Assembly: GCA_025934435.1 (NCBI GenBank)
Contig: JAICYB010000001.1
Location: 1-64,000, forward strand
Length of the DNA: 64,000 bases
Direction: 5' to 3'
From: Actinomycetes bacterium
Lineage (GTDB): Bacteria; Actinomycetota; JAICYB01
The position numbers and the translations under genes were made by a program. Below the pieces are notes generated by a model, which saw nothing but the letters and a program-made list of their open reading frames with translations, made no database searches and was not told the DNA's origin. Positions 1 through 64,000 of this stretch are shown here, in pieces; the first letter of the stretch is position 1, and every line of letters begins with the position of its first letter.

Positions 1-9
1 CGCGCCATC

Positions 10-126
10 TTAGCCTTGCCGCTGTTTGTGTTTGGGATTCCGCTTGCAGATAATCCGGACCACGCCCTGGCGTTTGATCACCTTGCAGTGTTCACAGATT
101 GGCTTGACGCTGGACCGTACCTTCAC
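10..126 (-). CDS. rpmJ: 50S ribosomal protein L36
   Basis: This 38-aa protein starts with GTG and reads [18 protein letters not shown], ending in NPKHKQRQG. It is a full-length L36, the small zinc-binding protein of the large ribosomal subunit. The four zinc ligands are C11, C14, C27 and H33. L36 normally sits between infA and rpsM in the ribosomal-protein operon, so rpsM would be expected to the left, outside the window. Upstream of the start there is neither infA nor a Shine-Dalgarno sequence; an unrelated plus-strand frame begins at once. The normal promoter and leader therefore seem to have been replaced. Identity is near certain; whether this copy is expressed is not. Confidence 0.9.
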
Positions 127-127
127 G

Positions 128-409
128 CGCGCCAGAAGCAGCTACGCGCGGGCGCACGAGCACGTCCAGGCGCATGCACTCCGCATCGTCGCGGTGATGC
201 ACGAACACGTGCACACGTACCGGCGTGCGATCGAGCGAGCGCGCAACCGTCGGCGTGGCTTCCGTGAGGGATCAATCGCATTCGGGTTCTCGCCGATCGT
301 GACGATCCCGGAGGAACTTCTCGTCTTGGACCTCGAAGGTCTCGAGGAAGACCCCGCTTCTGATCACGACAGGGTCGCGCTAGGCGCGAGCGAAGGAAGC
401 CCGCAGTGA
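128..409 (+). pseudogene. 5'-truncated reading frame next to rpmJ
   Basis: An open frame with protein-like composition runs from about 128 to a stop that overlaps the GTG of the next gene by four bases (GTGA at 406). Its first half is a continuous Ala/Arg/His-rich helix-like stretch and its end is acidic (IPEELLVLDLEGLEEDP). No start codon with a ribosome binding site lies at its beginning; the first usable starts are GTG 194 or ATG 197, both without a binding site. The simplest reading is a gene that lost its 5' end at the junction with rpmJ. A short gene starting at 194-197 is possible. I do not recognise the family. Confidence 0.4.
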
Positions 410-1182
410 CTCGGCTGGTTCGCCGGTTCGCGGCAGTGGGGCTCGCGTTCGTCATCGCCCTGCTTCTCACGTCGTGCGCGTCTTCAAACTCGATGACCAT
501 GGTGCTCGTCGATCAGACGGCCTCGACCTCAGCGCAGACGGTCCGGGACAGCTACACGGCGGCGATGACCGAGGTCGTGAAGAGCCTCAAGGCGGGCGCG
601 CACATTACGGGTGGGACGATTGGTGCGTCGTCGATCGCTCAGTCGAGCGCGATCTTCGACGCCGTGCTTCCGAAGTACTCCGTGCTCGGCGGACACGACG
701 CCGTTAGTAGCATGCGAAAGCTCGGCCCGGCGGACGACGCCGCGCGAGCGCAAGTGCTCACGGCGTTCGCGAAAGCGGTGCAGCGTTCGAACGAGAACGC
801 ATCGTGCATCGTTGACGGCATCGCAGAGGCCGGACGCGTCTTGCGTTCATCGGCAGCAACGTCGCGGGCGCTCGTGATCATGTCCGACGGGATCGAGGAG
901 TGCGGGTCGAGCCAGGACGGACTCGACTTCGTGATGAACGTGCCGGACCCGGCGCGATCGATCGCCGTGCTCCGCGGTGAGCATCGTCTCCCGGACCTGA
1001 GGAATACGCAGGTGTTCTGGACGGGCTTGCTGGACTCCAGCGTCTCTCCGGTCGACCCGTCCGTCGGCCAACGAATCAGGGACTGGTGGACCCAGTTCTT
1101 CGTGGCGTGTGGCGCCGCCCTGTCACCGACGCAGCTCGGTGGCCCGCTTAGCGGATGGACGGAGTGGGCGTCGAGCCACTGA
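406..1182 (+). CDS. Lipoprotein with VWA-like domain
   Basis: The 258-aa product begins with a basic end, a hydrophobic stretch and the lipobox LLTSC (C at residue 24), so it should be lipid-anchored on the outer face of the membrane. After the anchor comes VLVDQTAST, an approximate DxSxS metal-site motif, and later ALVIMSDGIEECGS, which matches the core strand and SDG turn of von Willebrand factor A domains. VWA domains bind a divalent metal and a protein partner. The GTG start overlaps the stop of the upstream frame (GTGA), which suggests coupling. A perfect hairpin terminator follows at 1197. The partner is unknown, and the DxSxS motif is degenerate. Confidence 0.7.
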   Translation: MTRLVRRFAAVGLAFVIALLLTSCASSNSMTMVLVDQTASTSAQTVRDSYTAAMTEVVKSLKAGAHITGGTIGASSIAQSSAIFDAVLPKYSVLGGHDAVSSMRKLGPADDAARAQVLTAFAKAVQRSNENASCIVDGIAEAGRVLRSSAATSRALVIMSDGIEECGSSQDGLDFVMNVPDPARSIAVLRGEHRLPDLRNTQVFWTGLLDSSVSPVDPSVGQRIRDWWTQFFVACGAALSPTQLGGPLSGWTEWASSH

Positions 1183-1196
1183 GTAGTAGCAGCTGA

Positions 1197-1236
1197 AACG
1201 AACGAGGGGCCGTCTTATGACGGCCCCTCGTTCGTT
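1197..1236. terminator. Bidirectional hairpin terminator
   Basis: Two perfectly complementary 18-base arms (left AACGAACGAGGGGCCGTC, 1197-1214; right 1219-1236) surround the loop TTAT. It lies between the lipoprotein gene (stop 1182) and the convergent gene that ends at 1281, so it can serve both strands. Confidence 0.85.
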
Positions 1237-1280
1237 CTGCGAAGCACGCTGGCTCGATGCCGCCAGATCTGCGGCGGCCG

Positions 1281-1910
1281 TCAGAGGGCCATCACCTTCA
1301 TACGCGCTGCTCGCTCCACCGCCGGCGCTTCGACACCGTGAGCCCGGAGAAGGCGGTCGAGACGCTGCCGTTCGAGTGCGAGTCGAAGTTCGCGAATCTC
1401 GCCAGCAACCCGCAACTGGACCTCGGGCGCGACCGGCGCGCGCAGCGCGAGCACCTCCTGCACCGTAGGCAACGTTGGTCGCGATCGGTCGAACAGACGG
1501 CTCGCACGTATCCGACCGTCCCGTGTCGCGGGACGTCCCCACGAACGAGTGACCGCCGCGAAGAACGCCGGCAGGTCTTCGTCGGCCGGCGGGACGTCGG
1601 GAAAGAACCCGTCCAGCGCAACCGCTTCGAACTCGAATGACCTTACGTCGGCGGTCAGCCAGGCGAGGAAAGTAATCGCGACGTCTGCGTTCGGTATCCA
1701 CTCGTGCGAGACCGGCGCTACGCAGAAGCCGCGGGCGAAGTTGATCTTCCGGTTATACGCGCGCACCTTGCGGTCCAAGGAGATCCAGTACGTTTCATTC
1801 CCTTTGACGATGCGGAATCCCTTGAACCAGCGGAGCTCGGCGCGCTGCTCGGCGCTCAGCAGGGTTTCAAGGAGGGCACGCGCTCGGCGGCTGGCAGCTG
1901 GGCGGTCCAT
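1281..1910 (-). CDS. Hypothetical protein, 209 aa
   Basis: I do not recognise this protein. It is soluble, with no signal peptide or membrane segment. The first half is rich in aromatic residues (KGFRIVKGNETYWISLDRKV, then NFARGFCVAPVSHEWIP); the last third is a long Arg/Glu/Leu-rich helix, probably a coiled coil (VQLRVAGEIRELRLALERQR). I chose ATG at 1910; a TTG codon immediately before it is also possible. It lies ten bases downstream of the 78-aa gene and is probably co-transcribed with it. The pair may be cargo of the island. Confidence 0.6.
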   Translation of the reverse strand: MDRPAASRRARALLETLLSAEQRAELRWFKGFRIVKGNETYWISLDRKVRAYNRKINFARGFCVAPVSHEWIPNADVAITFLAWLTADVRSFEFEAVALDGFFPDVPPADEDLPAFFAAVTRSWGRPATRDGRIRASRLFDRSRPTLPTVQEVLALRAPVAPEVQLRVAGEIRELRLALERQRLDRLLRAHGVEAPAVERAARMKVMAL

Positions 1911-1919
1911 CAACGCGCC

Positions 1920-2156
1920 CTACGCGGCACCGCCCTTGAGGGGGCGAATCCAGAAGATCTCGCCGAGGGTCGGGTCGAACCGCTCGATCTTGACGAACTC
2001 GTCGTCATACGCGCGGGGCTTCCGCTCCATAGGGACGTAGTTCTCCTTCACGAGGTGGAGGAAGGCCGCCTGCGCCTCCGCCACGGATTCCTCGTCGCCT
2101 GTCGACCAAGCCAACTCGCTGTGTCCCGTCTCGTTCAGGATGACCATCTTGCCCAT
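1920..2156 (-). CDS. Hypothetical protein, 78 aa
   Basis: A small acidic protein beginning MGKMVILNETGHSELAW and containing EAQAAFLHLVKENYVPM. The start at 2156 is set by a strong GGAGG binding site six bases upstream; an in-frame start 27 bases further upstream has no such site. The family is not recognised, although the opening strand and the Glu/Ala helix resemble small proteins that hold an adaptor-like fold. First gene of a two-gene minus-strand unit. Confidence 0.6.
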   Translation of the reverse strand: MGKMVILNETGHSELAWSTGDEESVAEAQAAFLHLVKENYVPMERKPRAYDDEFVKIERFDPTLGEIFWIRPLKGGAA

Positions 2157-2423
2157 TTCGACCTCCTCGTCCGACGCGGACATATGTTCCCGTCGCTGTC
2201 AACTGCCAACGTCAGCGCCCGGTTGACGGGGGAGGCACGTATGCCAGGCGGAGCCAGGTGGAGGCCTGGTTCATCCCGGAACGACGCCATCGCCCGGCAG
2301 TTGCATCTGCGATTAACTCTGCGTGCGGAGAGCCTCTCAGTCGCGTTCGGGAGAACGGCTCACGCGGGCTGCGAAGGCGACTAAGCTCGGTCGCTGGAGG
2401 GAACCGATTCAAGCTGCCCGTAG
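2157..2423. other. Divergent intergenic region
   Basis: This stretch separates the two small minus-strand genes from the helicase-nuclease gene and should hold promoters for both directions. I see no repeat, RNA gene or convincing -35/-10 pair. A GGAGGG at about 2396 is too far from the ATG at 2424 to be its ribosome binding site. Confidence 0.4.
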
Positions 2424-5400
2424 ATGACCGTTCACATATCGGCTCGCCTCGCGTGGCACATGGACGGCTGGAACGGCCGGGTCTGTCAGAGCCCGTCCAG
2501 CAACACCTTCTGCGTGGGGAACCACTCATTCCCCGGAGACCAGATCCGGGTATCGAGAGACCTTCCGTGGGAAACGGACAATGCGGGGAAGCACTGTTCC
2601 GAACTCGACGGCATCCCGCCCTGCGTCTACAGCATCAATGCGTTCGGGAAGAAAGCGATCACCGGGTACTCCGATCCGCCGAGTTGGTACCCAGCCGACG
2701 AGCGCCGTACGTGGGAGTTGCCGCCGTACACGATCTGCATCTGGCCCTTCGAAGAGATGTACCGCGACGAGGTCAAGCGCACCGGGAAAGGCCAGACCTA
2801 CGACTACGACAAGCGGCTCGAGTTCGCCGAGGAGTACTTCGCGGAGATCGAAGAGGGCCGTAGCCTCGTCTTTTACTACGCGAACTACAGCAACCCCTTC
2901 TCCGAGGAGGATCACAGCCGCTACGTGATCGTTGGCGCGTCGCGCGTCAAGAAGCTCGGAAAGGTGCGGACGTACGACAACATGACGTCCGAGAACCGCG
3001 CCAAGTACGGCGGCGGATTCGTTTGGGCACTCGACCTGACATCGAGCTATCCCGACGAGGGGCTACGGCTGCCTTATCACCACTACCTCGATCGGCCGGA
3101 CGACGTGGAGCGGTTTCTCGTTGTTCCCTCGAACCCCCGCAACTTCAAGTACGCCACTCGCCAATTCTCAGACGACGACGCGCTCGAGCTGGTGGAGCGG
3201 ACGATTGAGTCCGTTGGTGTTCTGCAAGAGCTCGGTGACACGTCGGAAGATTGGGGTGCGCGTCAAGACTGGTTGCACTCCATCGTTGGGGAACTCTGGA
3301 CCGAGCGTGGCCTCTACCCCGGATTACCCGCGATTCTCACGCATCTTGGGATACCGGAAGCGATCTCGTACTTCCGGAAAGAAAGCGACGCGGGGCGCGA
3401 ACACGACGCGATGCAACGGATCTTTGCCTTTCTCGACGGCAAGGCCGACATAGAGAAAGGGTTGCTGTCGGCCGCAGAGGCGAAGTCGACGCGTCGCCGC
3501 TGGGCCCTACTCGAAGATACCGAACGAGAGCTCCTGAGTCGCTCGCTCCTGAGGTTTGAACTCACCAGCGACCAAGTCGCGAAGATTCTCGACCCGAGTC
3601 GCGACGAGTACGGCATCATCGCAAGCACTTCGGAAATCACCGAGAACCCTTACGTCCTCGCCGAGCAGTACCTAGGTGATGACCCGGACGACACCATCTC
3701 GTTCTCAAAGATCGACCACGGCACGCTTCCATCACCAGAACTCGGAGGCGACCCGCTCGTCGATACGGACGACTGGCGTCGTCTCCGCGGCCTTTGCGTC
3801 GAACGCCTCAAGAAGGAGCAGTCAGACGTCTTCGTTGCAGCGAAACAGCTGATTCACGACATCAACCATCGGTTGAGCTTCTATCCGGAGTGGAAGCGCC
3901 ATCAGTTCACGGAGCGTTACCTCGACGTCGACAGAGACGATCTCGAGCGCGCGCTGGTGTTGCGAAACGAAGCAAGCGCGCTGTGGATCTACCTCCGCGA
4001 CGCGCACGAAGACGAGCGGCTCATCGAGACCACGCTCCGTCAACTCGCGAAGCGAAAGGCGATTGCCCTTCGGACGCCTCTCACCGAGAAGCACTGGGGC
4101 GAATACCTCCGTGATCCGAACAGTCCACTTGCAAGTCTCGCCGGCGACGAATATGCGAGGGCCCTGGCGGGCCAGGCATCGGTGTGCGCCGAGATCTTCA
4201 GTCGTCCTCTATGCGTCTTAGCCGGGGAAGCTGGAACCGGAAAGACGACAGTCGTCAGCGCGCTAATCCAGGCAATTGAACGGACCGAGGGTGCGGGAGC
4301 TTCGTTCCAGCTCCTCGCGCCGACCGGCAAGGCCGCCGAACGACTGCGAGAACGGACCGGGAGACGGGGAGAGACGGCGACGATTCACTCGTTTCTGGCC
4401 AAACGTGGCTGGCTTAACGAGAACATGACCTTCAAGAGGGTCGGAGGGCATCAAGAGGACGACGTCAGCACATTCATCATCGATGAGTCTTCGATGTTGA
4501 GTCTCGAGCTGACGGCCGCGCTGTTCCGTGCAATCAACTGGAATGCCGTGCAGCGCCTGGTCCTCGTCGGAGACCCGAACCAGCTGCCACCGATCGGTAG
4601 GGGACGCGTCTTCGCCGACATCATCGATTGGCTGCGAGAACTCGGGGGTGTCGGTGAACTTGCGATCAACGTGCGCCAGATGGAAAACCGAGTGCTGGGC
4701 CGGGGCACCGGAATCCTCGAACTCGCGGACGCGTACGTGCGACAGCCACCGGCCGCCGACCGCGACACGAGCGCAGAGTCGGCTCATGCGGAGGAGATCC
4801 TTCGACGTGTGCAAGAAGGTGGCGAGGTGGACGAGGACCTTCGGGTGCTTTACTGGCGCGGGGGCGACGACCTGCGCCATCAGCTGGTCGGGCAGCTGAT
4901 GGCAGACATCGGGACGGACACGGGCGCAGACCTGAATCCTGCCCGCCCTTGGGAGTTCTGGCGCGGCGCTTTCAAAGACAACAAGCGGCCGGATCTCTAC
5001 CAAGTGTTGACACCGTACCGTGGTGAAGAATTTGGAACCGAGTCACTGAACCAGACGCTGCAGGAGACCGTCCACCAGCGCTCCGCTGGCGAGTTGAGGG
5101 CGATTGACGGGATCGCCCTGAACGACAAGGTCATGCAGGTCGTAAATCGACCACCGTCCAACCCGATTTGGGCGTACTGCTGGTCTACGCGGAAGTCGGA
5201 TCGTGTCGAGGTCTACAACGGAGAGCTCGGCTTCACCCAGCCCCACGGTTTCGACCGTAACGAGGTGCGGAAGCCGTACTTCCGTCCGGATCGGTTCTCG
5301 GTCTGCTTCTCGTCGAAGACCGACTACGCCGTCGGATATGGCCGCAGGCTCGGGAAGTCCTCGGACGGGAAGTGGATGAGGAACGAGTCCGTGGAGGAAA

Positions 5401-6029
5401 ACCTCGAACTCGCGTACGCCGTCTCGATCCACAAGGCACAGGGAAGCGATTTCCAACGGGTGTACTTCGTGGTTCCGAAGCACAAGCGTGCACTCTTGTC
5501 CCGTGAGCTGTTCTATACGGGTCTAACGCGAGCGTCCCGACATTGCACGCTGCTAATCGAGGAAGACATCTCCGCGCTTCTCAGCATGCGACGCCTCGAA
5601 CAGTCGCGCCTGCTGAGGATCAATGCGTCGCTGTTCGACTTCCATCCCGTTCCGGATGAGCTGCGGGTCCTGGGCGACTGGTACGAAGAGGGAAAAATCC
5701 ATTCGACATTGTCCGAGTACATGGTCCGCTCCAAGAGCGAAGTGATCATCACAAACCTACTCGTCGACCGTGGCATACCCTTCAGGTACGAAGTTCCTCT
5801 GTATGCCCCGGACGGGACCTTCTACCTGCCGGACTTCACGATCACATGGCAGGGGAAGGAGTGGTACTGGGAGCACGTCGGGCGCCTTGATCTCGAGGCG
5901 TATCGAAACCATTGGGAAACCAAGGAAGCTTGGTACGCGAAGCACTTCCCGGATCAGATGGTGTCAACGGTCGAATCCGGAGGCCTCTCGAAGAACGCCC
6001 TCGCGCTCATCGAAGCGCATTTCAGCTAG
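2424..6029 (+). CDS. RecD-like SF1 helicase with C-terminal nuclease domain
   Basis: This 1201-aa protein has three parts. Residues 1-250 are an unassigned domain opening ISARLAWHMDGWNGRVCQSP. Residues about 590-1050 form a RecD2-type helicase: Walker A GEAGTGKTT (~600), Walker B IIDESSM (~685), GDPNQLPPIG (motif III), and VSIHKAQGSDF (~1000), the UvrD_C_2 motif. The last ~100 residues look like a PD-(D/E)XK endonuclease, with a Glu in KSEVIITNLL, then YLPDFTI and WYWEHVG. A helicase-nuclease fusion of this sort should unwind and cut DNA. It is transcribed toward the minus-strand defence operon and ends 11 bases from it, so it is probably a partner or a neighbouring defence gene. The helicase call is firm; the nuclease is by motif only. 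Confidence 0.85.
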   Translation: MTVHISARLAWHMDGWNGRVCQSPSSNTFCVGNHSFPGDQIRVSRDLPWETDNAGKHCSELDGIPPCVYSINAFGKKAITGYSDPPSWYPADERRTWELPPYTICIWPFEEMYRDEVKRTGKGQTYDYDKRLEFAEEYFAEIEEGRSLVFYYANYSNPFSEEDHSRYVIVGASRVKKLGKVRTYDNMTSENRAKYGGGFVWALDLTSSYPDEGLRLPYHHYLDRPDDVERFLVVPSNPRNFKYATRQFSDDDALELVERTIESVGVLQELGDTSEDWGARQDWLHSIVGELWTERGLYPGLPAILTHLGIPEAISYFRKESDAGREHDAMQRIFAFLDGKADIEKGLLSAAEAKSTRRRWALLEDTERELLSRSLLRFELTSDQVAKILDPSRDEYGIIASTSEITENPYVLAEQYLGDDPDDTISFSKIDHGTLPSPELGGDPLVDTDDWRRLRGLCVERLKKEQSDVFVAAKQLIHDINHRLSFYPEWKRHQFTERYLDVDRDDLERALVLRNEASALWIYLRDAHEDERLIETTLRQLAKRKAIALRTPLTEKHWGEYLRDPNSPLASLAGDEYARALAGQASVCAEIFSRPLCVLAGEAGTGKTTVVSALIQAIERTEGAGASFQLLAPTGKAAERLRERTGRRGETATIHSFLAKRGWLNENMTFKRVGGHQEDDVSTFIIDESSMLSLELTAALFRAINWNAVQRLVLVGDPNQLPPIGRGRVFADIIDWLRELGGVGELAINVRQMENRVLGRGTGILELADAYVRQPPAADRDTSAESAHAEEILRRVQEGGEVDEDLRVLYWRGGDDLRHQLVGQLMADIGTDTGADLNPARPWEFWRGAFKDNKRPDLYQVLTPYRGEEFGTESLNQTLQETVHQRSAGELRAIDGIALNDKVMQVVNRPPSNPIWAYCWSTRKSDRVEVYNGELGFTQPHGFDRNEVRKPYFRPDRFSVCFSSKTDYAVGYGRRLGKSSDGKWMRNESVEENLELAYAVSIHKAQGSDFQRVYFVVPKHKRALLSRELFYTGLTRASRHCTLLIEEDISALLSMRRLEQSRLLRINASLFDFHPVPDELRVLGDWYEEGKIHSTLSEYMVRSKSEVIITNLLVDRGIPFRYEVPLYAPDGTFYLPDFTITWQGKEWYWEHVGRLDLEAYRNHWETKEAWYAKHFPDQMVSTVESGGLSKNALALIEAHFS

Positions 6030-6039
6030 TTCGGCAGCG

Positions 6040-7239
6040 CTATCCGGAAGAACGGGCGGAGTCTCCATCGGCGCGGTCCCGCGCGATCAGACCAAGCCCA
6101 CGCCGAACGTCGACCGCTTCGATCGTCTTTCCATGCGCGAGGCGATTTCGTGCTCCAGCGAGCCAGTCGACCAACTTACGCCGAGACGTAGGTGTCCTAA
6201 GAGCTGGCGATTCTCTGATCAGGCTCGCGAGGGGCCCGATCTCCAAGGATTCAAAGTCTCTACCCGTCCAAGCTGGCCCGACTCGGCTCGCATGCGCCGC
6301 TACCCATTGGCCGATGCGACGGCGCTCCAACTCGATTCGCGGAAACAACACGCGGACTTGGGCAACCCAGACACATCGTGGCAGCGCGAGTTCGTCGCTT
6401 GCGGTCTCGCAACAGACGTGTTGCTCTAGACCCTGCCACCACTCGACCGCGCCGACCGACCAAGCTTCGAGTAGCTCTGCGGGCGGGCGCTCCGGACGAC
6501 GGTCGTGGCGAGTCAGGTGAAAACCCGTCCTCACTCGATCGCCTCCGGTTCGGACGTAAGCAGCCAGCTGCTCTCGAAGCTCGAGAATCGTTCCGTCCCA
6601 CGTACGCGAGAGGTGATCCGCCAAGTCCAGATCGAAGCGCGCCACCTCGACGATGACGTCACGATCCTCATCGCTTCGGTCCACGGTTGCGTCGACGTAT
6701 GCCATGGTGTCCAGTCGTCCCAGTACGCCCCACCACCAACGGTGTCTTAGATTCAAATCCTTCGGCGGTAGCGAGTCTGTGTCCTCTGGCGCAACGATCG
6801 TTAGGAAGACGGTTCGGTTGCGAGTGCTGACCTCTTTGGCTATCGCGCTGTATTCGGCTACGAACATCGACCAACGAGCGAGCTCTTGTTGTGCCGAGCC
6901 CGTTGCGTCGATGATTGCGATTCGCCTCCCGAGATTTGGATGGAACGCAAGCGTCCCCGCATTGACGACTTCGCCCGGGTACTCACGCCTGAGCCCGAAG
7001 GTCTCATACAGACCGTCAACCACGGGGCCTTCCCGTCCGGCGAGTGCTGATAATTCGATGTCGTAGCGATCATATGCATCGAAATGCGGTTCTTGCAGAG
7101 CCGCAGCAAGTACAGACGCGCCATGTTTCGGAATGACGACGAACACGCAAGAACCATCCAAGAACTCTTCGACGAGCGCTGAAAAGAATCTTCTTACACC
7201 GGGAAGTTCAAGCCGTGGGTTGGGCGCAAGGGGGAGCAC
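6040..7239 (-). CDS. Operon-terminal protein with HEPN-like motif
   Basis: This 399-aa protein starts with GTG five bases after the stop of the giant ATPase gene and has GAGG just upstream, so it is the last gene of the operon. Residues 1-170 resemble a nucleotide-binding fold without a clear P-loop: CVFVVIPKHGASVL, then GRRIAIIDATG and RTVFLTIVAPED in the places of core strands. Near the C terminus is LAGARNRLAHGKTIEAVD. RNRLAH matches the R-x4-H motif of HEPN ribonucleases in a suitable helical setting. If real, this would be the RNA-cleaving toxic effector of the system. This is an inference from one short motif; the rest of the protein is not recognised. Confidence 0.6.
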   Translation of the reverse strand: MLPLAPNPRLELPGVRRFFSALVEEFLDGSCVFVVIPKHGASVLAAALQEPHFDAYDRYDIELSALAGREGPVVDGLYETFGLRREYPGEVVNAGTLAFHPNLGRRIAIIDATGSAQQELARWSMFVAEYSAIAKEVSTRNRTVFLTIVAPEDTDSLPPKDLNLRHRWWWGVLGRLDTMAYVDATVDRSDEDRDVIVEVARFDLDLADHLSRTWDGTILELREQLAAYVRTGGDRVRTGFHLTRHDRRPERPPAELLEAWSVGAVEWWQGLEQHVCCETASDELALPRCVWVAQVRVLFPRIELERRRIGQWVAAHASRVGPAWTGRDFESLEIGPLASLIRESPALRTPTSRRKLVDWLAGARNRLAHGKTIEAVDVRRGLGLIARDRADGDSARSSG

Positions 7240-7244
7240 GATCC

Positions 7245-10200
7245 TCAGGTGGCGGCATCAACCTGGGAGGCGGCGCCGAGAACGGGCTCTGGCCGGAGCC
7301 GCCCTTCGACGTTATCCAGAACGCTCAAGGCGCGTAGGATCTCCATTGTCTCGGCAGGTGCGTCGACCACACCGTCCAGGAGATCCAAAGACTCATCTAG
7401 GGAGATGGGATCGCCGTACTCCAACATCGCGCGCCACGCACGGAATAACTCGTCGAGTGCCGTCAGACCCGAATCCTCAAGCAGCTGACGAGCAAAGTCA
7501 CCATCTGCAAGCCGAGCCCTGCATTCAGAGAGGGCGGTTTGTCGACTTGCGCCGGATAGACACTTGCTCGCCACTAACTCAACGAGCGAAGGCCATCCGC
7601 CACTCACCGCGAGGAGTTCCGCCCGTTGCCCTTCCTCTTGGAAGGGCAACTCCGTCTCGCCAAGCCAAGCACGAAGCGATAGCTCGTCCCACCGTTTGAG
7701 CTCGACTTGAGCGATCTCATTCGAAGTGCCTGATGCAGCAATGGAACGCCAAATATTGACGTTCTCCGTGCCCGCGACGAAGACAACGCCTGTTCCCGGC
7801 GTGTTTCGTTGCGCTTCTACTGCAGCCGTGACCGAGTCCATTGCGAGCCGTGCGTTAGCGGCACGACGCAGATCTACAACGTAGACCTTGTGGACGCCTT
7901 CACGCGCCGAGGGCTTCACGCGCTGGAGGGTGGCCTTGCCGCGCGGGTTGACGGCTTCGACCTCGAGGTAGGCGTCGTCCGCCGCTGCTTTCTCCAGGGC
8001 CGGTCGGACCAGATGGATGCCAACGGCCTGCGAGCCAATGATGAGTCGAACACCGCCGTCCGAGCGCGTTACATCGCGGAGTTGCTGCTCGGTAAGCGGG
8101 GACCGCTCCGTGACGCTCTTGAGTGATCTTCGGTAGGAGCGCGCGTCAAAGTGTCTCGGGAGTTCCCAATGGGAGGACTCGTTGAGCCGCTCGAGTATCT
8201 GATCCTCAGTACCGAGCATCCGCAGCACGTTTGGGCTCCGGAATCGGTAGCGGCCTTCCTTCGCTCGGGCCGCATCCAGTACGCCCAGTCCCACCATCTC
8301 TTCGAGCAGAACACGCAAGTCGTCGCCCGTCATCGTTGCGAAACCCGCGGGCCAGTGCTCGGTGCACGCCTCTCGAAGCTCCGTTGCGGTTGGTTCCACG
8401 TCCCCGTCGCCGACGTGAGTGAGGAAGGCGAGTGTGTAAGCGATAGCCAGGTATCTCGTGTCGAGTTGGAGTGTGAGTTCGAAGCGCTCTTTGATTTGAT
8501 CGAGCAGATCGGGGCGATCGTAGACCAGTTGAACGTCATCGTTTCGGATCTCGTACGGCGGAGCCGAACTGCGCATCGGCGATCTGAGGAGGTGATCCAT
8601 CAACGCATTGCCGTAGAGCTGGATGAGTGAAGGCTGGTAGTTGCAGTACCCGAGGATTCGGCTCACCAGATCGTCCGACTCGAAGCGATACCCCAATGCC
8701 TCGAGCGGACGATGGAGCAGGTCGAAGGCTGCCTGCGGCGGTAGCGGCCCGACCGCGATCGGATCGCCGAGGTGAGCGAACGGTTGGTTCGGGATGCTCT
8801 GGAAGCGTTGGACTTGGTGAAGTCCGGCAAACACCGGTTTGAATCGCCTATCGCTGTCTTCGAGGAGTCCCTTCAGCCTCAACACATTCTCGAATTTCGG
8901 CGAGTCGGCATCGAGGAACGAGTCCGCTTCATCGAGCAGGAGGACTAACCTTCGGATAGGGCTGGTCGCAAGCCATGCGTCGATTGCCGCGACCACCTCA
9001 GCGAAGACATCGCCCCCGGAACGGCCATCCTTTGCGATGCCAGCCTTTGCAAGGTAGGCCCGGATCACGCTCCAAACGTTCCCGGCGGGACTCAGTGTGC
9101 CGACGCCCTCTCGTCGCAGGTCGACATACACCGCGCGCAAGCCCTCGGCCTTGTTGATCTCGTCTTCCGCGGCGTGAAGCAAGGCGGACTTACCGAGCTG
9201 CCGGCCTCCATAGATGAAGGAGGTGCCGTGGAGATCGGTGATGCTCGCGAGCTCTTGGGCGCGGCCATAGAACATCTCAGGAGGGACCATGCCGGCGGCG
9301 AATGGACGGAAAGGGTTTACGCCGGAGTACGGCAGAACCGCACGCATCGTACAGTCGAAGCGTCCGTCGCCTCGCGCGGCGGCGAAGAGGATTACCGCAT
9401 CATCGATGACGACGACCTTGGACGCACGCTTACGACACTCGACGGCTAACGTCCTGCGGGCATCCTGATCGAGCAAGCCGGAATAGAGGACGACGGTACC
9501 TTGGTCGGGTCCTTCACGATTGATCCAGTTGAGGATCTCCGCGGGACTAGGCTCCCGCGCGCAAAGAAGAACCCTGCGTGTCGTTCCGCCTTCAGACCCG
9601 AAGGTCGGAACTAGGGCTTTACCGTTCAGCTGGACGCCGTTGAGCTCGATCCACGCTCGCCGTTTGTCGCCGTGGTCGCCCTTGAGTCTCGAATTGTCGA
9701 TCTCGATGCCGAGAAGAGAGAGTGCACGCCGCAGCTGCCCTGGAGCCGACTTTCCCGGTTCAAGCTCGAGCCACGCATCGAGCCCTTCGGCGATCCACTC
9801 ACGTCGTTCGGCCGGCATCGAGTCGAATCGAAGCGGACCGATCTTTTCTCCCTGCGTGATTGCCGCCGTCACTCGCCGGTCCAGTCTCTGCGTCTGCAGA
9901 AAGTCGATAATCGGAAGCAGATCGGAGATCTCTTCAGTCGGTAGTGCTCGCTCCGGGATCGCTTCACCTGCTTCAACTAGAGCGAAGTACTCCTCTGCCG
10001 TGATTAGGTCGGCGGCGTTGATTGCCTCTTGGATACGCGCCAAGTCGCCGTCGTCGGCACGTCCCGTAGTGGCGAGCGTCGCCAGACGACGTTCGAACGC
10101 TGTTCTCGCGTGGCCGGCGGCCTCACGGGCACGCTCAACTATCTCGTCAACCTCTTCTCTCAGGCGATCAAAATCGACGCGCTCGTTCGAGCCGAGCGTG

Positions 10201-12974
10201 CGCAACCTTGACGAGAGGCGGTTCCACTCGTCTTCATCGAGGTACCCGTACCGACGCGCGCGGTCGACGTCCCTACTCGCCGTCTCGACGAGATCCCTTG
10301 TGGCTGCACGCTGGGAGGCGATTGCCGCATCCCGCTTTTCGCTCAGCTCCTCGGCGAGTTCGAGATCGACCTGCCGCACGAGCCCAACGATGTCCCCCGT
10401 CGCTGTGTGGTCTCCCCGTTGACTCCTAGCCTCGAACGCTGCGCGCCAGTCGATTCGGGGGGACGCCTCGAGATATGAGTCAATCGGTACGTCGTCGGCA
10501 TTCAGAGGCGTCATTCCCTCCATCGCTACAGCGGGAACCGTGAGGAGTTCTGCGTTGAGCGCCGCATCGGCGGAGGGTTCGTCACCCAAGATAGGACGAT
10601 GGTCCACGACGGCATCGAAGATTTCACTGAGCATTTTTTCGGACGCCGCAGCGCATCCTGCTGCGCAAGGTTGGCCTTGCACGGTCTGACGTAGGGAGTC
10701 AAGTGCTGAGTCGCGATCTCGTAAGATGAGTTCACGCAGGCGATGCACAATCTCCTGCTGCCAGTCCATACGCCCGCTGCGGGCTTCGAGGCGATCGCAA
10801 AGCTCGGTCCAGTCAGATGCGATCGCTACAACTTCACCGAGCCACTCTTGAAGCTTCGCTCGGGCGCCCGCAACGATGGGGGTACTGCCGTGCCCACGGA
10901 AGCGATCATCGGCTTCGTCAATCATGTGGTCGACTCTTCGATCGCTGAGCTCCGCAAGCTTCGATCGCACTGCCGCGCGCTCACCGCGGGCATCGTTCGC
11001 TATGGCCGTCAGGATTTCGCCGAGCGGCCCCTCGGTCCGGAGCCAGTCCCGCCAGATCCGCGTAGCGCGCTGGAACTTGACGGTGCGAGTCGGGCCCTGC
11101 GCTAGGAGAGTCTCCGCTCGCGCGACTGCCGCTCGCAGGTCATCCTCGATCGACGCGACATCTTCCGTGCTGACTTCGACTGCGGTCGCGAGAGTTATGT
11201 CGCGTCGTGCGGCGTCCACGATGGCTTCGGAGATCTGGCGTAAAGCTGGAACGGACTGAAAGGCGTCGTCGAGTTCCAACACCAACTGGAGAGCACCTGA
11301 CCACGGCGCGATGAACACAGCCCGGATGGCCGCGACCAGCCCGAGGGCTTGGAACGCTCGATCCCCGGCCAGGTCGCCGAGAGATAGTCCTTCGAGATGC
11401 TGCGAGATCCGTAATGCGCATTCACCGTAGGGCGATCGCATCTCCGACGCTAGCGCTGCAACAGCAAGGAGCTTTGCCCGTCCTCCCTGCCCCGCACGAC
11501 GCGCAATCCACTGGGCCAATCCGAAGCGCCGCTCGGCAATCAACGCCGATAGCGCCTCGTCGACGCGCGACGCTCGGTCGGAGTCGGCGTCGGCGGGAAC
11601 TTCGGCGAACTCTTCACGCTTCTGTGATTCGGGCGGAACGTCTCTTTCGTCCACAACGTCAGCACGAGAATCCTGTTCGTCGGCTTCGTCCTCGAGCTCC
11701 GTCGCCGGGATGTCCGGCTTCTCGCCAACCTCGGGAGGCTCGGCGTGGAGCGCGTCGTGCTCGGGAGCTGCATCGACGGTTTCGGTGCGTTGCACCGACG
11801 TCACGGGATCTGCATCCTCGATCGACGCTTGATCGTAGACCCAGAGCTTGCCGCCGGCGGCGAACGTGACCAAGGGGAGCAGCTCTGCGGGTAACTCGGT
11901 GCGTGCCAGGCCATCGAGCTCCATGGCCTTCTCGTCCGAAAGTTCCGCCGCCGCGGCAAGATCGGTGAGCTCGACGAGGGCGTTCATCGATCGCGCAAGA
12001 GCCGCTTCTTCTTGCGTCCATTCTGTCTTCGCCTGCAGCGAATCTGCGATCGCGCGAAAACGTCCGAGCTGCTCGGAGACGGCCGCAGGACCGGATAGTC
12101 CATGGGCGCGTTCGAGGTGTCGGCGCATCGAACCCGTTTGCTCCGCCTCGAGCTCGTGCAATCGTGACTCGATGTCATGGATCGTTCGAAGCTCACCCGT
12201 GGCGGCTGAATCTAGCGCGTCGACGGCGTCGCTGAAGGCGTCCGATGCCTCTTGAAGGACGTCGAGATCCGATCCATTCGGCGGAGACCCGTTCGCCAGC
12301 GCGTACGAAATTCGCTCAGTCGCGAGCCTCGCTTCGGCGAAGATCGCGCGTAGCTCGCTGGGCACAACACTCGCATCGTCATCGACAAGGTCGAGCAGTA
12401 CGTCGGACTCGTCGACCTGAACTTCCGTTTCGTCGTCATCGGCTTCGATGAGAAAGTGCTCGCGGAGCTCGGCACGTACATCCGCCAGTTGGTCGACGTG
12501 GGTCGACCATTCGGGCAAGACCATCCGTTCGTCGAAGAGCAGGGCATCTAATGCCAGACCGCGCATCGGCGAGTCTTCGTCGTTGAAACATGCCGCAAGG
12601 TGCAGCCGAACAGCCGGGACGCCGAAGCGATCGACGGCCTCCTGAAGCGCTGATGAGAAGTCGTCGTCGTCGGGAGTTCCGCTCGGAAAGTCCAATGCGG
12701 CGCGTATCGCATATCCAACGGGGTGCGAGATGAAGTCCGCAGCAGCGACCTTCCAGTCCGCGTTTCGCTGAAGCATCTTCTGAACGGCCAAGCGGCAAGA
12801 AGCATCTCGGACCTTCCCCGCTGGGGTGGCGACATGGAGGTCCCCGAAGAACTTGGCACGTTGATCGGACCCGTACTGCCTCGCGAGTCGGCCGAGGCCA
12901 TCAGCGTCGAGGTATTTGAAGGAGTCCAGTATGAACTCTCTCGGCGCCGGTAAGTCTTTCGGATCAAACGTCAT
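7245..12974 (-). CDS. Giant AAA/STAND-like ATPase, 1909 aa
   Basis: The protein has a long helical N-terminal half with an acidic linker at about 390-465, a coiled-coil region near 870-990, and an ATPase module. That module begins with a strand-rich part ending NPFRPFAAGMVPPEMFYGRA, followed by Walker A YGGRQLGKSAL (~1255) and Walker B LVLLLDEADSFLD (~1343), then winged-helix-like and helical repeats to the end. The GRAQEL...GGRQLGKS arrangement is typical of AAA-like ATPases found in signalling and conflict proteins (STAND/ORC-like). It probably acts as an ATP-driven sensor or scaffold for the neighbouring helicase and nuclease. The ATPase is clear; the N-terminal 1200 residues are not assigned. 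A 521-base gap separates it from the upstream nuclease gene. Confidence 0.8.
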   Translation of the reverse strand: MTFDPKDLPAPREFILDSFKYLDADGLGRLARQYGSDQRAKFFGDLHVATPAGKVRDASCRLAVQKMLQRNADWKVAAADFISHPVGYAIRAALDFPSGTPDDDDFSSALQEAVDRFGVPAVRLHLAACFNDEDSPMRGLALDALLFDERMVLPEWSTHVDQLADVRAELREHFLIEADDDETEVQVDESDVLLDLVDDDASVVPSELRAIFAEARLATERISYALANGSPPNGSDLDVLQEASDAFSDAVDALDSAATGELRTIHDIESRLHELEAEQTGSMRRHLERAHGLSGPAAVSEQLGRFRAIADSLQAKTEWTQEEAALARSMNALVELTDLAAAAELSDEKAMELDGLARTELPAELLPLVTFAAGGKLWVYDQASIEDADPVTSVQRTETVDAAPEHDALHAEPPEVGEKPDIPATELEDEADEQDSRADVVDERDVPPESQKREEFAEVPADADSDRASRVDEALSALIAERRFGLAQWIARRAGQGGRAKLLAVAALASEMRSPYGECALRISQHLEGLSLGDLAGDRAFQALGLVAAIRAVFIAPWSGALQLVLELDDAFQSVPALRQISEAIVDAARRDITLATAVEVSTEDVASIEDDLRAAVARAETLLAQGPTRTVKFQRATRIWRDWLRTEGPLGEILTAIANDARGERAAVRSKLAELSDRRVDHMIDEADDRFRGHGSTPIVAGARAKLQEWLGEVVAIASDWTELCDRLEARSGRMDWQQEIVHRLRELILRDRDSALDSLRQTVQGQPCAAGCAAASEKMLSEIFDAVVDHRPILGDEPSADAALNAELLTVPAVAMEGMTPLNADDVPIDSYLEASPRIDWRAAFEARSQRGDHTATGDIVGLVRQVDLELAEELSEKRDAAIASQRAATRDLVETASRDVDRARRYGYLDEDEWNRLSSRLRTLGSNERVDFDRLREEVDEIVERAREAAGHARTAFERRLATLATTGRADDGDLARIQEAINAADLITAEEYFALVEAGEAIPERALPTEEISDLLPIIDFLQTQRLDRRVTAAITQGEKIGPLRFDSMPAERREWIAEGLDAWLELEPGKSAPGQLRRALSLLGIEIDNSRLKGDHGDKRRAWIELNGVQLNGKALVPTFGSEGGTTRRVLLCAREPSPAEILNWINREGPDQGTVVLYSGLLDQDARRTLAVECRKRASKVVVIDDAVILFAAARGDGRFDCTMRAVLPYSGVNPFRPFAAGMVPPEMFYGRAQELASITDLHGTSFIYGGRQLGKSALLHAAEDEINKAEGLRAVYVDLRREGVGTLSPAGNVWSVIRAYLAKAGIAKDGRSGGDVFAEVVAAIDAWLATSPIRRLVLLLDEADSFLDADSPKFENVLRLKGLLEDSDRRFKPVFAGLHQVQRFQSIPNQPFAHLGDPIAVGPLPPQAAFDLLHRPLEALGYRFESDDLVSRILGYCNYQPSLIQLYGNALMDHLLRSPMRSSAPPYEIRNDDVQLVYDRPDLLDQIKERFELTLQLDTRYLAIAYTLAFLTHVGDGDVEPTATELREACTEHWPAGFATMTGDDLRVLLEEMVGLGVLDAARAKEGRYRFRSPNVLRMLGTEDQILERLNESSHWELPRHFDARSYRRSLKSVTERSPLTEQQLRDVTRSDGGVRLIIGSQAVGIHLVRPALEKAAADDAYLEVEAVNPRGKATLQRVKPSAREGVHKVYVVDLRRAANARLAMDSVTAAVEAQRNTPGTGVVFVAGTENVNIWRSIAASGTSNEIAQVELKRWDELSLRAWLGETELPFQEEGQRAELLAVSGGWPSLVELVASKCLSGASRQTALSECRARLADGDFARQLLEDSGLTALDELFRAWRAMLEYGDPISLDESLDLLDGVVDAPAETMEILRALSVLDNVEGRLRPEPVLGAASQVDAAT

Positions 12975-13495
12975 CGGCGACGGTCGCCTCCAGGCAAGTT
13001 CGTTCTGGTCCCCGTCAGCCCAAGCAATCTACTGAAGGGCGTGAAGTCAAAACGCGAAAACGCGGAGCAGCCCCTCGCAGGCACCATCGTCACCCCACTG
13101 AGCTGTTCTCGAGTGTTCCCTGGCGTAGCGACCTATAGGTCGCCGAAGAACTCCGAGAGCTAATCCTGGCTGTATTGAGTCGGAATGCGGGGCAGCCGAT
13201 CAAGGAGAAGTTCGAACACGTCGAGGACCGGTGGCGATGTCGGCGGAAGGCGCTTGTCGGAACTGTCACTGCCGGCTTTGTCCCCTCCACGTGAGCCGAC
13301 TCTAGCTCCTCCCAGGGTAGGCAAGGTCGGCAAGAGCCGCGAACCCGTGCCAGGCCGGTTGAGGTGATCGGCGCCTGGGACGCGCGAACCAAGAAGCGGT
13401 CAAGTTCAAGTGAGCCGAACTCATTCGCCTACTCAGGTTGCCTTGAGGAGCCGGCTCATCGCACCGGCGGGTGCGCGTTGTCGAGCGCTGACTCG
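12975..13495. other. 521-base gap inside the defence operon
   Basis: No convincing gene is present, although the operon is otherwise packed. On the minus strand a short frame ends VLDVFELLLDRLPRIPTQYS and then stops near 13162, but it has no start codon and is Pro/Ser/Gly-rich before that. It could be the relic of a small gene or simply chance. The gap may contain an internal promoter for the giant ATPase gene. Confidence 0.35.
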
Positions 13496-14734
13496 CTAAT
13501 TGGTGGGATCGAGTAGCCACCACTCTGACGTTTGTGTCAGAGACACGATGGCGCGGTTATCCTCCTCGGCGTCACTTAGAACAGCATCCAGGATGCGCAA
13601 TCGGTCTCCGGGACGAAAGACTGTGGAGTCGCTTGGCGTCCGGAGCAATCCGTTCCTGCCGTGCGAGGTTACGTCAATGTCCCAGCTCTTTGGACCGTGC
13701 CTCGCAACTATCAAGACAGCGCAATCGCCGAATGGCGCGGGCGATAACTCCTGTCGGGAGCCTGCTGGAAGCGCCTCGAGGAAGGGCCAATACTCGCTAC
13801 ATAGGTGTCGCACAGAGCACCAGCCACACAGATCGACCCCGGGCCGTGCCATCGGAAGGTCTACAGCAACCTGAGACTCGACAGTCTCAGTGCGGTCGCG
13901 AAGCGCAGCGGCGAGTTCCGCCGTCTCGGCCAGTGTGGGTGGTTCAACCTGAACAGTCGAATCGGTGTAGACGAGCGAGAGTTCTGTCGCTGGCAGTTGA
14001 CGGGGATTGAGATCAGCATCGTATGCCCATAGAACGGCATACATCCGAATCTGGTCGATGTGGAGCGGTGACGGTGCGCCAGTCTTGTAGTCCACGATCG
14101 CGCAACCATCGCCCTTTACACGTATGAGGTCGGCGCGGCCCGCGAGCCGAAACTCTGGAGCGCGAAGCTCTACTTCCGGGTGCGATCCAACAGATAATGG
14201 CTGACGCTTACTGATTGGGCCAGTTGCGCCGCCCGTGATAGGCGGGATGGGGTCCGGCGTCGTGGCGCGTGTCGTTCGTGCCACTACATCCTGAATGCGC
14301 GTCCGCATCTCGGGTACACGGTTCTTCAGATCGGCGCGAAGGGATTCAAGTCGGTCGACCGCGCGCGGATTGCCTTCATATTGTCCGAGTGTCTGTTCAA
14401 TCGACCGCTCGATGACGGCTGAGTAACCACCCAATGAGCGCAAGACGTCGACGGCACATTCGGACGCTAGGGCGTGGCAACCCGCGTTCGCGAAGGCTGT
14501 GACAAGCGTCTCAAAGGTCCGGTGCATCACATCGCCGACGAGAGCTGGCGTCGACGGTTTCGGTGGGTAACCGGATCGGTCCCATACGCCGATATAGGTC
14601 GCTCGACGGAGTGCCCATCGTCGCGGGCACGACTCGGCTTCCTGGAGGCTGGAAAAGCTCCACGCGTTCGGAGGACTCGGCCACTGACCGCTGATGCCAT
14701 CGACGCCCGTTGCGAATCGATCCGCCTCCGTCAC
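13496..14734 (-). CDS. RecB/Cas4-like PD-(D/E)XK nuclease with Fe-S cysteines
   Basis: This 412-aa protein is a PDDEXK_1-family nuclease. The catalytic core is visible as LAGRADLIRVKG followed by AIVDYKTGAPS (the Asp and the D-x-K pair, ~200-217) and QIRMYAVLW, the following Q-x3-Y helix. Cysteines flank the domain as in AddB and Cas4: one in ESCPRRWALRR (~36) and three in CGWCSVRHLC (~300-312), together fit to hold a 4Fe-4S cluster. These enzymes cut DNA, usually from an end and together with a helicase. Its ATG overlaps the stop of the DruE-like helicase gene (ATGA at 14731), so the two are made together and probably work together. Confidence 0.85.
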   Translation of the reverse strand: MTEADRFATGVDGISGQWPSPPNAWSFSSLQEAESCPRRWALRRATYIGVWDRSGYPPKPSTPALVGDVMHRTFETLVTAFANAGCHALASECAVDVLRSLGGYSAVIERSIEQTLGQYEGNPRAVDRLESLRADLKNRVPEMRTRIQDVVARTTRATTPDPIPPITGGATGPISKRQPLSVGSHPEVELRAPEFRLAGRADLIRVKGDGCAIVDYKTGAPSPLHIDQIRMYAVLWAYDADLNPRQLPATELSLVYTDSTVQVEPPTLAETAELAAALRDRTETVESQVAVDLPMARPGVDLCGWCSVRHLCSEYWPFLEALPAGSRQELSPAPFGDCAVLIVARHGPKSWDIDVTSHGRNGLLRTPSDSTVFRPGDRLRILDAVLSDAEEDNRAIVSLTQTSEWWLLDPTN

Positions 14735-17700
14735 GAACGTACCAAGTCGAGAACTCGACCCGTTGCGGTCGGCAGACTGCGGCTAACCACTATCTCATCG
14801 AGCAGAACAATCGGAGTCGTCGTTCCGAGTTCCTTGGCATCGCGGAGCGCCTGATCTGCAGCGTAGTCGGGCGTTAGCGGACCGTGGACGCCGACGATGA
14901 TTTCGCGATCCGAGAGTGTTGCGAGAATAGGTGCTTCAATCGGGCCAATTCCGATGACATCGACTCGAGCATTTCGCGTGAACGTGGCGTCGGAAGGCGC
15001 TTGTCGACAGAGGTCCTCATACAACTTGTCGAGGGCGGTCTCGATTCGCTCTTTTGCTAACTCGGGCGCATTTCCGTCGAGAAGATAGCGAAGGAGGCTT
15101 GCTCCTAGGTGCCTATCAAGATGGATGTGCTCAAAGCGATTCTTAAAACTCCTCAGGCAGCGGTAACACGAGAACTCACATTGCGCAGGACAGTCCTCTA
15201 AGAGCAAGAGCGCTTCGCGATAGAGATTGGTCCCAAGCTCGGCTACCCTTCGTGAGAAACCCGCACCACCGGGTAGTGTGTCGTACATGTAAATCTCGGC
15301 TGCGACACCTTCGCTCCCACCAACAAGGGCCGGGCGAAATTCAGCTTGCAACTCCGTGGAGTCGATGCCGAGCATCCGCGTCGCAGCGAGACTAAAAGTC
15401 TCCGAGAGAGTCCGCAACGCGACGTCCGTAGCGAGATCTCCCGGCTTGAGCGTGACCGGGCGGCCTACTTCGATACGCACCAACAAGACATCGGATATGA
15501 AGTCGGTTCCCAATACGACGCCACGCGACGCACGGCCACCCGGGCAATCCGGCTCGCGTTCATCTGGGAAGGGTTTCCGGTGAGAACCAGCGACAACTCC
15601 GGTTGGAATGGCGGTCGGTTCGATACGACCACACCGCGTGCAATAGGTGTAACCCTCTCCGCGTGGTCCGGTATTCGAGACGAGGAGGTGCCGCCGCAAG
15701 TAACTCTGACGAATCTGTTCCGTGATTCGGTCCCAATCTTCGACTGCTGGAGGGCCCGATGCGAGCAGTTTCGCTCGAGTCGCGTAGCTCGTCGGAGGCT
15801 GATCTTCGATTGCTGTGCGCGGGTCCTCGTCGGATGGATGGGCAAACCCTGGGGGGCGCATCCAGTACATGGCCTCGCCGAACTTTGACTGAGCGCCGCA
15901 CGCAGGGCAGTCCTGTACTTCGCCCCGCTCCGCTTCAGAAGTCGATTGAGTGCGAGCATACCGACAGACTTCGCATTCGAGATACAGCTTCTTGTTAGAC
16001 CAAGCCTGAAATCGGTCTTCGCTAATCGGCGAGAAGATTGCGCCAGATCGCCAAAGCTTGCCGTCAATCCAGACATTCTTCATTGGAGCGTATTGCGTCA
16101 ACGCAACGGGAAGCCCCTGACTCGGGGAATATTGGTACTCCGGACGGTACGGGGCGGATCGGTCGACATCAAAAACATAGAATCCGACGACATCAGTAGG
16201 AAAGGCGTACCGCGGGAGTACTCCCTTGTAGAGCAGGCGATCGAGGAGGTTCTCTGTCGAGCGCCTCGGGTCTGTCCGTTCTTCGCCTTCCTCCGGCGGC
16301 GCTTCTGTGACCTCAGCGTCATCCGCCTCCTCAATTTCACGAGAGGAGGCTTCCGCGGTTTCCGGTTCGTCAGGTTTGCCAATCGCCCAGTCGATGGACC
16401 TGACCGTGGCGTCTACGAACCCGTCCAATATCGCCGAACGATCAGACGAACTGAGTTCACCAGGAAGCCAATCATCAATTCCCGTTCTTAATGCAGAGGC
16501 GTTCTGGCGGAGCCAGGCTTCGAAGTCGTTTCGGTTCAGCGCGCCGTTGGTGCGGAAGCTCGCAACCTTTCCGAGCACTTCAAACAACTGGGGTTGACTA
16601 TCGGGATCTATCTCGGGCAATCGAGCAAGGTGATATTGCTGCAATAGGAACGCCGTCACGTGGCGCCCGGCAAGTTCCGCGTTTGAAAGAGTCAGCGTCG
16701 GATCTTCGACGCGACCCCGAATCATCTCTTCTGGATCAGTGAAGTAATTCTCGTCGTGGCTATCGGCGCTGCCGAAGGCCAACACCGTCGCGACCGCGTT
16801 CCCACGTCTTCCAGCGCGGCCGGCGCGCTGTTGGTAGTTCGCTCTAGAGGGCGGCAGATTCCGGAGAGCCACGCCGGAGAGCGTTCCGATGTCGATTCCG
16901 ACCTCCATAGTTGTCGTACTCGACAAGACATCAATCGCAACGGCGTCGTGCGAGCCTGCACTAACGTCTATGTCCTGAAATAGCAGTTCGTGCTCTTCGG
17001 CCTTACTGAAGACTTCATCCGCTTGCGCCGCGTTCAGCTGAGCCGTGTGTTCGGCCGCAATGATTGCCATCGGCGAGTAACCCGTTCGCTCGAGTGCACG
17101 AGTGGTGCTTGCACGGTAGTAGCCTTTGCGAGCCTTGAAAACGGAGTCATTATCCGGATCGACGCTCTCAACGGTGTTGCGAATGCAGTTGACGCAGCGA
17201 GCTACGCCTGGGAAAGGACGCTGCGTCGTACGACAGAGACGGCAATATGCCCACGAACCATCTAACTCCAATGCCAAGTGACGCGCGAGTAGACGGTTCT
17301 TTCCGGGTGCGCGTTGCTCGCAGAAAAGTCTCAAGAGTTCGGGTAACCATCGCCGGCGGAATTCTCGCTTGTGTCCGGCGTCATCGAGCCACTGGTCCAT
17401 CTTCTGGAATGCACCTGAGTGCGGACGAACGCCACCCTTAGTACGCCACCAGCTGTCCGTCATGTTCCGGAACCAAACCCCAGTGTTCCGCAAGGTCCAC
17501 TGGCTCATCCAGATCCGCGCTAACGCGACTTTTGAATCGTCTGACTCAGCAAGGCCGGGGATATCAGGTAGCTGAAGGAGCTGTGGCGTAAGGTTCTGCC
17601 GCTCTCGTAACGATGCGAGAGCGAGCGACTGAAGTCCCCAGAATCGATCCGACAGTGTCGTGATTATTCCCCGCAACAGAGACTCAGGAGGCGGTTCGTT

Positions 17701-20280
17701 GCACGTATCGCGCAGCTGTAGGATTTCGGCGCGGTCGTGAAGAAGTCCACGTTCGATGACGCTAGCGACCTCTTGCATGGGTTGGAGCGTCTCGGTGCCC
17801 TTGAGGACCGGACGCAGCCGCACACCGAGTAGCTCGGCACCGACCAACGCCGCGAAGTAAAGATCCTCGAGATTGAGGCGGTCCGAGATTGAAGCATCGC
17901 TGGCGAGTTCCTGCCAGCCACGGACGAGAACAGGACGTAGAACGTCTTGCATTGAGTACGTTTGCAAGTTCGGTGCGAGACGGGCGGCGGTTTGGCGGGA
18001 GTCCGAAAAGACGAGGACCTTCCTGCCGCGCAGTGGTGCGAACCGAGTAGCGGCCTGCGGCCCGGGAGGTTGAACTTCCAGCTGGCGCGTTATTAGCGCT
18101 TGAAAGGGTTGGTCACCCTTTGTTTGGTGGTCTTGCACTGATGATCGTTGGAACCCAGCGCGTTGGCCACACACACCGCACGGCGTGAACTGCCCCAAGC
18201 CTTCCTCGTTGGCATCACCATCGTCCTCATCGTCATCGGTAGAAGCGTTTCGTCCGGAGCGGTCGAGTCGTATGAAGACCCTCCGCGTCCGTTCTCCAAG
18301 TGAGTCCGGATTGAGTCGTCCTGTGACTAGATCAAGGTCGCAAGGTTCGGTCGGCTCGATGGGCTCTTCGACCAGAAGGTCAAGCGCTTGGAGTTCGGTG
18401 ACCGGACCACCCGATGCTCGGAACGCGGCTCCGGCCTCTTCCCACAGGAAGGTCGGCCGTGCTAAATCGTCCGTGTAGGCGCGAAGGTAGGCGGACCCAC
18501 AATGCCGGCACGTATACAGTTCGAAGACGCGAGCGCCGCATCCACACGTCGAACGAGGCTGAGCGTACAGGGTCCCAACGGGGGCCAGTCCCCGTTGCGT
18601 TTCGGCAAGCTCCAAGCAATTAGAATCCGCACAAGCCCAGAGGCCGGGGAGGCCGCGGAAGAAGGCGTGCACGCGGCATGGCAAGAGTCCGGCGTCAGAA
18701 CCTCGAGCGCGCGCAGCGCTAGCGAGAGCGACGAGAACTGTCATTGCCCGATCCGCGAGAGAACGGTCATTCGTCTCGAATAGGTTGGTTCCGAGCTCTG
18801 ACAACCTGCGTGCGGTAGTCATGGTGCTATTTACAAGAAGGTTCAACACAGGAAGGTCGGCAAGCGCGTCGTACAACGCACTCGCTGCTGATTCACTGGA
18901 CGATATGCCCCGGTATGCAAGAAGAGACTCCAAGGCTTCGCGCCGTTGGTTGTCGTTCGCGGCCTTGTAGTACGCGTCTAAAGAGACCGTGTCCAGCGCA
19001 CGCGCGTCGGCTTCGGTGCCTTTCGTCGCCGGTTCACGCAGAGCCAAATCGCCGCCAATCGCAACGAACTCCTCCGCACTCTTACCGGTAAGTTGCGCTG
19101 CGAACTCCTTCGCGTACTCGAGCCGGTCGAAGCTCGCGCTTGTGCAGATGACTTGAAGGCGCTCGGCAGGAATACCAAGTCGATGACGCAGCCGACGCAG
19201 GAGCAATCCGACCTCTGCACCCGCAGCTCCGCGATAGAGATGGGCTTCGTCCACGACGAGCAAGAAGTGCTCCTGTGGATTCTCACGTAGCCAGCTTTCG
19301 GTCGCCTCAAAGATTGGCCGCTCAAGCGGACGCATGAGCATGTACTCGAGCATGGAGTAGTTCGTCACCAATACATCAGGTGGGCTACCTAGGGACTCAT
19401 GGCGCGTTAGTAGTTCGGAGTCCTCATGTCCGAGTACCGCTCTAACGAACTCACCATTGCGCTGCCACCGTGTCCCCGGTTCCCCGTACCATCCTCGGAT
19501 GTCCGGTTTTGCAGGCCACTTTCCCCGCGCCCGCAACGCTTCAATCAGGTGTGCCGCTCTTTCTCGCTCATGCGGATCTCTGCTCTCCGCTGCAGCAACG
19601 ACATGCGATACGTAGAAGTCGCCGATTGGTTTGAGGCGCTTTTGGTCCTTCTCTCGCTTACGCACGCCCGGATAGAGAGTGCGGCTGGTGTACCGGGTGA
19701 AGCGGGCCGGGCGGCCTCCCCATTGAGTAAAGAGCGCAGTGACGTTTGGGTGACCTAACCGCGAACGCAGTCGACCGAGCTGGTCATTAACGAGCGCATT
19801 CATGGGATAGAGCAGAATCGTCCGGACCGCCGGACTTGCGAAAGATTGCGGGCGCGTCCGTGCCTCGATCGCAAGGTTCGCGAGCATCGGCAACATGAAG
19901 GCCTCTGTCTTTCCCGAGCCCGTTCCCGTTGCGACGACAAGGCTTTTCCGGTCGGCGATTGCCGCCTCGAGAGCCTGCGCTTGGTGCGTGTATGGTGGAT
20001 CTCGAAACAGTGGTTCACCAAACGCTTCCCAGCCCGCCATACGGCTTAGCAGTTCAGTCGCCGCGTCGGGCAGGCGAAGGTCGGCGAGGGAAGGACCGGT
20101 CTGGTACCGCGGCGTACTTTCGATGTACGGCTCCCTAAACGTGCTTCCTTCGGCGTCGAGCAGTGTCCGCCTGCGGCTTACTAGCTCGGGAGAGCCGACG
20201 TGATAGGTCGCCTCTATGTAGTCGCGGAGCGCCGAACGAATTTCCTCTACGGTGCCACTTATCGTGAGTTCAGTAGTCAT
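14731..20280 (-). CDS. DruE-like SF2 helicase with DUF1998 end
   Basis: An 1849-aa DEAD/DEAH-box protein. Motifs in order: TGTGSGKTEAF (motif I, ~117), VVDEAHLYRG (motif II, ~342), zinc-knuckle pairs CRHCG and CGVCG, DVLSSTTTMEVGIDIG (motif V), QQRAGRAGRRG (motif VI, ~1150). The C terminus is DUF1998: YDTLPGGAGFSRRV and a CPAQC...CYRCL cysteine cluster. Size and layout match DruE of Druantia systems, which is around 1800-2000 aa. The start at 20280 has GGAG eight bases upstream and lies eight bases after the previous stop; the longer upstream frame overlaps that gene and is less likely. It presumably translocates on or remodels foreign DNA. Related DUF1998 helicases also occur in other defence systems, so DruE is the best but not the only match. 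Confidence 0.88.
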   Translation of the reverse strand: MTTELTISGTVEEIRSALRDYIEATYHVGSPELVSRRRTLLDAEGSTFREPYIESTPRYQTGPSLADLRLPDAATELLSRMAGWEAFGEPLFRDPPYTHQAQALEAAIADRKSLVVATGTGSGKTEAFMLPMLANLAIEARTRPQSFASPAVRTILLYPMNALVNDQLGRLRSRLGHPNVTALFTQWGGRPARFTRYTSRTLYPGVRKREKDQKRLKPIGDFYVSHVVAAAESRDPHERERAAHLIEALRARGKWPAKPDIRGWYGEPGTRWQRNGEFVRAVLGHEDSELLTRHESLGSPPDVLVTNYSMLEYMLMRPLERPIFEATESWLRENPQEHFLLVVDEAHLYRGAAGAEVGLLLRRLRHRLGIPAERLQVICTSASFDRLEYAKEFAAQLTGKSAEEFVAIGGDLALREPATKGTEADARALDTVSLDAYYKAANDNQRREALESLLAYRGISSSESAASALYDALADLPVLNLLVNSTMTTARRLSELGTNLFETNDRSLADRAMTVLVALASAARARGSDAGLLPCRVHAFFRGLPGLWACADSNCLELAETQRGLAPVGTLYAQPRSTCGCGARVFELYTCRHCGSAYLRAYTDDLARPTFLWEEAGAAFRASGGPVTELQALDLLVEEPIEPTEPCDLDLVTGRLNPDSLGERTRRVFIRLDRSGRNASTDDDEDDGDANEEGLGQFTPCGVCGQRAGFQRSSVQDHQTKGDQPFQALITRQLEVQPPGPQAATRFAPLRGRKVLVFSDSRQTAARLAPNLQTYSMQDVLRPVLVRGWQELASDASISDRLNLEDLYFAALVGAELLGVRLRPVLKGTETLQPMQEVASVIERGLLHDRAEILQLRDTCNEPPPESLLRGIITTLSDRFWGLQSLALASLRERQNLTPQLLQLPDIPGLAESDDSKVALARIWMSQWTLRNTGVWFRNMTDSWWRTKGGVRPHSGAFQKMDQWLDDAGHKREFRRRWLPELLRLFCEQRAPGKNRLLARHLALELDGSWAYCRLCRTTQRPFPGVARCVNCIRNTVESVDPDNDSVFKARKGYYRASTTRALERTGYSPMAIIAAEHTAQLNAAQADEVFSKAEEHELLFQDIDVSAGSHDAVAIDVLSSTTTMEVGIDIGTLSGVALRNLPPSRANYQQRAGRAGRRGNAVATVLAFGSADSHDENYFTDPEEMIRGRVEDPTLTLSNAELAGRHVTAFLLQQYHLARLPEIDPDSQPQLFEVLGKVASFRTNGALNRNDFEAWLRQNASALRTGIDDWLPGELSSSDRSAILDGFVDATVRSIDWAIGKPDEPETAEASSREIEEADDAEVTEAPPEEGEERTDPRRSTENLLDRLLYKGVLPRYAFPTDVVGFYVFDVDRSAPYRPEYQYSPSQGLPVALTQYAPMKNVWIDGKLWRSGAIFSPISEDRFQAWSNKKLYLECEVCRYARTQSTSEAERGEVQDCPACGAQSKFGEAMYWMRPPGFAHPSDEDPRTAIEDQPPTSYATRAKLLASGPPAVEDWDRITEQIRQSYLRRHLLVSNTGPRGEGYTYCTRCGRIEPTAIPTGVVAGSHRKPFPDEREPDCPGGRASRGVVLGTDFISDVLLVRIEVGRPVTLKPGDLATDVALRTLSETFSLAATRMLGIDSTELQAEFRPALVGGSEGVAAEIYMYDTLPGGAGFSRRVAELGTNLYREALLLLEDCPAQCEFSCYRCLRSFKNRFEHIHLDRHLGASLLRYLLDGNAPELAKERIETALDKLYEDLCRQAPSDATFTRNARVDVIGIGPIEAPILATLSDREIIVGVHGPLTPDYAADQALRDAKELGTTTPIVLLDEIVVSRSLPTATGRVLDLVRS

Positions 20281-20288
20281 TCGTGCTC

Positions 20289-21374
20289 CTATTCCAGGGC
20301 AACCACAAACCACATCAGTTCTCGAAGAAAGGTGAGTTCTTCGTCCAGTTCCGTGCGTGGGACGACGCAAGAGAAGAGAGCACCTCGTGAGCGAGGTGCC
20401 TCGGACGCGATCACATCAAGGCGTCTTTGAACCCATGTCGGGACTGGACCAAAGAAGTCGATCCGCGCGCTGACGGCGTCCGCGTCCCCTACTCTCACCG
20501 TCTGTGGGTGCCCGCACTGTTCATCGATAGCGGCTTGCAGCCTCAAAGCCTCATCGGCGCCTCGGGCAACGGGATCGCCTACTGGAAGATCGAGTATGCG
20601 TTCCACCTGACCGTCGGAGAGAGTTGCGTAGCACCAAATATCTGAGCCGAACTCCTGAGGTCGCCTTGCAACAAAGCTCCCACTGTCCGCACGACGAGGT
20701 CCTCGCCAGCGACCACTGTAGTAATTGACAGGCAAAGCTGGATCGAGAATCCGTAGGTCTGGAATGTCTCCGGCCGGTCCGCGAGCGCTCAGCCGAGCAT
20801 CGTAGTCTGCTAGCAGCTCTACTGCCGGTAGGGGCCGTGGCACACGTAACCATTGCTCTATTCGGAGGCGGCGCAGTCCGTTTAGTTGGAGTGCGTCTTC
20901 GATTCCACTCGGATCGACGGATGTGAGCTGGCGTATGTGAGCATTGTGGACTAGATGAACGTTGGCATCGTCGGCGATTAGAGGTTCACCGTCTGGCCTG
21001 ACGCCGAAGACGAAGCAACCGCGCGTCTCTCTTCGGACGTATGAGGGAGTGCCCAGATACAGGACCCGACGCTTCGGCCCTTCGGGTTCGTCCGCGACCG
21101 AAAGTTCAACCAGGTCGCCGATGGCGATAAGTGACTCGATCGTCTGGTCGACCAACGACGAGCAGTCGGCCCCGATATTCGGCAAGCCAATGATGGTGCG
21201 AGTGACGAACTCCGAAAGGCGCCGTGGGGTAATGGGACAGACGAACGACGCAGCTCGTCGAACCAGACCTGCGAGGGCCTCTGGAGCCACGATGCTCTCT
21301 GGAATCGGCTCCACGTCGATAGTGTCGAGCAGGGCCTCAGCAGCAGTGGCCGGATCTAGGCGCTCTACGGCCAT
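20289..21374 (-). CDS. Unknown defence-operon protein, 361 aa
   Basis: Not recognised. The ATG at 21374 overlaps the end of the 949-aa gene by ten bases, and the stop lies eight bases before the helicase start, so it belongs firmly to the operon. The protein has a helical first third (RRLSEFVTRTIIGLPNIG), which could be a winged-helix-like unit, then a strand-rich middle (RVLYLGTPSYVRRETRG) and a C-terminal part containing DIWCYATLSDGQVERIL. No catalytic motif or membrane segment is visible. By position it occupies the place of the small DruB-DruD genes of Druantia type I, but I cannot claim homology. Confidence 0.6.
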   Translation of the reverse strand: MAVERLDPATAAEALLDTIDVEPIPESIVAPEALAGLVRRAASFVCPITPRRLSEFVTRTIIGLPNIGADCSSLVDQTIESLIAIGDLVELSVADEPEGPKRRVLYLGTPSYVRRETRGCFVFGVRPDGEPLIADDANVHLVHNAHIRQLTSVDPSGIEDALQLNGLRRLRIEQWLRVPRPLPAVELLADYDARLSARGPAGDIPDLRILDPALPVNYYSGRWRGPRRADSGSFVARRPQEFGSDIWCYATLSDGQVERILDLPVGDPVARGADEALRLQAAIDEQCGHPQTVRVGDADAVSARIDFFGPVPTWVQRRLDVIASEAPRSRGALFSCVVPRTELDEELTFLRELMWFVVALE

Positions 21375-24214
21375 CGCCAGCCCCGAAAGACTGAAATGGA
21401 GTCCTCGGATTGCGCCAGATGTGTTCCTATTACGACGCACCGGGCTGCGCGTAGAAGGACAGGCGAGACAATTACGAGATTGATGTAGTAACTCAACTCA
21501 TCGTCATTGACACGCGACATCACCCCGGGATCACTCGCCAACTGAAGCAAGAACTCTGCAAGAGAGAGGTCCACCGTGTCGACCCCTGCTTGTCCGGCTG
21601 TTGCAGCGAGGATTTCGGCGAATCTCGATACTCTCTCCGAGAGCTGGGCCGTTGCGAGGTGCGGTAGCTGTTCAGCTAACGCTCCTGCTATTACGGCTTG
21701 GTAACCGCCATGTCGGCCTAGTTCTGTGGTTAGCCCGTGTAAGGCCGACGAATCTGCTTCTAATACTTGTCGTTCTTTGTTGATCCAGTTCGGCCCAGCC
21801 ATCAGGCCGGTCAACGCTCGCGCGATAGCTCGAAGAACGTGCAGCCACGACGTCGCAGCAAATGGGTTCGCCGGAAGCTTCGCTTCGCGCCAAATCCTCG
21901 CGATGCCAATTGCTTCTCGAACTCTCGCTTCGTTCTTTGGCCCAAACTCAACTTCAGGTTCTGTGAGCACTGTTGATCGCAAATCATGGAGGTCACGAAC
22001 CATCGGAGGAAGGACGACTCCTGACGACAGCGAGTTAGAGAGAGCGCGGAAGAGTCCGCCGTCGGCGTGTCGCGCGACGCCAAGGTCGTCGAGCTCGAGG
22101 GTGAACTTCGCGGACGGGCTCCGGAATGAGTACGCCTCAACCCTCGTCGCTGCGGCGTCCGTGTTGTCAATGAGGCGGGCGAAGGGACCCTCGTGGTCCT
22201 CACCTAGTGACCAGCGCAAGGCAGTGAATTCACGCTCGCATTGGATAGATACAGACCCGATTGAACTGTGGGAGACGGTTACGAACGCAAGGTCGGCATG
22301 GTCGTAGCTCCGTTGCAAGGGAGGCGAGGAACGGGCCGACGCAAAGACTCTTGCCCATGCCGCATCATCGATCGGCAATGCGCCAGAGACCGTGGTGTCG
22401 GCGATTGCACGGATGGAGCGTGTCCCTAGAACGACTCGCACCTTAACCTCGGCGCCGGCGGGGCCGTCAATCGCTAGCGTCCCCCGTCCATCCCAGAGTT
22501 CCTCCAGCGTCGGCCGTCCTGGGCTCGGAACAATCGTCATTGCTTCTCGACCTGAACCGCTCGCAGTCCACGGGTGCGGCGGACGGATTCCCACGAGCAA
22601 CCGGCCTTCCGCGATCGCGCGCTCTCCCTCGGGAGGCTTCAATAGCACGTCGACCTGGTGTTCCCCCACCTCGAGGCTTGAAAGTCGAACGTAAGTCTCC
22701 GAGCCAATCCAGTCGATGGCGTGAGGAATGCCATTCACTTTGATATTCGCTTCGCGCACGGCACGTTGCGAGCTAATCGCAATGATTGGGTCGTCCCCAG
22801 CAACCCACTCGGCGACGCCTTCGCCATCCCACTTGGCCGGCAGAACGGCGACAGGCCGTACTTCTACCTCTGCGACAACGCTGATTGACATGCGTTCGAG
22901 GAGTTCGAACTCCTCGTCGCTTATTACGCCAGGAACGATGACGACGAATGCATAGACGCCTCTCGTGCAGCATTCCGTTCGCCGTATCCAGTCGGGGAGT
23001 TCTCCCGGCCACTCTTTGCTTAGCAGGACGCATTGGTTCCCTGGCCGTACGAAGAGTCCCCGCACCTGGACCGCGGTTGTGGAATCTGTCGAACGAAAGA
23101 GCCACTTTGGGCCGGGAGTCAACATGCAGCTCTCTGCCAGGAGCGCGTTGAGTCGAGGTGAGCCTTGGTCTGCTTGTATCAGAGGCGCCGCGGGGTCAGG
23201 CCAATAGTCGAGCGTTAGTCTCTGGTTTGGAAAGAGCAGCCGTCCTGTTGCGAGTCGGCCGTCAACTCCGGCAACAGTCGATCGCAAATGACGAAGTTCG
23301 TCGTGGAACGCAGGATATCGCTCGCCGAGGGTCGTCAGATCCGGTAGTTCAATCATGGCGGTCCATCCACGCGGACCGCGTTCCAACAGGATGTTGGGGT
23401 CTGTTAGCGATAGCGATTGCTTTTGGACATCGCGAGTTCCGGTGGTCGGCGCTTTCGCGGGCATGAACCCGCGCGTCCGTACTTCACTCGCCACGCGCTT
23501 CGCGCCCCGTAGAAACCTTGCTGCTTCCCGCTCCTTCGATAGGTCTGAAACTATGCGCTTTAGTGTCGCGCCGAGGATGTACGGAGAGTTATCGTCGTCG
23601 CCCGTCAGAAGGGCAGCCGCGACTTGCCCGAGCAGTTCGGTGTTCTGCGCGAAGTTGTAGAAACGCGACGATGTCCCGTAAGACCGACTCGCTAGTCGCT
23701 TACCGAGTTCTCCCGGGGACTCGAGAATTGCCGCGTTAAGGGCATATCGGTAGTCATAGAGAATCCGTGCTAATTGGCGCTGTAGGTCGGTCGGCAGTAT
23801 GGCGTGCGTTATCGGCCACGCGATGATTCGGAACCACTCGGCCCAGGCTCCTCTAGGCTGCGCACCACGGAACTGAGCGGCAAATTCACTGAATCGAGAA
23901 CGGACATATTGCCTTGCCGCATCCCCTTGCCACGACCACCGCGGCGTTCTTTCCTCGAATGTTGGCCAATACTCATCGCCTTCGTACTCATAACCCAGCT
24001 CTGCGGCGTAGATAACTAGGGGCAACCAAGAGCTGGAGCGCCAGCGGCCGGCGAAGACCGACTCCTTTACTAGGCCCTGAAGCTCCTCGATCTCTGGTAT
24101 CGAGAGCCCGTGCTCCAAAGCAAAGACCGGCAACGTCGGGTCGACTGCGTCGCGGCTAGCCCGCAAAGCTTCGAAATGCTCCGTGAGCCTGTGATGCAGG
24201 TCCTGAAGTGTCAT
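21365..24214 (-). CDS. Unknown large defence-operon protein, 949 aa
   Basis: Not recognised by function. The N-terminal third is helical and contains YWPTFEERTPRWSW and EWFRIIAWPITHAILPTDLQ, which look like conserved blocks. The middle is rich in beta strands, with Ig-like features (VRLSSLEVGEHQVDVLLKPP), and the end is helical. No nuclease, ATPase or membrane motif is visible. I chose ATG 24214; a TTG codon six codons upstream is possible. The gene follows a 288-base gap after the DruA-like gene and overlaps the next gene. It may be a DNA-binding or scaffold subunit; that is a guess from its size and place. Confidence 0.6.
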   Translation of the reverse strand: MTLQDLHHRLTEHFEALRASRDAVDPTLPVFALEHGLSIPEIEELQGLVKESVFAGRWRSSSWLPLVIYAAELGYEYEGDEYWPTFEERTPRWSWQGDAARQYVRSRFSEFAAQFRGAQPRGAWAEWFRIIAWPITHAILPTDLQRQLARILYDYRYALNAAILESPGELGKRLASRSYGTSSRFYNFAQNTELLGQVAAALLTGDDDNSPYILGATLKRIVSDLSKEREAARFLRGAKRVASEVRTRGFMPAKAPTTGTRDVQKQSLSLTDPNILLERGPRGWTAMIELPDLTTLGERYPAFHDELRHLRSTVAGVDGRLATGRLLFPNQRLTLDYWPDPAAPLIQADQGSPRLNALLAESCMLTPGPKWLFRSTDSTTAVQVRGLFVRPGNQCVLLSKEWPGELPDWIRRTECCTRGVYAFVVIVPGVISDEEFELLERMSISVVAEVEVRPVAVLPAKWDGEGVAEWVAGDDPIIAISSQRAVREANIKVNGIPHAIDWIGSETYVRLSSLEVGEHQVDVLLKPPEGERAIAEGRLLVGIRPPHPWTASGSGREAMTIVPSPGRPTLEELWDGRGTLAIDGPAGAEVKVRVVLGTRSIRAIADTTVSGALPIDDAAWARVFASARSSPPLQRSYDHADLAFVTVSHSSIGSVSIQCEREFTALRWSLGEDHEGPFARLIDNTDAAATRVEAYSFRSPSAKFTLELDDLGVARHADGGLFRALSNSLSSGVVLPPMVRDLHDLRSTVLTEPEVEFGPKNEARVREAIGIARIWREAKLPANPFAATSWLHVLRAIARALTGLMAGPNWINKERQVLEADSSALHGLTTELGRHGGYQAVIAGALAEQLPHLATAQLSERVSRFAEILAATAGQAGVDTVDLSLAEFLLQLASDPGVMSRVNDDELSYYINLVIVSPVLLRAARCVVIGTHLAQSEDSISVFRGWRWP

Positions 24215-24502
24215 CTCTGCGGCAAGAGGCAAGAGCTACCAACCGACAACGGTCGCCGGACCACCGCGGCAGCAATCCGACGAATAGCCAGGGCGCGGCG
24301 GAGAGAGGACGCCAGAGCGTTACCCCCTTTTGGCATATGACGCAATGGGACTCTACCTATCGAGCGTTTGCCATCCAAAGACCAAGACTGGAACGGAGTG
24401 GAAGTTCCGTTTTCGAAGTAAAGGGGGGGGCGGGTAGCCGTTCGGTGGCATTTGCGCCCCCACGGACCCCACGCAGACGTGTCCCGTTCGCCAGGCGAAT
24501 CT
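24215..24502. other. Gap between DruA-like gene and 949-aa gene
   Basis: No gene is supported here. The stretch holds a run of eight G (24423-24430) flanked by A on the left and C on the right, and a short imperfect repeat near 24390-24410. It may contain an internal promoter. The G run could be length-variable. Confidence 0.35.
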
Positions 24503-26464
24503 TCAGCTCTCTCTGTACGCGCTGGCGGTCGGGACGACCGGGACCCGCGCGGCATGGCAAACGGGCCTCCGCGTCGACTGTTGCGCAATTGAATGAAGAA
24601 CATCCTCGCGTCCGATCCGCTTTACGAGCCATCGCTCGAACCACCAGTCAACTATCTCTTTCACGTCGTCCTTCTTATCGACGTTGAAGAGATACCGCGG
24701 ACTGCCGGCGTGACCGAGCAGATAGGGCAACAGGTTATGGACAAGTGAGACCCCGTAAACGAGTCGTGTCCTTCTGTGCTGAAGCAAATCTTCAGACGGC
24801 CAGCCCAGCCGATCGATTCCTTCCCGAATCTTGCGGAGCTTGGGACTGGCACCCTCACCGAAGATGCTATTTACGCGACTGCCATTCTCCTGTTGCTCAG
24901 ACAGTTCGACGAGCGCTCTGACCGTCGGCTGACTGAAGTGAGATGTTCCGAACGAGCGTGAACGGCCGAGTTTTCGAAAAACGACGTCGGCTCCGCTCTT
25001 GCCACCCAACACTTCGGCGGGGATTCGGACGCGGTTGTACTGGCTGGATGAGCGACCGTAGAGCGAAGTCGTTCCGATGAAAGCCAAATTGGATTCGCGC
25101 TGAATAGGGCGGCCAGCCATAGATGAAGCGATTTCGCTTTCGTAATCGCCGTAACGCTTCTTGTAAGCCCGTATCACTGTAGGACTGACAGCGAGCATGC
25201 TGACCAGCTTGCCCGCGAGGAGCGAGTTATACGGCGGCACCGCTCCACACACGACAAGATCGGCAATCTCGGTGCCGACCGCTTCGGCCCTTGCGCGCCG
25301 CGTGATTGCGAGAACCGCACGCCTGGCCTCGGGACGTTGCAGCGCGTCGGCGAGGCGGTGTGCGGTCGGACGATCCAACAAACTTCGCCCGAGCGCCATG
25401 CGGCATTGCAACAATTCGGCTAAGTAAAGGCAGCGCTTACTCCGGTACAAGTCGGACTCAGCTCTCGCTTGCCAGTCAGTAGATCCATTCTTTGATTTGA
25501 GGTCAGTGCTCCGAGCGAAGCGATGATGGTCGCGTCGTCTGACCGCGGCTTCCGTGCGAAGACGTTCCACCGCAGCCTCAGTCGGTTCGTCCCAGAGCGA
25601 AGGCCAGTACAGGCCGTCGCGGATTAGGTCGTCGACGTACGTCTCAGAGAGCCCGCGATTAAGTCGTTCCACGACCCAACGCGCTGTCTCCGCCGTCGGC
25701 TCTTCCCGCATACGTTCGAGGACCTGGTCTGACTCCCAACCGATCCAGACGTCTCGTTCGCGAATCTGAACAACGGCGCTACCGAGCGCGCCGATGCCGA
25801 TGACAGGATGGAAGGGGCTGATCTGATCGCGCACAAGGAAAGCAAGAGTTCGGCCCGGTGTTGTCTGGTACTGATTCGACCACGTGTGTCGAAAATAGCG
25901 CCAGACATCAAGCAGCCGAAGCCCGGTGAGCTCGCAACGCATCCCAGGTTCCACAACTTGCACGTACGGATCGACGACGCTTCTCGAGTCAGCTTGCCCG
26001 CTCGCCTCAAACTCCTTCAGGCGTCGAACGAGGTCCTCGCCGTCTCTCATGAGGTCAAAAATAGACACAAATCTGCCATTCCACTCCGATGGGCGCTCCA
26101 TTTGAGAGACGAACCGACGGACGGCAGGCGACGAGAGCTGTTCATCCCGCGCGCGGAGTTCCTGTCTTCGTACGCGCTCGCGCTCACGATCCGGGTCGAG
26201 TTCCACAAGCGGTGGCGTCACCATGAGCGAACTCCCGCTTTGCAATTCAACACGCCACCCGTCCGCTATGAGGTCAGCGACCAAGCTGACGGCTGCTCGA
26301 ACGACGACGTCGTCATCTCGACTGAGGACGGAGACGACGGAGTCCGAAGAGCCGTCTCTCGAGATCAGTTTTTCGACGTGCCGGACGAACCGCCGTCGTA
26401 GCGCGGACGCCACCGGGAGCGCCGGGAGCTCGATTGAGGCGGAACAGTCCGAACAGTCCATCAC
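24503..26464 (-). CDS. DruA-like protein (DUF4338)
   Basis: This 653-aa protein fits the DUF4338 family, to which DruA of the Druantia anti-phage system belongs. Blocks I recognise are DVWRYFRHTWSNQY, HPVIGIGALGSAVVQI followed by DVWIGWES, then CGAVPPYNSLLAGKLVSML, IGTTSLYGRSSSQYNRVRIP and VNSIFGEGASPKLRKIREG. It is longer than the roughly 400-aa DruA of type I systems, with an extra N-terminal region opening with a CSDC cysteine pair. The biochemical role of DruA is not something the sequence settles. The ATG overlaps the stop of the GHKL ATPase gene (ATGA at 26461), so the two are translationally coupled. Family call fairly sure; function inferred from context. Confidence 0.78.
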   Translation of the reverse strand: MMDCSDCSASIELPALPVASALRRRFVRHVEKLISRDGSSDSVVSVLSRDDDVVVRAAVSLVADLIADGWRVELQSGSSLMVTPPLVELDPDRERERVRRQELRARDEQLSSPAVRRFVSQMERPSEWNGRFVSIFDLMRDGEDLVRRLKEFEASGQADSRSVVDPYVQVVEPGMRCELTGLRLLDVWRYFRHTWSNQYQTTPGRTLAFLVRDQISPFHPVIGIGALGSAVVQIRERDVWIGWESDQVLERMREEPTAETARWVVERLNRGLSETYVDDLIRDGLYWPSLWDEPTEAAVERLRTEAAVRRRDHHRFARSTDLKSKNGSTDWQARAESDLYRSKRCLYLAELLQCRMALGRSLLDRPTAHRLADALQRPEARRAVLAITRRARAEAVGTEIADLVVCGAVPPYNSLLAGKLVSMLAVSPTVIRAYKKRYGDYESEIASSMAGRPIQRESNLAFIGTTSLYGRSSSQYNRVRIPAEVLGGKSGADVVFRKLGRSRSFGTSHFSQPTVRALVELSEQQENGSRVNSIFGEGASPKLRKIREGIDRLGWPSEDLLQHRRTRLVYGVSLVHNLLPYLLGHAGSPRYLFNVDKKDDVKEIVDWWFERWLVKRIGREDVLHSIAQQSTRRPVCHAARVPVVPTASAYRES

Positions 26465-28050
26465 ACAGCGTTATAGAAGGCCGCGCTGACATCGCTCCAA
26501 AGGCGGCGTTGGTCTCTCAGAAGGGTACGTCGAGTGGCCTCGTTGGCAGCCGAGGCTTCTGCACGGGCAGTTGCTAAGACGAGCATCGTCAATAGGGTCG
26601 CCCACTTCTGATCCCGATCTAGGTCGCTCGACGCCAGAGGTCCCAACAGGTCTCGAAATATTGGGTGTCGTGAGTTGAGGAGGAGGCATAGCTGGTTATC
26701 GCGACGCACAAAGTCGAATGCGATTGCGTCGGTCAGCTCGGCGACTCGAACAAGGTAGGGCGCATCCTGCCGCCCCAAATCGTCGAGGAGCGACTCATAC
26801 GCGGTCGCCTCACGTCTGCGTACTGGAGGGAGTCGCGGGAGCGAACGGTCCGCTGACGCGGCACGGCGTTCGGCTTCCCGCAGCGAAGTGTGGACCTTAA
26901 GCATCTCGAACCGACGGCGGACCCGAGAATTCAGTGCACGCGCCACCTGTTCTATGTCTGACGCGAGGGTCTCGATCAGTGCCTGGCGAGGCACGATGCG
27001 TTGCTTTGAATTTGTTATGCCGAAGAACTCGTCAAGTGTGGGGTCGAACGCAATCTCACATCGCCACCAATCATCGTAGTTTTCCCGTCGTTTGGAACCC
27101 ATGAAGTACCAGCCATGATCGATTTCGCGACCGGCACGAACAATGGAGACTGGTGAGCTACGCGTGAGGCCAAGTTTTTGCTTCTCGGAGTTCGTCAGCC
27201 CATGCCAATCTTCGACGGGCAACTCCGCGAATCGAACCACCACTTCACCCGGAGCTCCGCTGATGCTCGTCAGCTGGTAGCGAAGTGCATCGCCAAACAA
27301 GCGACCGCCATTGACTACCGCATTCTTCTGGATGCACAGCGGGTCATACGGGGGAATCTTCTTTCCATTGAGCGTCAGCTTCAGCCGGGTTCCAATGAAG
27401 TGTCGGTATATTCGGCCGAGATCGTGCTCGAGACGTGTCAGGAGCGAACTCCTCCGACGGTAGTCGAGTCGGTCGCACTTCAAAAGCCGGACGGCGGAAC
27501 CTTGGGGCGACTTGCCAACGAAGTCAGGAGGCACCACGCGTTTCGGACTAGGAATCGTGACGTAAGTGCCCTGTACGACTTCGTCAAAGTCGAGGTAAGT
27601 CCAGAGCACCTGCCGACCACGCCAAGAGTAGAGTTCCGCGCGTCTGGCCTGACTGAGGACCCCGTTAGGGAGTCCCATGCCAAACCGTCCGAGAGATGAA
27701 CGGTCCCCGAATCGCGTAGTCCCGCCAAACGCTAGCGCCTGTTGCATGTGGCGCGCGCTCATGCCGGCACCATCGTCTGTAACGACGATCTCAATCCCGT
27801 CCTTCGATGGAGTCAGGACATCAATCGTCACTCGACTAGCTCCAGCTTGAATTGCATTGTCGACGAGCTCAGCCATTGCAAACGAAGTGCTGCGATAGCC
27901 GGAGTCTCGCGTGGCCGAAAAGAAATTCTCTACGTGGACAAGCCGTCCGACGTCCTTCATGCGGGGCTTGCGGAACGTTGGCGTCGTCGGTTCGGAGGAA
28001 ACGACGGCTCTGCGTCTTGCACCCCGGGGCGACACTTGCCGGGCCTTCAC
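26461..28050 (-). CDS. GHKL (MORC/Hsp90-like) ATPase
   Basis: This 529-aa protein has the GHKL ATPase fold at residues ~50-150: MAELVDNAIQAG (N box with catalytic Glu and Mg-binding Asn), TDDGAGMS (G1), and SLGRFGMGLPNG (G2). There are no phospho-accepting histidine or receiver domains, so it is not a sensor kinase; the layout is nearer to MORC and MutL-like ATPases, which close around DNA on ATP binding. The GTG start has GGGAGGT upstream at good spacing. It is the first gene of the defence operon. MORC/MutL-type ATPases are known in other defence operons, but this one beside DruA is unusual to my knowledge. Confidence 0.85.
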   Translation of the reverse strand: MKARQVSPRGARRRAVVSSEPTTPTFRKPRMKDVGRLVHVENFFSATRDSGYRSTSFAMAELVDNAIQAGASRVTIDVLTPSKDGIEIVVTDDGAGMSARHMQQALAFGGTTRFGDRSSLGRFGMGLPNGVLSQARRAELYSWRGRQVLWTYLDFDEVVQGTYVTIPSPKRVVPPDFVGKSPQGSAVRLLKCDRLDYRRRSSLLTRLEHDLGRIYRHFIGTRLKLTLNGKKIPPYDPLCIQKNAVVNGGRLFGDALRYQLTSISGAPGEVVVRFAELPVEDWHGLTNSEKQKLGLTRSSPVSIVRAGREIDHGWYFMGSKRRENYDDWWRCEIAFDPTLDEFFGITNSKQRIVPRQALIETLASDIEQVARALNSRVRRRFEMLKVHTSLREAERRAASADRSLPRLPPVRRREATAYESLLDDLGRQDAPYLVRVAELTDAIAFDFVRRDNQLCLLLNSRHPIFRDLLGPLASSDLDRDQKWATLLTMLVLATARAEASAANEATRRTLLRDQRRLWSDVSAAFYNAV

Positions 28051-28124
28051 GCTTACCTCCCTTGGGACTCGTTATGTGACGCACAATGGCGCGTACGCAT
28101 CCGCTAGCGCCAACTCCCACGCAG

Positions 28125-28140
28125 CGACGACGCGTCGTCG
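28125..28140. promoter_or_regulatory. 16-base palindrome, possible operator
   Basis: CGACGACGCGTCGTCG is perfectly self-complementary and lies about 75 bases upstream of the first gene of the defence operon. It could bind a dimeric regulator. In DNA this GC-rich such a palindrome can also arise by chance. Confidence 0.35.
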
Positions 28141-28532
28141 TCTGGCGAGCACGACGTTCTTGGTCTTGTTCACTGGGGATGTGGGTGCCGGATCGACGCG
28201 AGAGGGAACTGCCTGATGGACCGCAATCTTGGCGAGTTCCTCGCCGGAAATCTCGTGCGGATTCGGCCCACGCTTGGATCAAAGGACTTACCAACGCGTA
28301 TCTATTCGGGCTTCCCGGTCTCGGGCGGCCTTTTAGAGTCGACCAACGAGGACTGCCAGCCGGACCGGTGCTCCGAACGTCCGTCGAATGGCCGTGCATA
28401 ACGCTTGACCCGACGGGCCAGCTCCGCGTCGTCGAATCCCCGCGACTCCCGCTGGCGAACGGCCTTACGGCGTTGCGGCCCGCGCGCTTTCGAGGATGCC
28501 GCGCTTCTGTGTCGTCTACGTAACTCATGAGG

Positions 28533-28566
28533 AAACCTGGTCGGGAAAAAACCTGAGAAACCTGAG
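28533..28566 (-). repeat. CTCAGGTTT repeat cluster (iteron-like)
   Basis: On the minus strand CTCAGGTTT occurs twice in immediate tandem, and a third CAGGTTT follows 16 bases after the second. The cluster sits about 110 bases downstream of the winged-helix replication-like gene. Short direct repeats like these are typical binding sites of plasmid replication initiators or of small repressors. Confidence 0.4.
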
Positions 28567-28674
28567 CGGGGCCGGACGGCACTGCGCTACGGGTCGCCGC
28601 GGTTGACCGCTGAGACTTTTCGGGTGCCCCCCTCGGCCGCTGGCGTCGTCCAGCGCCCGCACGGCGGCGGCACC

Positions 28675-29400
28675 TCAGGAAGCCTCAGATTCCGTTGGGT
28701 CGCGTTTCGTAGCGTCGATTCCGCCGGTCTTCATGAGCTGCATCCCGAAATCGGCTAGGGCATCTCGCGTGCTGAGCGGTAGGTCCCGAGGAGTTTCGCC
28801 GGCGGCGCGGCCTGCGTTCTTCTGCCTGAGTTCGTGCATCTTTGCCGCATATTCTCTGCGCCCCGGCCCCCATTCGAGCGATTTGGTTTCGCGTTTGGCC
28901 GTCTTCACATCCGCCGTGTTCTCGATCTGTTTCTCAATCAACTTCTCGGTTGACGGGTCATCGCATGTGTCCTCGGGAGGGGTCACGTGTGGTGTCGCCT
29001 CGGAGGGGTCATCCGCACCCGCGGCGTCGGATGGAGGGGTCATATCAAGCGTCCTCTTATAAGGGGTCAAATGAGATGTCCCTTTGCCTCCGCCAAGTGT
29101 GACCCGCGAGATGCGGCGGCCCCTTCCGGGCTCGTAGCAGATCAGGCCACGTTCATGAAGGCGCAAAAGATGCCTTCGGACCTGCCGGGGCGAGCGTCGA
29201 GCGCGGCGAGCGATCCTCTCGAGAGTGAGCCGGTCCGTGATCTTCGAGTACAGGGCGGTGTACTCGATGAGCACAGAGAGCACGCGCCATTCGCCCGCAC
29301 GAAGCTCGGGATCGGCTCCGAGCGCCGCGTCGATGACGGCGCGACCGGCCTTGCCCGCGTCGCTGTACGCGACTCGTCCGCGGCCGATGGCCCGAGGCAC
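28675..29400 (-). CDS. Winged-helix protein, replication-initiator-like
   Basis: This 241-aa protein has a winged-helix domain at residues ~30-100: LRAGEWRVLSVLIEYTALYS, then LTLERIARRARRSPRQVRRH (helix-turn-helix recognition segment) and HERGLICYEPGRGRRISRV (the wing). The second half is Pro/Asp/Glu-rich and probably flexible. This arrangement resembles accessory replication or helix-turn-helix proteins carried by integrative elements. It starts with GTG 22 bases after the excisionase-like gene. It may bind the repeats at 28533-28566. A plain transcription regulator is the main alternative. Confidence 0.6.
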   Translation of the reverse strand: MPRAIGRGRVAYSDAGKAGRAVIDAALGADPELRAGEWRVLSVLIEYTALYSKITDRLTLERIARRARRSPRQVRRHLLRLHERGLICYEPGRGRRISRVTLGGGKGTSHLTPYKRTLDMTPPSDAAGADDPSEATPHVTPPEDTCDDPSTEKLIEKQIENTADVKTAKRETKSLEWGPGRREYAAKMHELRQKNAGRAAGETPRDLPLSTRDALADFGMQLMKTGGIDATKRDPTESEAS

Positions 29401-29421
29401 TGTCTACCCGCCCCGGCCGCG

Positions 29422-29658
29422 CTACGACTCTTCGCGAGGCGCGTTCGGGCGCTTGACGGCGGGGTGCTCGCCCATCAGGAGCGCTTCGGCCTCCGGACCG
29501 GGGATGAAGATCCGCCGACCGTCGATGCCGATGCGGTAGTGCGCGATTGTCCCGTTGCGGATGAGACGACGTATGAACTGCACCGTCACGCCGAGGGCTT
29601 CCGCAAGCTCCGCCGGCGACCACACCAACTTCTTCGCAGCAACGTTCGATTCGCTCAT
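29422..29658 (-). CDS. Excisionase-like DNA-binding protein
   Basis: A 78-aa protein of the HTH_17 (MerR/Xis-like) type: WSPAELAEALGVTVQFIRRL is the helix-turn-helix, and the segment after it (YRIGIDGRRIFIPGPEAEAL) is the wing. Proteins of this kind direct tyrosine integrases toward excision of integrated elements. It lies between the integrase gene and the replication-like gene on the same strand, the usual order in actinobacterial integrative elements. Confidence 0.8.
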   Translation of the reverse strand: MSESNVAAKKLVWSPAELAEALGVTVQFIRRLIRNGTIAHYRIGIDGRRIFIPGPEAEALLMGEHPAVKRPNAPREES

Positions 29659-29869
29659 GTGTTCTTCGTATCCCGGCGGTGGGAGGGGTCTGCAACCCGC
29701 CGAAAGGGTGGACTTTCACCCCGCCCTTTGGCCGCCGACCACCGTCCTTTCATCAGAAGACGTGCTCTGAGGTATCACTGCGTACACAGACGGAATTCGG
29801 ACCGAATCAACACGGTTCGAGACGACAGACTCTGCGACGTGATCGAGTCGATCCTCGTGGACGACATGT

Positions 29870-31174
29870 CTACGCGGACGCTTCGTCGGCCACGTCGGGC
29901 GGCGTCTCGACGAGATTGAGGACCCGGTCCATGACTGCCCCTGCTTCCTTATCCCGCATCGCACGGTATTCGGAGTACCGGCGGAGCATGTGTGAGGTCC
30001 GCCAGCCGAAGCGCCCCATCATCTCGGTCTCGGTCAAGTACGGAGCGACCGATGTCGCCGCGTAGTGACGAAGCTGGTGAGGATGAATCTTCACGCCGGG
30101 TGGCTCGCCCTTGTCCTTGTTCTCTTTGTCGATCCGCTTACCGATGCGGCGGAAGCGCGCACTGATCGTCGACGGGTAGAGCGGGACTTCACCGAGCGGG
30201 TGAGCGGAGAAGATGAATGCATCGCGTGGGTAGGTCTCCAGCATGCTCCGGCGGGCGCGACCGTCGAGCTCATCAACGAGCACTCTCAGGACGGCGACGA
30301 CACCTTCACCGATCGCGACTTTGCGCCGACCTGCAGGCGTCTTCGGCTCTTTCACGATGACCTTCGGTCCATCGATCCGCTTCCCGTTGAAGTCCTTCGT
30401 TCGCCGGCGCCATGTAACCGAGGCCCGGAACCAGACCTGACCCTCGTCGAGTAGCACGTCGCGTCGGCGAAGCGACAGGACTTCGCCACGGCGGGCGCCG
30501 GTCGCGGCGGACAGCAGCACGTAGGCGAAGAGGGCGAAGTCCATCTCCTGCGCCTTCTGCAAATACCTTTGGACGTCCGCGTCCTCCGGCACTTCGACAG
30601 AGCGGTCATCCGGTTTCGGGCGCTCCTGGACATCTCTCGCGACGTTCCACCGGATGTAGTCGGCCCGCCGCGCGAACTCGAGGATCTGGAAGATTACGCC
30701 GGCGACGTGAGCGATCGTCTTCGCAGAGAGGCCGTCACGCGTGCCCTTCTTGGGCAGCTGAAGTTGCGCGTAGTGCCGCTCGAGGTCGATCGCCTTGAGC
30801 TTCCTGACGCGCTTGTCCCCGAGCTCCGGCAAGATGTGGTTCTTCACCATCCCGTGCGCTTGGGCGAGCGTCGCGTCGCTCACCTTTCCGGACGCCTCCT
30901 TGTGCAGCAGCCATTTCGTAGCCACGGAACGGACGGTCGCATTCGCCTTTTGGGAGGGAACCTTTCCTTCGAGGACCTCCGCGACGAAGATCGAGAGCTG
31001 CCGGCGGGCATCCTCGTCGTTCTCTGCCCGCGCGTTCTTCGTCTGCTTCTTCTGAAGCTCCGGGTCCCAACAGGACATCTCGATCGAGCCAGGGGTTCGC
31101 CAGCGGTACGATCCGGAGCCTTTCGGCCTGCGCGGTCTGGGCCTTCCTGCGCTCGCCACGAAACCCTCACTCAC
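29870..31174 (-). CDS. int: Tyrosine site-specific integrase
   Basis: The C-terminal catalytic domain shows the expected residues: first Arg in ATGARRGEVLSL, H-x-x-R in HPHQLRHYAAT, and the nucleophilic Tyr in HMLRRYSEYR. The N-terminal part has an arm-binding-like region (GSGSYRWRTPGS) and a SAM-like core-binding helix domain (KWLLHKEASGK). I chose the GTG at 31174, which has GGAAAG upstream; an in-frame start at 31243 is possible. The gene lies beside the 3' end of the tRNA-Val gene, the usual attachment site of such integrases, so this enzyme most likely inserted the whole island to its left. Confidence 0.9.
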   Translation of the reverse strand: MSEGFVASAGRPRPRRPKGSGSYRWRTPGSIEMSCWDPELQKKQTKNARAENDEDARRQLSIFVAEVLEGKVPSQKANATVRSVATKWLLHKEASGKVSDATLAQAHGMVKNHILPELGDKRVRKLKAIDLERHYAQLQLPKKGTRDGLSAKTIAHVAGVIFQILEFARRADYIRWNVARDVQERPKPDDRSVEVPEDADVQRYLQKAQEMDFALFAYVLLSAATGARRGEVLSLRRRDVLLDEGQVWFRASVTWRRRTKDFNGKRIDGPKVIVKEPKTPAGRRKVAIGEGVVAVLRVLVDELDGRARRSMLETYPRDAFIFSAHPLGEVPLYPSTISARFRRIGKRIDKENKDKGEPPGVKIHPHQLRHYAATSVAPYLTETEMMGRFGWRTSHMLRRYSEYRAMRDKEAGAVMDRVLNLVETPPDVADEASA

Positions 31175-31262
31175 TCTTTCCGATAAGTGGCAGTTACGGT
31201 GGCAACACTGCCGTGAGGGAGTGACAACGTCAGCTGAGAACACGCTGACCTCGGAAAATTCG

Positions 31263-31335
31263 TGGGCGTGGCAGGAATCGAACCTGCGACCCCCTGGTTG
31301 TGATCCAGGTGCGCTAGCCGCTGCGCCACACGCCC
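31263..31335 (-). tRNA. tRNA-Val (CAC)
   Basis: The 73-base gene folds as a complete cloverleaf: acceptor arms GGGCGTG and CACGCCC with A as discriminator, T arm GCAGG-TTCGATT-CCTGC, and anticodon stem CCTGG/CCAGG around the loop ATCACAA. Anticodon CAC reads GUG (valine). No CCA is encoded. Its 3' end faces the integrase gene, so it is the probable integration site. The gene is intact. Confidence 0.93.
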
Positions 31336-31399
31336 AAACGACCAGCGATTCTACCCCCGCCCCCGTACACTGCTACCGGGCTGGACGGGAGATAGGAAC

Positions 31400-32230
31400 G
31401 TGCTGGCAGGGTTTCGGGGACGCATCATCCTTCTGGTCGCGCTCGGCGTCATCGCGTCGGCCACCGCGACGCACGCCGATCCCCACGCCTCGCCACGCTC
31501 CATACCGGTCTACGTCTTCGCCGGCCAGTCGAACATGGTCGGCGCGTCCGCGGCCGCGGACGGGCTCCCCGACCTCGCTCCCGAACTCGTTGCTCCGCAG
31601 CGCGACGTCCTGTTCTTCGGGCCGACGGACGACCATGCGACCCGGTGGGCACCATTGCGCGCGCCGACCGAACTGCTCGGTTCGTCCTACGGGCCCGGCT
31701 TCGGTCCCGAGCTGAGCGCGGCCGCCGCACTCGCGAGCCCGGACGAACCGATCGCGATCGTCAAAGACGCACACGATGGGACGAACCTCTATCACGATTG
31801 GAACCCCGCTCGACCCGACGGTCTCTACGCCGGCCTCATCGCGCGCACGCACGAAGCGCTCCGCCGGCTTGCCGCGACGACCGGTGAGCACCCGCACATC
31901 GTCGCGTTCGTATGGATGCAGGGCGAAGGCGACTCGTACACGCGCGCGCACGCCGACGCCTACCAAACGAACCTCACCTCGTTCCTCGCCGACGTGCGCC
32001 GCGACCTCGATGCCCCTCATCTGCGTGTCGTCCTCGGACGGATCGCGTACATCGCCGGGCCGTACGCACGCACGATCCGCGACGCTCAAACGGCCGTCGC
32101 CGGACACGACAAGAACACCACCATCGTCGAGACGAACGATCTCGAGCACGATCCGGCGTCGCTCGTCCACCTCGATACGAGCGGCGAGATCGAGCTCGGG
32201 CGCCGATTCGCGCGCGCCCTCCAACCGTGA
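31400..32230 (+). CDS. Secreted acetylesterase-like hydrolase (SASA/SGNH family)
   Basis: This 276-aa protein has a signal peptide (residues 1-26, ending ATHADP) and the motifs of the sialate-O-acetylesterase/carbohydrate-esterase family: YVFAGQSNMVGAS with the nucleophile Ser, FVWMQGEGDSYTRAH, and DPASLVHLDTSG with the catalytic Asp and His. It should remove acetyl groups from sugars outside the cell. The GTG start has GGGAGA upstream. It sits just outside the tRNA-Val gene and runs with the alpha/beta hydrolase gene 12 bases downstream. The exact substrate cannot be read from the sequence. Confidence 0.85.
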   Translation: MLAGFRGRIILLVALGVIASATATHADPHASPRSIPVYVFAGQSNMVGASAAADGLPDLAPELVAPQRDVLFFGPTDDHATRWAPLRAPTELLGSSYGPGFGPELSAAAALASPDEPIAIVKDAHDGTNLYHDWNPARPDGLYAGLIARTHEALRRLAATTGEHPHIVAFVWMQGEGDSYTRAHADAYQTNLTSFLADVRRDLDAPHLRVVLGRIAYIAGPYARTIRDAQTAVAGHDKNTTIVETNDLEHDPASLVHLDTSGEIELGRRFARALQP

Positions 32231-32242
32231 GAATCTGACGCG

Positions 32243-32986
32243 ATGGAGTTCCGGGGGGAGCCCGATGTGTCCCGTGGCGTGCGTGAGCGTCGCTTCGACC
32301 ACGTCGTCGACGGCGAAACGGTCCCCGGCATCGTGTGGACCCCCGAAGATGCGTCGGACGGAACACGCCCGCTCGTCCTGATCGGACACGGCGGTAGTCA
32401 GCACAAGCGAGCGCCGAACGTGCTCGCGCTCGCGAGGAGACTCGTCCGTCACCGTGGATTCGCCGCGGCGGCGATCGACGGACCACTGCACGGCGAGCGC
32501 ATCGAGGGCGATCAACCGTTGTCGATCGAAGAGCGCATGCGCCTCGACCAGGATGACGTCGGGCGGCGTTTCCGCGCGGCGCGCGAGGAGTGGCGTGAGA
32601 CGCTCACCGCCTTGAAGGAACTTCCCGACGTCGGTGACGGTCCGACGGGCTACTGGGGTCTTTCCATGGGAACCGTGATCGGGCTTCCCTACGTCGCGAG
32701 CGAACCGCGCATCGACGCCGCGGTGCTCGGATTGATGGGCATCCCGGCGGACGCCCGCGGCGACGCGGCACGCGCGATCTCGTGTCCCGTCCTGTTCCTC
32801 GTGCAGTGGGACGACGAACTCATCAAGCGGACCGACGCGCTGGCGCTGTTCGACACGCTCGGCACGAAGGACAAGACGATGCACGTGAACCCCGGCCTCC
32901 ATTCCTCGGTGCCGGCGTTCGAGATCCAAGCATCCGAGGACTTCTTCGCGAAGCATCTCGCGAGAACGGGGGCGTCCATCGGATGA
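32243..32986 (+). CDS. Alpha/beta hydrolase (dienelactone-hydrolase-like)
   Basis: A 247-aa cytoplasmic protein with the oxyanion motif LIGHGGSQHK, the nucleophile elbow GLSMGTV, an acid residue in VQWDDELIK and the catalytic His in NPGLHSSV. This is the complete triad of the DLH/prolyl-oligopeptidase-like hydrolases, which cleave esters or peptides. No signal peptide. Its stop overlaps the ATG of the mini beta-helix gene (ATGA at 32983). Confidence 0.82.
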   Translation: MEFRGEPDVSRGVRERRFDHVVDGETVPGIVWTPEDASDGTRPLVLIGHGGSQHKRAPNVLALARRLVRHRGFAAAAIDGPLHGERIEGDQPLSIEERMRLDQDDVGRRFRAAREEWRETLTALKELPDVGDGPTGYWGLSMGTVIGLPYVASEPRIDAAVLGLMGIPADARGDAARAISCPVLFLVQWDDELIKRTDALALFDTLGTKDKTMHVNPGLHSSVPAFEIQASEDFFAKHLARTGASIG

Positions 32987-33222
32987 AATCTCGACTGCGC
33001 TTCGTCGGCATCGTCCTGTTCGGACTTGCGACGGTCGCCGTGCCGGCGCCCGCGCGCGCCGCAACGACGACGGTGACCTGTAGTACGCCGGATCTGAAGG
33101 ACAAGCTGATAGCGGCGAACGCGAACCTCGACGCGGACACGCTCGAGCTCGCACCGGGGTGCCGCGGCACTGTGCCGGACGATTGCGCGCCCGCGGGAAG
33201 CGTGCGGCATTGCAGGCATTAG
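32983..33222 (+). CDS. Mini beta-helix paralog lacking its helix
   Basis: This 79-aa secreted protein has a signal peptide (ending APARA) followed by the N-terminal block of the beta-helix family found downstream (VTCSTPDLKDKLIAANANLD...LAPGC) and then, at once, the family's C-terminal block (DDCAPAGSVRHCRH). The roughly 200-residue parallel beta-helix between them is missing, yet the frame, the signal peptide and all four family cysteines are kept. It may be a decaying copy from an in-frame deletion, or a functional small disulfide-bonded protein. The ATG overlaps the stop of the alpha/beta hydrolase gene. Confidence 0.7.
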   Translation: MKSRLRFVGIVLFGLATVAVPAPARAATTTVTCSTPDLKDKLIAANANLDADTLELAPGCRGTVPDDCAPAGSVRHCRH

Positions 33223-33557
33223 CCGCGCTGCTCGCAACGGTGCCGGACGATGCCGTCGGCGTACACCTCGGCGGAGCGGTGATCCGCGCCGAGGTGATCG
33301 AAACGTGTGCGCGCGCCGGGAAGCGGGTCGTCCGACTCGAAGATGCGCCCGAGGTGATCGTGACGGCGGACGGTGTCGTCGAGAACGGCTTCGTCCGCCC
33401 CCTCAAAGAAGAGGTGGACGAAGCCGTACCGCACGCGAAACGTGTGATCGTCCTTCGCCACCTCGGCGATGTCCCACTCGGCCCAACCTACGACGTGTAT
33501 CTCGACGTGCAGATGCAAGCGGGCCGTGATGTGTGGGTCGATCTGAGCGAAGGGTAA
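33210..33557 (+). CDS. Hypothetical protein, about 115 aa
   Basis: Not recognised. The frame reads like protein: VGVHLGGAVIRAEVIETCAR, RVVRLEDAPEVIVTADG and RVIVLRHLGDVPLGPTYDVY suggest an alpha/beta fold. The start is unsure: TTG 33210 overlaps the end of the mini gene, and GTG 33241 is an alternative. It lies nine bases before the first full-length beta-helix gene. No signal peptide, so it is not part of that family. Confidence 0.5.
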   Translation: MQALAALLATVPDDAVGVHLGGAVIRAEVIETCARAGKRVVRLEDAPEVIVTADGVVENGFVRPLKEEVDEAVPHAKRVIVLRHLGDVPLGPTYDVYLDVQMQAGRDVWVDLSEG

Positions 33558-33566
33558 GGAGGGACG

Positions 33567-34463
33567 GTGCGGAGGCGGATCGTTGTCGCGGTGGTCGTGC
33601 TGTCGATGCTCGGCTTCACGGGAGTGGCCGAGGCGTCGACCGTGCATGTGCATTGCAGATCATCGGCGCTCGTGAACGCCATCGTGGTCGCGAACGCGAC
33701 GCCGGGCACGACGTTGTCGCTCACGCCTGGCTGTGTCTACAAACTCCACAGTGCAGTCACTGCTGGCGACGGGCTTCCGCAGATGACGTCGACGACGACG
33801 ATCGTCGGGCACGGAGCAACGATCGTCCGGAAGAGCGCGACCCAGTTCCGGGTCTTCGATATCGGACTCGGCGGAAACGTGTCGATCCGTTCACTGAAGA
33901 TCAAGGGTGGATATGCACCCGACGGGCCGGTGGGTGCGGCGGGCGGAGGGATCCTCAACTCGGGAACGCTCGTCCTGCGTCACGTGACGCTCGCGCATAA
34001 CCGCGCGGGCGCCTCGACAGCAGGGCTCCCCGGAGGCGCCGGAGGCGCGATATTCAATGGGTTCGGCGCGACGCTCCGGGTCATTCGATCCAGGATCGTC
34101 GGCAACCGCGCGGGCATGGGTGGCATCGGTGCGCCGCCGGCGAGCGGCGGGTACGGCGGCGGGATCTTCAGCGACGGAACGCTCGAGATCAACCACACCA
34201 CGATCGCGCACAACGACACGGGCTCTCCGGGCGCAGCGCCGGCTCTGGGCGGACTGGGCGGCGGGATCTATCTCGCGAACGCCACGTCCGTCACGATCAG
34301 CCATTCGTTGATCACCCGCAACACCGCCGTCGCCGGAGGTCAAGGTGGCGGCATCTACAACGGCGGCGTCGCCCTCGTCGTCGTGCCGGTCAAGACCAGG
34401 ATCGCCAGGAACCGTCCGGACAACTGCGCGCCGGCCGGTTCAGTCGCCCATTGCAGCCATTAG
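33567..34463 (+). CDS. Secreted right-handed beta-helix protein, copy 1
   Basis: A 298-aa secreted protein: signal peptide (residues 1-24, ending GVAEAS), an N-terminal cap (VHVHCRSSALVNAIVVANAT, then LTPGCVYKL), a series of Gly/Asn-rich turns of a parallel beta-helix (GGGILNSGTLVLRHVTLAHN and similar rungs) and a C-terminal tail DNCAPAGSVAHCSH. Such proteins often bind or cleave extracellular polysaccharides, but no catalytic residues are evident. The cap and tail cysteines probably form disulfides. GTG start with GGAGGG upstream. First of four full-length tandem copies. Confidence 0.8.
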   Translation: MRRRIVVAVVVLSMLGFTGVAEASTVHVHCRSSALVNAIVVANATPGTTLSLTPGCVYKLHSAVTAGDGLPQMTSTTTIVGHGATIVRKSATQFRVFDIGLGGNVSIRSLKIKGGYAPDGPVGAAGGGILNSGTLVLRHVTLAHNRAGASTAGLPGGAGGAIFNGFGATLRVIRSRIVGNRAGMGGIGAPPASGGYGGGIFSDGTLEINHTTIAHNDTGSPGAAPALGGLGGGIYLANATSVTISHSLITRNTAVAGGQGGGIYNGGVALVVVPVKTRIARNRPDNCAPAGSVAHCSH

Positions 34464-34471
34464 GAGGGAAC

Positions 34472-35395
34472 GTGCGGAGAAAGATCGCTTCAACCATCGT
34501 CGGCGCCGTCCTATGCACCTTCGGCCTCAACGGCGTGGCTCATGCTGCGACGATGCACGTCCGCTGCAAGACGTCGGCGCTCATCGCCGCGATCACGACC
34601 GCGAACGCGACACCCGGTACGACGCTTTCTCTCGCACGGGGGTGCGTGTACAAGCTGCGGCCCACCGTGGCACCGATCAGCGGAGACGGTCTTCCGGAGC
34701 TCACGTCCACGACGACGATCGTCGGACACGGCGCGACGATCGAGCGCAAGAGCTCCGTCCAGTTCCGTATCCTCGAGATCGGATTCGCCGCGAACGTGAC
34801 CCTGCGTTCGCTCACGATCAAAGGCGGACGTGCGCCCGACGGTATATCCGGCGGCTTCGGTGGCGGGATCTTCAATAGCGGGGTGCTCACCCTGCAGCAC
34901 GTGACGGTGACGCACAACCGGGCGGGCGATTCGTCAGGGCCGGGCGGAACTTTTTCCGGTGGGGGTGGTGGCGGGATCTTCAACGGTGTCGGCGCAACGT
35001 TGACCGCCGTTCGTTCGAGGGTCGTGTCGAATCGCGGCGGCCGGGGTGGACCCGATCCGACGACACCGTCGGCCGGCGGCAGCGGCGGCGGGATCTTCTC
35101 GTTCGGAGCGCTGACCGTGACGCGATCGACCGTCGCGCACAACGTGACCGGGCCTGGTGGTTTGGGGGGTGCGGGCAACGGCAGCGGTGGTTTCGGCGGC
35201 GGCATCGCCATCTCGATCGGGCCCGTGCCGGTCATCAGTCGCTCCCTGATCACGCGCAACAAGACAGCGGCCGGTGGGATCGGCGGCGGCATCTACACTG
35301 CGTTCATAACGGTCAATCCAACGAAGACCCGGATCGTGAGGAATCATCCGGACAACTGTGAGCCGTCCGGATTCGTCGCGAACTGCAGGCACTAG
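34472..35395 (+). CDS. Secreted right-handed beta-helix protein, copy 2
   Basis: The 307-aa paralog of copy 1 has the same plan: signal peptide ending GVAHAA, cap with MHVRCKTSALIAAITTANAT and ARGCVYKL, Gly-rich rungs, and tail DNCEPSGFVANCRH. The GTG at 34472 is fixed by AGGAGGGAAC directly upstream; an in-frame ATG at 34451 lies within the previous gene and lacks a binding site. The intergenic distance is only nine bases, so the copies are probably one transcript. Confidence 0.8.
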   Translation: MRRKIASTIVGAVLCTFGLNGVAHAATMHVRCKTSALIAAITTANATPGTTLSLARGCVYKLRPTVAPISGDGLPELTSTTTIVGHGATIERKSSVQFRILEIGFAANVTLRSLTIKGGRAPDGISGGFGGGIFNSGVLTLQHVTVTHNRAGDSSGPGGTFSGGGGGGIFNGVGATLTAVRSRVVSNRGGRGGPDPTTPSAGGSGGGIFSFGALTVTRSTVAHNVTGPGGLGGAGNGSGGFGGGIAISIGPVPVISRSLITRNKTAAGGIGGGIYTAFITVNPTKTRIVRNHPDNCEPSGFVANCRH

Positions 35396-35404
35396 GAGGA
35401 AGAT

Positions 35405-36307
35405 GTGAGGAACCGCATCATCGCAACGATCATCGTCGTCGGACTCGGTGTCTTCGGCTTCACGACCGCCGCCGAGGCGGCGACCGTGCGGGTCAGGTGC
35501 AACGCGTCGGCGCTCGTCGCCGCCATCACGACGGCGAACGCGGCGCCGGGAACCGTCCTGTCGCTCGCGCGAGGTTGTGTCTACAAGCTCCATAGCGCCG
35601 CGTCGCCCGGCGACGGTCTTCCTCAACTGACGTCGACCACGACCATCATCGGTCACGGCGCGACGATCGTGCGGAAAAGCTCGACCCAGTTCCGCATCCT
35701 CGATGTCGGAGGCGGCGCGAACGTCACGATCAGCTCGCTGACGATCAAGAACGGCCACGCGATGGACGGGTTCTTCGGCGCATTCGGCGGGGGGATCCTG
35801 AACGCCGGCACGCTCGTCCTGAACCGCGTCAAGGTCGTGAAGAACAGGGCGGGCAACTCGACGGCTGCCGGTATCCCGTTCCCCGGTGGTGGCGGCGGCG
35901 GCATCTCGAACACGGGCACCTTGACGATGTCGAGGTCGAAGGTCCTGGCGAACCGCGCCGGTGCCGGAACTCCCCAACCATTCCCCGGCACCGGCGGGGA
36001 TGCCGGCGGGATCTTAGACGGTGGGACGATGCACTTGTCGCGGACCACGATCGCACGCAACCGCACCGGACGGGGAGGTACCTCTGAGCCTGGTGGATCC
36101 GGGGGAGGTATCAATCTCGGCATCGTCGCCGCCGGTACGACGATCAGCCACTCGGTCATCACGCGCAACAAGGCCGTCGCCGGAGGCCAAGGCGGCGGGA
36201 TCTTCAACGGTTCGTTCGGCCCGATCACACCGACGAATACGAAGATCGTGAGGAACCGGCCGAACAACTGCGCCGGCCCATCACCCGTCACACCCTGCAG
36301 GCACTAG
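35405..36307 (+). CDS. Secreted right-handed beta-helix protein, copy 3
   Basis: The 300-aa paralog: signal peptide ending AAEAAT, cap VRVRCNASALVAAITTANAA and ARGCVYKL, rungs such as GGGILNAGTLVLNRVKVVKN, and tail NNCAGPSPVTPCRH, the most diverged tail of the set. GTG start with AGGAGGAAG upstream. Cysteine positions match copies 1 and 2. Confidence 0.8.
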   Translation: MRNRIIATIIVVGLGVFGFTTAAEAATVRVRCNASALVAAITTANAAPGTVLSLARGCVYKLHSAASPGDGLPQLTSTTTIIGHGATIVRKSSTQFRILDVGGGANVTISSLTIKNGHAMDGFFGAFGGGILNAGTLVLNRVKVVKNRAGNSTAAGIPFPGGGGGGISNTGTLTMSRSKVLANRAGAGTPQPFPGTGGDAGGILDGGTMHLSRTTIARNRTGRGGTSEPGGSGGGINLGIVAAGTTISHSVITRNKAVAGGQGGGIFNGSFGPITPTNTKIVRNRPNNCAGPSPVTPCRH

Positions 36308-36314
36308 GACACAC

Positions 36315-36395
36315 ATGCTGACGCGCATCGTTGCAACGATCGTCGGTTGGCCCCATAGCACCGACGCGGGCGCGGTCGCGCACTGCGATCACTGA
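36315..36395 (+). pseudogene. Beta-helix remnant, 26 codons
   Basis: A tiny frame that begins MLTRIVATIVG, like the signal peptide start of copy 3, and ends AGAVAHCDH, like the family's C-terminal tail. Almost everything between has been deleted, including the N-terminal cap. Unlike the 79-aa mini paralog it keeps neither the full signal peptide nor the cysteine pairs, so it is best seen as a relic. It lies between copies 3 and 4. Confidence 0.6.
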
Positions 36396-36405
36396 AGGAG
36401 GGAAC

Positions 36406-37338
36406 ATGAAGCGTTCGATCTTCGTCGCTGCCGTCATCGTGGGGCTCGTCTGCGGGACGGGTCTTTACGCTGAAGCGAGCACCGTCCACGTTCCGTGCAG
36501 TGTTGCGGCTCTGCGGAGCGCGATCACAACCGCGAACACGTCGGGCGGCACATTGAAGTTGAAGCAGCATTGCACCTATTCGTTCACCGACGTTTCGTCC
36601 AGCGCCGGCGACGCTCTTCCGGCGATCACGGGACACGTCACGATCATCGGCAACGGCGCGAGACTCGTCCGTCGCACGACCACGCAGTTCCGGATCTTCG
36701 ACGTACGGTCGGGCGCCGAGGTCAGGATCTCCGGGCTCTCGATCCGCAACGGCCACGCTCCCGACGCAACGACGGCAGCGGCCGGCGCGAACGGCGGCGG
36801 CATCCTGAACGCCGGCACGCTGACGCTCCGGCATGTCGCCGTGGTCGGCAACGTCGGCGGTGCCGGCGGAACGCAGGTGGCCGTCCAAGGGTTCGCCGGT
36901 GGCAGCGGCGGCGGTATCAGTAACAGCGGAGCGCTCACGCTGGTCCGCTCGCGCGTCGTCCGGAACGTCACCGGCATCGGCGGCGGCGGCGTCGCCATCC
37001 TGATTGGCGGAAACGGTGGTAACGGTGGCGGGATCGACAACGAGGGGACGCTCGTTGTGCGCTCGTCCTCGGTGTCGGGGAACCAGACCGGCATCGGCGG
37101 TTCCGCCACACCGACGCCGGGTGTGGGGGGCAGCGGCGCAGGCATCTACAACGGCAGCACGCACTCGGCAGCGATCGCGCGTTCGGTCATCACGCGGAAC
37201 CAGACGGCCGCCGGCGGCAACGGCGGCGGCATCTTCAACGCCGCGACGACGACGATCACACCGCGGCACACGACGATCACCCACAACAAGCCGAATAACT
37301 GCGCGCCCGCAGGTACGGTCGCGCACTGTCACAACTGA
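36406..37338 (+). CDS. Secreted right-handed beta-helix protein, copy 4
   Basis: The 310-aa paralog: signal peptide ending LYAEAS, cap VHVPCSVAALRSAITTANTS and LKQHCTYSF, Gly/Asn-rich rungs (GGGILNAGTLTLRHVAVVGN), and tail NNCAPAGTVAHCHN. It is the most diverged copy and the only full-length one with an ATG start (binding site AAGGAGGGAAC). It ends one base before the convergent sulfatase gene. Confidence 0.8.
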   Translation: MKRSIFVAAVIVGLVCGTGLYAEASTVHVPCSVAALRSAITTANTSGGTLKLKQHCTYSFTDVSSSAGDALPAITGHVTIIGNGARLVRRTTTQFRIFDVRSGAEVRISGLSIRNGHAPDATTAAAGANGGGILNAGTLTLRHVAVVGNVGGAGGTQVAVQGFAGGSGGGISNSGALTLVRSRVVRNVTGIGGGGVAILIGGNGGNGGGIDNEGTLVVRSSSVSGNQTGIGGSATPTPGVGGSGAGIYNGSTHSAAIARSVITRNQTAAGGNGGGIFNAATTTITPRHTTITHNKPNNCAPAGTVAHCHN

Positions 37339-37339
37339 G

Positions 37340-38881
37340 CTACGTCGGCGCTTCGGGATAGAGCTTCGGCTCCCGTTCCGGCGGGAGCTCGTCGTACAGC
37401 GATGCGACGAGGTCGGACTTGATGGACGCGCATGCTGGGTCGTCCCAGCGGTTCGTCCATTGGTACGGGTCGTCGTCGACGTTGTAGAGCTCACCTTCGG
37501 TGCCGTCGTAGACGATGACCGGTTCGGCGTCGGGTCGTCCCCAGAGACCTTCGTTCGAGGTCGCCTCGTACGCGGTGCAGATCCAGCCGTCGCGGTAGAT
37601 CGTCCGCATGTGCATGCCGCAGCGGCGCATCTGTGAATCCCACTCGGTGATCACGTAGTCACGCGGTTGCGTCAGCGGCCGTCCTTGCATCCACTCGGGG
37701 ACATCGAGGCCGGCGATCTCGCAGAACGTGGGCGCGAGATCCATCAGGCCGACGGGCGTTTGCACGTCTTGATGCGTAACTTCTCCCGAGGGACGCCACA
37801 CCAGCGGGATCCGCATCAGCGCGTTCGTGTGATACGGACCTTTGAACATCAACCCGTAGTCGCCCTGCAGCTCGCCGTGGTCTGAGGTGAAGAAGACGTC
37901 CGTGTTCTCGAGCCACCCGCGGACGCCGACGCGCTCGAGGACGCGGCCACACGCTTCGTCGATCAACTCGTTCTCGATGTGCGTCATCGCGTTGATCTCG
38001 CGTACCTGGTCGTGCGTCATCTGCGCCGGGACGAAGCTCTGCGGCCCGCCTTCGTAGTTCTTGAAGCGTCCCTCGTACCAGTCGAGCCAGTGCTTCGGCT
38101 TCTGCGCGAGGATCTTGACGATCTCGTCGTGCGAGCCCGGATGTCCCGGCGGGAGATCGAGGTCGCGCCAGTTGACCCGGTGCAGCTCCGAGCTCGGCGG
38201 ATCCCATGGGTGGTGCGGATCGGGGAAGCTCATCCAGCAGAACCACGCCTCGTCCGCTTCGAGCGAGTCGAGCCACGCGATCGTCCGATCGGCGACCCAG
38301 TCCGTGTGGTAGTGCTCCCGGGGGACGGGATTGTGGACCGTCTCCGGCGCACCGGTGTCGCCGCCCGGCTCGGCGCCGAGTAGTTGCGCGAACCCGCCCA
38401 TCTCGTCCGGATAGTTCGACGCCAGCCACTTGCCGTAGTGCTGGACCTCGAAACCGGCGAAGCCCGGCGTGTGCAGCGCGAGCTCCATGTGCTCGAAGCC
38501 GCGATGAGGGCCGGTGAGGCCTTCCTCGGCCATGCGGTTCTCGTACCACCGCCGTTTCGCATCGAACCCCGGTTCGAAGTGCGCTTTCCCGAGGAGCGCG
38601 GTGCGATATCCGTTCTCGCTCAGATATCCGGCGACGCTCGGTGCATCGTCCGGCAAGGCGACGCCGTTGGCGTACACGCCGTGTGTTCGCGGATATTGCC
38701 CGGTGATCAGCGTCGCGCGGGACGGCATGCACACCGTGTTCTGGTTGTGCGCGCGATGGAAGTTCAGACCGTCTGCGGCGAGCTTGTCGACGACGGGCGT
38801 CCGCGCGATCTGTCCACCGTTGCAGCCGAGGGAGTCGTAGCGCTGCTGATCGGTTGTGATGAAAAGGATGTTCCGTTTCAT
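37340..38881 (-). CDS. Cys-type sulfatase
   Basis: A 513-aa member of the alkaline-phosphatase/sulfatase superfamily. The N terminus NILFITTDQQRYDSLGC holds the metal-binding Asp pair. CMPSRATLITGQYPRTHG contains the C-x-P-x-R signature, whose Cys is converted to formylglycine. Further metal-site residues lie in FFTSDHGELQGDYG. No signal peptide is visible, so it may act inside the cell on imported sulfated sugars. The ATG at 38881 overlaps the stop of the DUF1330 gene (ATGA), which settles the start against a longer upstream frame. Substrate unknown. A formylglycine-generating enzyme is not in the window. Confidence 0.9.
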   Translation of the reverse strand: MKRNILFITTDQQRYDSLGCNGGQIARTPVVDKLAADGLNFHRAHNQNTVCMPSRATLITGQYPRTHGVYANGVALPDDAPSVAGYLSENGYRTALLGKAHFEPGFDAKRRWYENRMAEEGLTGPHRGFEHMELALHTPGFAGFEVQHYGKWLASNYPDEMGGFAQLLGAEPGGDTGAPETVHNPVPREHYHTDWVADRTIAWLDSLEADEAWFCWMSFPDPHHPWDPPSSELHRVNWRDLDLPPGHPGSHDEIVKILAQKPKHWLDWYEGRFKNYEGGPQSFVPAQMTHDQVREINAMTHIENELIDEACGRVLERVGVRGWLENTDVFFTSDHGELQGDYGLMFKGPYHTNALMRIPLVWRPSGEVTHQDVQTPVGLMDLAPTFCEIAGLDVPEWMQGRPLTQPRDYVITEWDSQMRRCGMHMRTIYRDGWICTAYEATSNEGLWGRPDAEPVIVYDGTEGELYNVDDDPYQWTNRWDDPACASIKSDLVASLYDELPPEREPKLYPEAPT

Positions 38882-39264
38882 CGCGCCGTTTCGTGCATCG
38901 CGATGAGGACGGTGCGCTCGAGGCCTCCCTCGCGGTGTTCGTGCGCTTCCATGTACTTCGGCGTCGACACCATCTCGATGAACGCTTTCCGCGATGGGTA
39001 TTCGACGAGAGCGACGGCATCCCACTCGTTCGTTTCGTCGCCGATCAAGACCTGCTCCGGACGACCCATCCAGACGACGCGGCCCCCGCGCTCTTCGACC
39101 ATCCTCCGCGCGGAACGTCCGTAGTCGTTGTACTCCTCCCGACCCGAGCGATCGCTGCGGTCGGACGTCTGTTTGAACTTCAGCAGATTCAGCATCACGA
39201 CGGGTCCCTCATCGCGAGCCGACGCGAGCTGCTTGAACGCCTCGCGGTTCGGCGTGATCGACAT
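38878..39264 (-). CDS. DUF1330-like (dimeric alpha-beta barrel) protein
   Basis: A 128-aa protein with the ferredoxin-like plan of the DUF1330/EthD-type dimeric barrels: VVMLNLLKFKQTSD, EYNDYGRSARRMVEERGG, and DAVALVEYPSRKAFIEMVST with KYMEAHEHRE. Family members are small dimers of mostly unknown role. It sits ten bases after the metallophosphoesterase gene and overlaps the sulfatase gene, making a three-gene operon. Confidence 0.75.
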   Translation of the reverse strand: MSITPNREAFKQLASARDEGPVVMLNLLKFKQTSDRSDRSGREEYNDYGRSARRMVEERGGRVVWMGRPEQVLIGDETNEWDAVALVEYPSRKAFIEMVSTPKYMEAHEHREGGLERTVLIAMHETAR

Positions 39265-39273
39265 CCCTACCCC

Positions 39274-40563
39274 CTAGGAGAACGTGTACGCGAGATCCGA
39301 CAGCGGTCCGATCGCGAACCGCCGCATCAACGGAAGCAGTCCCTTCGCGAGATCCCATACTTCAGCGGGCTCGCCGACCTGACGGACGACGATCTGCACG
39401 CCGTCGTCCGTGACGCCGCCGACGGAGTACGCGAAGGGCCAGTCCTTGAGCGATGGGATCTCGAGCTGCGTCACGTCGCGCTTCGGCCCCACTTTGAGGA
39501 CGGCGGACCGGTGCGTGTGTCCGGCGACGACACCGATCAGGTTGTGCCCCGACAATGCGTCGAGCTCGGCTTCGGCATCTTCTTCGCGGAGCGCGAACTT
39601 CACGGGCGGGAAACCGGGGAACGGATGGAGCTCGTGATGCTGGACGAGGAGCGTCCGCTGCGATGGATCGAGACGCTGTGCGAGCGCTTCGGCCTGTCCG
39701 GGACGCAGCGCGCCGGAGTCGGTCCCCGCGGCGATACCGCCGACCTCACCCTTCGACACGTCCCAGTCGGGGAACGGTGACGCCGTCGGATCGGTGGAAT
39801 CGACGAGCGCGATCTGGAGATCGCCGCACGCGACGACGTGATCGTGAGCGGGCTCGCCGAAGGTCTCTTCGTAGAAGCGCGCGCCGATACCTTCGCGCGT
39901 CGAGCGCTGGACGGCGTCGTGATTGCCGAGGACCACGTAGTACGGGCAGTTCAGTCCGTCGATGATCGACTTCACCAGTTGGAACTGTTCGGGCTCGCCG
40001 TCCTCCGTGATGTCGCCGGGCATGATGACGAATTCCGGACCGATGTCGTTGATCTCCTTCACGGCGAGTCGCAAGAGATCGTCGCGCCCGGCCGAGCCGA
40101 TGTGGACGTCGGTCAGGATCACGAAGCGGCGGCCGTCGGGAAGTTCGGGGCGGTCGAGCATCGCTTCGTCCTGCGTCATCGTCCGCAGTTCCATCTCCAC
40201 GCGAGTGAAGTGTCTGCCGAGATCGGCGAACTCGTCGATGTCGTCGAGATAGGGCGCGCAGAAGACGTCCGACCACTTCGAGAACTGGTGCAGCACGGCG
40301 GCCCCCAGGGGGACTTCTTCGGGATGCGAACCGCAGAGACCTCCGAACCATGCGGAGTGCGGCTCGATCACTTCGTCCGGGCGGCGGAAGCCCTTCTCGT
40401 CGAGCAAGCGGCCGAGACGCGCGGCGCGTTTGTCGGTGAATTCGGCGTCGTCCTCGAACGCGCCGCCCCATGCACGCTGCACGTTCGCGCGCGCGTGTTC
40501 GATCACGTAGCACGACTGCAACAGACCGCGGAGGAGATCCGTCCGGACGTCGGTATCGGTCAT
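39274..40563 (-). CDS. Calcineurin-like metallophosphoesterase
   Basis: A 429-aa protein with all metal-binding motifs of the family: LTDVHIGSAG (D-x-H), IMPGDITEDG (GD), VVLGNHDAVQ (GNHD), VQHHELHPF (H) and VVAGHTHRSAV (GHTH). It should hydrolyse phosphoesters. The N-terminal 150 residues are helical and unassigned. On the minus strand a TAGGCT -10-like box lies eight bases before the ATG and there is no ribosome binding site, so the transcript may be leaderless. First gene of the operon with DUF1330 and sulfatase. Confidence 0.85.
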   Translation of the reverse strand: MTDTDVRTDLLRGLLQSCYVIEHARANVQRAWGGAFEDDAEFTDKRAARLGRLLDEKGFRRPDEVIEPHSAWFGGLCGSHPEEVPLGAAVLHQFSKWSDVFCAPYLDDIDEFADLGRHFTRVEMELRTMTQDEAMLDRPELPDGRRFVILTDVHIGSAGRDDLLRLAVKEINDIGPEFVIMPGDITEDGEPEQFQLVKSIIDGLNCPYYVVLGNHDAVQRSTREGIGARFYEETFGEPAHDHVVACGDLQIALVDSTDPTASPFPDWDVSKGEVGGIAAGTDSGALRPGQAEALAQRLDPSQRTLLVQHHELHPFPGFPPVKFALREEDAEAELDALSGHNLIGVVAGHTHRSAVLKVGPKRDVTQLEIPSLKDWPFAYSVGGVTDDGVQIVVRQVGEPAEVWDLAKGLLPLMRRFAIGPLSDLAYTFS

Positions 40564-40599
40564 GAAGGAAGAGCCTAGCTGCGCGATACGATGCGCGTC

Positions 40600-41733
40600 A
40601 TGTGGCTGGATCCGTCTCGGATCGATACGTCGCTCGACTCGCGCGCGATCACCTTCGAGAACCCGACCGGCGCCCGCGGAGCCGGCGGCACGTCATACGA
40701 CGGACGGAAAGGTTCACCGTCGCGAAGGATCGAAGCGGGGGAGCGCGTCGTCCTCGCCGAGATCGATGGTCCGGGGACGATCCGGCACATCTGGATGACG
40801 TTCCCGCCGGCGCCGCCGGAGATCATGCGCGGGCTGTCGTTCGACGTCTTCTACAACGGCGCGAGTGAACCGTCCGTCTCTGTCCCGTGCCTCGATCTCT
40901 TCGGCCTGCCGCACGGCCGTCCGGTTGCGTACTCGTCGTTCCTGACGGCGGCGCAGGAAGGACGTGGCTTCAACGCGTTCTTCCCGATGCCGTTCGAAGG
41001 CAGCGTCCGTGTCGAGCTGACGAATGCGAGCGCGCGCGCCCTCGAGGTCTACTTCCAGATCGACTACACGCTCGGCCCCGTCGAGCCTTCATATCTCCAC
41101 GTGTCGTGGCGCCGTGAGAACCCGACGACGATGCGCCGCGACTTCGTGATCGCCGACGGTTTCGAAGGTCCCGGACGATTCCTCGGCTGCGTCGTCGGCA
41201 TCCGCGTCTTTCGCGACGGCGGCATGTGGTACGGCGAAGGCGAAGTGAAGGTGTTCCGCGACGGCGACACGGACTTCCCGACGATCTGCGGCACCGGACT
41301 CGAGGACTACGTCGGCTCGGCGTGGGGGCTCGGCGCGCACGATGCACCGTTCGCGGGAACGCCGCTCGACATCCGGCGCGAAAGGAGACCGCTGCCGGAC
41401 TTCGTCGGCTTTTACCGGTGGCACGTCCCCGACCCGATCATGTTCGAACGCGAGGTGAAGGTCACGATCCAGCAGATCGGCGCGGCATTCCTGCCGCCGG
41501 ACCGTTTCGACGACTTCGAAGCGTCGCGCCCCGCCGCCGGACGAGGCTGGACGAAGCGTCCGGACGGATCGACCTTCGGTATCCACGAGCGTGTCGACGA
41601 CTACTGCGCGGCGGCGTTCGTGTACTGCGCGCAGCCGCAAGCGGTGCCGAAGCTCGATCCGGACGAAGCCCTGGCCGACATCAGCCGCCTCGACTACGAG
41701 GTCGCGAACCCTATGGAGTCGCTGCTCGGCTGA
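40600..41733 (+). CDS. DUF2961 protein (GH172-type glycoside hydrolase)
   Basis: This ~377-aa protein matches DUF2961 (now family GH172): the N-terminal double-barrel half includes GPGTIRHIWMTFP and VPCLDLFGLPHG, and the second half has GTGLEDYVGSAWGLG, the most typical block, with acidic residues suited to catalysis. Characterised GH172 enzymes act on fructofuranose or D-arabinofuranose linkages. I prefer ATG 40600 to ATG 40591 because TACGAT lies seven bases before it, as in the leaderless genes here. Divergent from the metallophosphoesterase operon. Substrate not predictable. Confidence 0.85.
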   Translation: MWLDPSRIDTSLDSRAITFENPTGARGAGGTSYDGRKGSPSRRIEAGERVVLAEIDGPGTIRHIWMTFPPAPPEIMRGLSFDVFYNGASEPSVSVPCLDLFGLPHGRPVAYSSFLTAAQEGRGFNAFFPMPFEGSVRVELTNASARALEVYFQIDYTLGPVEPSYLHVSWRRENPTTMRRDFVIADGFEGPGRFLGCVVGIRVFRDGGMWYGEGEVKVFRDGDTDFPTICGTGLEDYVGSAWGLGAHDAPFAGTPLDIRRERRPLPDFVGFYRWHVPDPIMFEREVKVTIQQIGAAFLPPDRFDDFEASRPAAGRGWTKRPDGSTFGIHERVDDYCAAAFVYCAQPQAVPKLDPDEALADISRLDYEVANPMESLLG

Positions 41734-41968
41734 TGTCGTGCCACGCCACCTCGTGGCATGTTGCGCAACGCATGAGATGTCCGGGCTTGCGTCCGGGCAT
41801 CCATACCCAGAGCGGGAAGTGGTTGCGGATCAAGGCGGGAAGCGACGTGGTGGTGCGCGCATCGCATGACGAGCAACGCACGCGGACGTCCAAAGGTCCG
41901 GCCCTCGGTTCGTCGGGTTCGGGAACGGAGAACAGCGCCCGTTTGCCGAGCGGGTCGGCGCGCTTCAT
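41711..41968 (-). CDS. Small zinc-ribbon-like protein
   Basis: An 85-aa protein with two CxxC pairs (RCSSCDA and RCATCHE), separated by about 30 residues, likely to bind one zinc ion. No other feature is recognised. Its ATG overlaps the parA stop (ATGA at 41965), so it is translated with ParA, and its 3' end overlaps the DUF2961 gene tail-to-tail by 23 bases. Confidence 0.6.
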   Translation of the reverse strand: MKRADPLGKRALFSVPEPDEPRAGPLDVRVRCSSCDARTTTSLPALIRNHFPLWVWMPGRKPGHLMRCATCHEVAWHDISRAATP

Positions 41969-42711
41969 CGCAGCTGCTCCGCAAGGCGCCGGTACGCCTC
42001 GGCCCCCGCGTGCTTCGGTGCGTGATCGACGATCGAGCGGTGTGCCGTCGGAGCCTCGGCGATCCTGACCGAGCGCTTCACCGGCGGTTCGAGCACGCGG
42101 AGTCCGGTCTTCGACGCAACGTCATCGAGAACGCGCCGTCCTTCCACCGTTCGGCCGTCGAACATCGTGGCGATCACTCCGGCGATCTCGAGCGCCGGGT
42201 TCGTGAACTCGCGAACGTCGCTGATCGTCTCGACGAGCTGCGCGACGCCGCGCTCGCTCAGTGCTTCGCACTGCATCGGGATGATCACGGCGTCGGCGGC
42301 CGTGAGCGCCCCGATGGTGAGAACGCCGAGCGACGGGGGACAGTCGATCAACACCACGTCGTAGTCGCCTTTGATCGGCGCGAGGACCTTCTTCAGTGCG
42401 AACTCACGTCCGGTCTTCCCGAGCAGGAACAGCTCCGATCCCGCGAGGTCGATCGACGCCGGCAGGAGCACGAGGTCGCCGACCTTCGTCACGACGTCCA
42501 CAGCCGGGACGTCGCGGACGAAACAGTCGTGGACGGATCGCTCGAGCGCGTCGGGATCCGTCCCCGTCGAAAAGGTCAAGCAAGCTTGCGGGTCGAGGTC
42601 GACGAGCAGCACGCGGTCACCGAGGGCTGCGAGGGCCGTCCCGAGCGCATGGACCGTCGTCGTCTTCGCGACCCCGCCCTTCTGATTCGCGACGGCGTAG
42701 ACCTTCGGCAC
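41965..42711 (-). CDS. parA: ParA-family ATPase
   Basis: A 248-aa ParA/Soj/MinD-type ATPase: deviant Walker A KGGVAKTTT, switch I VLLVDLDPQACLT, and Walker B VVLIDCPPSLG. ParA proteins form ATP-dependent patterns on the nucleoid to segregate DNA or position cell components. No parB follows; the next gene encodes a zinc-ribbon protein. Its role may therefore be cargo positioning rather than chromosome partition. The GTG start has no ribosome binding site, and TAGACT lies exactly six bases upstream, which points to a leaderless transcript. Confidence 0.85.
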   Translation of the reverse strand: MPKVYAVANQKGGVAKTTTVHALGTALAALGDRVLLVDLDPQACLTFSTGTDPDALERSVHDCFVRDVPAVDVVTKVGDLVLLPASIDLAGSELFLLGKTGREFALKKVLAPIKGDYDVVLIDCPPSLGVLTIGALTAADAVIIPMQCEALSERGVAQLVETISDVREFTNPALEIAGVIATMFDGRTVEGRRVLDDVASKTGLRVLEPPVKRSVRIAEAPTAHRSIVDHAPKHAGAEAYRRLAEQLR

Positions 42712-42717
42712 GGCCGG

Positions 42718-42723
42718 AGTCTA
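42718..42723 (-). promoter_or_regulatory. -10 box for parA
   Basis: TAGACT followed by six bases and then the GTG of parA. This is the TANNNT-N6-start pattern of leaderless promoters. Confidence 0.65.
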
Positions 42724-42732
42724 CCCACGGGT

Positions 42733-42738
42733 TACCAT
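42733..42738 (+). promoter_or_regulatory. -10 box for the DUF2277 gene
   Basis: TACCAT followed by six bases and then ATG 42745. It is divergent from, and only nine bases away from, the parA -10 box, so the two promoters probably interfere with each other. Confidence 0.65.
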
Positions 42739-42744
42739 CGCGGC

Positions 42745-42960
42745 ATGTGCCGGAGCATCAAGCGTCTTCGTGAAGGAAGTGTTGCTGCAACCGATCTGGA
42801 GATCCGGGAAGCCGCGCTCCAGTTCGTACGCAAGATCAGCGGATATCGCGTACCCGCGAAGCACAACGAGGCAGCGTTCGAGCAAGCGGTCGAGGAGATC
42901 GCCGGTTCGTCCGAGCGGTTGCTGAAAACGCTCGTGATCGGTCGTCCGGCAGCGCGCTAA
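42745..42960 (+). CDS. DUF2277 family protein
   Basis: A 71-aa protein starting MCRSIKRLREGSVAATDLEI and containing LQFVRKISGYRVPAKHNEAA, which are the typical blocks of DUF2277. Members are small helical proteins of unknown function, common in actinobacteria and some other soil bacteria. It is read divergently from parA and appears leaderless (TACCAT six bases before the ATG). Confidence 0.8.
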   Translation: MCRSIKRLREGSVAATDLEIREAALQFVRKISGYRVPAKHNEAAFEQAVEEIAGSSERLLKTLVIGRPAAR

Positions 42961-42984
42961 GCTCGGAGGCAGGGTGCGGAGCGT

Positions 42985-43665
42985 ATGAACGACGGTGGCA
43001 TCCGCGTGATCGTTGTCGATGACCACAACGTGGTCCGTTCGGGCATCCGCATGGTCCTCGAAGCTCAGGCCGGGATGCGGGTCGTCGGCGACGCGAAGTC
43101 GGGCGAAGACGGCATACGTCTCCTCGACGAGCTCCTGGCCGGATCGGAAGCCGATCGTCCGAACGTCGTCGTCATGGACGTGATGATGGACGGCATCGGC
43201 GGCATCGAGGCCACGCGCCGTATCAAGGAGGACTGGCCGGGTCTGAACGTGCTCGTGCTGACGATGGCGAGCGACGGCGCCAACCTGCGCGATGCGTTCC
43301 GTGCGGGCGCGTCGGGCTACGTGTTGAAGGACGCCGTCGACGTCGAACTGGCGGACGCCGTCCGCGCGGTGGCCGAGGGCGGTCGCTATCTCCATCCCTC
43401 GCTCGGGGCCGAGCTCGTGCGGGCGCAGGACGAAACCAAGCGCGGCTCGCGAACCGATCGCGGGGTGTCGCTCTCCGAGCGTGAGGTCGACGTGCTCCGT
43501 CTTGTCGCCCGCGGCTACGCCAACAAGGAGATCGCCGACGAGCTGTTCATCAGCGTGCGCACCGTCGAGACGCACAAGACGCACATCATGCAGAAGACCG
43601 GACTCCGCGCGCGCTCCGAGCTGACTCGATTCGCGCAGGACTCCGGCATCCTCGCCGAGGACTAA
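42985..43665 (+). CDS. NarL/LuxR-type response regulator
   Basis: A 226-aa two-domain regulator. Receiver: VIVVDDHNVVRSGIRM (acidic pocket), VVVMDVMMDGIGG (phospho-acceptor Asp), GYVLKDAVD (Lys switch). Output: SEREVDVLRLVARGYANKEI and ISVRTVETHKTHIM, a LuxR-type helix-turn-helix. It should be phosphorylated by a histidine kinase and bind DNA as a dimer. No kinase gene adjoins; the kinase at 53762 is of the HisKA type, which does not usually pair with NarL regulators. The stop overlaps the convergent small gene by CTAA. Confidence 0.9.
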   Translation: MNDGGIRVIVVDDHNVVRSGIRMVLEAQAGMRVVGDAKSGEDGIRLLDELLAGSEADRPNVVVMDVMMDGIGGIEATRRIKEDWPGLNVLVLTMASDGANLRDAFRAGASGYVLKDAVDVELADAVRAVAEGGRYLHPSLGAELVRAQDETKRGSRTDRGVSLSEREVDVLRLVARGYANKEIADELFISVRTVETHKTHIMQKTGLRARSELTRFAQDSGILAED

Positions 43666-43841
43666 CCGGCGGCTTCGAGCTCGGCTTCGAGCTCGCGCAC
43701 GCGATCCTCGGCCTTCCCGACTTCGGCGACGTAGCCGTCGTCCTCCTCGGCCGGCCGCGATTCGTACTCCGTCCGCAGGAGATCGGCGACGCGTTGCTTC
43801 GCTTCTTCGAGGTCACGGCGTATCTCGTCGGCGGTCCGCAT
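43662..43841 (-). CDS. Small coiled-coil protein, 59 aa
   Basis: A short acidic and basic helix-only protein: RTADEIRRDLEEAKQRVADL, then ESRPAEEDDGYVAEVG and AEDRVRELEAELEAAG. Heptad spacing predicts two coiled-coil helices with a hinge. No known family. It starts with ATG, has GAGGAA nearby, and shares the TATATATA promoter region with bioA in the opposite direction. Its stop overlaps that of the response regulator. Confidence 0.65.
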   Translation of the reverse strand: MRTADEIRRDLEEAKQRVADLLRTEYESRPAEEDDGYVAEVGKAEDRVRELEAELEAAG

Positions 43842-43849
43842 ACTTCCTC

Positions 43850-43857
43850 TATATATA
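43850..43857. promoter_or_regulatory. Palindromic TATATATA -10 region, divergent
   Basis: TATATATA can serve as a -10 element in both directions. To the right TATATA lies six bases before the GTG of bioA, which has no ribosome binding site; to the left it lies nine to eleven bases before the ATG of the coiled-coil gene. Confidence 0.6.
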
Positions 43858-43861
43858 AGGT

Positions 43862-45178
43862 GTGACGTCCAAGCGCACGCGCTCCCTCGCGGCGGCCGAT
43901 CAGGCGTTCGTCTGGCACCCGTTCACGCAGATGAACGACTGGTTGTCGGACGACCCCCTCATCATCGATGCTGCCGACGGATTCGACCTGATCGACACGG
44001 AGGGCCGCCGGTACCTCGACGGCGTTTCGTCCCTCTGGGTGTCGGTGCACGGCCACCGCGTCCCGGAGATCGACGATGCGATCCGCGCGCAGCTCGACCG
44101 CGTCGCGCACTCGACGCTGCTTGGCCTCGGCGGTGCACCGTCCATCGAGCTCGCGGAACGTCTGGTCGCGCTGGCGCCGCCGGGCATCACGAAGGTCTTC
44201 TTCTCCGAAGCCGGTGCGGCCGCCGTTGAAGTCGGGCTCAAGATGGCGTTCGGCTACTGGCAGCACCGCGGCGTGACGACGAAGCGTACGTTCCTCGCGC
44301 TCGAGGAGGCCTACCACGGAGACACGCTGGGTGCGGTTTCGGTCGGTGGGATGCAGATGTTCCACGATGCGTACCGTCCGCTGCTGTTCGATGTGTTCCG
44401 CGTTCCGAGTCCGTATGTGTCGGACGAAGCCTCGCTCGCGCGAGCCGAGGAGATCCTGCGAGATCACGCCGCCGAGATCTGTGCGTTCGTCCTCGAGCCG
44501 CTCGTGCAGGGAGCGGCCGGGATGCTCACGGCGCAGCCTGGATATCTGAGGAAGGTTCGCGAACTCTGCGACCGCTATGACGTACTGCTGATCTGCGACG
44601 AGGTCGCAACGGGTATCGGGCGTACCGGGACGTTCTTCGCGTGCGAGCAGGAGGACGTGTCACCGGACATCCTCGTCTGTGGCAAAGGGCTGTCCGGCGG
44701 ATATCTGCCGATCGCGGCGACGATGACGACGCAAGCCGTCTTCGACGCGTTCCTCGCGCCGTACGACGCGTTCAAGACGTTCTTCCACGGACACACCTAC
44801 ACCGGCAACGCGCTCGCGTGCGCGGCGGCGATCGCGAATCTCGATCTGATGGCCGCACGGAGCACGGTGGACGGTGTCCGCGAACGCGAAGCGGTGCTCG
44901 CGAAGATGCTCGAGCCGCTCGAAGGAAACCCGCACGTCTACGAGATACGGCAGCGGGGGCTGATGGTCGGCATCGATCTGCGCGCGAGCGGCGAGACGTT
45001 CTACGACACCGCGGAACGGGTCGGACATCGCGTGATCCTCGAAGCACGCAAGCGCGGCGTGATCATCCGTCCGCTCTCCGACGTCATCGTGCTGATGCCC
45101 CCGCTCGCGATCCCCATCGACGAGCTGCAGCGCCTCGCCCGCGTCACGATCGAATCGATCGATGCGGTGACGGCGTGA
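43862..45178 (+). CDS. bioA: Adenosylmethionine-8-amino-7-oxononanoate aminotransferase
   Basis: A 438-aa class III PLP aminotransferase that turns KAPA into DAPA, with S-adenosylmethionine as amino donor, in biotin synthesis. Family blocks: HPFTQMNDWL near the N terminus, DGVSSLWVSVHGH, LICDEVATGIGRTGTFFACE, and VCGKGLSGGYLP, which holds the PLP-binding Lys, with FHGHTYTGNALACAAA after it. Full length. Its stop overlaps the start of the bioF-bioD gene (GTGA), so the enzymes of successive steps are made together. Start is GTG, with no ribosome binding site and a TATATA box six bases upstream. Confidence 0.95.
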   Translation: MTSKRTRSLAAADQAFVWHPFTQMNDWLSDDPLIIDAADGFDLIDTEGRRYLDGVSSLWVSVHGHRVPEIDDAIRAQLDRVAHSTLLGLGGAPSIELAERLVALAPPGITKVFFSEAGAAAVEVGLKMAFGYWQHRGVTTKRTFLALEEAYHGDTLGAVSVGGMQMFHDAYRPLLFDVFRVPSPYVSDEASLARAEEILRDHAAEICAFVLEPLVQGAAGMLTAQPGYLRKVRELCDRYDVLLICDEVATGIGRTGTFFACEQEDVSPDILVCGKGLSGGYLPIAATMTTQAVFDAFLAPYDAFKTFFHGHTYTGNALACAAAIANLDLMAARSTVDGVREREAVLAKMLEPLEGNPHVYEIRQRGLMVGIDLRASGETFYDTAERVGHRVILEARKRGVIIRPLSDVIVLMPPLAIPIDELQRLARVTIESIDAVTA

Positions 45179-46956
45179 GCTGGATCGACCACGAGCTGAA
45201 CGCGCTCGAGGCCGCAGGGTTGCTGCGCGATCCGCGCACCGTCTCCTCGCCCGCCGGGCCGGAGGTCGTCGTCGAGGGGAAGCGCGTCGTCCTGCTGTGC
45301 TCGAACGACTACCTCGGTCTGGCCGGCGACGCGCGCGTGAGCGCGGCAGCGGCGGCAGCCGCGAAGCGATGGGGCGCGGGGTCGGGTGCGTCGCGTCTCG
45401 TGTCCGGCACGCTCGACATCCACCGCGATCTCGAGCACGCGCTCGCCGCTCGTGAGGGGGCCGAGGACGTCGTCCTGTTTTCCTCGGGCTACCTCGCCAA
45501 CCTCGGCGTACTCGCTGCGCTGACCGGCCCGGACGACGTCGTGTTCTCCGACGAGCTCAATCACGCGAGCATCGTCGACGGCTGCCGTCTGTCGAAAGCG
45601 CGAGTCGTCGTCTACCCGCACCGGGATGTCGACCGTCTCCGTCGGCTGATGCGCGAGCATCCCGGACGTCGTCACTTCATCGTCACCGACACCGTCTTCT
45701 CGATGGACGGTGACGTCGCGCCGGTCGACGAGCTCGCGACCTTGGACGCGACGTTGATCTTGGACGACGCGCACGCAACGGGCGTTCTCGAGGGTGTGCG
45801 GAGTGCGCCCGTCGTCGTCGGAACGCTGTCGAAGGCGCTCGGTTCGTCCGGTGGCTATGTCGCGACGACCAACGCCTGCGCAACGCTGCTGCGTAACCGA
45901 GCGAGGACGCACGTGTTCGATACCGCACCAGTTCCGGCTTCCATCGGAGCGGCGGCGATGGCCCTCGAGATCGCCGAGCGCGAAGTGTGGCGTGGCGAAC
46001 GCGTGCGAGAACTCGCACGCCGCCTCGCGGGCGAGTTCGGTCGTCTCGGGTATGAAGCTCGCGAGCCGTCGGCGGCGATCGTGCCGGTGATCGTCGGCGA
46101 CGCACATGAAGCAGTCGCGCTCTCGGAGCGCTTGCTCGAGCGCGGCGTGCTTTGTCCGGCGATCCGTCCGCCGTCGGTGCCCGAAGGCACGTCGCGCCTT
46201 CGCGTGACGGTCATGGCGACGCACACCGACGATCACATCGACGCCGCGCTCGACGCGTTCGCGTCCCGACCGCGCCGGGCTTCGAAGCCGCGCGGGATCG
46301 AGGCCGTGTTCGTCACGGGAACGGACACCGGGGTCGGAAAGACCGTCGTCACAGCGGCGATCGCGAAGTCGTTCACCGAAGCCGGCAAACGCGTTGCGAT
46401 CTTCAAGCCGCTGCAGACGGGGCACGGCGACGACGCCGGCTGGGCCGCGGCGCTCGCGGGATGTCACGGCGAGACGGGTGTCCTTCTGGACGAACCTCTG
46501 GCTCCGTCCGTAGCCGCGCGCCGTGCGGACGTGAAGATCGACCTGCAACGCCTCGTCGATCGCTACCGAGAGCTGCGCGCGGCATACGACGTCGTCGTCG
46601 TCGAAGGCGCCGGCGGTCTGCTCGTCGGGATCGACGACGACACCGACATGGCCGATCTCGCCGCCATGTTCCGGCTACCGATCGTCGTCGTCGCGCGACC
46701 GGCGCTCGGCACCTTGAACCACACAGCCCTCACGGTCGACGCCGCCCGTGCGCGCGGACTCGATGTCCTCGGCGTGGTGATCTCGGACTATCCGGACGAA
46801 CCCGACATCGCCGAACGCACCAATCCGGCCGAGATCGCGAAGATCGCATCCGTCGTCGGCGTGATCCCGCACGTCGATGCGCTCGACGTCGAGGATGGGA
46901 TCCGTCCGGATGCGTTCGACGTGACGCGGTACCTCGAACCGCCGCTGCGCGGTTAG
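45175..46956 (+). CDS. bioF-bioD: Fused 8-amino-7-oxononanoate synthase and dethiobiotin synthetase
   Basis: One uninterrupted 593-aa frame encodes two enzymes. Residues 1-~372 are BioF, the PLP enzyme that joins pimeloyl thioester with alanine: LLCSNDYLGLAGD, GSGASRLVSGTLDIH, LDDAHATGV, and VGTLSKALGSSGGY with the PLP Lys. After a short Arg/Ser-rich linker (SRPRRASKPRG), residues ~380-593 are BioD, which closes the ureido ring of dethiobiotin: FVTGTDTGVGKTVVT (P-loop), IFKPLQTGH, VVVEGAGGLLVGID. With bioA this covers three of four late biotin steps; the BioA step falls between the two fused activities. No bioB is in the window. Stop shared tail-to-tail with the next gene (TTAG). Confidence 0.93.
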   Translation: MSWIDHELNALEAAGLLRDPRTVSSPAGPEVVVEGKRVVLLCSNDYLGLAGDARVSAAAAAAAKRWGAGSGASRLVSGTLDIHRDLEHALAAREGAEDVVLFSSGYLANLGVLAALTGPDDVVFSDELNHASIVDGCRLSKARVVVYPHRDVDRLRRLMREHPGRRHFIVTDTVFSMDGDVAPVDELATLDATLILDDAHATGVLEGVRSAPVVVGTLSKALGSSGGYVATTNACATLLRNRARTHVFDTAPVPASIGAAAMALEIAEREVWRGERVRELARRLAGEFGRLGYEAREPSAAIVPVIVGDAHEAVALSERLLERGVLCPAIRPPSVPEGTSRLRVTVMATHTDDHIDAALDAFASRPRRASKPRGIEAVFVTGTDTGVGKTVVTAAIAKSFTEAGKRVAIFKPLQTGHGDDAGWAAALAGCHGETGVLLDEPLAPSVAARRADVKIDLQRLVDRYRELRAAYDVVVVEGAGGLLVGIDDDTDMADLAAMFRLPIVVVARPALGTLNHTALTVDAARARGLDVLGVVISDYPDEPDIAERTNPAEIAKIASVVGVIPHVDALDVEDGIRPDAFDVTRYLEPPLRG

Positions 46957-47234
46957 TCCAGATCCTCGTCCTCTTCGGGGAGCCCGTGGACGAGGCACCG
47001 GTACTGATGCAGGAGTTCGTCGGCAAGCTGCAGCGCGTTCTCCGGCGTCATCTCGAAGGGAACGACGACTTCCGCTTCCGTTCCGGGAAGCCCGCCCGCG
47101 ATCTCGAGCACGATCGTGCCCGGGAACTCCTCCGAGTCCTCGTGGAAATGCACCACGCGGAAGGCCTCGATCGCGTACGGCGTCTCGGAGACTTCGTGCG
47201 GAAGCTTCATCCGGTCATCCCCTTCGTCGGTCAC
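46953..47234 (-). CDS. Hypothetical protein, 93 aa
   Basis: A small acidic protein: YAIEAFRVVHFHEDSEEF, VVPFEMTPENALQLADELLH, and an Asp/Glu tail. Probably an alpha-beta fold with no known relatives that I recognise. The GTG start lacks a ribosome binding site and TAAGCT lies six bases upstream, so it is probably leaderless. Its stop overlaps that of the bioF-bioD gene. Confidence 0.6.
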   Translation of the reverse strand: MTDEGDDRMKLPHEVSETPYAIEAFRVVHFHEDSEEFPGTIVLEIAGGLPGTEAEVVVPFEMTPENALQLADELLHQYRCLVHGLPEEDEDLD

Positions 47235-47240
47235 GCTCCC

Positions 47241-47246
47241 AGCTTA
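47241..47246 (-). promoter_or_regulatory. -10 box for the 93-aa protein gene
   Basis: TAAGCT, then six bases, then GTG 47234: another TANNNT-N6-start promoter. Confidence 0.6.
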
Positions 47247-47276
47247 GAGCGCGGAGGGGGAGCCGTCCCACGCGCG

Positions 47277-47312
47277 AACGGGGCCGGTTCCGTGGGGGAA
47301 ACCGACCCCGTT
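47277..47312 (-). terminator. Hairpin after the 167-aa secreted protein gene
   Basis: Arms AACGGGGCCGGTT (47277-47289) and AACCGACCCCGTT (47300-47312) pair with one mismatch around a ten-base loop. It lies 17 bases beyond the stop of the secreted protein gene. No clear T run follows. Confidence 0.6.
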
Positions 47313-47328
47313 GCGAGAAGGACGACGA

Positions 47329-47832
47329 TCAGCCGCGGCTGATCACGAACGGGACGCCGCCGGGATGGTGTCCGTCGGCGCCGATGAAGATCTGGTTCAC
47401 AGTGAGTGCGACCCCGTCGATCTTTCCGTTGAACACGAGACGGTTCGCGCACCGGGTGCGGAACACGAGGCCGTCGATGTGTCCGTAGTTCGTGAAGCGG
47501 TAGTGCACGCCGTTCGCATCTTCGGAGAACAGGACGTGATCTCTACGCTCCGTGCGACGCTCGGCGCCGTAGAGCTGGCCGTCCGTACGAACGCTCCCGG
47601 TGAAGATCATCTTGGACGAGGCGTCGTGCGTGACGGCGAGCTCCCACCCGTTCGACGTCTGCCAGACGTACAACCCGGTCGCCGCGCCTGACTGCAGTGT
47701 CGATGGACGACCCTGTACGTCGGACGGCCAGGACCCATGCACGCACGTCGATGCGTCCGCTCCGGCCCCCACGAGAAACGACCCGGCGATGGCGACCGCG
47801 CCGATCGCGAGTGATGCGACCAACTTCCGCAT
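47329..47832 (-). CDS. Secreted hypothetical protein, 167 aa
   Basis: The N terminus MRKLVASLAIGAVAIAGSFL is a signal peptide, cut near GADAS. The mature part is beta-rich with two cysteines (STCVHGSW and FRTRCANR) and blocks such as GLYVWQTSNGWELAVTH and VHYRFTNYGHIDGLVF, suggesting a small lipocalin-like or jelly-roll barrel. No known family recognised. The ATG at 47832 has GGAGG at good spacing; a longer frame upstream lacks one. Confidence 0.65.
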   Translation of the reverse strand: MRKLVASLAIGAVAIAGSFLVGAGADASTCVHGSWPSDVQGRPSTLQSGAATGLYVWQTSNGWELAVTHDASSKMIFTGSVRTDGQLYGAERRTERRDHVLFSEDANGVHYRFTNYGHIDGLVFRTRCANRLVFNGKIDGVALTVNQIFIGADGHHPGGVPFVISRG

Positions 47833-47930
47833 GCTGCCTCCTTCTTCGTGGACAACGACGGGTGAAGGATGTCCCGCGCAGGTGATGCGTCCGTTGCCGC
47901 CGTGTTCGGTTGAGGTAAGGTCCGCGGACG

Positions 47931-50381
47931 ATGCCCCTCGACCTGCGCTGCGAGCGTGCGATCGATCCCATCGGCATCGGCGCTCGAACGCCGCGCCTGT
48001 CATGGCGTCTCGACCACGGCACGCAGCGTGCGGCTCGTGTCGTCTTCGAAGACTGGGACTCGGGCTTCGTCGACGGACATCGCCAGCAGGTCGTCTACGC
48101 CGGGCCACCCCTCGCGTCACGGACGAAGCACTCGTGGCGCGTCGAGATCCGCACGGATGACGGAGTGGACTCGAGCGACGACGCGACATTCGAGATGGGC
48201 CTCCTCGATCCGTCCGACTGGACGGCGCGCATGATCACGGCCCGAGCGCGGACGCCGGTCGTGCGGTTCTCGACATCATTCGAGTTGGACGAACCCGTCG
48301 CGAGCGCGCGCCTCTACGTGACGGCGCACGGCGCCGTCGTTGCCTATCTGGGTGCGCGCGAGATCGGCGACGAAGTCCTGGCGCCGGGATGGACGTCGTA
48401 TCTCCGCCGGCTCGCCGTTCGTACCCACGACGTGACGGCATCGCTCGCGGCGGGATCGAATGAGATCTCGGCCCTCGTTGCGCCCGCGTGGTTCAGCGGC
48501 TCGTTCGGTCTCAGCCGCGAGCGTCCGGTCTACGGCGACCACGTCGGTCTGCTCGCGCAGCTCGAGATCACGCTTGCGAGCGGCCGCGCGCTCACGATCT
48601 CGACCGACGACTCCTGGAGCGCTTCGTCCACCACGTTCGAGCTCGCCGAGATCTACGACGGCGAAACCGTCGACGGATCGGCGCGGATCGAACGCTGCGA
48701 CGTCTCGCTCGTCGATCTGGATCTTCGAACGCTCGTCTGGCCGACGGTCCCACCCGTGCGGCGCACGAAGACGATCGCGCCGGTCGAGGCGAAACAGATC
48801 GACGGCGTCACGCGATACGACTTCGGGCAGAACCTCGTCGGACGCCTCCGCATCGAGTCGCACGGCGAGCGGGCCAAGATGCGTCACGCCGAGCTCCTCG
48901 GCCCCGACGGGCGTCTGTACACCGCGCCGCTCCGCACGGCGAAAGCGACGGACGGCATCGCCGGCGTGCGTGGCTCGTACGAGCCGACGTTCACGTTCCA
49001 CGGTTTCCGCTACGCCGAGGTCGGCGGCGACGCGTCGAACGTCGAAGCCGTCGTCACGCATTCGGACCTCGAACGCATCGGGTCCTTCGAGTCCTCGGAC
49101 GAGCTGATCAACCGGCTCCACGACAACGTCGTGTGGGGATGGCGCGGAAATTCCGTTTCCGTTCCGACGGATTGTCCGCAACGCGACGAGCGGCTCGGCT
49201 GGACGGGCGACGCGCAGGTCTTCTCGCCGACGGCGTCGTTCCTCTACGACTGCGAGACGTTCTGGGAGAACTGGCTCGCCGATCTCGCGGCCGACCAGCG
49301 CCCCGAGGGGGCCGTCCCGCCCGTGATCCCCGACACGCACTTCGAGCTCGGCGTCGGCGCGGCCGGCTGGGCCGACGCCGCGTGTGTCGTCCCGTGGACG
49401 ACCTACGTGGCCTACGGCGACGAGCACGTGCTCGCGCAGTCGCTTCCGGCGATGCGGCGGTGGATCGACTACGTCTACGAGCGCCTCGACGACGACCTCC
49501 GCTGGTCACGCGACTTCCAGTTCGGCGACTGGCTCGATCCGGACGCGCCGACCGCCGAACCGTGGAAGGCGAAGGCGCGATTCGACCTCGTCGCGAGCGC
49601 GTACTCCGTGCGGTCGACGGATCTGTTCGTCCGGACCTGTGGTGTGCTCGGTGAAGACGAGCTGGCCGCGCGGTACGGCGAGCGGGCCGCGCAGCTGCGC
49701 GAAGCGTGGCAACGGAACTATGCGGACAAGGCGCGGTCGACGCAGACCGGCTGCGCCCTCGCGATCGAGTTCGCGCTCGTCGACGACGTGCGATCGTTCG
49801 GCGACGCACTCGCTGCGCGCGTGCGCGAGACGGACACGCACCTGTCGACCGGTTTCCTCGGCACGCCGTTACTGCTGCCGGCGCTCGCGCGGACGAACCA
49901 CCTCGACGTGGCCTACGCGTTGCTCGAGCAGCGCACGCCGCCGTCGTGGCTCTACCAGGTGCTCGCCGGAGCGACGACGATCTGGGAACGCTGGGACGCG
50001 CTTCGTCCGGACGGATCCGTCCCGATGGCCGATCTCGGCGGTGGGACGGGATCGAGCATGGTGTCGTTCAACCACTACGCGTACGGGTGTGTGGCGGAGT
50101 TCCTGCACACGACGGTCGCGGGTCTCGCGCCCGACCCTGACGACCCCGGCTATCACCACGTCGTCGTTGCACCGCGTCCCGGCGGCTCGCTCACGAGCGC
50201 ACGCGCGGAGATCAAGAGCCGCTTCGGACGAACCGCCGTGTCGTGGACGATCTCGAACGGTGAGCTTGCGCTCGACGTCGTCGTTCCGCCGAACGCGTAT
50301 GCGACCGTGTCGTTACCGGACGCTGCCCCGACCGATGTCGGAACGGGCGAACATCGGTTCACGCAGGCGTGGGCCGTTTGA
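47931..50381 (+). CDS. GH78 alpha-L-rhamnosidase
   Basis: An 816-aa intracellular glycoside hydrolase of family GH78, which removes terminal L-rhamnose from glycans and flavonoids by inversion. The N-terminal beta domains begin with LRCERAIDPIGIGARTPRLS. The (alpha/alpha)6 barrel carries VPTDCPQRDERLGWTGDAQV, the family's catalytic-site block, and the C-terminal domain includes SMVSFNHYAYGCVAEFLH. Length is normal for the family. No signal peptide, so rhamnosides must be imported. A TAAGGT box lies nine bases upstream of the ATG. The 3' end overlaps the next gene tail-to-tail by 23 bases. Confidence 0.93.
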   Translation: MPLDLRCERAIDPIGIGARTPRLSWRLDHGTQRAARVVFEDWDSGFVDGHRQQVVYAGPPLASRTKHSWRVEIRTDDGVDSSDDATFEMGLLDPSDWTARMITARARTPVVRFSTSFELDEPVASARLYVTAHGAVVAYLGAREIGDEVLAPGWTSYLRRLAVRTHDVTASLAAGSNEISALVAPAWFSGSFGLSRERPVYGDHVGLLAQLEITLASGRALTISTDDSWSASSTTFELAEIYDGETVDGSARIERCDVSLVDLDLRTLVWPTVPPVRRTKTIAPVEAKQIDGVTRYDFGQNLVGRLRIESHGERAKMRHAELLGPDGRLYTAPLRTAKATDGIAGVRGSYEPTFTFHGFRYAEVGGDASNVEAVVTHSDLERIGSFESSDELINRLHDNVVWGWRGNSVSVPTDCPQRDERLGWTGDAQVFSPTASFLYDCETFWENWLADLAADQRPEGAVPPVIPDTHFELGVGAAGWADAACVVPWTTYVAYGDEHVLAQSLPAMRRWIDYVYERLDDDLRWSRDFQFGDWLDPDAPTAEPWKAKARFDLVASAYSVRSTDLFVRTCGVLGEDELAARYGERAAQLREAWQRNYADKARSTQTGCALAIEFALVDDVRSFGDALAARVRETDTHLSTGFLGTPLLLPALARTNHLDVAYALLEQRTPPSWLYQVLAGATTIWERWDALRPDGSVPMADLGGGTGSSMVSFNHYAYGCVAEFLHTTVAGLAPDPDDPGYHHVVVAPRPGGSLTSARAEIKSRFGRTAVSWTISNGELALDVVVPPNAYATVSLPDAAPTDVGTGEHRFTQAWAV

Positions 50382-50859
50382 CGAGGACGTACGCGCGCGC
50401 GAGCAGCACGCAGGCACCGACGAGTAACAGCCAGCCCATCAACCGCGTCAGGTCCGCGATCTGTTGCGTGTGCGCGGTGAGATGCAACTGCGCGAACACG
50501 AGCGGCCAGTCGTGCTGCCCCCCGCCGAGCAGCGGTAGCTGCTGGTGCGGGTCCGTCATGTAGCGCGCGACGTCGGCGCAGTTCGTCGCCGCCCACCCGA
50601 GGCACGCGGCGGCTCCCCCTTCATCGCGGACGAAGAAGTACGCGGCGAAGGCGAGGGGTACCAGGATCTGGAAGATCGAGCCGGCCCCGGCGGCGGAGAC
50701 GGCCCCGAGCGGAGTCGCGAGGATCCGGCCGAACTCGTGGACGCCGAAGTCGACGAACTCGATGATGGGGACGCGGAGGTCGGCCGCCATCCGGACGGCG
50801 AAGACGAAGAGAACCGCTGCGACAACGAGGTCTCTACGGCGTGATCGGCCGGTGATCAC
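50359..50859 (-). CDS. Membrane protein, 166 aa
   Basis: Three or four hydrophobic segments (for example VVAAVLFVFAVRMAA, IFQILVPLAFAAYFF and LMGWLLLVGACVLLARAYVL) predict an integral membrane protein. FGVHEFGRIL resembles the HExxH zinc site of membrane metalloproteases but the second His is missing, so no protease activity is claimed. Starts with GTG; its start lies two bases from the stop of the exonuclease gene, and the two are probably co-transcribed. Confidence 0.6.
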   Translation of the reverse strand: MITGRSRRRDLVVAAVLFVFAVRMAADLRVPIIEFVDFGVHEFGRILATPLGAVSAAGAGSIFQILVPLAFAAYFFVRDEGGAAACLGWAATNCADVARYMTDPHQQLPLLGGGQHDWPLVFAQLHLTAHTQQIADLTRLMGWLLLVGACVLLARAYVLVKRPTPA

Positions 50860-50860
50860 G

Positions 50861-51796
50861 TTATAGGTATCGGCTCGCCCGGCCCGATGATGAGCCCACG
50901 AGACCGAGGGCGGCGCAGAGTGCGCTCGGCGAGGGGAGCCGCCTCGTCGCGACGCCGGTCGGTTCGACGGGAAGCGGGACGTCCCGCCGGACGCGTATGA
51001 GATCGCGCCACCGATCGACGTCGTCCCAGTGCGCGGCGACGAGTGGGTCGTTCCGCAGGTCGTCGATCGACTTCCCGCCGGCGAGCATCGCCGCGGCGCG
51101 GCTCATCCCGATACCCGGGATCCCGCCGATCCCGTCGGACGGATCACCGGCGAGCGCGCGAAGGTCGCACCACTGGCTCGCCGTGACACCGTAGTTCGCG
51201 ACGATGCGCGCTTCGTCCACGATCCCCGTTCGCGGACCGACGACGGTCGTCGTCGGCGACACGAGCTGGTAGTAGTCGCGGTCCGTCGAAAGGATCCGCA
51301 CGTGACGGCCCGCTGCGAGCGTCGTCAGTGTCGCGATGACGTCGTCGGCTTCACTGTCGGCGACCTCGATGTTCTCCACACCGATCAGATCGAGCGCGGC
51401 GCGGATCTCCGGGAGCCAGCCCATGAAGGACAGATCGGCGTTCTCGTAGGAACGGTTCGCTTTGTAGGTCGCATCGACGTCGAGCCGTCCCGACCATGCG
51501 TCGGCGCCGTCGAAGCACACGATGCACTCGGCGAAGACGCCGTACGAGCCGAGCGCACGGCGGAGCAGCGTGATGAATCGGAACAGGGGAGTGAGGTCGC
51601 GTCCGTCGTCAGCCGTGAAGGGTGCCGGGTTCCCGTGCGCGGCGCGCCACAGCAAGTTGTTGCCGTCGACGCAGAAGAGCGGGGTTCCGAGCTCGGCGAA
51701 GAGCCCGCCGTCCTCGCGGATCGTGAGCCCCTCCGGACGTAACGGGACGACGACGCGATCGATGTTCGTATGAGCGCGCGCGCCGCCTCGGGCCAT
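50861..51796 (-). CDS. 5'-3' exonuclease (FEN-like)
   Basis: A 311-aa protein like the 5'-nuclease domain of DNA polymerase I but free-standing: FCVDGNNLLWRAAHGN, CIVCFDGADAWSGR, the arch segment with ATYKANRS, VADSEADDVIATL, LSTDRDYYQLV (acidic metal site), and LAGDPSDGIGGIPGIGMSRA (H3TH DNA-binding region). It should remove RNA primers or 5' flaps. The ATG has TAGCAT exactly six bases upstream and no ribosome binding site, suggesting a leaderless transcript. Confidence 0.88.
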   Translation of the reverse strand: MARGGARAHTNIDRVVVPLRPEGLTIREDGGLFAELGTPLFCVDGNNLLWRAAHGNPAPFTADDGRDLTPLFRFITLLRRALGSYGVFAECIVCFDGADAWSGRLDVDATYKANRSYENADLSFMGWLPEIRAALDLIGVENIEVADSEADDVIATLTTLAAGRHVRILSTDRDYYQLVSPTTTVVGPRTGIVDEARIVANYGVTASQWCDLRALAGDPSDGIGGIPGIGMSRAAAMLAGGKSIDDLRNDPLVAAHWDDVDRWRDLIRVRRDVPLPVEPTGVATRRLPSPSALCAALGLVGSSSGRASRYL

Positions 51797-51802
51797 CGGC
51801 AG

Positions 51803-51808
51803 ATGCTA
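51803..51808 (-). promoter_or_regulatory. -10 box for the exonuclease gene
   Basis: TAGCAT, six bases, then ATG 51796. The box overlaps the stop codon of the dihydrofolate-reductase-like gene. Confidence 0.65.
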
Positions 51809-52438
51809 CGACGAGCGTGTGATACGTACGTGCAGCACGTCGGGCGTGGTGATGTACTCGCCGACCTCGTAGCCCTCGAGCCCGTCGAGGATCCGCTCGC
51901 CCGATCCGAGGAGCGCCGGCACGACCGGGATGTGAAGCTCGTCGACGAGACGGGCCTGCAGGTACGCACGAACGGTCTCGGCCCCGCCGCCGAGACGCAC
52001 GTCCTGCCCGTTCGCCGCGGCGAAGGCCCGGTCGTAGGCCTCCTTGATGCCACCGGTGACGAAGTGGAAGGTGGTCCCCGTCAGCGCGAGGTCGTCGCGT
52101 GCGTGATGCGTCAGGACGAACACATCGTGGTGAAAGGGCGGTTCGTCCTCCCACCAGCCGATCCAGGAGTCGTCCGGCCACGGACCGCGCACGGGGCCGA
52201 ACATGTTGCGGCCCATGATGGTCGCGCCGATGCCCTCGGTTCCGGCGCGGAAGAAGTCGTTGTCGACGCCCGTCGACCCACCCGTCTGGCCGATCATCTG
52301 TCGTCCGCCTTCGGTCTCGAAGACCCACTCGTGCAGCTTCATCCCGCCGACGCCCATCGGGTTCTCGAGGCTCTGATCGGGTCCGGCGACGAACCCGTCG
52401 ATGGACATGCAGTAGTTGTGCACGCGGAGCTTCGGCAT
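51806..52438 (-). CDS. Dihydrofolate-reductase-like (RibD C-terminal) protein
   Basis: A 210-aa protein of the RibD_C/DHFR-like family: LRVHNYCMSIDGFVAGPDQS at the N terminus (the NADPH-site start), MGRNMFGPVRG, FHFVTGGIKEAYDRA, and RLGGGAETVRAYLQARLVDE near the end. These enzymes reduce small heterocycles with NADPH. Substrate unknown. The ATG at 52438 has GGAGG seven bases upstream, which rules out the longer frame. Confidence 0.85.
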   Translation of the reverse strand: MPKLRVHNYCMSIDGFVAGPDQSLENPMGVGGMKLHEWVFETEGGRQMIGQTGGSTGVDNDFFRAGTEGIGATIMGRNMFGPVRGPWPDDSWIGWWEDEPPFHHDVFVLTHHARDDLALTGTTFHFVTGGIKEAYDRAFAAANGQDVRLGGGAETVRAYLQARLVDELHIPVVPALLGSGERILDGLEGYEVGEYITTPDVLHVRITRSS

Positions 52439-52465
52439 TCGTCCTCCTTCTGTCAGCATCGCCGG

Positions 52466-52970
52466 GTGGCGCTGCGTCGTAATCGGGATTTCGTCCTGCT
52501 CCAGTCGGGGCAGCCCTTGTCGAGCATAGGCACGACGTCGACGACGATCGCGTACCCGCTCCTCGTGCTGGCGCTCACCCATTCGCCGATCAAGGCCGGG
52601 ATCGTCTCGTTCGCACGCGGCGTTTCTCGTTCATCCGAGCGTCTACGTCCTCGTCGCCGGCATGGCACCGTCCATCGTCGTCATCCCGTCGAGCAACGCC
52701 GTCGTGCACGGGACGCGCATCAGCGTGACGCCCGATCATGTGCTCGGACGAAGCGAGGCCGCGCGGGCGACGTTGTCACTCGCCGTTGCGCCGCTCGGCC
52801 CCCTCGTCGCCGGTGCGGCGCTCGGTGCGTTCTCGGCGCGCGTCGCCGTCGGAGTGTTCGTGGCTTCGTCGCTCGTGCTCGCGGTGTGGGCGACGGTGAG
52901 CCGATCGCTCGACCCGGACGGGCTAGCGGCGTTCGGGCGGGAGGATGGGTCGCGCGTCGAGCGGCGATGA
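52466..52970 (+). pseudogene. MFS transporter with internal deletion and frameshift
   Basis: The first part (GTG 52466) reads LRRNRDFVLLQSGQPLSSIG and THSPIKAGIVSFAR, the first two helices of an enterobactin-exporter-like major facilitator. Near 52620 the frame changes, and the next part reads YVLVAGMAPSIVVIPSSNAV, then HVLGRSEAARATLSLAVAPL and VAVGVFVASSLVLAVWA, which are late-helix blocks of the same family. About 200-250 residues in the middle are missing. The product cannot be a working transporter. The end overlaps the convergent Lrp-type gene by 48 bases. Confidence 0.8.
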
Positions 52971-53393
52971 CACGACGATCGAAGTGGTCGTCGTGCCGAA
53001 GTCACCGATCCTGTCGATGAAGTCGCCGAGCGCCGACGTGTCCTCGACGACGACCTTCAGCAAGAAGCAATCGTCGCCCGTGATGTGGTGGGCTTCGAGG
53101 ATCTCCGGAAAGGCGCCGAGTTTCTCGGCGGCGTTCCGGGCGGCGACGTTCGACGGGAGACGGAGCCGGATGAACGCGGTGAGGTCGAGACCGAGCGCCC
53201 GCGGCGACACGCGCGCCGTGTAGCCCTCGATCACGCCTGAGGCTTCGAGTCGCCGCAGCCGTTCGGCGACGGCCGGCGGCGTGAGCGCGACCCGGCGTCC
53301 GAGCTCGGCGAGGCTGAGGCGGCCGTCGGCTTGCAGCTCCGCGAGGATCCGATGGGATACCTCGTCCAGGACATCGAAAGCGATCTGCGCCAT
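52923..53393 (-). CDS. Lrp/AsnC-family regulator
   Basis: A 156-aa regulator: winged helix-turn-helix (LSLAELGRRVALTPPAVAER, RRLEASGVIEGYTARVS) followed by the RAM ligand domain (FPEILEAHHITGDDCFLLKV). Family members form octamers, bind amino acids and regulate nearby metabolism or transport genes. The ATG at 53393 has GAAGG close upstream, giving the usual family length; a longer frame is not needed. The decayed transporter next door was perhaps its former target. Confidence 0.88.
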   Translation of the reverse strand: MAQIAFDVLDEVSHRILAELQADGRLSLAELGRRVALTPPAVAERLRRLEASGVIEGYTARVSPRALGLDLTAFIRLRLPSNVAARNAAEKLGAFPEILEAHHITGDDCFLLKVVVEDTSALGDFIDRIGDFGTTTTSIVVSSPLDARPILPPERR

Positions 53394-53464
53394 ATGCCTT
53401 CTGAATCTATCACACAAGCGCGGCCGGCTTTCGATGTGGTCTTCACTTCGCGCCAATCACCTTC

Positions 53465-53470
53465 TATCGT
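53465..53470 (+). promoter_or_regulatory. -10 box for the 71-aa protein gene
   Basis: TATCGT, six bases, then ATG 53477; no ribosome binding site. Confidence 0.6.
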
Positions 53471-53476
53471 TCGGTC

Positions 53477-53692
53477 ATGCTCTCGGTGCACTGTGAGGAC
53501 TGCGATACCGACGTCCTTCTCGGGATCGAGTCGATCTCCGCTGTTCAGAACGCCGGTGACGAGATCGTCGTCAGGTTCGAATGCACGTGTGGCGCGAGCG
53601 GCGTCCGGCGCTTCGGCAAGCGGCGACGTGTGCCGGAGGCGCGTATACGCGACCGAGCGCCGTTCCTGAACCACCGTCCGCGTTCGATGTAG
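53477..53692 (+). CDS. Small zinc-finger-like protein, 71 aa
   Basis: The protein has CEDC at residues 6-9 and CTC near residue 36, set in LSVHCEDCDTDVLLG and VVRFECTCGASGVRRFG; together these could bind one zinc. The tail is Arg-rich. Family unknown. It appears leaderless and is read toward the sensor kinase gene. Confidence 0.6.
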   Translation: MLSVHCEDCDTDVLLGIESISAVQNAGDEIVVRFECTCGASGVRRFGKRRRVPEARIRDRAPFLNHRPRSM

Positions 53693-53761
53693 AGGTCTTC
53701 AGCCGGCCCCGCTCCGGCCGACTCTCGGGTGCGTAGGTTTCGTTCGAGGGGGCGGGTCCAG

Positions 53762-55663
53762 ATGCAAACACGGCCGAGGCGCGTCCGGCTGTTCGCGCTT
53801 GTCGCGCTGGTGGCGATCGTCGTTCCGATCGTCGGCGCGCTCTGGGTCGTCACACGCGCTCGTCACGCCGTCGCCGGCCAGATCCTGACCAGTGAGGCGG
53901 CCCTCGCCGCGTCGACCGGACGTTTCCTCGAACACAGCCTCGCCGAAGCGCACACCTTCGCCGCCGAAGTCGCGGCGCGTCCGTCACTTACCGCGGGCGA
54001 ACTGAGGCAGGATCTCGCATCGACGGATCTCGTCAGAGGTTTCGAGGTTCGCTCCGGCGGCAGGACCGTTCTCCATGTCGGTTCGTCCGACCGTAAGGCA
54101 ACGATGCCGATCGTCACCGGCAACCTCGTCACGTACGTGTCGCTCATCGAGGCGATCGGCGGACCCGGTGCATTGGACCATGGACGTTCGGGCTCCGGCG
54201 CCATCGTCGAGCGAAACCTGCACGTGCTGTATTCGAGCGACCCACGATCGAAGAACTCGCGCCTGCACTCGCCGGCTGTTGTACGCCTCGTCAAGGAATG
54301 GCGATCGGGCACCGCGAGCTATCGCTCGGTGACGCTGAAACTCCGGCGCCTCACCGCGTTCGCTCCGCTACCGAACTCGAACCTCGGGATCACGATCGGT
54401 ATCGACGAATCCGAAGCGCTGGCACCCGCGGATCGCCTCGCGAGCGTGCTGTTCCTCGCGATCCTCGCATTCGTCATCGTTGCGTCCTTCATCACGTATT
54501 TCGTCTCGCGCACACTCTGGCGCTCGGAGGAGCGGCTGCGCGAGCAGGCCGAGCACCTCGTCGTCAGTGAGGAGCGGTACCGCGCGACCGTCGAGAGCTT
54601 GCCCGACGCCGTTTCGGTATTCGCGGCGGTCCGTGATCCGTCCGGCGAGATCGTGGACTTCCGGTGGACGTTCGCGAATGCCGCGGCGAGCGGGATAACC
54701 GGTTTCTCGCCCGAAGAGCTCGTCGACCACACATTGCTCGAAGTGCTTCCCGATCACCGCGACAGCGGGATGTTCGACGCCTACCGCGAACTCGTCGCAA
54801 CCGGTGTGCCGTACGAGAACGACACGCTCTGGTACGAAGACGTCTGGGGTGACGGGACACGACGCAACCGCGCGTTCGACGTGCGTGCGACCAAGGTCGC
54901 CGACGGATTCGTCGTCGTGACGCGGGAAGTGACCGATCTCCGCGAAGCCGCCCAACGTCTTTCGGATCTCGCGGACGAGCAGAAACGGCTCAACGACATC
55001 AAGAGCGAGTTCGTCGGTGTCGTCGCCCACGACCTGCGCGCGCCACTCACCGCGATCGGCGGCTTCGCCGATCTGATCGCCGTCAGCGACACGGACGACT
55101 CACGCATGTTCGCCGGACGGATCACCGCCGCGGTGCAACGCATGAACGACCTCGTGCATGACGTGCTCGACGTCTCCGCGATCGAAGCTGGGGAGTACCA
55201 CCTCGTTGCCGAACCCTTCGACGTGGCGGCACTCGTGCGTGAGGCCGCCCACGAGATGAGCAGCGCGGCGCCGCAGGCTCGCCTCGACGTCGAGGTACCC
55301 ACTGAAGAGATCTGGATGACGGGCGACGCCAATGCCTATCGGCGCGTGCTCGCGAACCTCATCGGGAACGCCATCAAGTACGCGGGCGACGGGTGCGCCG
55401 TCGAGGTGCGGCGCGACGGCGATGTGACCATCTCCGTCGTCGATCGCGGGCCGGGCATACCGGCGGAGAGCCTCGAGACCGTGTTCGACCGCTTCACGCG
55501 CCTGCCGGGCACGGACAAGAAGGGCACGGGCCTCGGTTTGTACATCTGCCGCCAGCTCGTCGAGCAGCAGGGCGGACGGATCTGGGCGACGAGTGTCGTC
55601 GGCGAGGGCTCGGTCTTCGCCTTCACGATCCCGGCGAAGCCGGCGAACGTCTCGGCCGCCTAA
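53762..55663 (+). CDS. Membrane sensor histidine kinase with PAS domain
   Basis: A 633-aa kinase. Two membrane helices (LFALVALVAIVVPIVGALWV at the start, LFLAILAFVIVASFITYF near 240) enclose an outside sensor domain of about 190 residues. Then comes a PAS domain (ERYRATVESLPDAVSVFA), a short coiled coil, the HisKA box FVGVVAHDLRAPLTAIGG with the phosphorylated His, and the ATPase domain (NLIGNAIKYAG, VVDRGPGIP, GTGLGLYICRQLV). It should autophosphorylate in response to an unknown outside signal. No response regulator gene is adjacent. I chose ATG 53762 after a G-rich binding site; GTG 53729 is an alternative. Stop overlaps the next gene by CTAA. Confidence 0.92.
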   Translation: MQTRPRRVRLFALVALVAIVVPIVGALWVVTRARHAVAGQILTSEAALAASTGRFLEHSLAEAHTFAAEVAARPSLTAGELRQDLASTDLVRGFEVRSGGRTVLHVGSSDRKATMPIVTGNLVTYVSLIEAIGGPGALDHGRSGSGAIVERNLHVLYSSDPRSKNSRLHSPAVVRLVKEWRSGTASYRSVTLKLRRLTAFAPLPNSNLGITIGIDESEALAPADRLASVLFLAILAFVIVASFITYFVSRTLWRSEERLREQAEHLVVSEERYRATVESLPDAVSVFAAVRDPSGEIVDFRWTFANAAASGITGFSPEELVDHTLLEVLPDHRDSGMFDAYRELVATGVPYENDTLWYEDVWGDGTRRNRAFDVRATKVADGFVVVTREVTDLREAAQRLSDLADEQKRLNDIKSEFVGVVAHDLRAPLTAIGGFADLIAVSDTDDSRMFAGRITAAVQRMNDLVHDVLDVSAIEAGEYHLVAEPFDVAALVREAAHEMSSAAPQARLDVEVPTEEIWMTGDANAYRRVLANLIGNAIKYAGDGCAVEVRRDGDVTISVVDRGPGIPAESLETVFDRFTRLPGTDKKGTGLGLYICRQLVEQQGGRIWATSVVGEGSVFAFTIPAKPANVSAA

Positions 55664-56526
55664 GCGAGCTCTTCGAGGGCGCGTTCGTCCGGCTGGAACG
55701 GGTTGTTCGGCGTGAGCGCCTGGATGCACACGTGGTCCGCGCCGGCGTCGATGTGCGCCTGCAGCCGAGCCTCGATCTGTTGCGCCGGTCCCCACGCGAC
55801 CACGGCATCGATGAATGCGTCGTCGCGGGCGTCGATCTGTTCGTTCGTGTAACCGAGCCGCAGCCAGTTGTTGCGGTAGTTCGGCAGGTCGGCGTAGATC
55901 CCGAGCGCCCCGATCGCCGTCGCGCGAGCGTCCGCCGGATCGGTCGAAAGGACGACCTTCTGCTCGACGCACAGGAGCTTCTCCGGTCCGAGGATCGCGC
56001 GAGCTTCCGCCGTGTGTTCGGGCGTCGTCCAGTAGGGATGCGCTCCGTCCGCGTTCTCAGCGGCGAGCGCGAGCATCTTCGGCCCGAGAGCTGCGAGCAC
56101 GCGAGGTGCCGGTTCGGACGGACCGACCGCCATGAATGGTGAAGCGTCCATCGCCTGGAGGTAGCGACGCATCGTCGTGAGCGGCTTGTCGTACGAGAGA
56201 CCGCGCAGACCTTCGACCACCGTGTGGTGACTGACGCCGAGGCCGAGGATGAATCGTCCGTCCGTTTGTTCGGCGATCGTGTTCGACGCTTGCTTCATCA
56301 CGCCGGGAAGACGGTGATGGATGTTCGCGATGCCCGTCGCGAACAGGATCGACGACGCCTCCGTCGCGAGGAACGCGATGTGCGCGAACGGATCGCGTCC
56401 GAAGACTTCGGGGAGCCAGATGGCCGAATACCCGAGCCCCTCCACGCGCTGGACGAAGCTCGCCGCCGCGGACGCGTTCATCCCGTCCGTCGCGCACCAC
56501 ACGCCGCGCGGGCCGATCTTCCGCAT
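55660..56526 (-). CDS. F420-dependent LLM-class oxidoreductase
   Basis: A 288-aa TIM-barrel protein of the luciferase-like monooxygenase superfamily, of the subgroup that uses coenzyme F420 (TIGR03620-like): AIWLPEVFGRDPFAHIAFLA, FATGIANIHHRLPGVMKQAS, DGRFILGLGVSHH, and AAENADGAHPYWTTPEH. It transfers hydride between F420 and an unknown substrate. F420 use is typical of actinobacteria and some other phyla. The ATG has TAACAT six bases upstream and seems leaderless. Confidence 0.88.
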   Translation of the reverse strand: MRKIGPRGVWCATDGMNASAAASFVQRVEGLGYSAIWLPEVFGRDPFAHIAFLATEASSILFATGIANIHHRLPGVMKQASNTIAEQTDGRFILGLGVSHHTVVEGLRGLSYDKPLTTMRRYLQAMDASPFMAVGPSEPAPRVLAALGPKMLALAAENADGAHPYWTTPEHTAEARAILGPEKLLCVEQKVVLSTDPADARATAIGALGIYADLPNYRNNWLRLGYTNEQIDARDDAFIDAVVAWGPAQQIEARLQAHIDAGADHVCIQALTPNNPFQPDERALEELA

Positions 56527-56535
56527 CGCGCGATG

Positions 56536-58880
<2,345 letters not shown>

Positions 58881-58884
<4 letters not shown>

Positions 58885-59300
58885 CGGATCGCCTTCTTCA
58901 CGAGGGCGGCGATCTTCTTCTCTTCGGCGGGCGTGAGCTTCATCAGCGCGTAGTCCGTCGGCCACATGTTGCCGTCGTCGACGTTGGCCTTGTCACTGAA
59001 TCCGAACGTCGAGTACCGCATGCGGAACTTCGCGCCGGGCTTGAAGAAGCAGATCGTCTCACCGTCCTTGGCGTACGCGGGCATCCCGTACCACGTTCTG
59101 GGCGTCATGTCGGGCGCGGTCTTCTTGATGAGCGCGTCGAACTTCTTCGCGATCGACCGATCGGGCTCACTCATCTTCGCGATGGCGTCCTTACACGCCT
59201 TCGCCTCGGCGGCGAGACCCTTGGCGGCCTTCAGTTCTTGCGCGCGGGCCTTCATCGCGGCGCGTTCTTCTGCGCTGAATGTCTTCGACTTCGTAGCCAT
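58881..59300 (-). CDS. DUF1801-family protein
   Basis: A 139-aa protein: a Lys/Ala/Glu-rich N-terminal helix ([20 protein letters not shown]), then the DUF1801 core with [20 protein letters not shown] and [18 protein letters not shown]1801 is a small fold related to iron-chaperone frataxin-like proteins, of unclear role. The ATG at 59300 begins MATKSKTF; upstream frame rejected. Coupled to the UvrA-like gene. Confidence 0.8.
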
Positions 59301-59311
59301 CGTGAGTCCTC

Positions 59312-59725
59312 CTATGCGAGCTGTTGGATGCGGACGAGGTTTCCCGCGGGATCGCGGAAGGCGCAGTCGCGGATGCCGTAGGGCTGGTCGGTCGGCTCTT
59401 GGACGACCTCGGCCCCCGTGGCCTGCACCTTGTCGAACGTCGCCGCGAGGTCGTTCGAGGCGAGCATGATCCAGCCGTAGGTTCCCTTCGCCATCATCTC
59501 GGCGATCAAGCGTTTCTCGTCCTCGGTGATGCCCGGGTCGACCGCGGGCGGAGCGAGCAGGATCGACGTCTCGGGCTGGTTCGGCGGACCGATCGTGATC
59601 CAGCGCATCGTCCCTTTGCCGACGTCGGTGCGCACCTCGAAGCCGAGCGCGTCGCGGTAGAAGGCGAGCGATTCGTCCGGATCTTCGTGCGGAAGAACCG
59701 TAGTGTGGATCGTGATGTTCGTCAT
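59312..59725 (-). CDS. VOC-family (glyoxalase-like) protein
   Basis: A 137-aa protein with two beta-alpha-beta-beta-beta units: THTTVLPHEDPDESLAFYRD is not exact in register but HEDPDESLAFYRDALGFEV is the family start, and FRDPAGNLVRIQQL the end with the metal-binding Glu position replaced by Arg. Members bind metals and act on small molecules or drugs. TAGCGT lies six bases before the ATG (leaderless pattern). Read toward the DUF1801 gene. Confidence 0.82.
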   Translation of the reverse strand: MTNITIHTTVLPHEDPDESLAFYRDALGFEVRTDVGKGTMRWITIGPPNQPETSILLAPPAVDPGITEDEKRLIAEMMAKGTYGWIMLASNDLAATFDKVQATGAEVVQEPTDQPYGIRDCAFRDPAGNLVRIQQLA

Positions 59726-59731
59726 GAGCCC

Positions 59732-59737
59732 ACGCTA
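59732..59737 (-). promoter_or_regulatory. -10 box for the VOC gene
   Basis: TAGCGT, six bases, then ATG 59725; it overlaps the 3' end of the AraC-type gene. Confidence 0.65.
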
Positions 59738-60172
59738 CGTGAGGCTTGGAGCCCGTGCTTCTCGATTCCTGACCGGTCTCGTGACCTGCTTGACGACGCA
59801 TTGGGGAACCCCGGACGTGTCCGCTTCCGCGCTTCGCTTGTAACCACTCGGTGACATCCCGACGAGCTCGCTGAACCGCGAGCTGAATGTCCCGAGGGAC
59901 GAACAGCCGACGGTGAAGCACACCTCGGTGACGGACAGGTCGCCGCGACGCAGCAGTGCCATCGCGCGTTCGATACGCCTCGTCATCAGGTACGAGTAGG
60001 GCGACTCGCCGTAGGCCGCTTTGAACTGCCGGCTGAGATGTCCCGAGGACATATGGACGCTCCGCGCGAGCGCCTCGACGTCGAGCGGCTGCGCGTATTC
60101 GCGGTCCATGCGGTCGCGTACGCGCCGCAGCAGCGCGAGCTCGCGCAGCCGTGGGTCGTTCCTGTCGGACAT
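59735..60172 (-). CDS. AraC-family transcription regulator
   Basis: A 145-aa, single-domain AraC regulator: both helix-turn-helix units are present (LDVEALARSVHMSSGHLSRQ and LSVTEVCFTVGCSSLGTFSS), with the family signature FSELVGMSPSGYK. There is no ligand-binding domain, so it resembles the SoxS/MarA short type. The ATG at 60172 has GGAAGAG upstream. It probably controls the VOC gene that follows. Confidence 0.88.
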   Translation of the reverse strand: MSDRNDPRLRELALLRRVRDRMDREYAQPLDVEALARSVHMSSGHLSRQFKAAYGESPYSYLMTRRIERAMALLRRGDLSVTEVCFTVGCSSLGTFSSRFSELVGMSPSGYKRSAEADTSGVPQCVVKQVTRPVRNREARAPSLT

Positions 60173-60285
60173 CGCTCTTCCAGGATGCCTCGACCCTCCA
60201 TCGTGTGCGAGCTGCCATATGCCGTCTGGCGGCAAGGAGGGAACCCCGGACCGCCCGCGACGTATCCGTGGAGAGTGAAGCGCAG

Positions 60286-61005
60286 CTAGTCGCGCGATGT
60301 GAGCACGCAGAACTCGTTACCGTCGGGGTCGGCGAGGACGATCCACGGGACGTCCCCCTGGCCGATGTCGACGCGGCGCGCGCCGAGCGACTCGATCCGT
60401 TGCACCTCGGCCCCCTGATCGTCGCCCGCGTATCCCGCGACATCGATGTGCAATCGGTTCTTCGTCCGTTTCGGTACGACGGGCGGACCGAAGGTGATGA
60501 ACGGTCCGGTCCCCTCGGGTGAACGGATCGCCGTTTCGTCGTCGCGGTCCCAGACGAGCGGCCAGCCGAGGACGCTGCTCCAGAAATGGCCGACCGCCAC
60601 AGATCCATCGCACGTCAGCGAGCCGAGTCGTCCCGTCCGGTCGACGAAGTTGTTCTCCGGCTCGAGGACGCAGAACTCGTTGCCCTCGGGGTCGGCGAGA
60701 ACGGAATGTGTTGCGTCCGTACCCTGACCTACGTCGATCTTGCTCGCGCCGAGTTCGATGGCACGCCGAACCGTGTCGCGCTGGTCGTCGACGGACGCGC
60801 TCGACAGATCGAAGTGCATCCAGTTCTTCGTCGTCTTCTTCTCCGTCGTCGGGACGAACTCGAGACGCCGGACGGTGCCCTTGCCCGTAGCGCCGGCGAA
60901 ACCGTCTTCTTCTTCGAGATCCCAACCGAGGAGGTCCGCCCAGAACGACGCAAGCGCGACCGGGTCGGTCGCGTCAACGACCACGGACCAGAATCGAACG
61001 GGCAC
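60286..61005 (-). CDS. Two-domain VOC (glyoxalase-like) protein
   Basis: A 239-aa protein made of two similar VOC domains, each with the shape D-P-x-A-x-FW...: first SVVVDATDPVALASFWADLL to VLADPEGNEFCVLEP, second SVAVGHFWSSVLGWPL to VLADPDGNEFCVLTS. This doubling is common in actinobacterial proteins of unknown substrate. The GTG start has TAATGT exactly six bases upstream and no ribosome binding site. Confidence 0.85.
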   Translation of the reverse strand: MPVRFWSVVVDATDPVALASFWADLLGWDLEEEDGFAGATGKGTVRRLEFVPTTEKKTTKNWMHFDLSSASVDDQRDTVRRAIELGASKIDVGQGTDATHSVLADPEGNEFCVLEPENNFVDRTGRLGSLTCDGSVAVGHFWSSVLGWPLVWDRDDETAIRSPEGTGPFITFGPPVVPKRTKNRLHIDVAGYAGDDQGAEVQRIESLGARRVDIGQGDVPWIVLADPDGNEFCVLTSRD

Positions 61006-61011
61006 AGCCCG

Positions 61012-61017
61012 ACATTA
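61012..61017 (-). promoter_or_regulatory. -10 box for the two-domain VOC gene
   Basis: TAATGT, six bases, then GTG 61005. It lies just past the stop of the Rieske/DUF2231 gene. Confidence 0.65.
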
Positions 61018-61962
61018 CGCGGGAACGGGCGCCGTTCGCCGTACCTCGATGCGACCGTCGATGACGCGAACGTCGTATGGCGCTTGCGGCGTCGTCGCCG
61101 GACCGTGGACGACGGATCCGTCCGCCAGTTCGAACACACTTTGATGCCACGGACATTCGACCGTGCATCGTGCGTCGTCGAACTGTCCTTCATCGAGCGG
61201 CCCGCCGGCGTGGCTGCAGCGCGCACCGATCGCGAAGATGCGACTACTCGTTCGGTAGAGCAATACGGACGCGCCCTCGACCTCCACGCGCGCCGGCTTA
61301 CCCACGGTGAGCTCCGCGTCGGACATGACGGCACTCCAGTCTTCCGGCCCGTGCTCGAAGAACGCGTTGTTCACGCCGACACCGCGCGAGTAGCTGAGGT
61401 ATCCGCCGAGATATCCGCCGACCGTCATCACGCCCATCCCGGCCAGGGCGAGGAGCTTTCCGGAGCCCCGGCGTCCCCGCGCGCGTGCGCCGAGCGATGC
61501 GGCGTACAGAGCGATGCCGATCACGTTCGACGCGGCGTGGACGACACCGACGCGCTGTTCTGAGCCGTACGTGTCCGAGAAGTCCGCTGCGCCGGACGCG
61601 GCCGTCGGCAGGGCGGCGAGGATGCCGACGGCGATGAGGACGTCGGCTGCATGCCCTGACTGTTCCCCGCCGATGAGGTCGAGGATCGTCGCGCTCGTGA
61701 ACGAGCCGATCGGGATGTCGGTGAGCAGCGGGTGGAGCTGATGTCCGAGCCACGTACCGCTGAGCGAGTCCTTCGCCGTCCCCGGCCCGACGATGCTCTT
61801 GATCGCGCCGGCGAGCTTCTCGCCGAGAGGGCCGAGCGCGTCCGACGCTCCGAGTTTCTCGACGGCGCGATGGAGTTCGCTCCCGACGACGCTCATGCGG
61901 CCCGCTGGAAGAGCACCTTGCGTTTGGACACGGGTCACCTCCGAAGTTGTCTCCGAAGGCAT
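61015..61962 (-). CDS. DUF2231 membrane protein with Rieske domain
   Basis: A 315-aa protein. The N-terminal half is DUF2231: GHQLHPLLTDIPIGSFTSAT (typical His-containing first helix), with further helices HAADVLIAVGILAALPTAAS and VVHAASNVIGIALYAASLG. The C-terminal ~100 residues are a Rieske 2Fe-2S domain: ARCSHAGGPLDEGQF and VECPWHQSVFELADG hold the two Cys-x-His pairs. It probably carries electrons at the membrane. Start uncertain: ATG 61962 is used; ATG at the later MSVVGSEL is possible. Confidence 0.88.
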   Translation of the reverse strand: MPSETTSEVTRVQTQGALPAGRMSVVGSELHRAVEKLGASDALGPLGEKLAGAIKSIVGPGTAKDSLSGTWLGHQLHPLLTDIPIGSFTSATILDLIGGEQSGHAADVLIAVGILAALPTAASGAADFSDTYGSEQRVGVVHAASNVIGIALYAASLGARARGRRGSGKLLALAGMGVMTVGGYLGGYLSYSRGVGVNNAFFEHGPEDWSAVMSDAELTVGKPARVEVEGASVLLYRTSSRIFAIGARCSHAGGPLDEGQFDDARCTVECPWHQSVFELADGSVVHGPATTPQAPYDVRVIDGRIEVRRTAPVPA

Positions 61963-61994
61963 CTCTACCCGCCGTGAGCGGCCCCGAACCAACG

Positions 61995-62735
61995 CTACGG
62001 GCGTCTGGCTTCGATCACCGCGATCCACCCGAAGCGTCGCAGCGTCTTCGGCGCGAGCAGGACGCGGTCGACGGCTTCGAGCGCACGAAGCACCACGTCG
62101 AACGAACTTCGGTTCCGTAGCGGTACCGCCGCGAGTGACGCGAGGTGGTACGTCCGAACGCGCGTCGTCTTCAGGTAGCGGCCTATCACGTCGAGGTCCG
62201 ACATCCGGAGCGGATGTTCGTCGGCGCTGCGCGCGTCCGGTGTACGCCGGCGGTACATGTTCACCAACGGGTTGTGTGCGAGGGGTTCGACGAATACGGC
62301 GCCCCCGTGCGGCCTCAGCACGCGGACGATCCCGGCGAGTGCTCTGTCCGCGTCGAGGTGATGCAGAGCGCCGGACGAAACAACGAGGTCGAACGACGCG
62401 TTGTCGAACTCGAGATGCTCACCGTTCATCACACGGAACTCGACGCCCGCGGGATCACGGCGCGCTTCCTCGATGACAGCGGGTGAGATGTCGATCCCCG
62501 TCACGGGCATGCCGCGCTCGGCGAGTCGCCGAGCGAGCACGCCGTGTCCGCATCCGAGGTCGAGCACCCGGCTGTTGGCCGGATAGCGCGCGACGGCTTC
62601 GTCCAGCGCGGCCGTGCTCGCGCGCGTCACCGAATAGAAGCGGCGCGCCTGCGATCGGCGTCCTTCCACATCGCGCTTGTCGTGGAAGTCGCGCTCGCGC
62701 TCGTAGCGGGCGGGGTCGCCGATCTCGTGCGTCAT
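61995..62735 (-). CDS. Class I SAM-dependent methyltransferase
   Basis: A 246-aa methyltransferase: VLDLGCGHGVLARRLAERG (motif I), VTGIDISPAVIEEARR, SFDLVVSSGALHHLDAD and VRVLRPHGGAVFVEPLAHNP follow the order of ubiquinone/sterol-type (Methyltransf_11) enzymes. Small-molecule or lipid substrate likely, not predictable. A stop-linked remnant of an aquaporin gene lies upstream. Confidence 0.87.
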   Translation of the reverse strand: MTHEIGDPARYERERDFHDKRDVEGRRSQARRFYSVTRASTAALDEAVARYPANSRVLDLGCGHGVLARRLAERGMPVTGIDISPAVIEEARRDPAGVEFRVMNGEHLEFDNASFDLVVSSGALHHLDADRALAGIVRVLRPHGGAVFVEPLAHNPLVNMYRRRTPDARSADEHPLRMSDLDVIGRYLKTTRVRTYHLASLAAVPLRNRSSFDVVLRALEAVDRVLLAPKTLRRFGWIAVIEARRP

Positions 62736-62749
62736 CGCCCCGCTAGTAT

Positions 62750-62909
62750 CCGCGCACCAGCTCGGTGACGACGACCTCTGGTCATGCCATCACGTGCCCG
62801 CCCGGATCGGACGACACCGAAGATCACGAACGACAGTCCGAACGTTGCCACCAGTGACGAGCAGCGCGGTGCCGATGAACTCGGCAAGCGCGCGACGACT
62901 CAGCAGCAC
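62750..62909 (-). pseudogene. Aquaporin remnant of an arsenic operon
   Basis: Minus-strand frame from GTG 62909 reads LLSRRALAEFIGTALLVT, the first helix of a bacterial aquaporin (MIP family). The frame then shifts and VATFGLSFVIFGVVRSGRAR follows, which resembles a later helix. Everything else, including both NPA motifs, is gone. In arsenic operons an aquaporin exports arsenite, and this fits its place directly after arsI, overlapping its stop by ten bases. Non-functional. Confidence 0.7.
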
Positions 62910-63316
62910 GAACAGGATGCGTCCGGTGAAGCGTCCTTCTTGAGCATCGTGTCGGCGTCGGCGAGCACGGTGTAGAACTCCCACGACGCGCCGTCGGGGT
63001 CGGACGTCCACACCTTGTCCTGCTTCGCGTAGCAGCATTCGACGCCGTCTTCGCGGGACGTCTCGAGTCCTTCCTGTGAGAACCGACGCTGCGCGTCGAC
63101 GACGTCGTCGGTGGACGAAACTTCGACGCCGAGGTGATTGAGCCGCGTGCCGGCGCCCTTGTTCTCGATCAGCACGAGCTTCAGCGGCGGCTCGGCGATG
63201 GCGAAATTCGCGTACCCGTCCCGGCGCTTGGCCGGCTCGGCGCCGAACATCTTCGAGTAGAAGGCGACGGCTTCGTCGATGTCCGACACGTTCAAAGCGA
63301 GCTGCACACGGCTCAT
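62900..63316 (-). CDS. arsI: ArsI/CadI-family arsenic resistance lyase
   Basis: A 138-aa VOC metalloenzyme: VQLALNVSDIDEAVAFYSKM at the start with the metal-binding region, LNHLGVEVSSTDDVV, and GVECCYAKQDKVWTSDPDG, whose vicinal cysteine pair binds trivalent arsenic. A Cys-rich tail (SCSCC) follows. ArsI cleaves the carbon-arsenic bond of methylarsonite; the related CadI group is cadmium-inducible, and the two cannot be told apart for sure here. GGAGG precedes the ATG. Divergent from arsR. Confidence 0.88.
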   Translation of the reverse strand: MSRVQLALNVSDIDEAVAFYSKMFGAEPAKRRDGYANFAIAEPPLKLVLIENKGAGTRLNHLGVEVSSTDDVVDAQRRFSQEGLETSREDGVECCYAKQDKVWTSDPDGASWEFYTVLADADTMLKKDASPDASCSCC

Positions 63317-63332
63317 ACCTGCCTCCTCGGCA

Positions 63333-63380
63333 TATCGATGGACGTCGATACCTTGCCAGACGTATCGATGTCTGTCAATA
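63333..63380. promoter_or_regulatory. ArsR operator region
   Basis: TATCGA-N6-TCGATA (63333-63350) is a perfect inverted repeat in the arsI-arsR intergenic region, and a second partial copy (TATCGATGTCTG, from 63363) lies next to arsR. Two sites, one for each divergent promoter, is a common ArsR arrangement. In the absence of arsenite the repressor would block both. Confidence 0.65.
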
Positions 63381-63387
63381 TGTTGCC

Positions 63388-63735
63388 ATGACGAAGAAGA
63401 CGATCCAGGGCTGCTGCTCCGTCCTCGTGGCGCCCGTCGAGGAACGCGATGCCGAGGGCCTTTGTCTCGCGTTCAAAGCGCTGTCCGATCCGGCGCGGCT
63501 GCGCGTGCTGAGCCTCATCGCGTCGCAGCCGACAGGCGAGGTCTGCGCGTGCGATCTCGTCGCGCCGATCGGCAAGAGCCAGCCGACGGTCAGCCATCAC
63601 CTCAAAGTGCTGTTCGAAGCGGGTCTCGTGACGAAGGAGAAGCGCGGCTCCTGGATCTGGTACCGCGCGGTTCCCGAACGTCTCGCGGAACTCCGCACGG
63701 CGCTCGATCCCTCGCCGGCGTTCGCCGCCGTCTAA
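63388..63735 (+). CDS. arsR: ArsR/SmtB-family repressor
   Basis: A 115-aa winged-helix repressor: KALSDPARLRVLSLIASQ, then EVCACDLVAPIG with the cysteine pair of the ELCVCDL metal-binding box, and KSQPTVSHHLKVLFEAGLV as recognition helix. A second GCC cysteine pair is near the N terminus (QGCCSVLV). Arsenite binding releases the DNA. It controls arsI divergently. Stop overlaps the next gene (CTAA). Confidence 0.93.
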   Translation: MTKKTIQGCCSVLVAPVEERDAEGLCLAFKALSDPARLRVLSLIASQPTGEVCACDLVAPIGKSQPTVSHHLKVLFEAGLVTKEKRGSWIWYRAVPERLAELRTALDPSPAFAAV

Positions 63736-64000
63736 CCCCGGACGAGCTCGGCCAGGTGGCCGAGCGAGTTCTCGAGGTGGTCGACGCCGAACGGTGGGAA
63801 GCCGATGCGCTCGCGGACGTCGTCGTCAACGGCCGACCAGTCGTACGTCAGCGTGACTTTCGTTCGAGATGTCCCGGTCGGCGCCAGGTCGTAGCGCCAC
63901 ACCCAACCGCCGAAGCCGAGGCCTCCGCCGTCGGTGTCGTATCCCGGCTTCCATGCGATCGCGTGCGGACGCTCGAAGACGATGATCTCGTTGACCATCT
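63732..64000 (-). CDS. SRPBCC-family protein, 3' part
   Basis: Only the C-terminal ~88 residues are in the window; the gene continues past the right edge. Blocks such as FGGWVWRYDLAPTGTSRTKV and LTYDWSAVDDDVRERIGFPP fit the SRPBCC (START-like, polyketide-cyclase) fold, which binds hydrophobic ligands. Tail-to-tail overlap with arsR by four bases. Confidence 0.75.
   Translation of the reverse strand, partial: MVNEIIVFERPHAIAWKPGYDTDGGGLGFGGWVWRYDLAPTGTSRTKVTLTYDWSAVDDDVRERIGFPPFGVDHLENSLGHLAELVRG

What the first reader, a model, noticed from the sequence alone, without database searches (positions are those of the whole stretch)
24503..28050. GHKL/MORC-like ATPase translationally coupled to a DruA-like protein
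The ATGA overlap at 26461 ties a MORC/MutL-like ATPase to a 653-aa long-form DruA. MORC-type ATPases close around DNA, so the pair could be the recognition step of the system. The DruA-like protein has an extra N-terminal region beginning with a CSDC pair that the shorter family members lack.
Basis: partly seen in the sequence, partly recalled or inferred. Interest (0 to 1): 0.6.

Follow-up and report, generated by a model that had tools for sequence, protein, structure and literature searches.

The report
MORC-like ATPase paired with Druantia DruA
A clamp-like ATPase gene sits directly upstream of a long-form Druantia DruA gene in all 84 sampled close relatives of that DruA, and the two evolve as one exchangeable unit attached to different phage-defence engines; no paper found describes this.

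Summary
The two genes are real. A 529-aa GHKL ATPase (26461-28050, -) overlaps a 653-aa long DruA (24503-26464, -). The junction reads GTGATG, not ATGA. Four more genes follow: a 955-aa protein with no family, DruD, DruE and a RecB/Cas4-type nuclease. This is a Druantia type I-like operon without DruB or DruC.

I searched with DruA alone. All 80 best genome loci and all 4 viral contigs have the ATPase directly upstream, across many phyla. The 4-base overlap recurs in 52 of 80. ATPase and DruA distances correlate strongly (partial r 0.80), as do DruD and DruE (0.72), with little between the two blocks. The pair is often a separate operon, convergent with DruE in 45 loci. It also occurs with DruB-C-D-E-like genes, SNF2/NERD helicases, DndFGH-like genes, or no helicase. 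It looks like an exchangeable module that takes the place of short DruA.

The ATPase is paraMORC-type: MORC2 is the closest solved structure, but the MORC signature is absent. The CSDC pair is not conserved (0/80). Long DruA without the ATPase exists in haloarchaea and Hymenobacter. A DNA-recognition or loading role is plausible but untested.

The parts
26461..28050 (-). GHKL/paraMORC-type ATPase, 529 aa: disordered N-terminus, GHKL domain, S5 domain, long helix and C-terminal alpha/beta domain
   Evidence: Pfam HATPase_c_3; profile and fold nearest MORC2/3/4; AlphaFold2 pLDDT 89; E61, D64, N65, D92, G94, G96, G121, G124, G126, K349, Q350 at 97% or more in 66 sequences
26459..26464 (-). stop/start junction GTGATG coupling ATPase and DruA
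24503..26464 (-). long-form DruA (DUF4338), 653 aa (652 from ATG at 26461)
   Evidence: PADLOC PDLC00001 E 2e-201, Pfam DruA; AlphaFold2 pLDDT 91
21365..24232 (-). X955, 955-aa protein in no library; likely start near 24214
   Evidence: no Pfam/PADLOC/NCBIfam match; homologues in 48 of 80 loci and in Nitrosococcus L038
20289..21440 (-). DruD, likely start near 21374
   Evidence: PADLOC DruD1 E 3e-100
14731..20370 (-). DruE, YprA-type helicase; likely start ATG near 20280
   Evidence: PADLOC DruE1 E 0; Pfam DEAD, Helicase_C, MZB
13496..14734 (-). PD-(D/E)XK nuclease of RecB/Cas4 type with four conserved cysteines; 4-base overlap with DruE
   Evidence: Pfam PDDEXK_1 E 2e-20; H71, E187, D202, D215-x-K217, Q228-xxx-Y232, C36, C303, C306, C312 at 96% or more in 28 sequences
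29870..31243 (-). tyrosine integrase beside tRNA-Val (31262-31335): setting of the island, not part of the mechanism

Best explanation
The paraMORC-type ATPase and long DruA form one functional unit, made as a coupled pair. It is an input module of a Druantia type I-like anti-phage system and takes the place that short DruA alone has in canonical systems. Most likely mechanism: the ATPase dimerises on ATP binding and closes around DNA, as MORC and MutL do. DruA, a GNAT-like protein with an added helical insert, is its partner and reads the DNA or the clamped state. The loaded pair then licenses the downstream machine (DruE helicase, DruD, X955 and the RecB/Cas4-type nuclease) to unwind and cut the DNA. 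Shown: obligate linkage in this DruA clade; recurring start/stop overlap; co-evolution of the pair apart from DruD-DruE; attachment to different downstream sets; intact ATPase and nuclease motifs. Inferred: physical complex, DNA clamping, recognition role, recruitment of DruE, anti-phage activity of this variant.
For: ATPase directly upstream of DruA, same strand, in 80/80 loci found with DruA only and in 4/4 viral contigs. 4-base overlap possible in 52/80. Partial correlation of distances 0.80 for ATPase-DruA and 0.72 for DruD-DruE, at most 0.20 between blocks, in 45 loci. Swap with short DruA on two backgrounds: short DruA-X955-DruD-DruE in Nitrosococcus against ATPase-DruA with the same genes here, and DruA-B-C-D-E in E. 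coli and P. putida against ATPase-DruA with DruB-C-D-E-like genes in L079 and L096. DruE-like helicase within the held flank in 57/80. ATPase nearest MORC2-DNA and MORC4. Weak DruA fold matches are dominated by acetyltransferases, and DUF4338 is called a GNAT domain fused to DndF in PMC10853773. A related paraMORC3 ATPase needs its ATPase site for phage defence (VcSduA, PMC12137116).
Against: No complex was predicted or measured. DruA fold matches to the PDB are all non-significant (best E 0.45). Long DruA without the ATPase exists in haloarchaea and Hymenobacter. The 80 loci are the best of 257 relatives, so more distant ones could differ. Eight or more ATPase-ATPase-DruA loci and a few others show no helicase within the flank held, so the pair may not always serve a helicase.
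Confidence: 0.55

Rival explanations
1. The ATPase-DruA pair is a defence system of its own that only shares islands with Druantia operons.
For: The pair is its own convergent operon in 45 loci; its tree signal is separate from DruD-DruE; L045, L054 and the two-ATPase loci lack a detectable helicase within the flank held; the Roseivivax plasmid L045 carries the genes without DruE.
Against: Where DruE is present it is usually a near neighbour, across phyla and in several orientations (57/80); in the window all six genes run in one direction; X955-DruD-DruE loci with short DruA (L038) suggest that the set needs a DruA.
Confidence: 0.2
2. DruA is a GNAT-like acyltransferase that modifies DNA or protein, and the ATPase loads or activates it; the pair marks or modifies a target rather than sensing it.
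For: 38 of the top 50 weak PDB fold matches of DruA are GNAT-fold acetyltransferases; DUF4338 described as GNAT.
Against: No match is significant; no catalytic residue or acyl-CoA site was established; DUF4338 is also fused to or paired with DndF-like ATPases, which fits an adaptor equally well.
Confidence: 0.15
3. The ATPase is an Hsp90-like assembly factor for DruA or DruE and has no role on DNA.
For: GHKL plus S5 architecture is shared with Hsp90, which appears among the fold matches.
Against: The best matches by sequence and fold are MORC and MutL, and it is absent from the Nitrosococcus locus with short DruA and a close DruE.
Confidence: 0.06
4. The linkage is accidental or only reflects shared recent ancestry of the loci.
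For: All loci share homologous DruA and may descend from one ancestral pair.
Against: DruA identity to the window runs down to 36% across Actinomycetota, Acidobacteriota, Proteobacteria, Bacteroidota, Verrucomicrobiota, Myxococcota and Gemmatimonadota, while the neighbouring genes are rearranged and exchanged around the intact pair.
Confidence: 0.02

Closest known systems
Druantia type I (DruA-B-C-D-E; E. coli, P. putida)
   Same: DruE1, DruD1 and DUF4338 DruA are clear homologues.
   Different: No DruB or DruC; a 955-aa protein in their place; DruA is the long form with a paraMORC ATPase before it; an extra RecB/Cas4-type nuclease. Canonical E. coli and P. putida loci have short DruA and no ATPase.
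MORC / paraMORC ATPases in restriction-modification operons (Iyer 2008, PMC2292703)
   Same: GHKL plus S5 ATPase beside a superfamily II helicase and a nuclease; intact motifs.
   Different: The MORC signature is absent (0/76); the partner is DruA and a YprA-type helicase, not a combination described in the parts of that paper read here (first two of four).
DndF with fused DUF4338 / DndFGH-like systems (PMC10853773)
   Same: DUF4338 joined to or adjacent to a defence translocase module; haloarchaeal long DruA lies before DndF-G-H-like genes.
   Different: There the ATPase partner is missing.
VcSduA, paraMORC3-type Shedu (PMC12137116)
   Same: GHKL clamp ATPase needed for phage defence, proposed to control a PD-(D/E)XK nuclease.
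   Different: Single fused protein without DruA or helicase.
MzaB of the MZA system
   Same: Nearest PADLOC model for the ATPase (E 3e-15).
   Different: Covers only the GHKL part; NCBIfam score 63.7 against a cut-off of 850.

Membership tests
Druantia type I | DruE of type I | tested here: met
   PDLC00013 DruE1, E 0
Druantia type I | DruD | tested here: met
   PDLC00010, E 3e-100
Druantia type I | DruA with DUF4338 | tested here: met
   PDLC00001 E 2e-201; Pfam DruA 104 bits, cut-off 27
Druantia type I | DruB and DruC present | tested here: not met
   No PADLOC match for any operon protein; X955 against DruB and DruC profiles has HHalign probability 0.1 or less, with small alignments
MORC family (strict sense) | GHKL plus S5 ATPase module | tested here: met
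MORC family (strict sense) | GhXhhpXXRhl motif in S5 (PMC2292703) | tested here: not met
   0 of 76; the typical sequence is GVSIxRAGRE[IV]
paraMORC ATPases | intact GHKL motifs, S5 domain, helicase and nuclease neighbours, no MORC motif | tested here: met
paraMORC ATPases | assignment to paraMORC1-5 | not tested
   reference sequences of these subfamilies were not assembled
MZA system | MzaB above curated cut-off | tested here: not met
   63.7 bits against 850
GNAT fold (DruA core) | significant structural match to a GNAT enzyme | tested here: inconclusive
   38 of the top 50 PDB matches are GNAT-fold, all E > 2
GNAT fold (DruA core) | acyl-CoA binding or transfer | not testable with these tools
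   needs biochemistry

The most novel reading that the evidence does not exclude
The paraMORC-DruA pair is a stand-alone recognition or DNA-loading cassette that has been exchanged among mechanistically different anti-phage effectors: YprA-type Druantia helicases, SNF2/NERD helicases and DndFGH-like translocases. It would be a shared sensor module of prokaryotic immunity and would give DruA, until now without a known role, a function as partner of a MORC-type DNA clamp.
Probability: 0.4. Interest if true: 0.75.

Novelty: new variant of a known kind. Interest (0 to 1): 0.58.

Why it matters
How type I Druantia recognises phage is unknown, and I found no held paper that assigns DruA a role in it. 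An obligate partner of a well-understood ATPase class gives a direct hypothesis (DNA clamp plus reader) and a clean genetic test. It also places a MORC-type ATPase, a class linked to silencing of foreign DNA in eukaryotes, inside a Druantia-type operon. Current typing tools would miss the ATPase and the 955-aa protein, because neither has a defence model of its own.

Tried and rejected
ATPase as a diverged DruB: rejected, because L079 and L096 carry the ATPase in addition to DruB/C/D-like genes. X955 as a DruB-DruC fusion: no profile support, but alignments were small. MORC proper: signature absent. Zinc-binding CSDC N-terminus: not conserved. Direct repeats marking the island ends: none at the tRNA-Val site in 1-31360; the window starts at the contig start. 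PDB sequence search for DruA: no relative. Literature for Druantia with GHKL or MORC: no held paper.

Full report
What is there. On the minus strand six genes run head to tail: ATPase (28050-26461), long DruA (26464-24503), X955 (24232-21365), DruD (21440-20289), DruE (20370-14731) and a nuclease (14734-13496). PADLOC identifies DruA1, DruD1 and DruE1, and finds a Cas4/DruK-like match in the nuclease. It finds no DruB or DruC, and nothing for X955. The operon lies beside a tyrosine integrase and tRNA-Val.

Linkage. I built an alignment of long DruA proteins and scanned one genome per species with DruA only. Of 257 relatives the best 80 were kept. In all 80 a homologue of the ATPase lies directly upstream on the same strand, including short contigs where it is cut. 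The hosts include Actinomycetota, Acidobacteriota, Proteobacteria, Bacteroidota, Verrucomicrobiota, Myxococcota and Gemmatimonadota, with DruA identity to the window down to 36%. An NTGA stop/start overlap is possible in 52 of 80. In viral contigs 4 of 4 long DruA genes are preceded by the ATPase. In the reverse direction, the three viral contigs with close ATPase relatives all carry DruA, while more distant GHKL relatives do not. The ATPase superfamily as a whole is broader: other members sit in cysteine desulfurase/DEAD/PLD operons. The link is a property of this subfamily.

Exceptions. Haloarchaeal plasmids and Hymenobacter carry long DruA without the ATPase, before DndF-G-H-like genes; three of the haloarchaeal loci have DruE on the other side. 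In one actinobacterial genome (G382, L031) a related ATPase precedes a short DruA without DruE nearby.

Module behaviour. In most actinobacterial loci the pair is convergent with nuclease-DruE-DruD-X955; elsewhere it is co-directional or divergent (45 convergent, 8 co-directional, 3 divergent, 1 downstream of DruE). Other partners are DruB-C-D-E-like genes (L079, L096), X1013-SNF2 with NERD helicase and a second YprA-type helicase (L060 group, Leisingera, Paracoccus), DndFGH/SspFG-like genes (L055), or a second GHKL ATPase without a helicase in the held flank. X1013 is a homologue of X955 (HHalign probability 100). Short DruA with X955-DruD-DruE in Nitrosococcus, and short DruA with B-C-D-E in E. 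coli and P. putida, show the alternative state. On 45 complete loci the distance matrices of ATPase and DruA correlate at 0.94, and at 0.80 after removing DruD and DruE. DruD-DruE gives 0.92 and 0.72. All cross-block partial values are 0.20 or less. These matrices are not independent observations, so the values describe a contrast and are not p-values.

The ATPase. All GHKL motifs are kept in the family (E61, D64, N65, D92-x-G94-x-G96, G121, G124, G126) together with K349-Q350 of the S5 domain. By profile the best solved relatives are MORC2, MORC3 and MORC4, then MutL. The AlphaFold2 model (pLDDT 89) matches MORC2 with DNA best (E 3e-14). The MORC signature GhXhhpXXRhl (PMC2292703) is absent in 76 of 76: the family has RE[IV] in place of R-hydrophobic-[LIV]. 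It is therefore paraMORC-type. A paraMORC3 protein, VcSduA, needs its ATPase site for phage defence (PMC12137116).

DruA. The model is confident (pLDDT 91). It has no significant PDB match, but 38 of the top 50 weak matches are p300/CBP, MYST or GNAT acetyltransferases (my count). PMC10853773 calls DUF4338 a GNAT domain. I treat the GNAT fold as likely and any enzymatic activity as unknown. Long DruA adds an N-terminal extension and an insert at about residues 254-400. The CSDC pair was found in none of the 80 relatives.

Nuclease. The 412-aa protein keeps a RecB/Cas4-type active site and four cysteines in 28 sequences. DruE of type I has been predicted to carry an inactivated Vsr nuclease (PMC12458937), so this protein could supply the cut. 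It was detected in only 30 of 80 loci.

Conclusion. This is a Druantia type I-like system with a paraMORC-DruA input module and X955 instead of DruB-C. The pairing is well supported. That it is a DNA clamp that recognises phage DNA and loads DruE is the most likely reading, but it is inference. No held paper joins Druantia with GHKL or MORC; subscription papers could not be checked.

Noticed in passing
window 29870-31335: Tyrosine integrase next to tRNA-Val: the operon probably lies in an integrated island; no matching attachment repeat was found in 1-31360.
   Followed up: partly
window 2424-6029 (+): RecD-like helicase matching the candidate defence family PDC-S68 over its whole length (E 0).
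   Followed up: no
window 6040-7239 and 7245-12974 (-): Two adjacent large ORFs (399 and 1909 aa) with no Pfam or PADLOC match.
   Followed up: no
L048, L050, L051 (haloarchaeal plasmids): Long DruA before DndF-G-H-like genes, divergent from a DruE operon: a Druantia-Dnd hybrid without the ATPase.
   Followed up: partly
L111, L112, L115-L119, L124, L130, L044, L045: Two different GHKL ATPases beside DruA, most with intact motifs and no helicase in the held flank in most: possibly a heterodimeric clamp.
   Followed up: partly
L124:13183-15492: E2-E1(ThiF)-JAB fusion protein near the ATPase-ATPase-DruA genes.
   Followed up: no
BFVD A0A3G4ZXG3 (Faunusvirus), A0A5K0UAJ3 (Yasminevirus): Predicted proteins of giant viruses share the DruA fold (E 8e-9 and 6e-8).
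   Followed up: no
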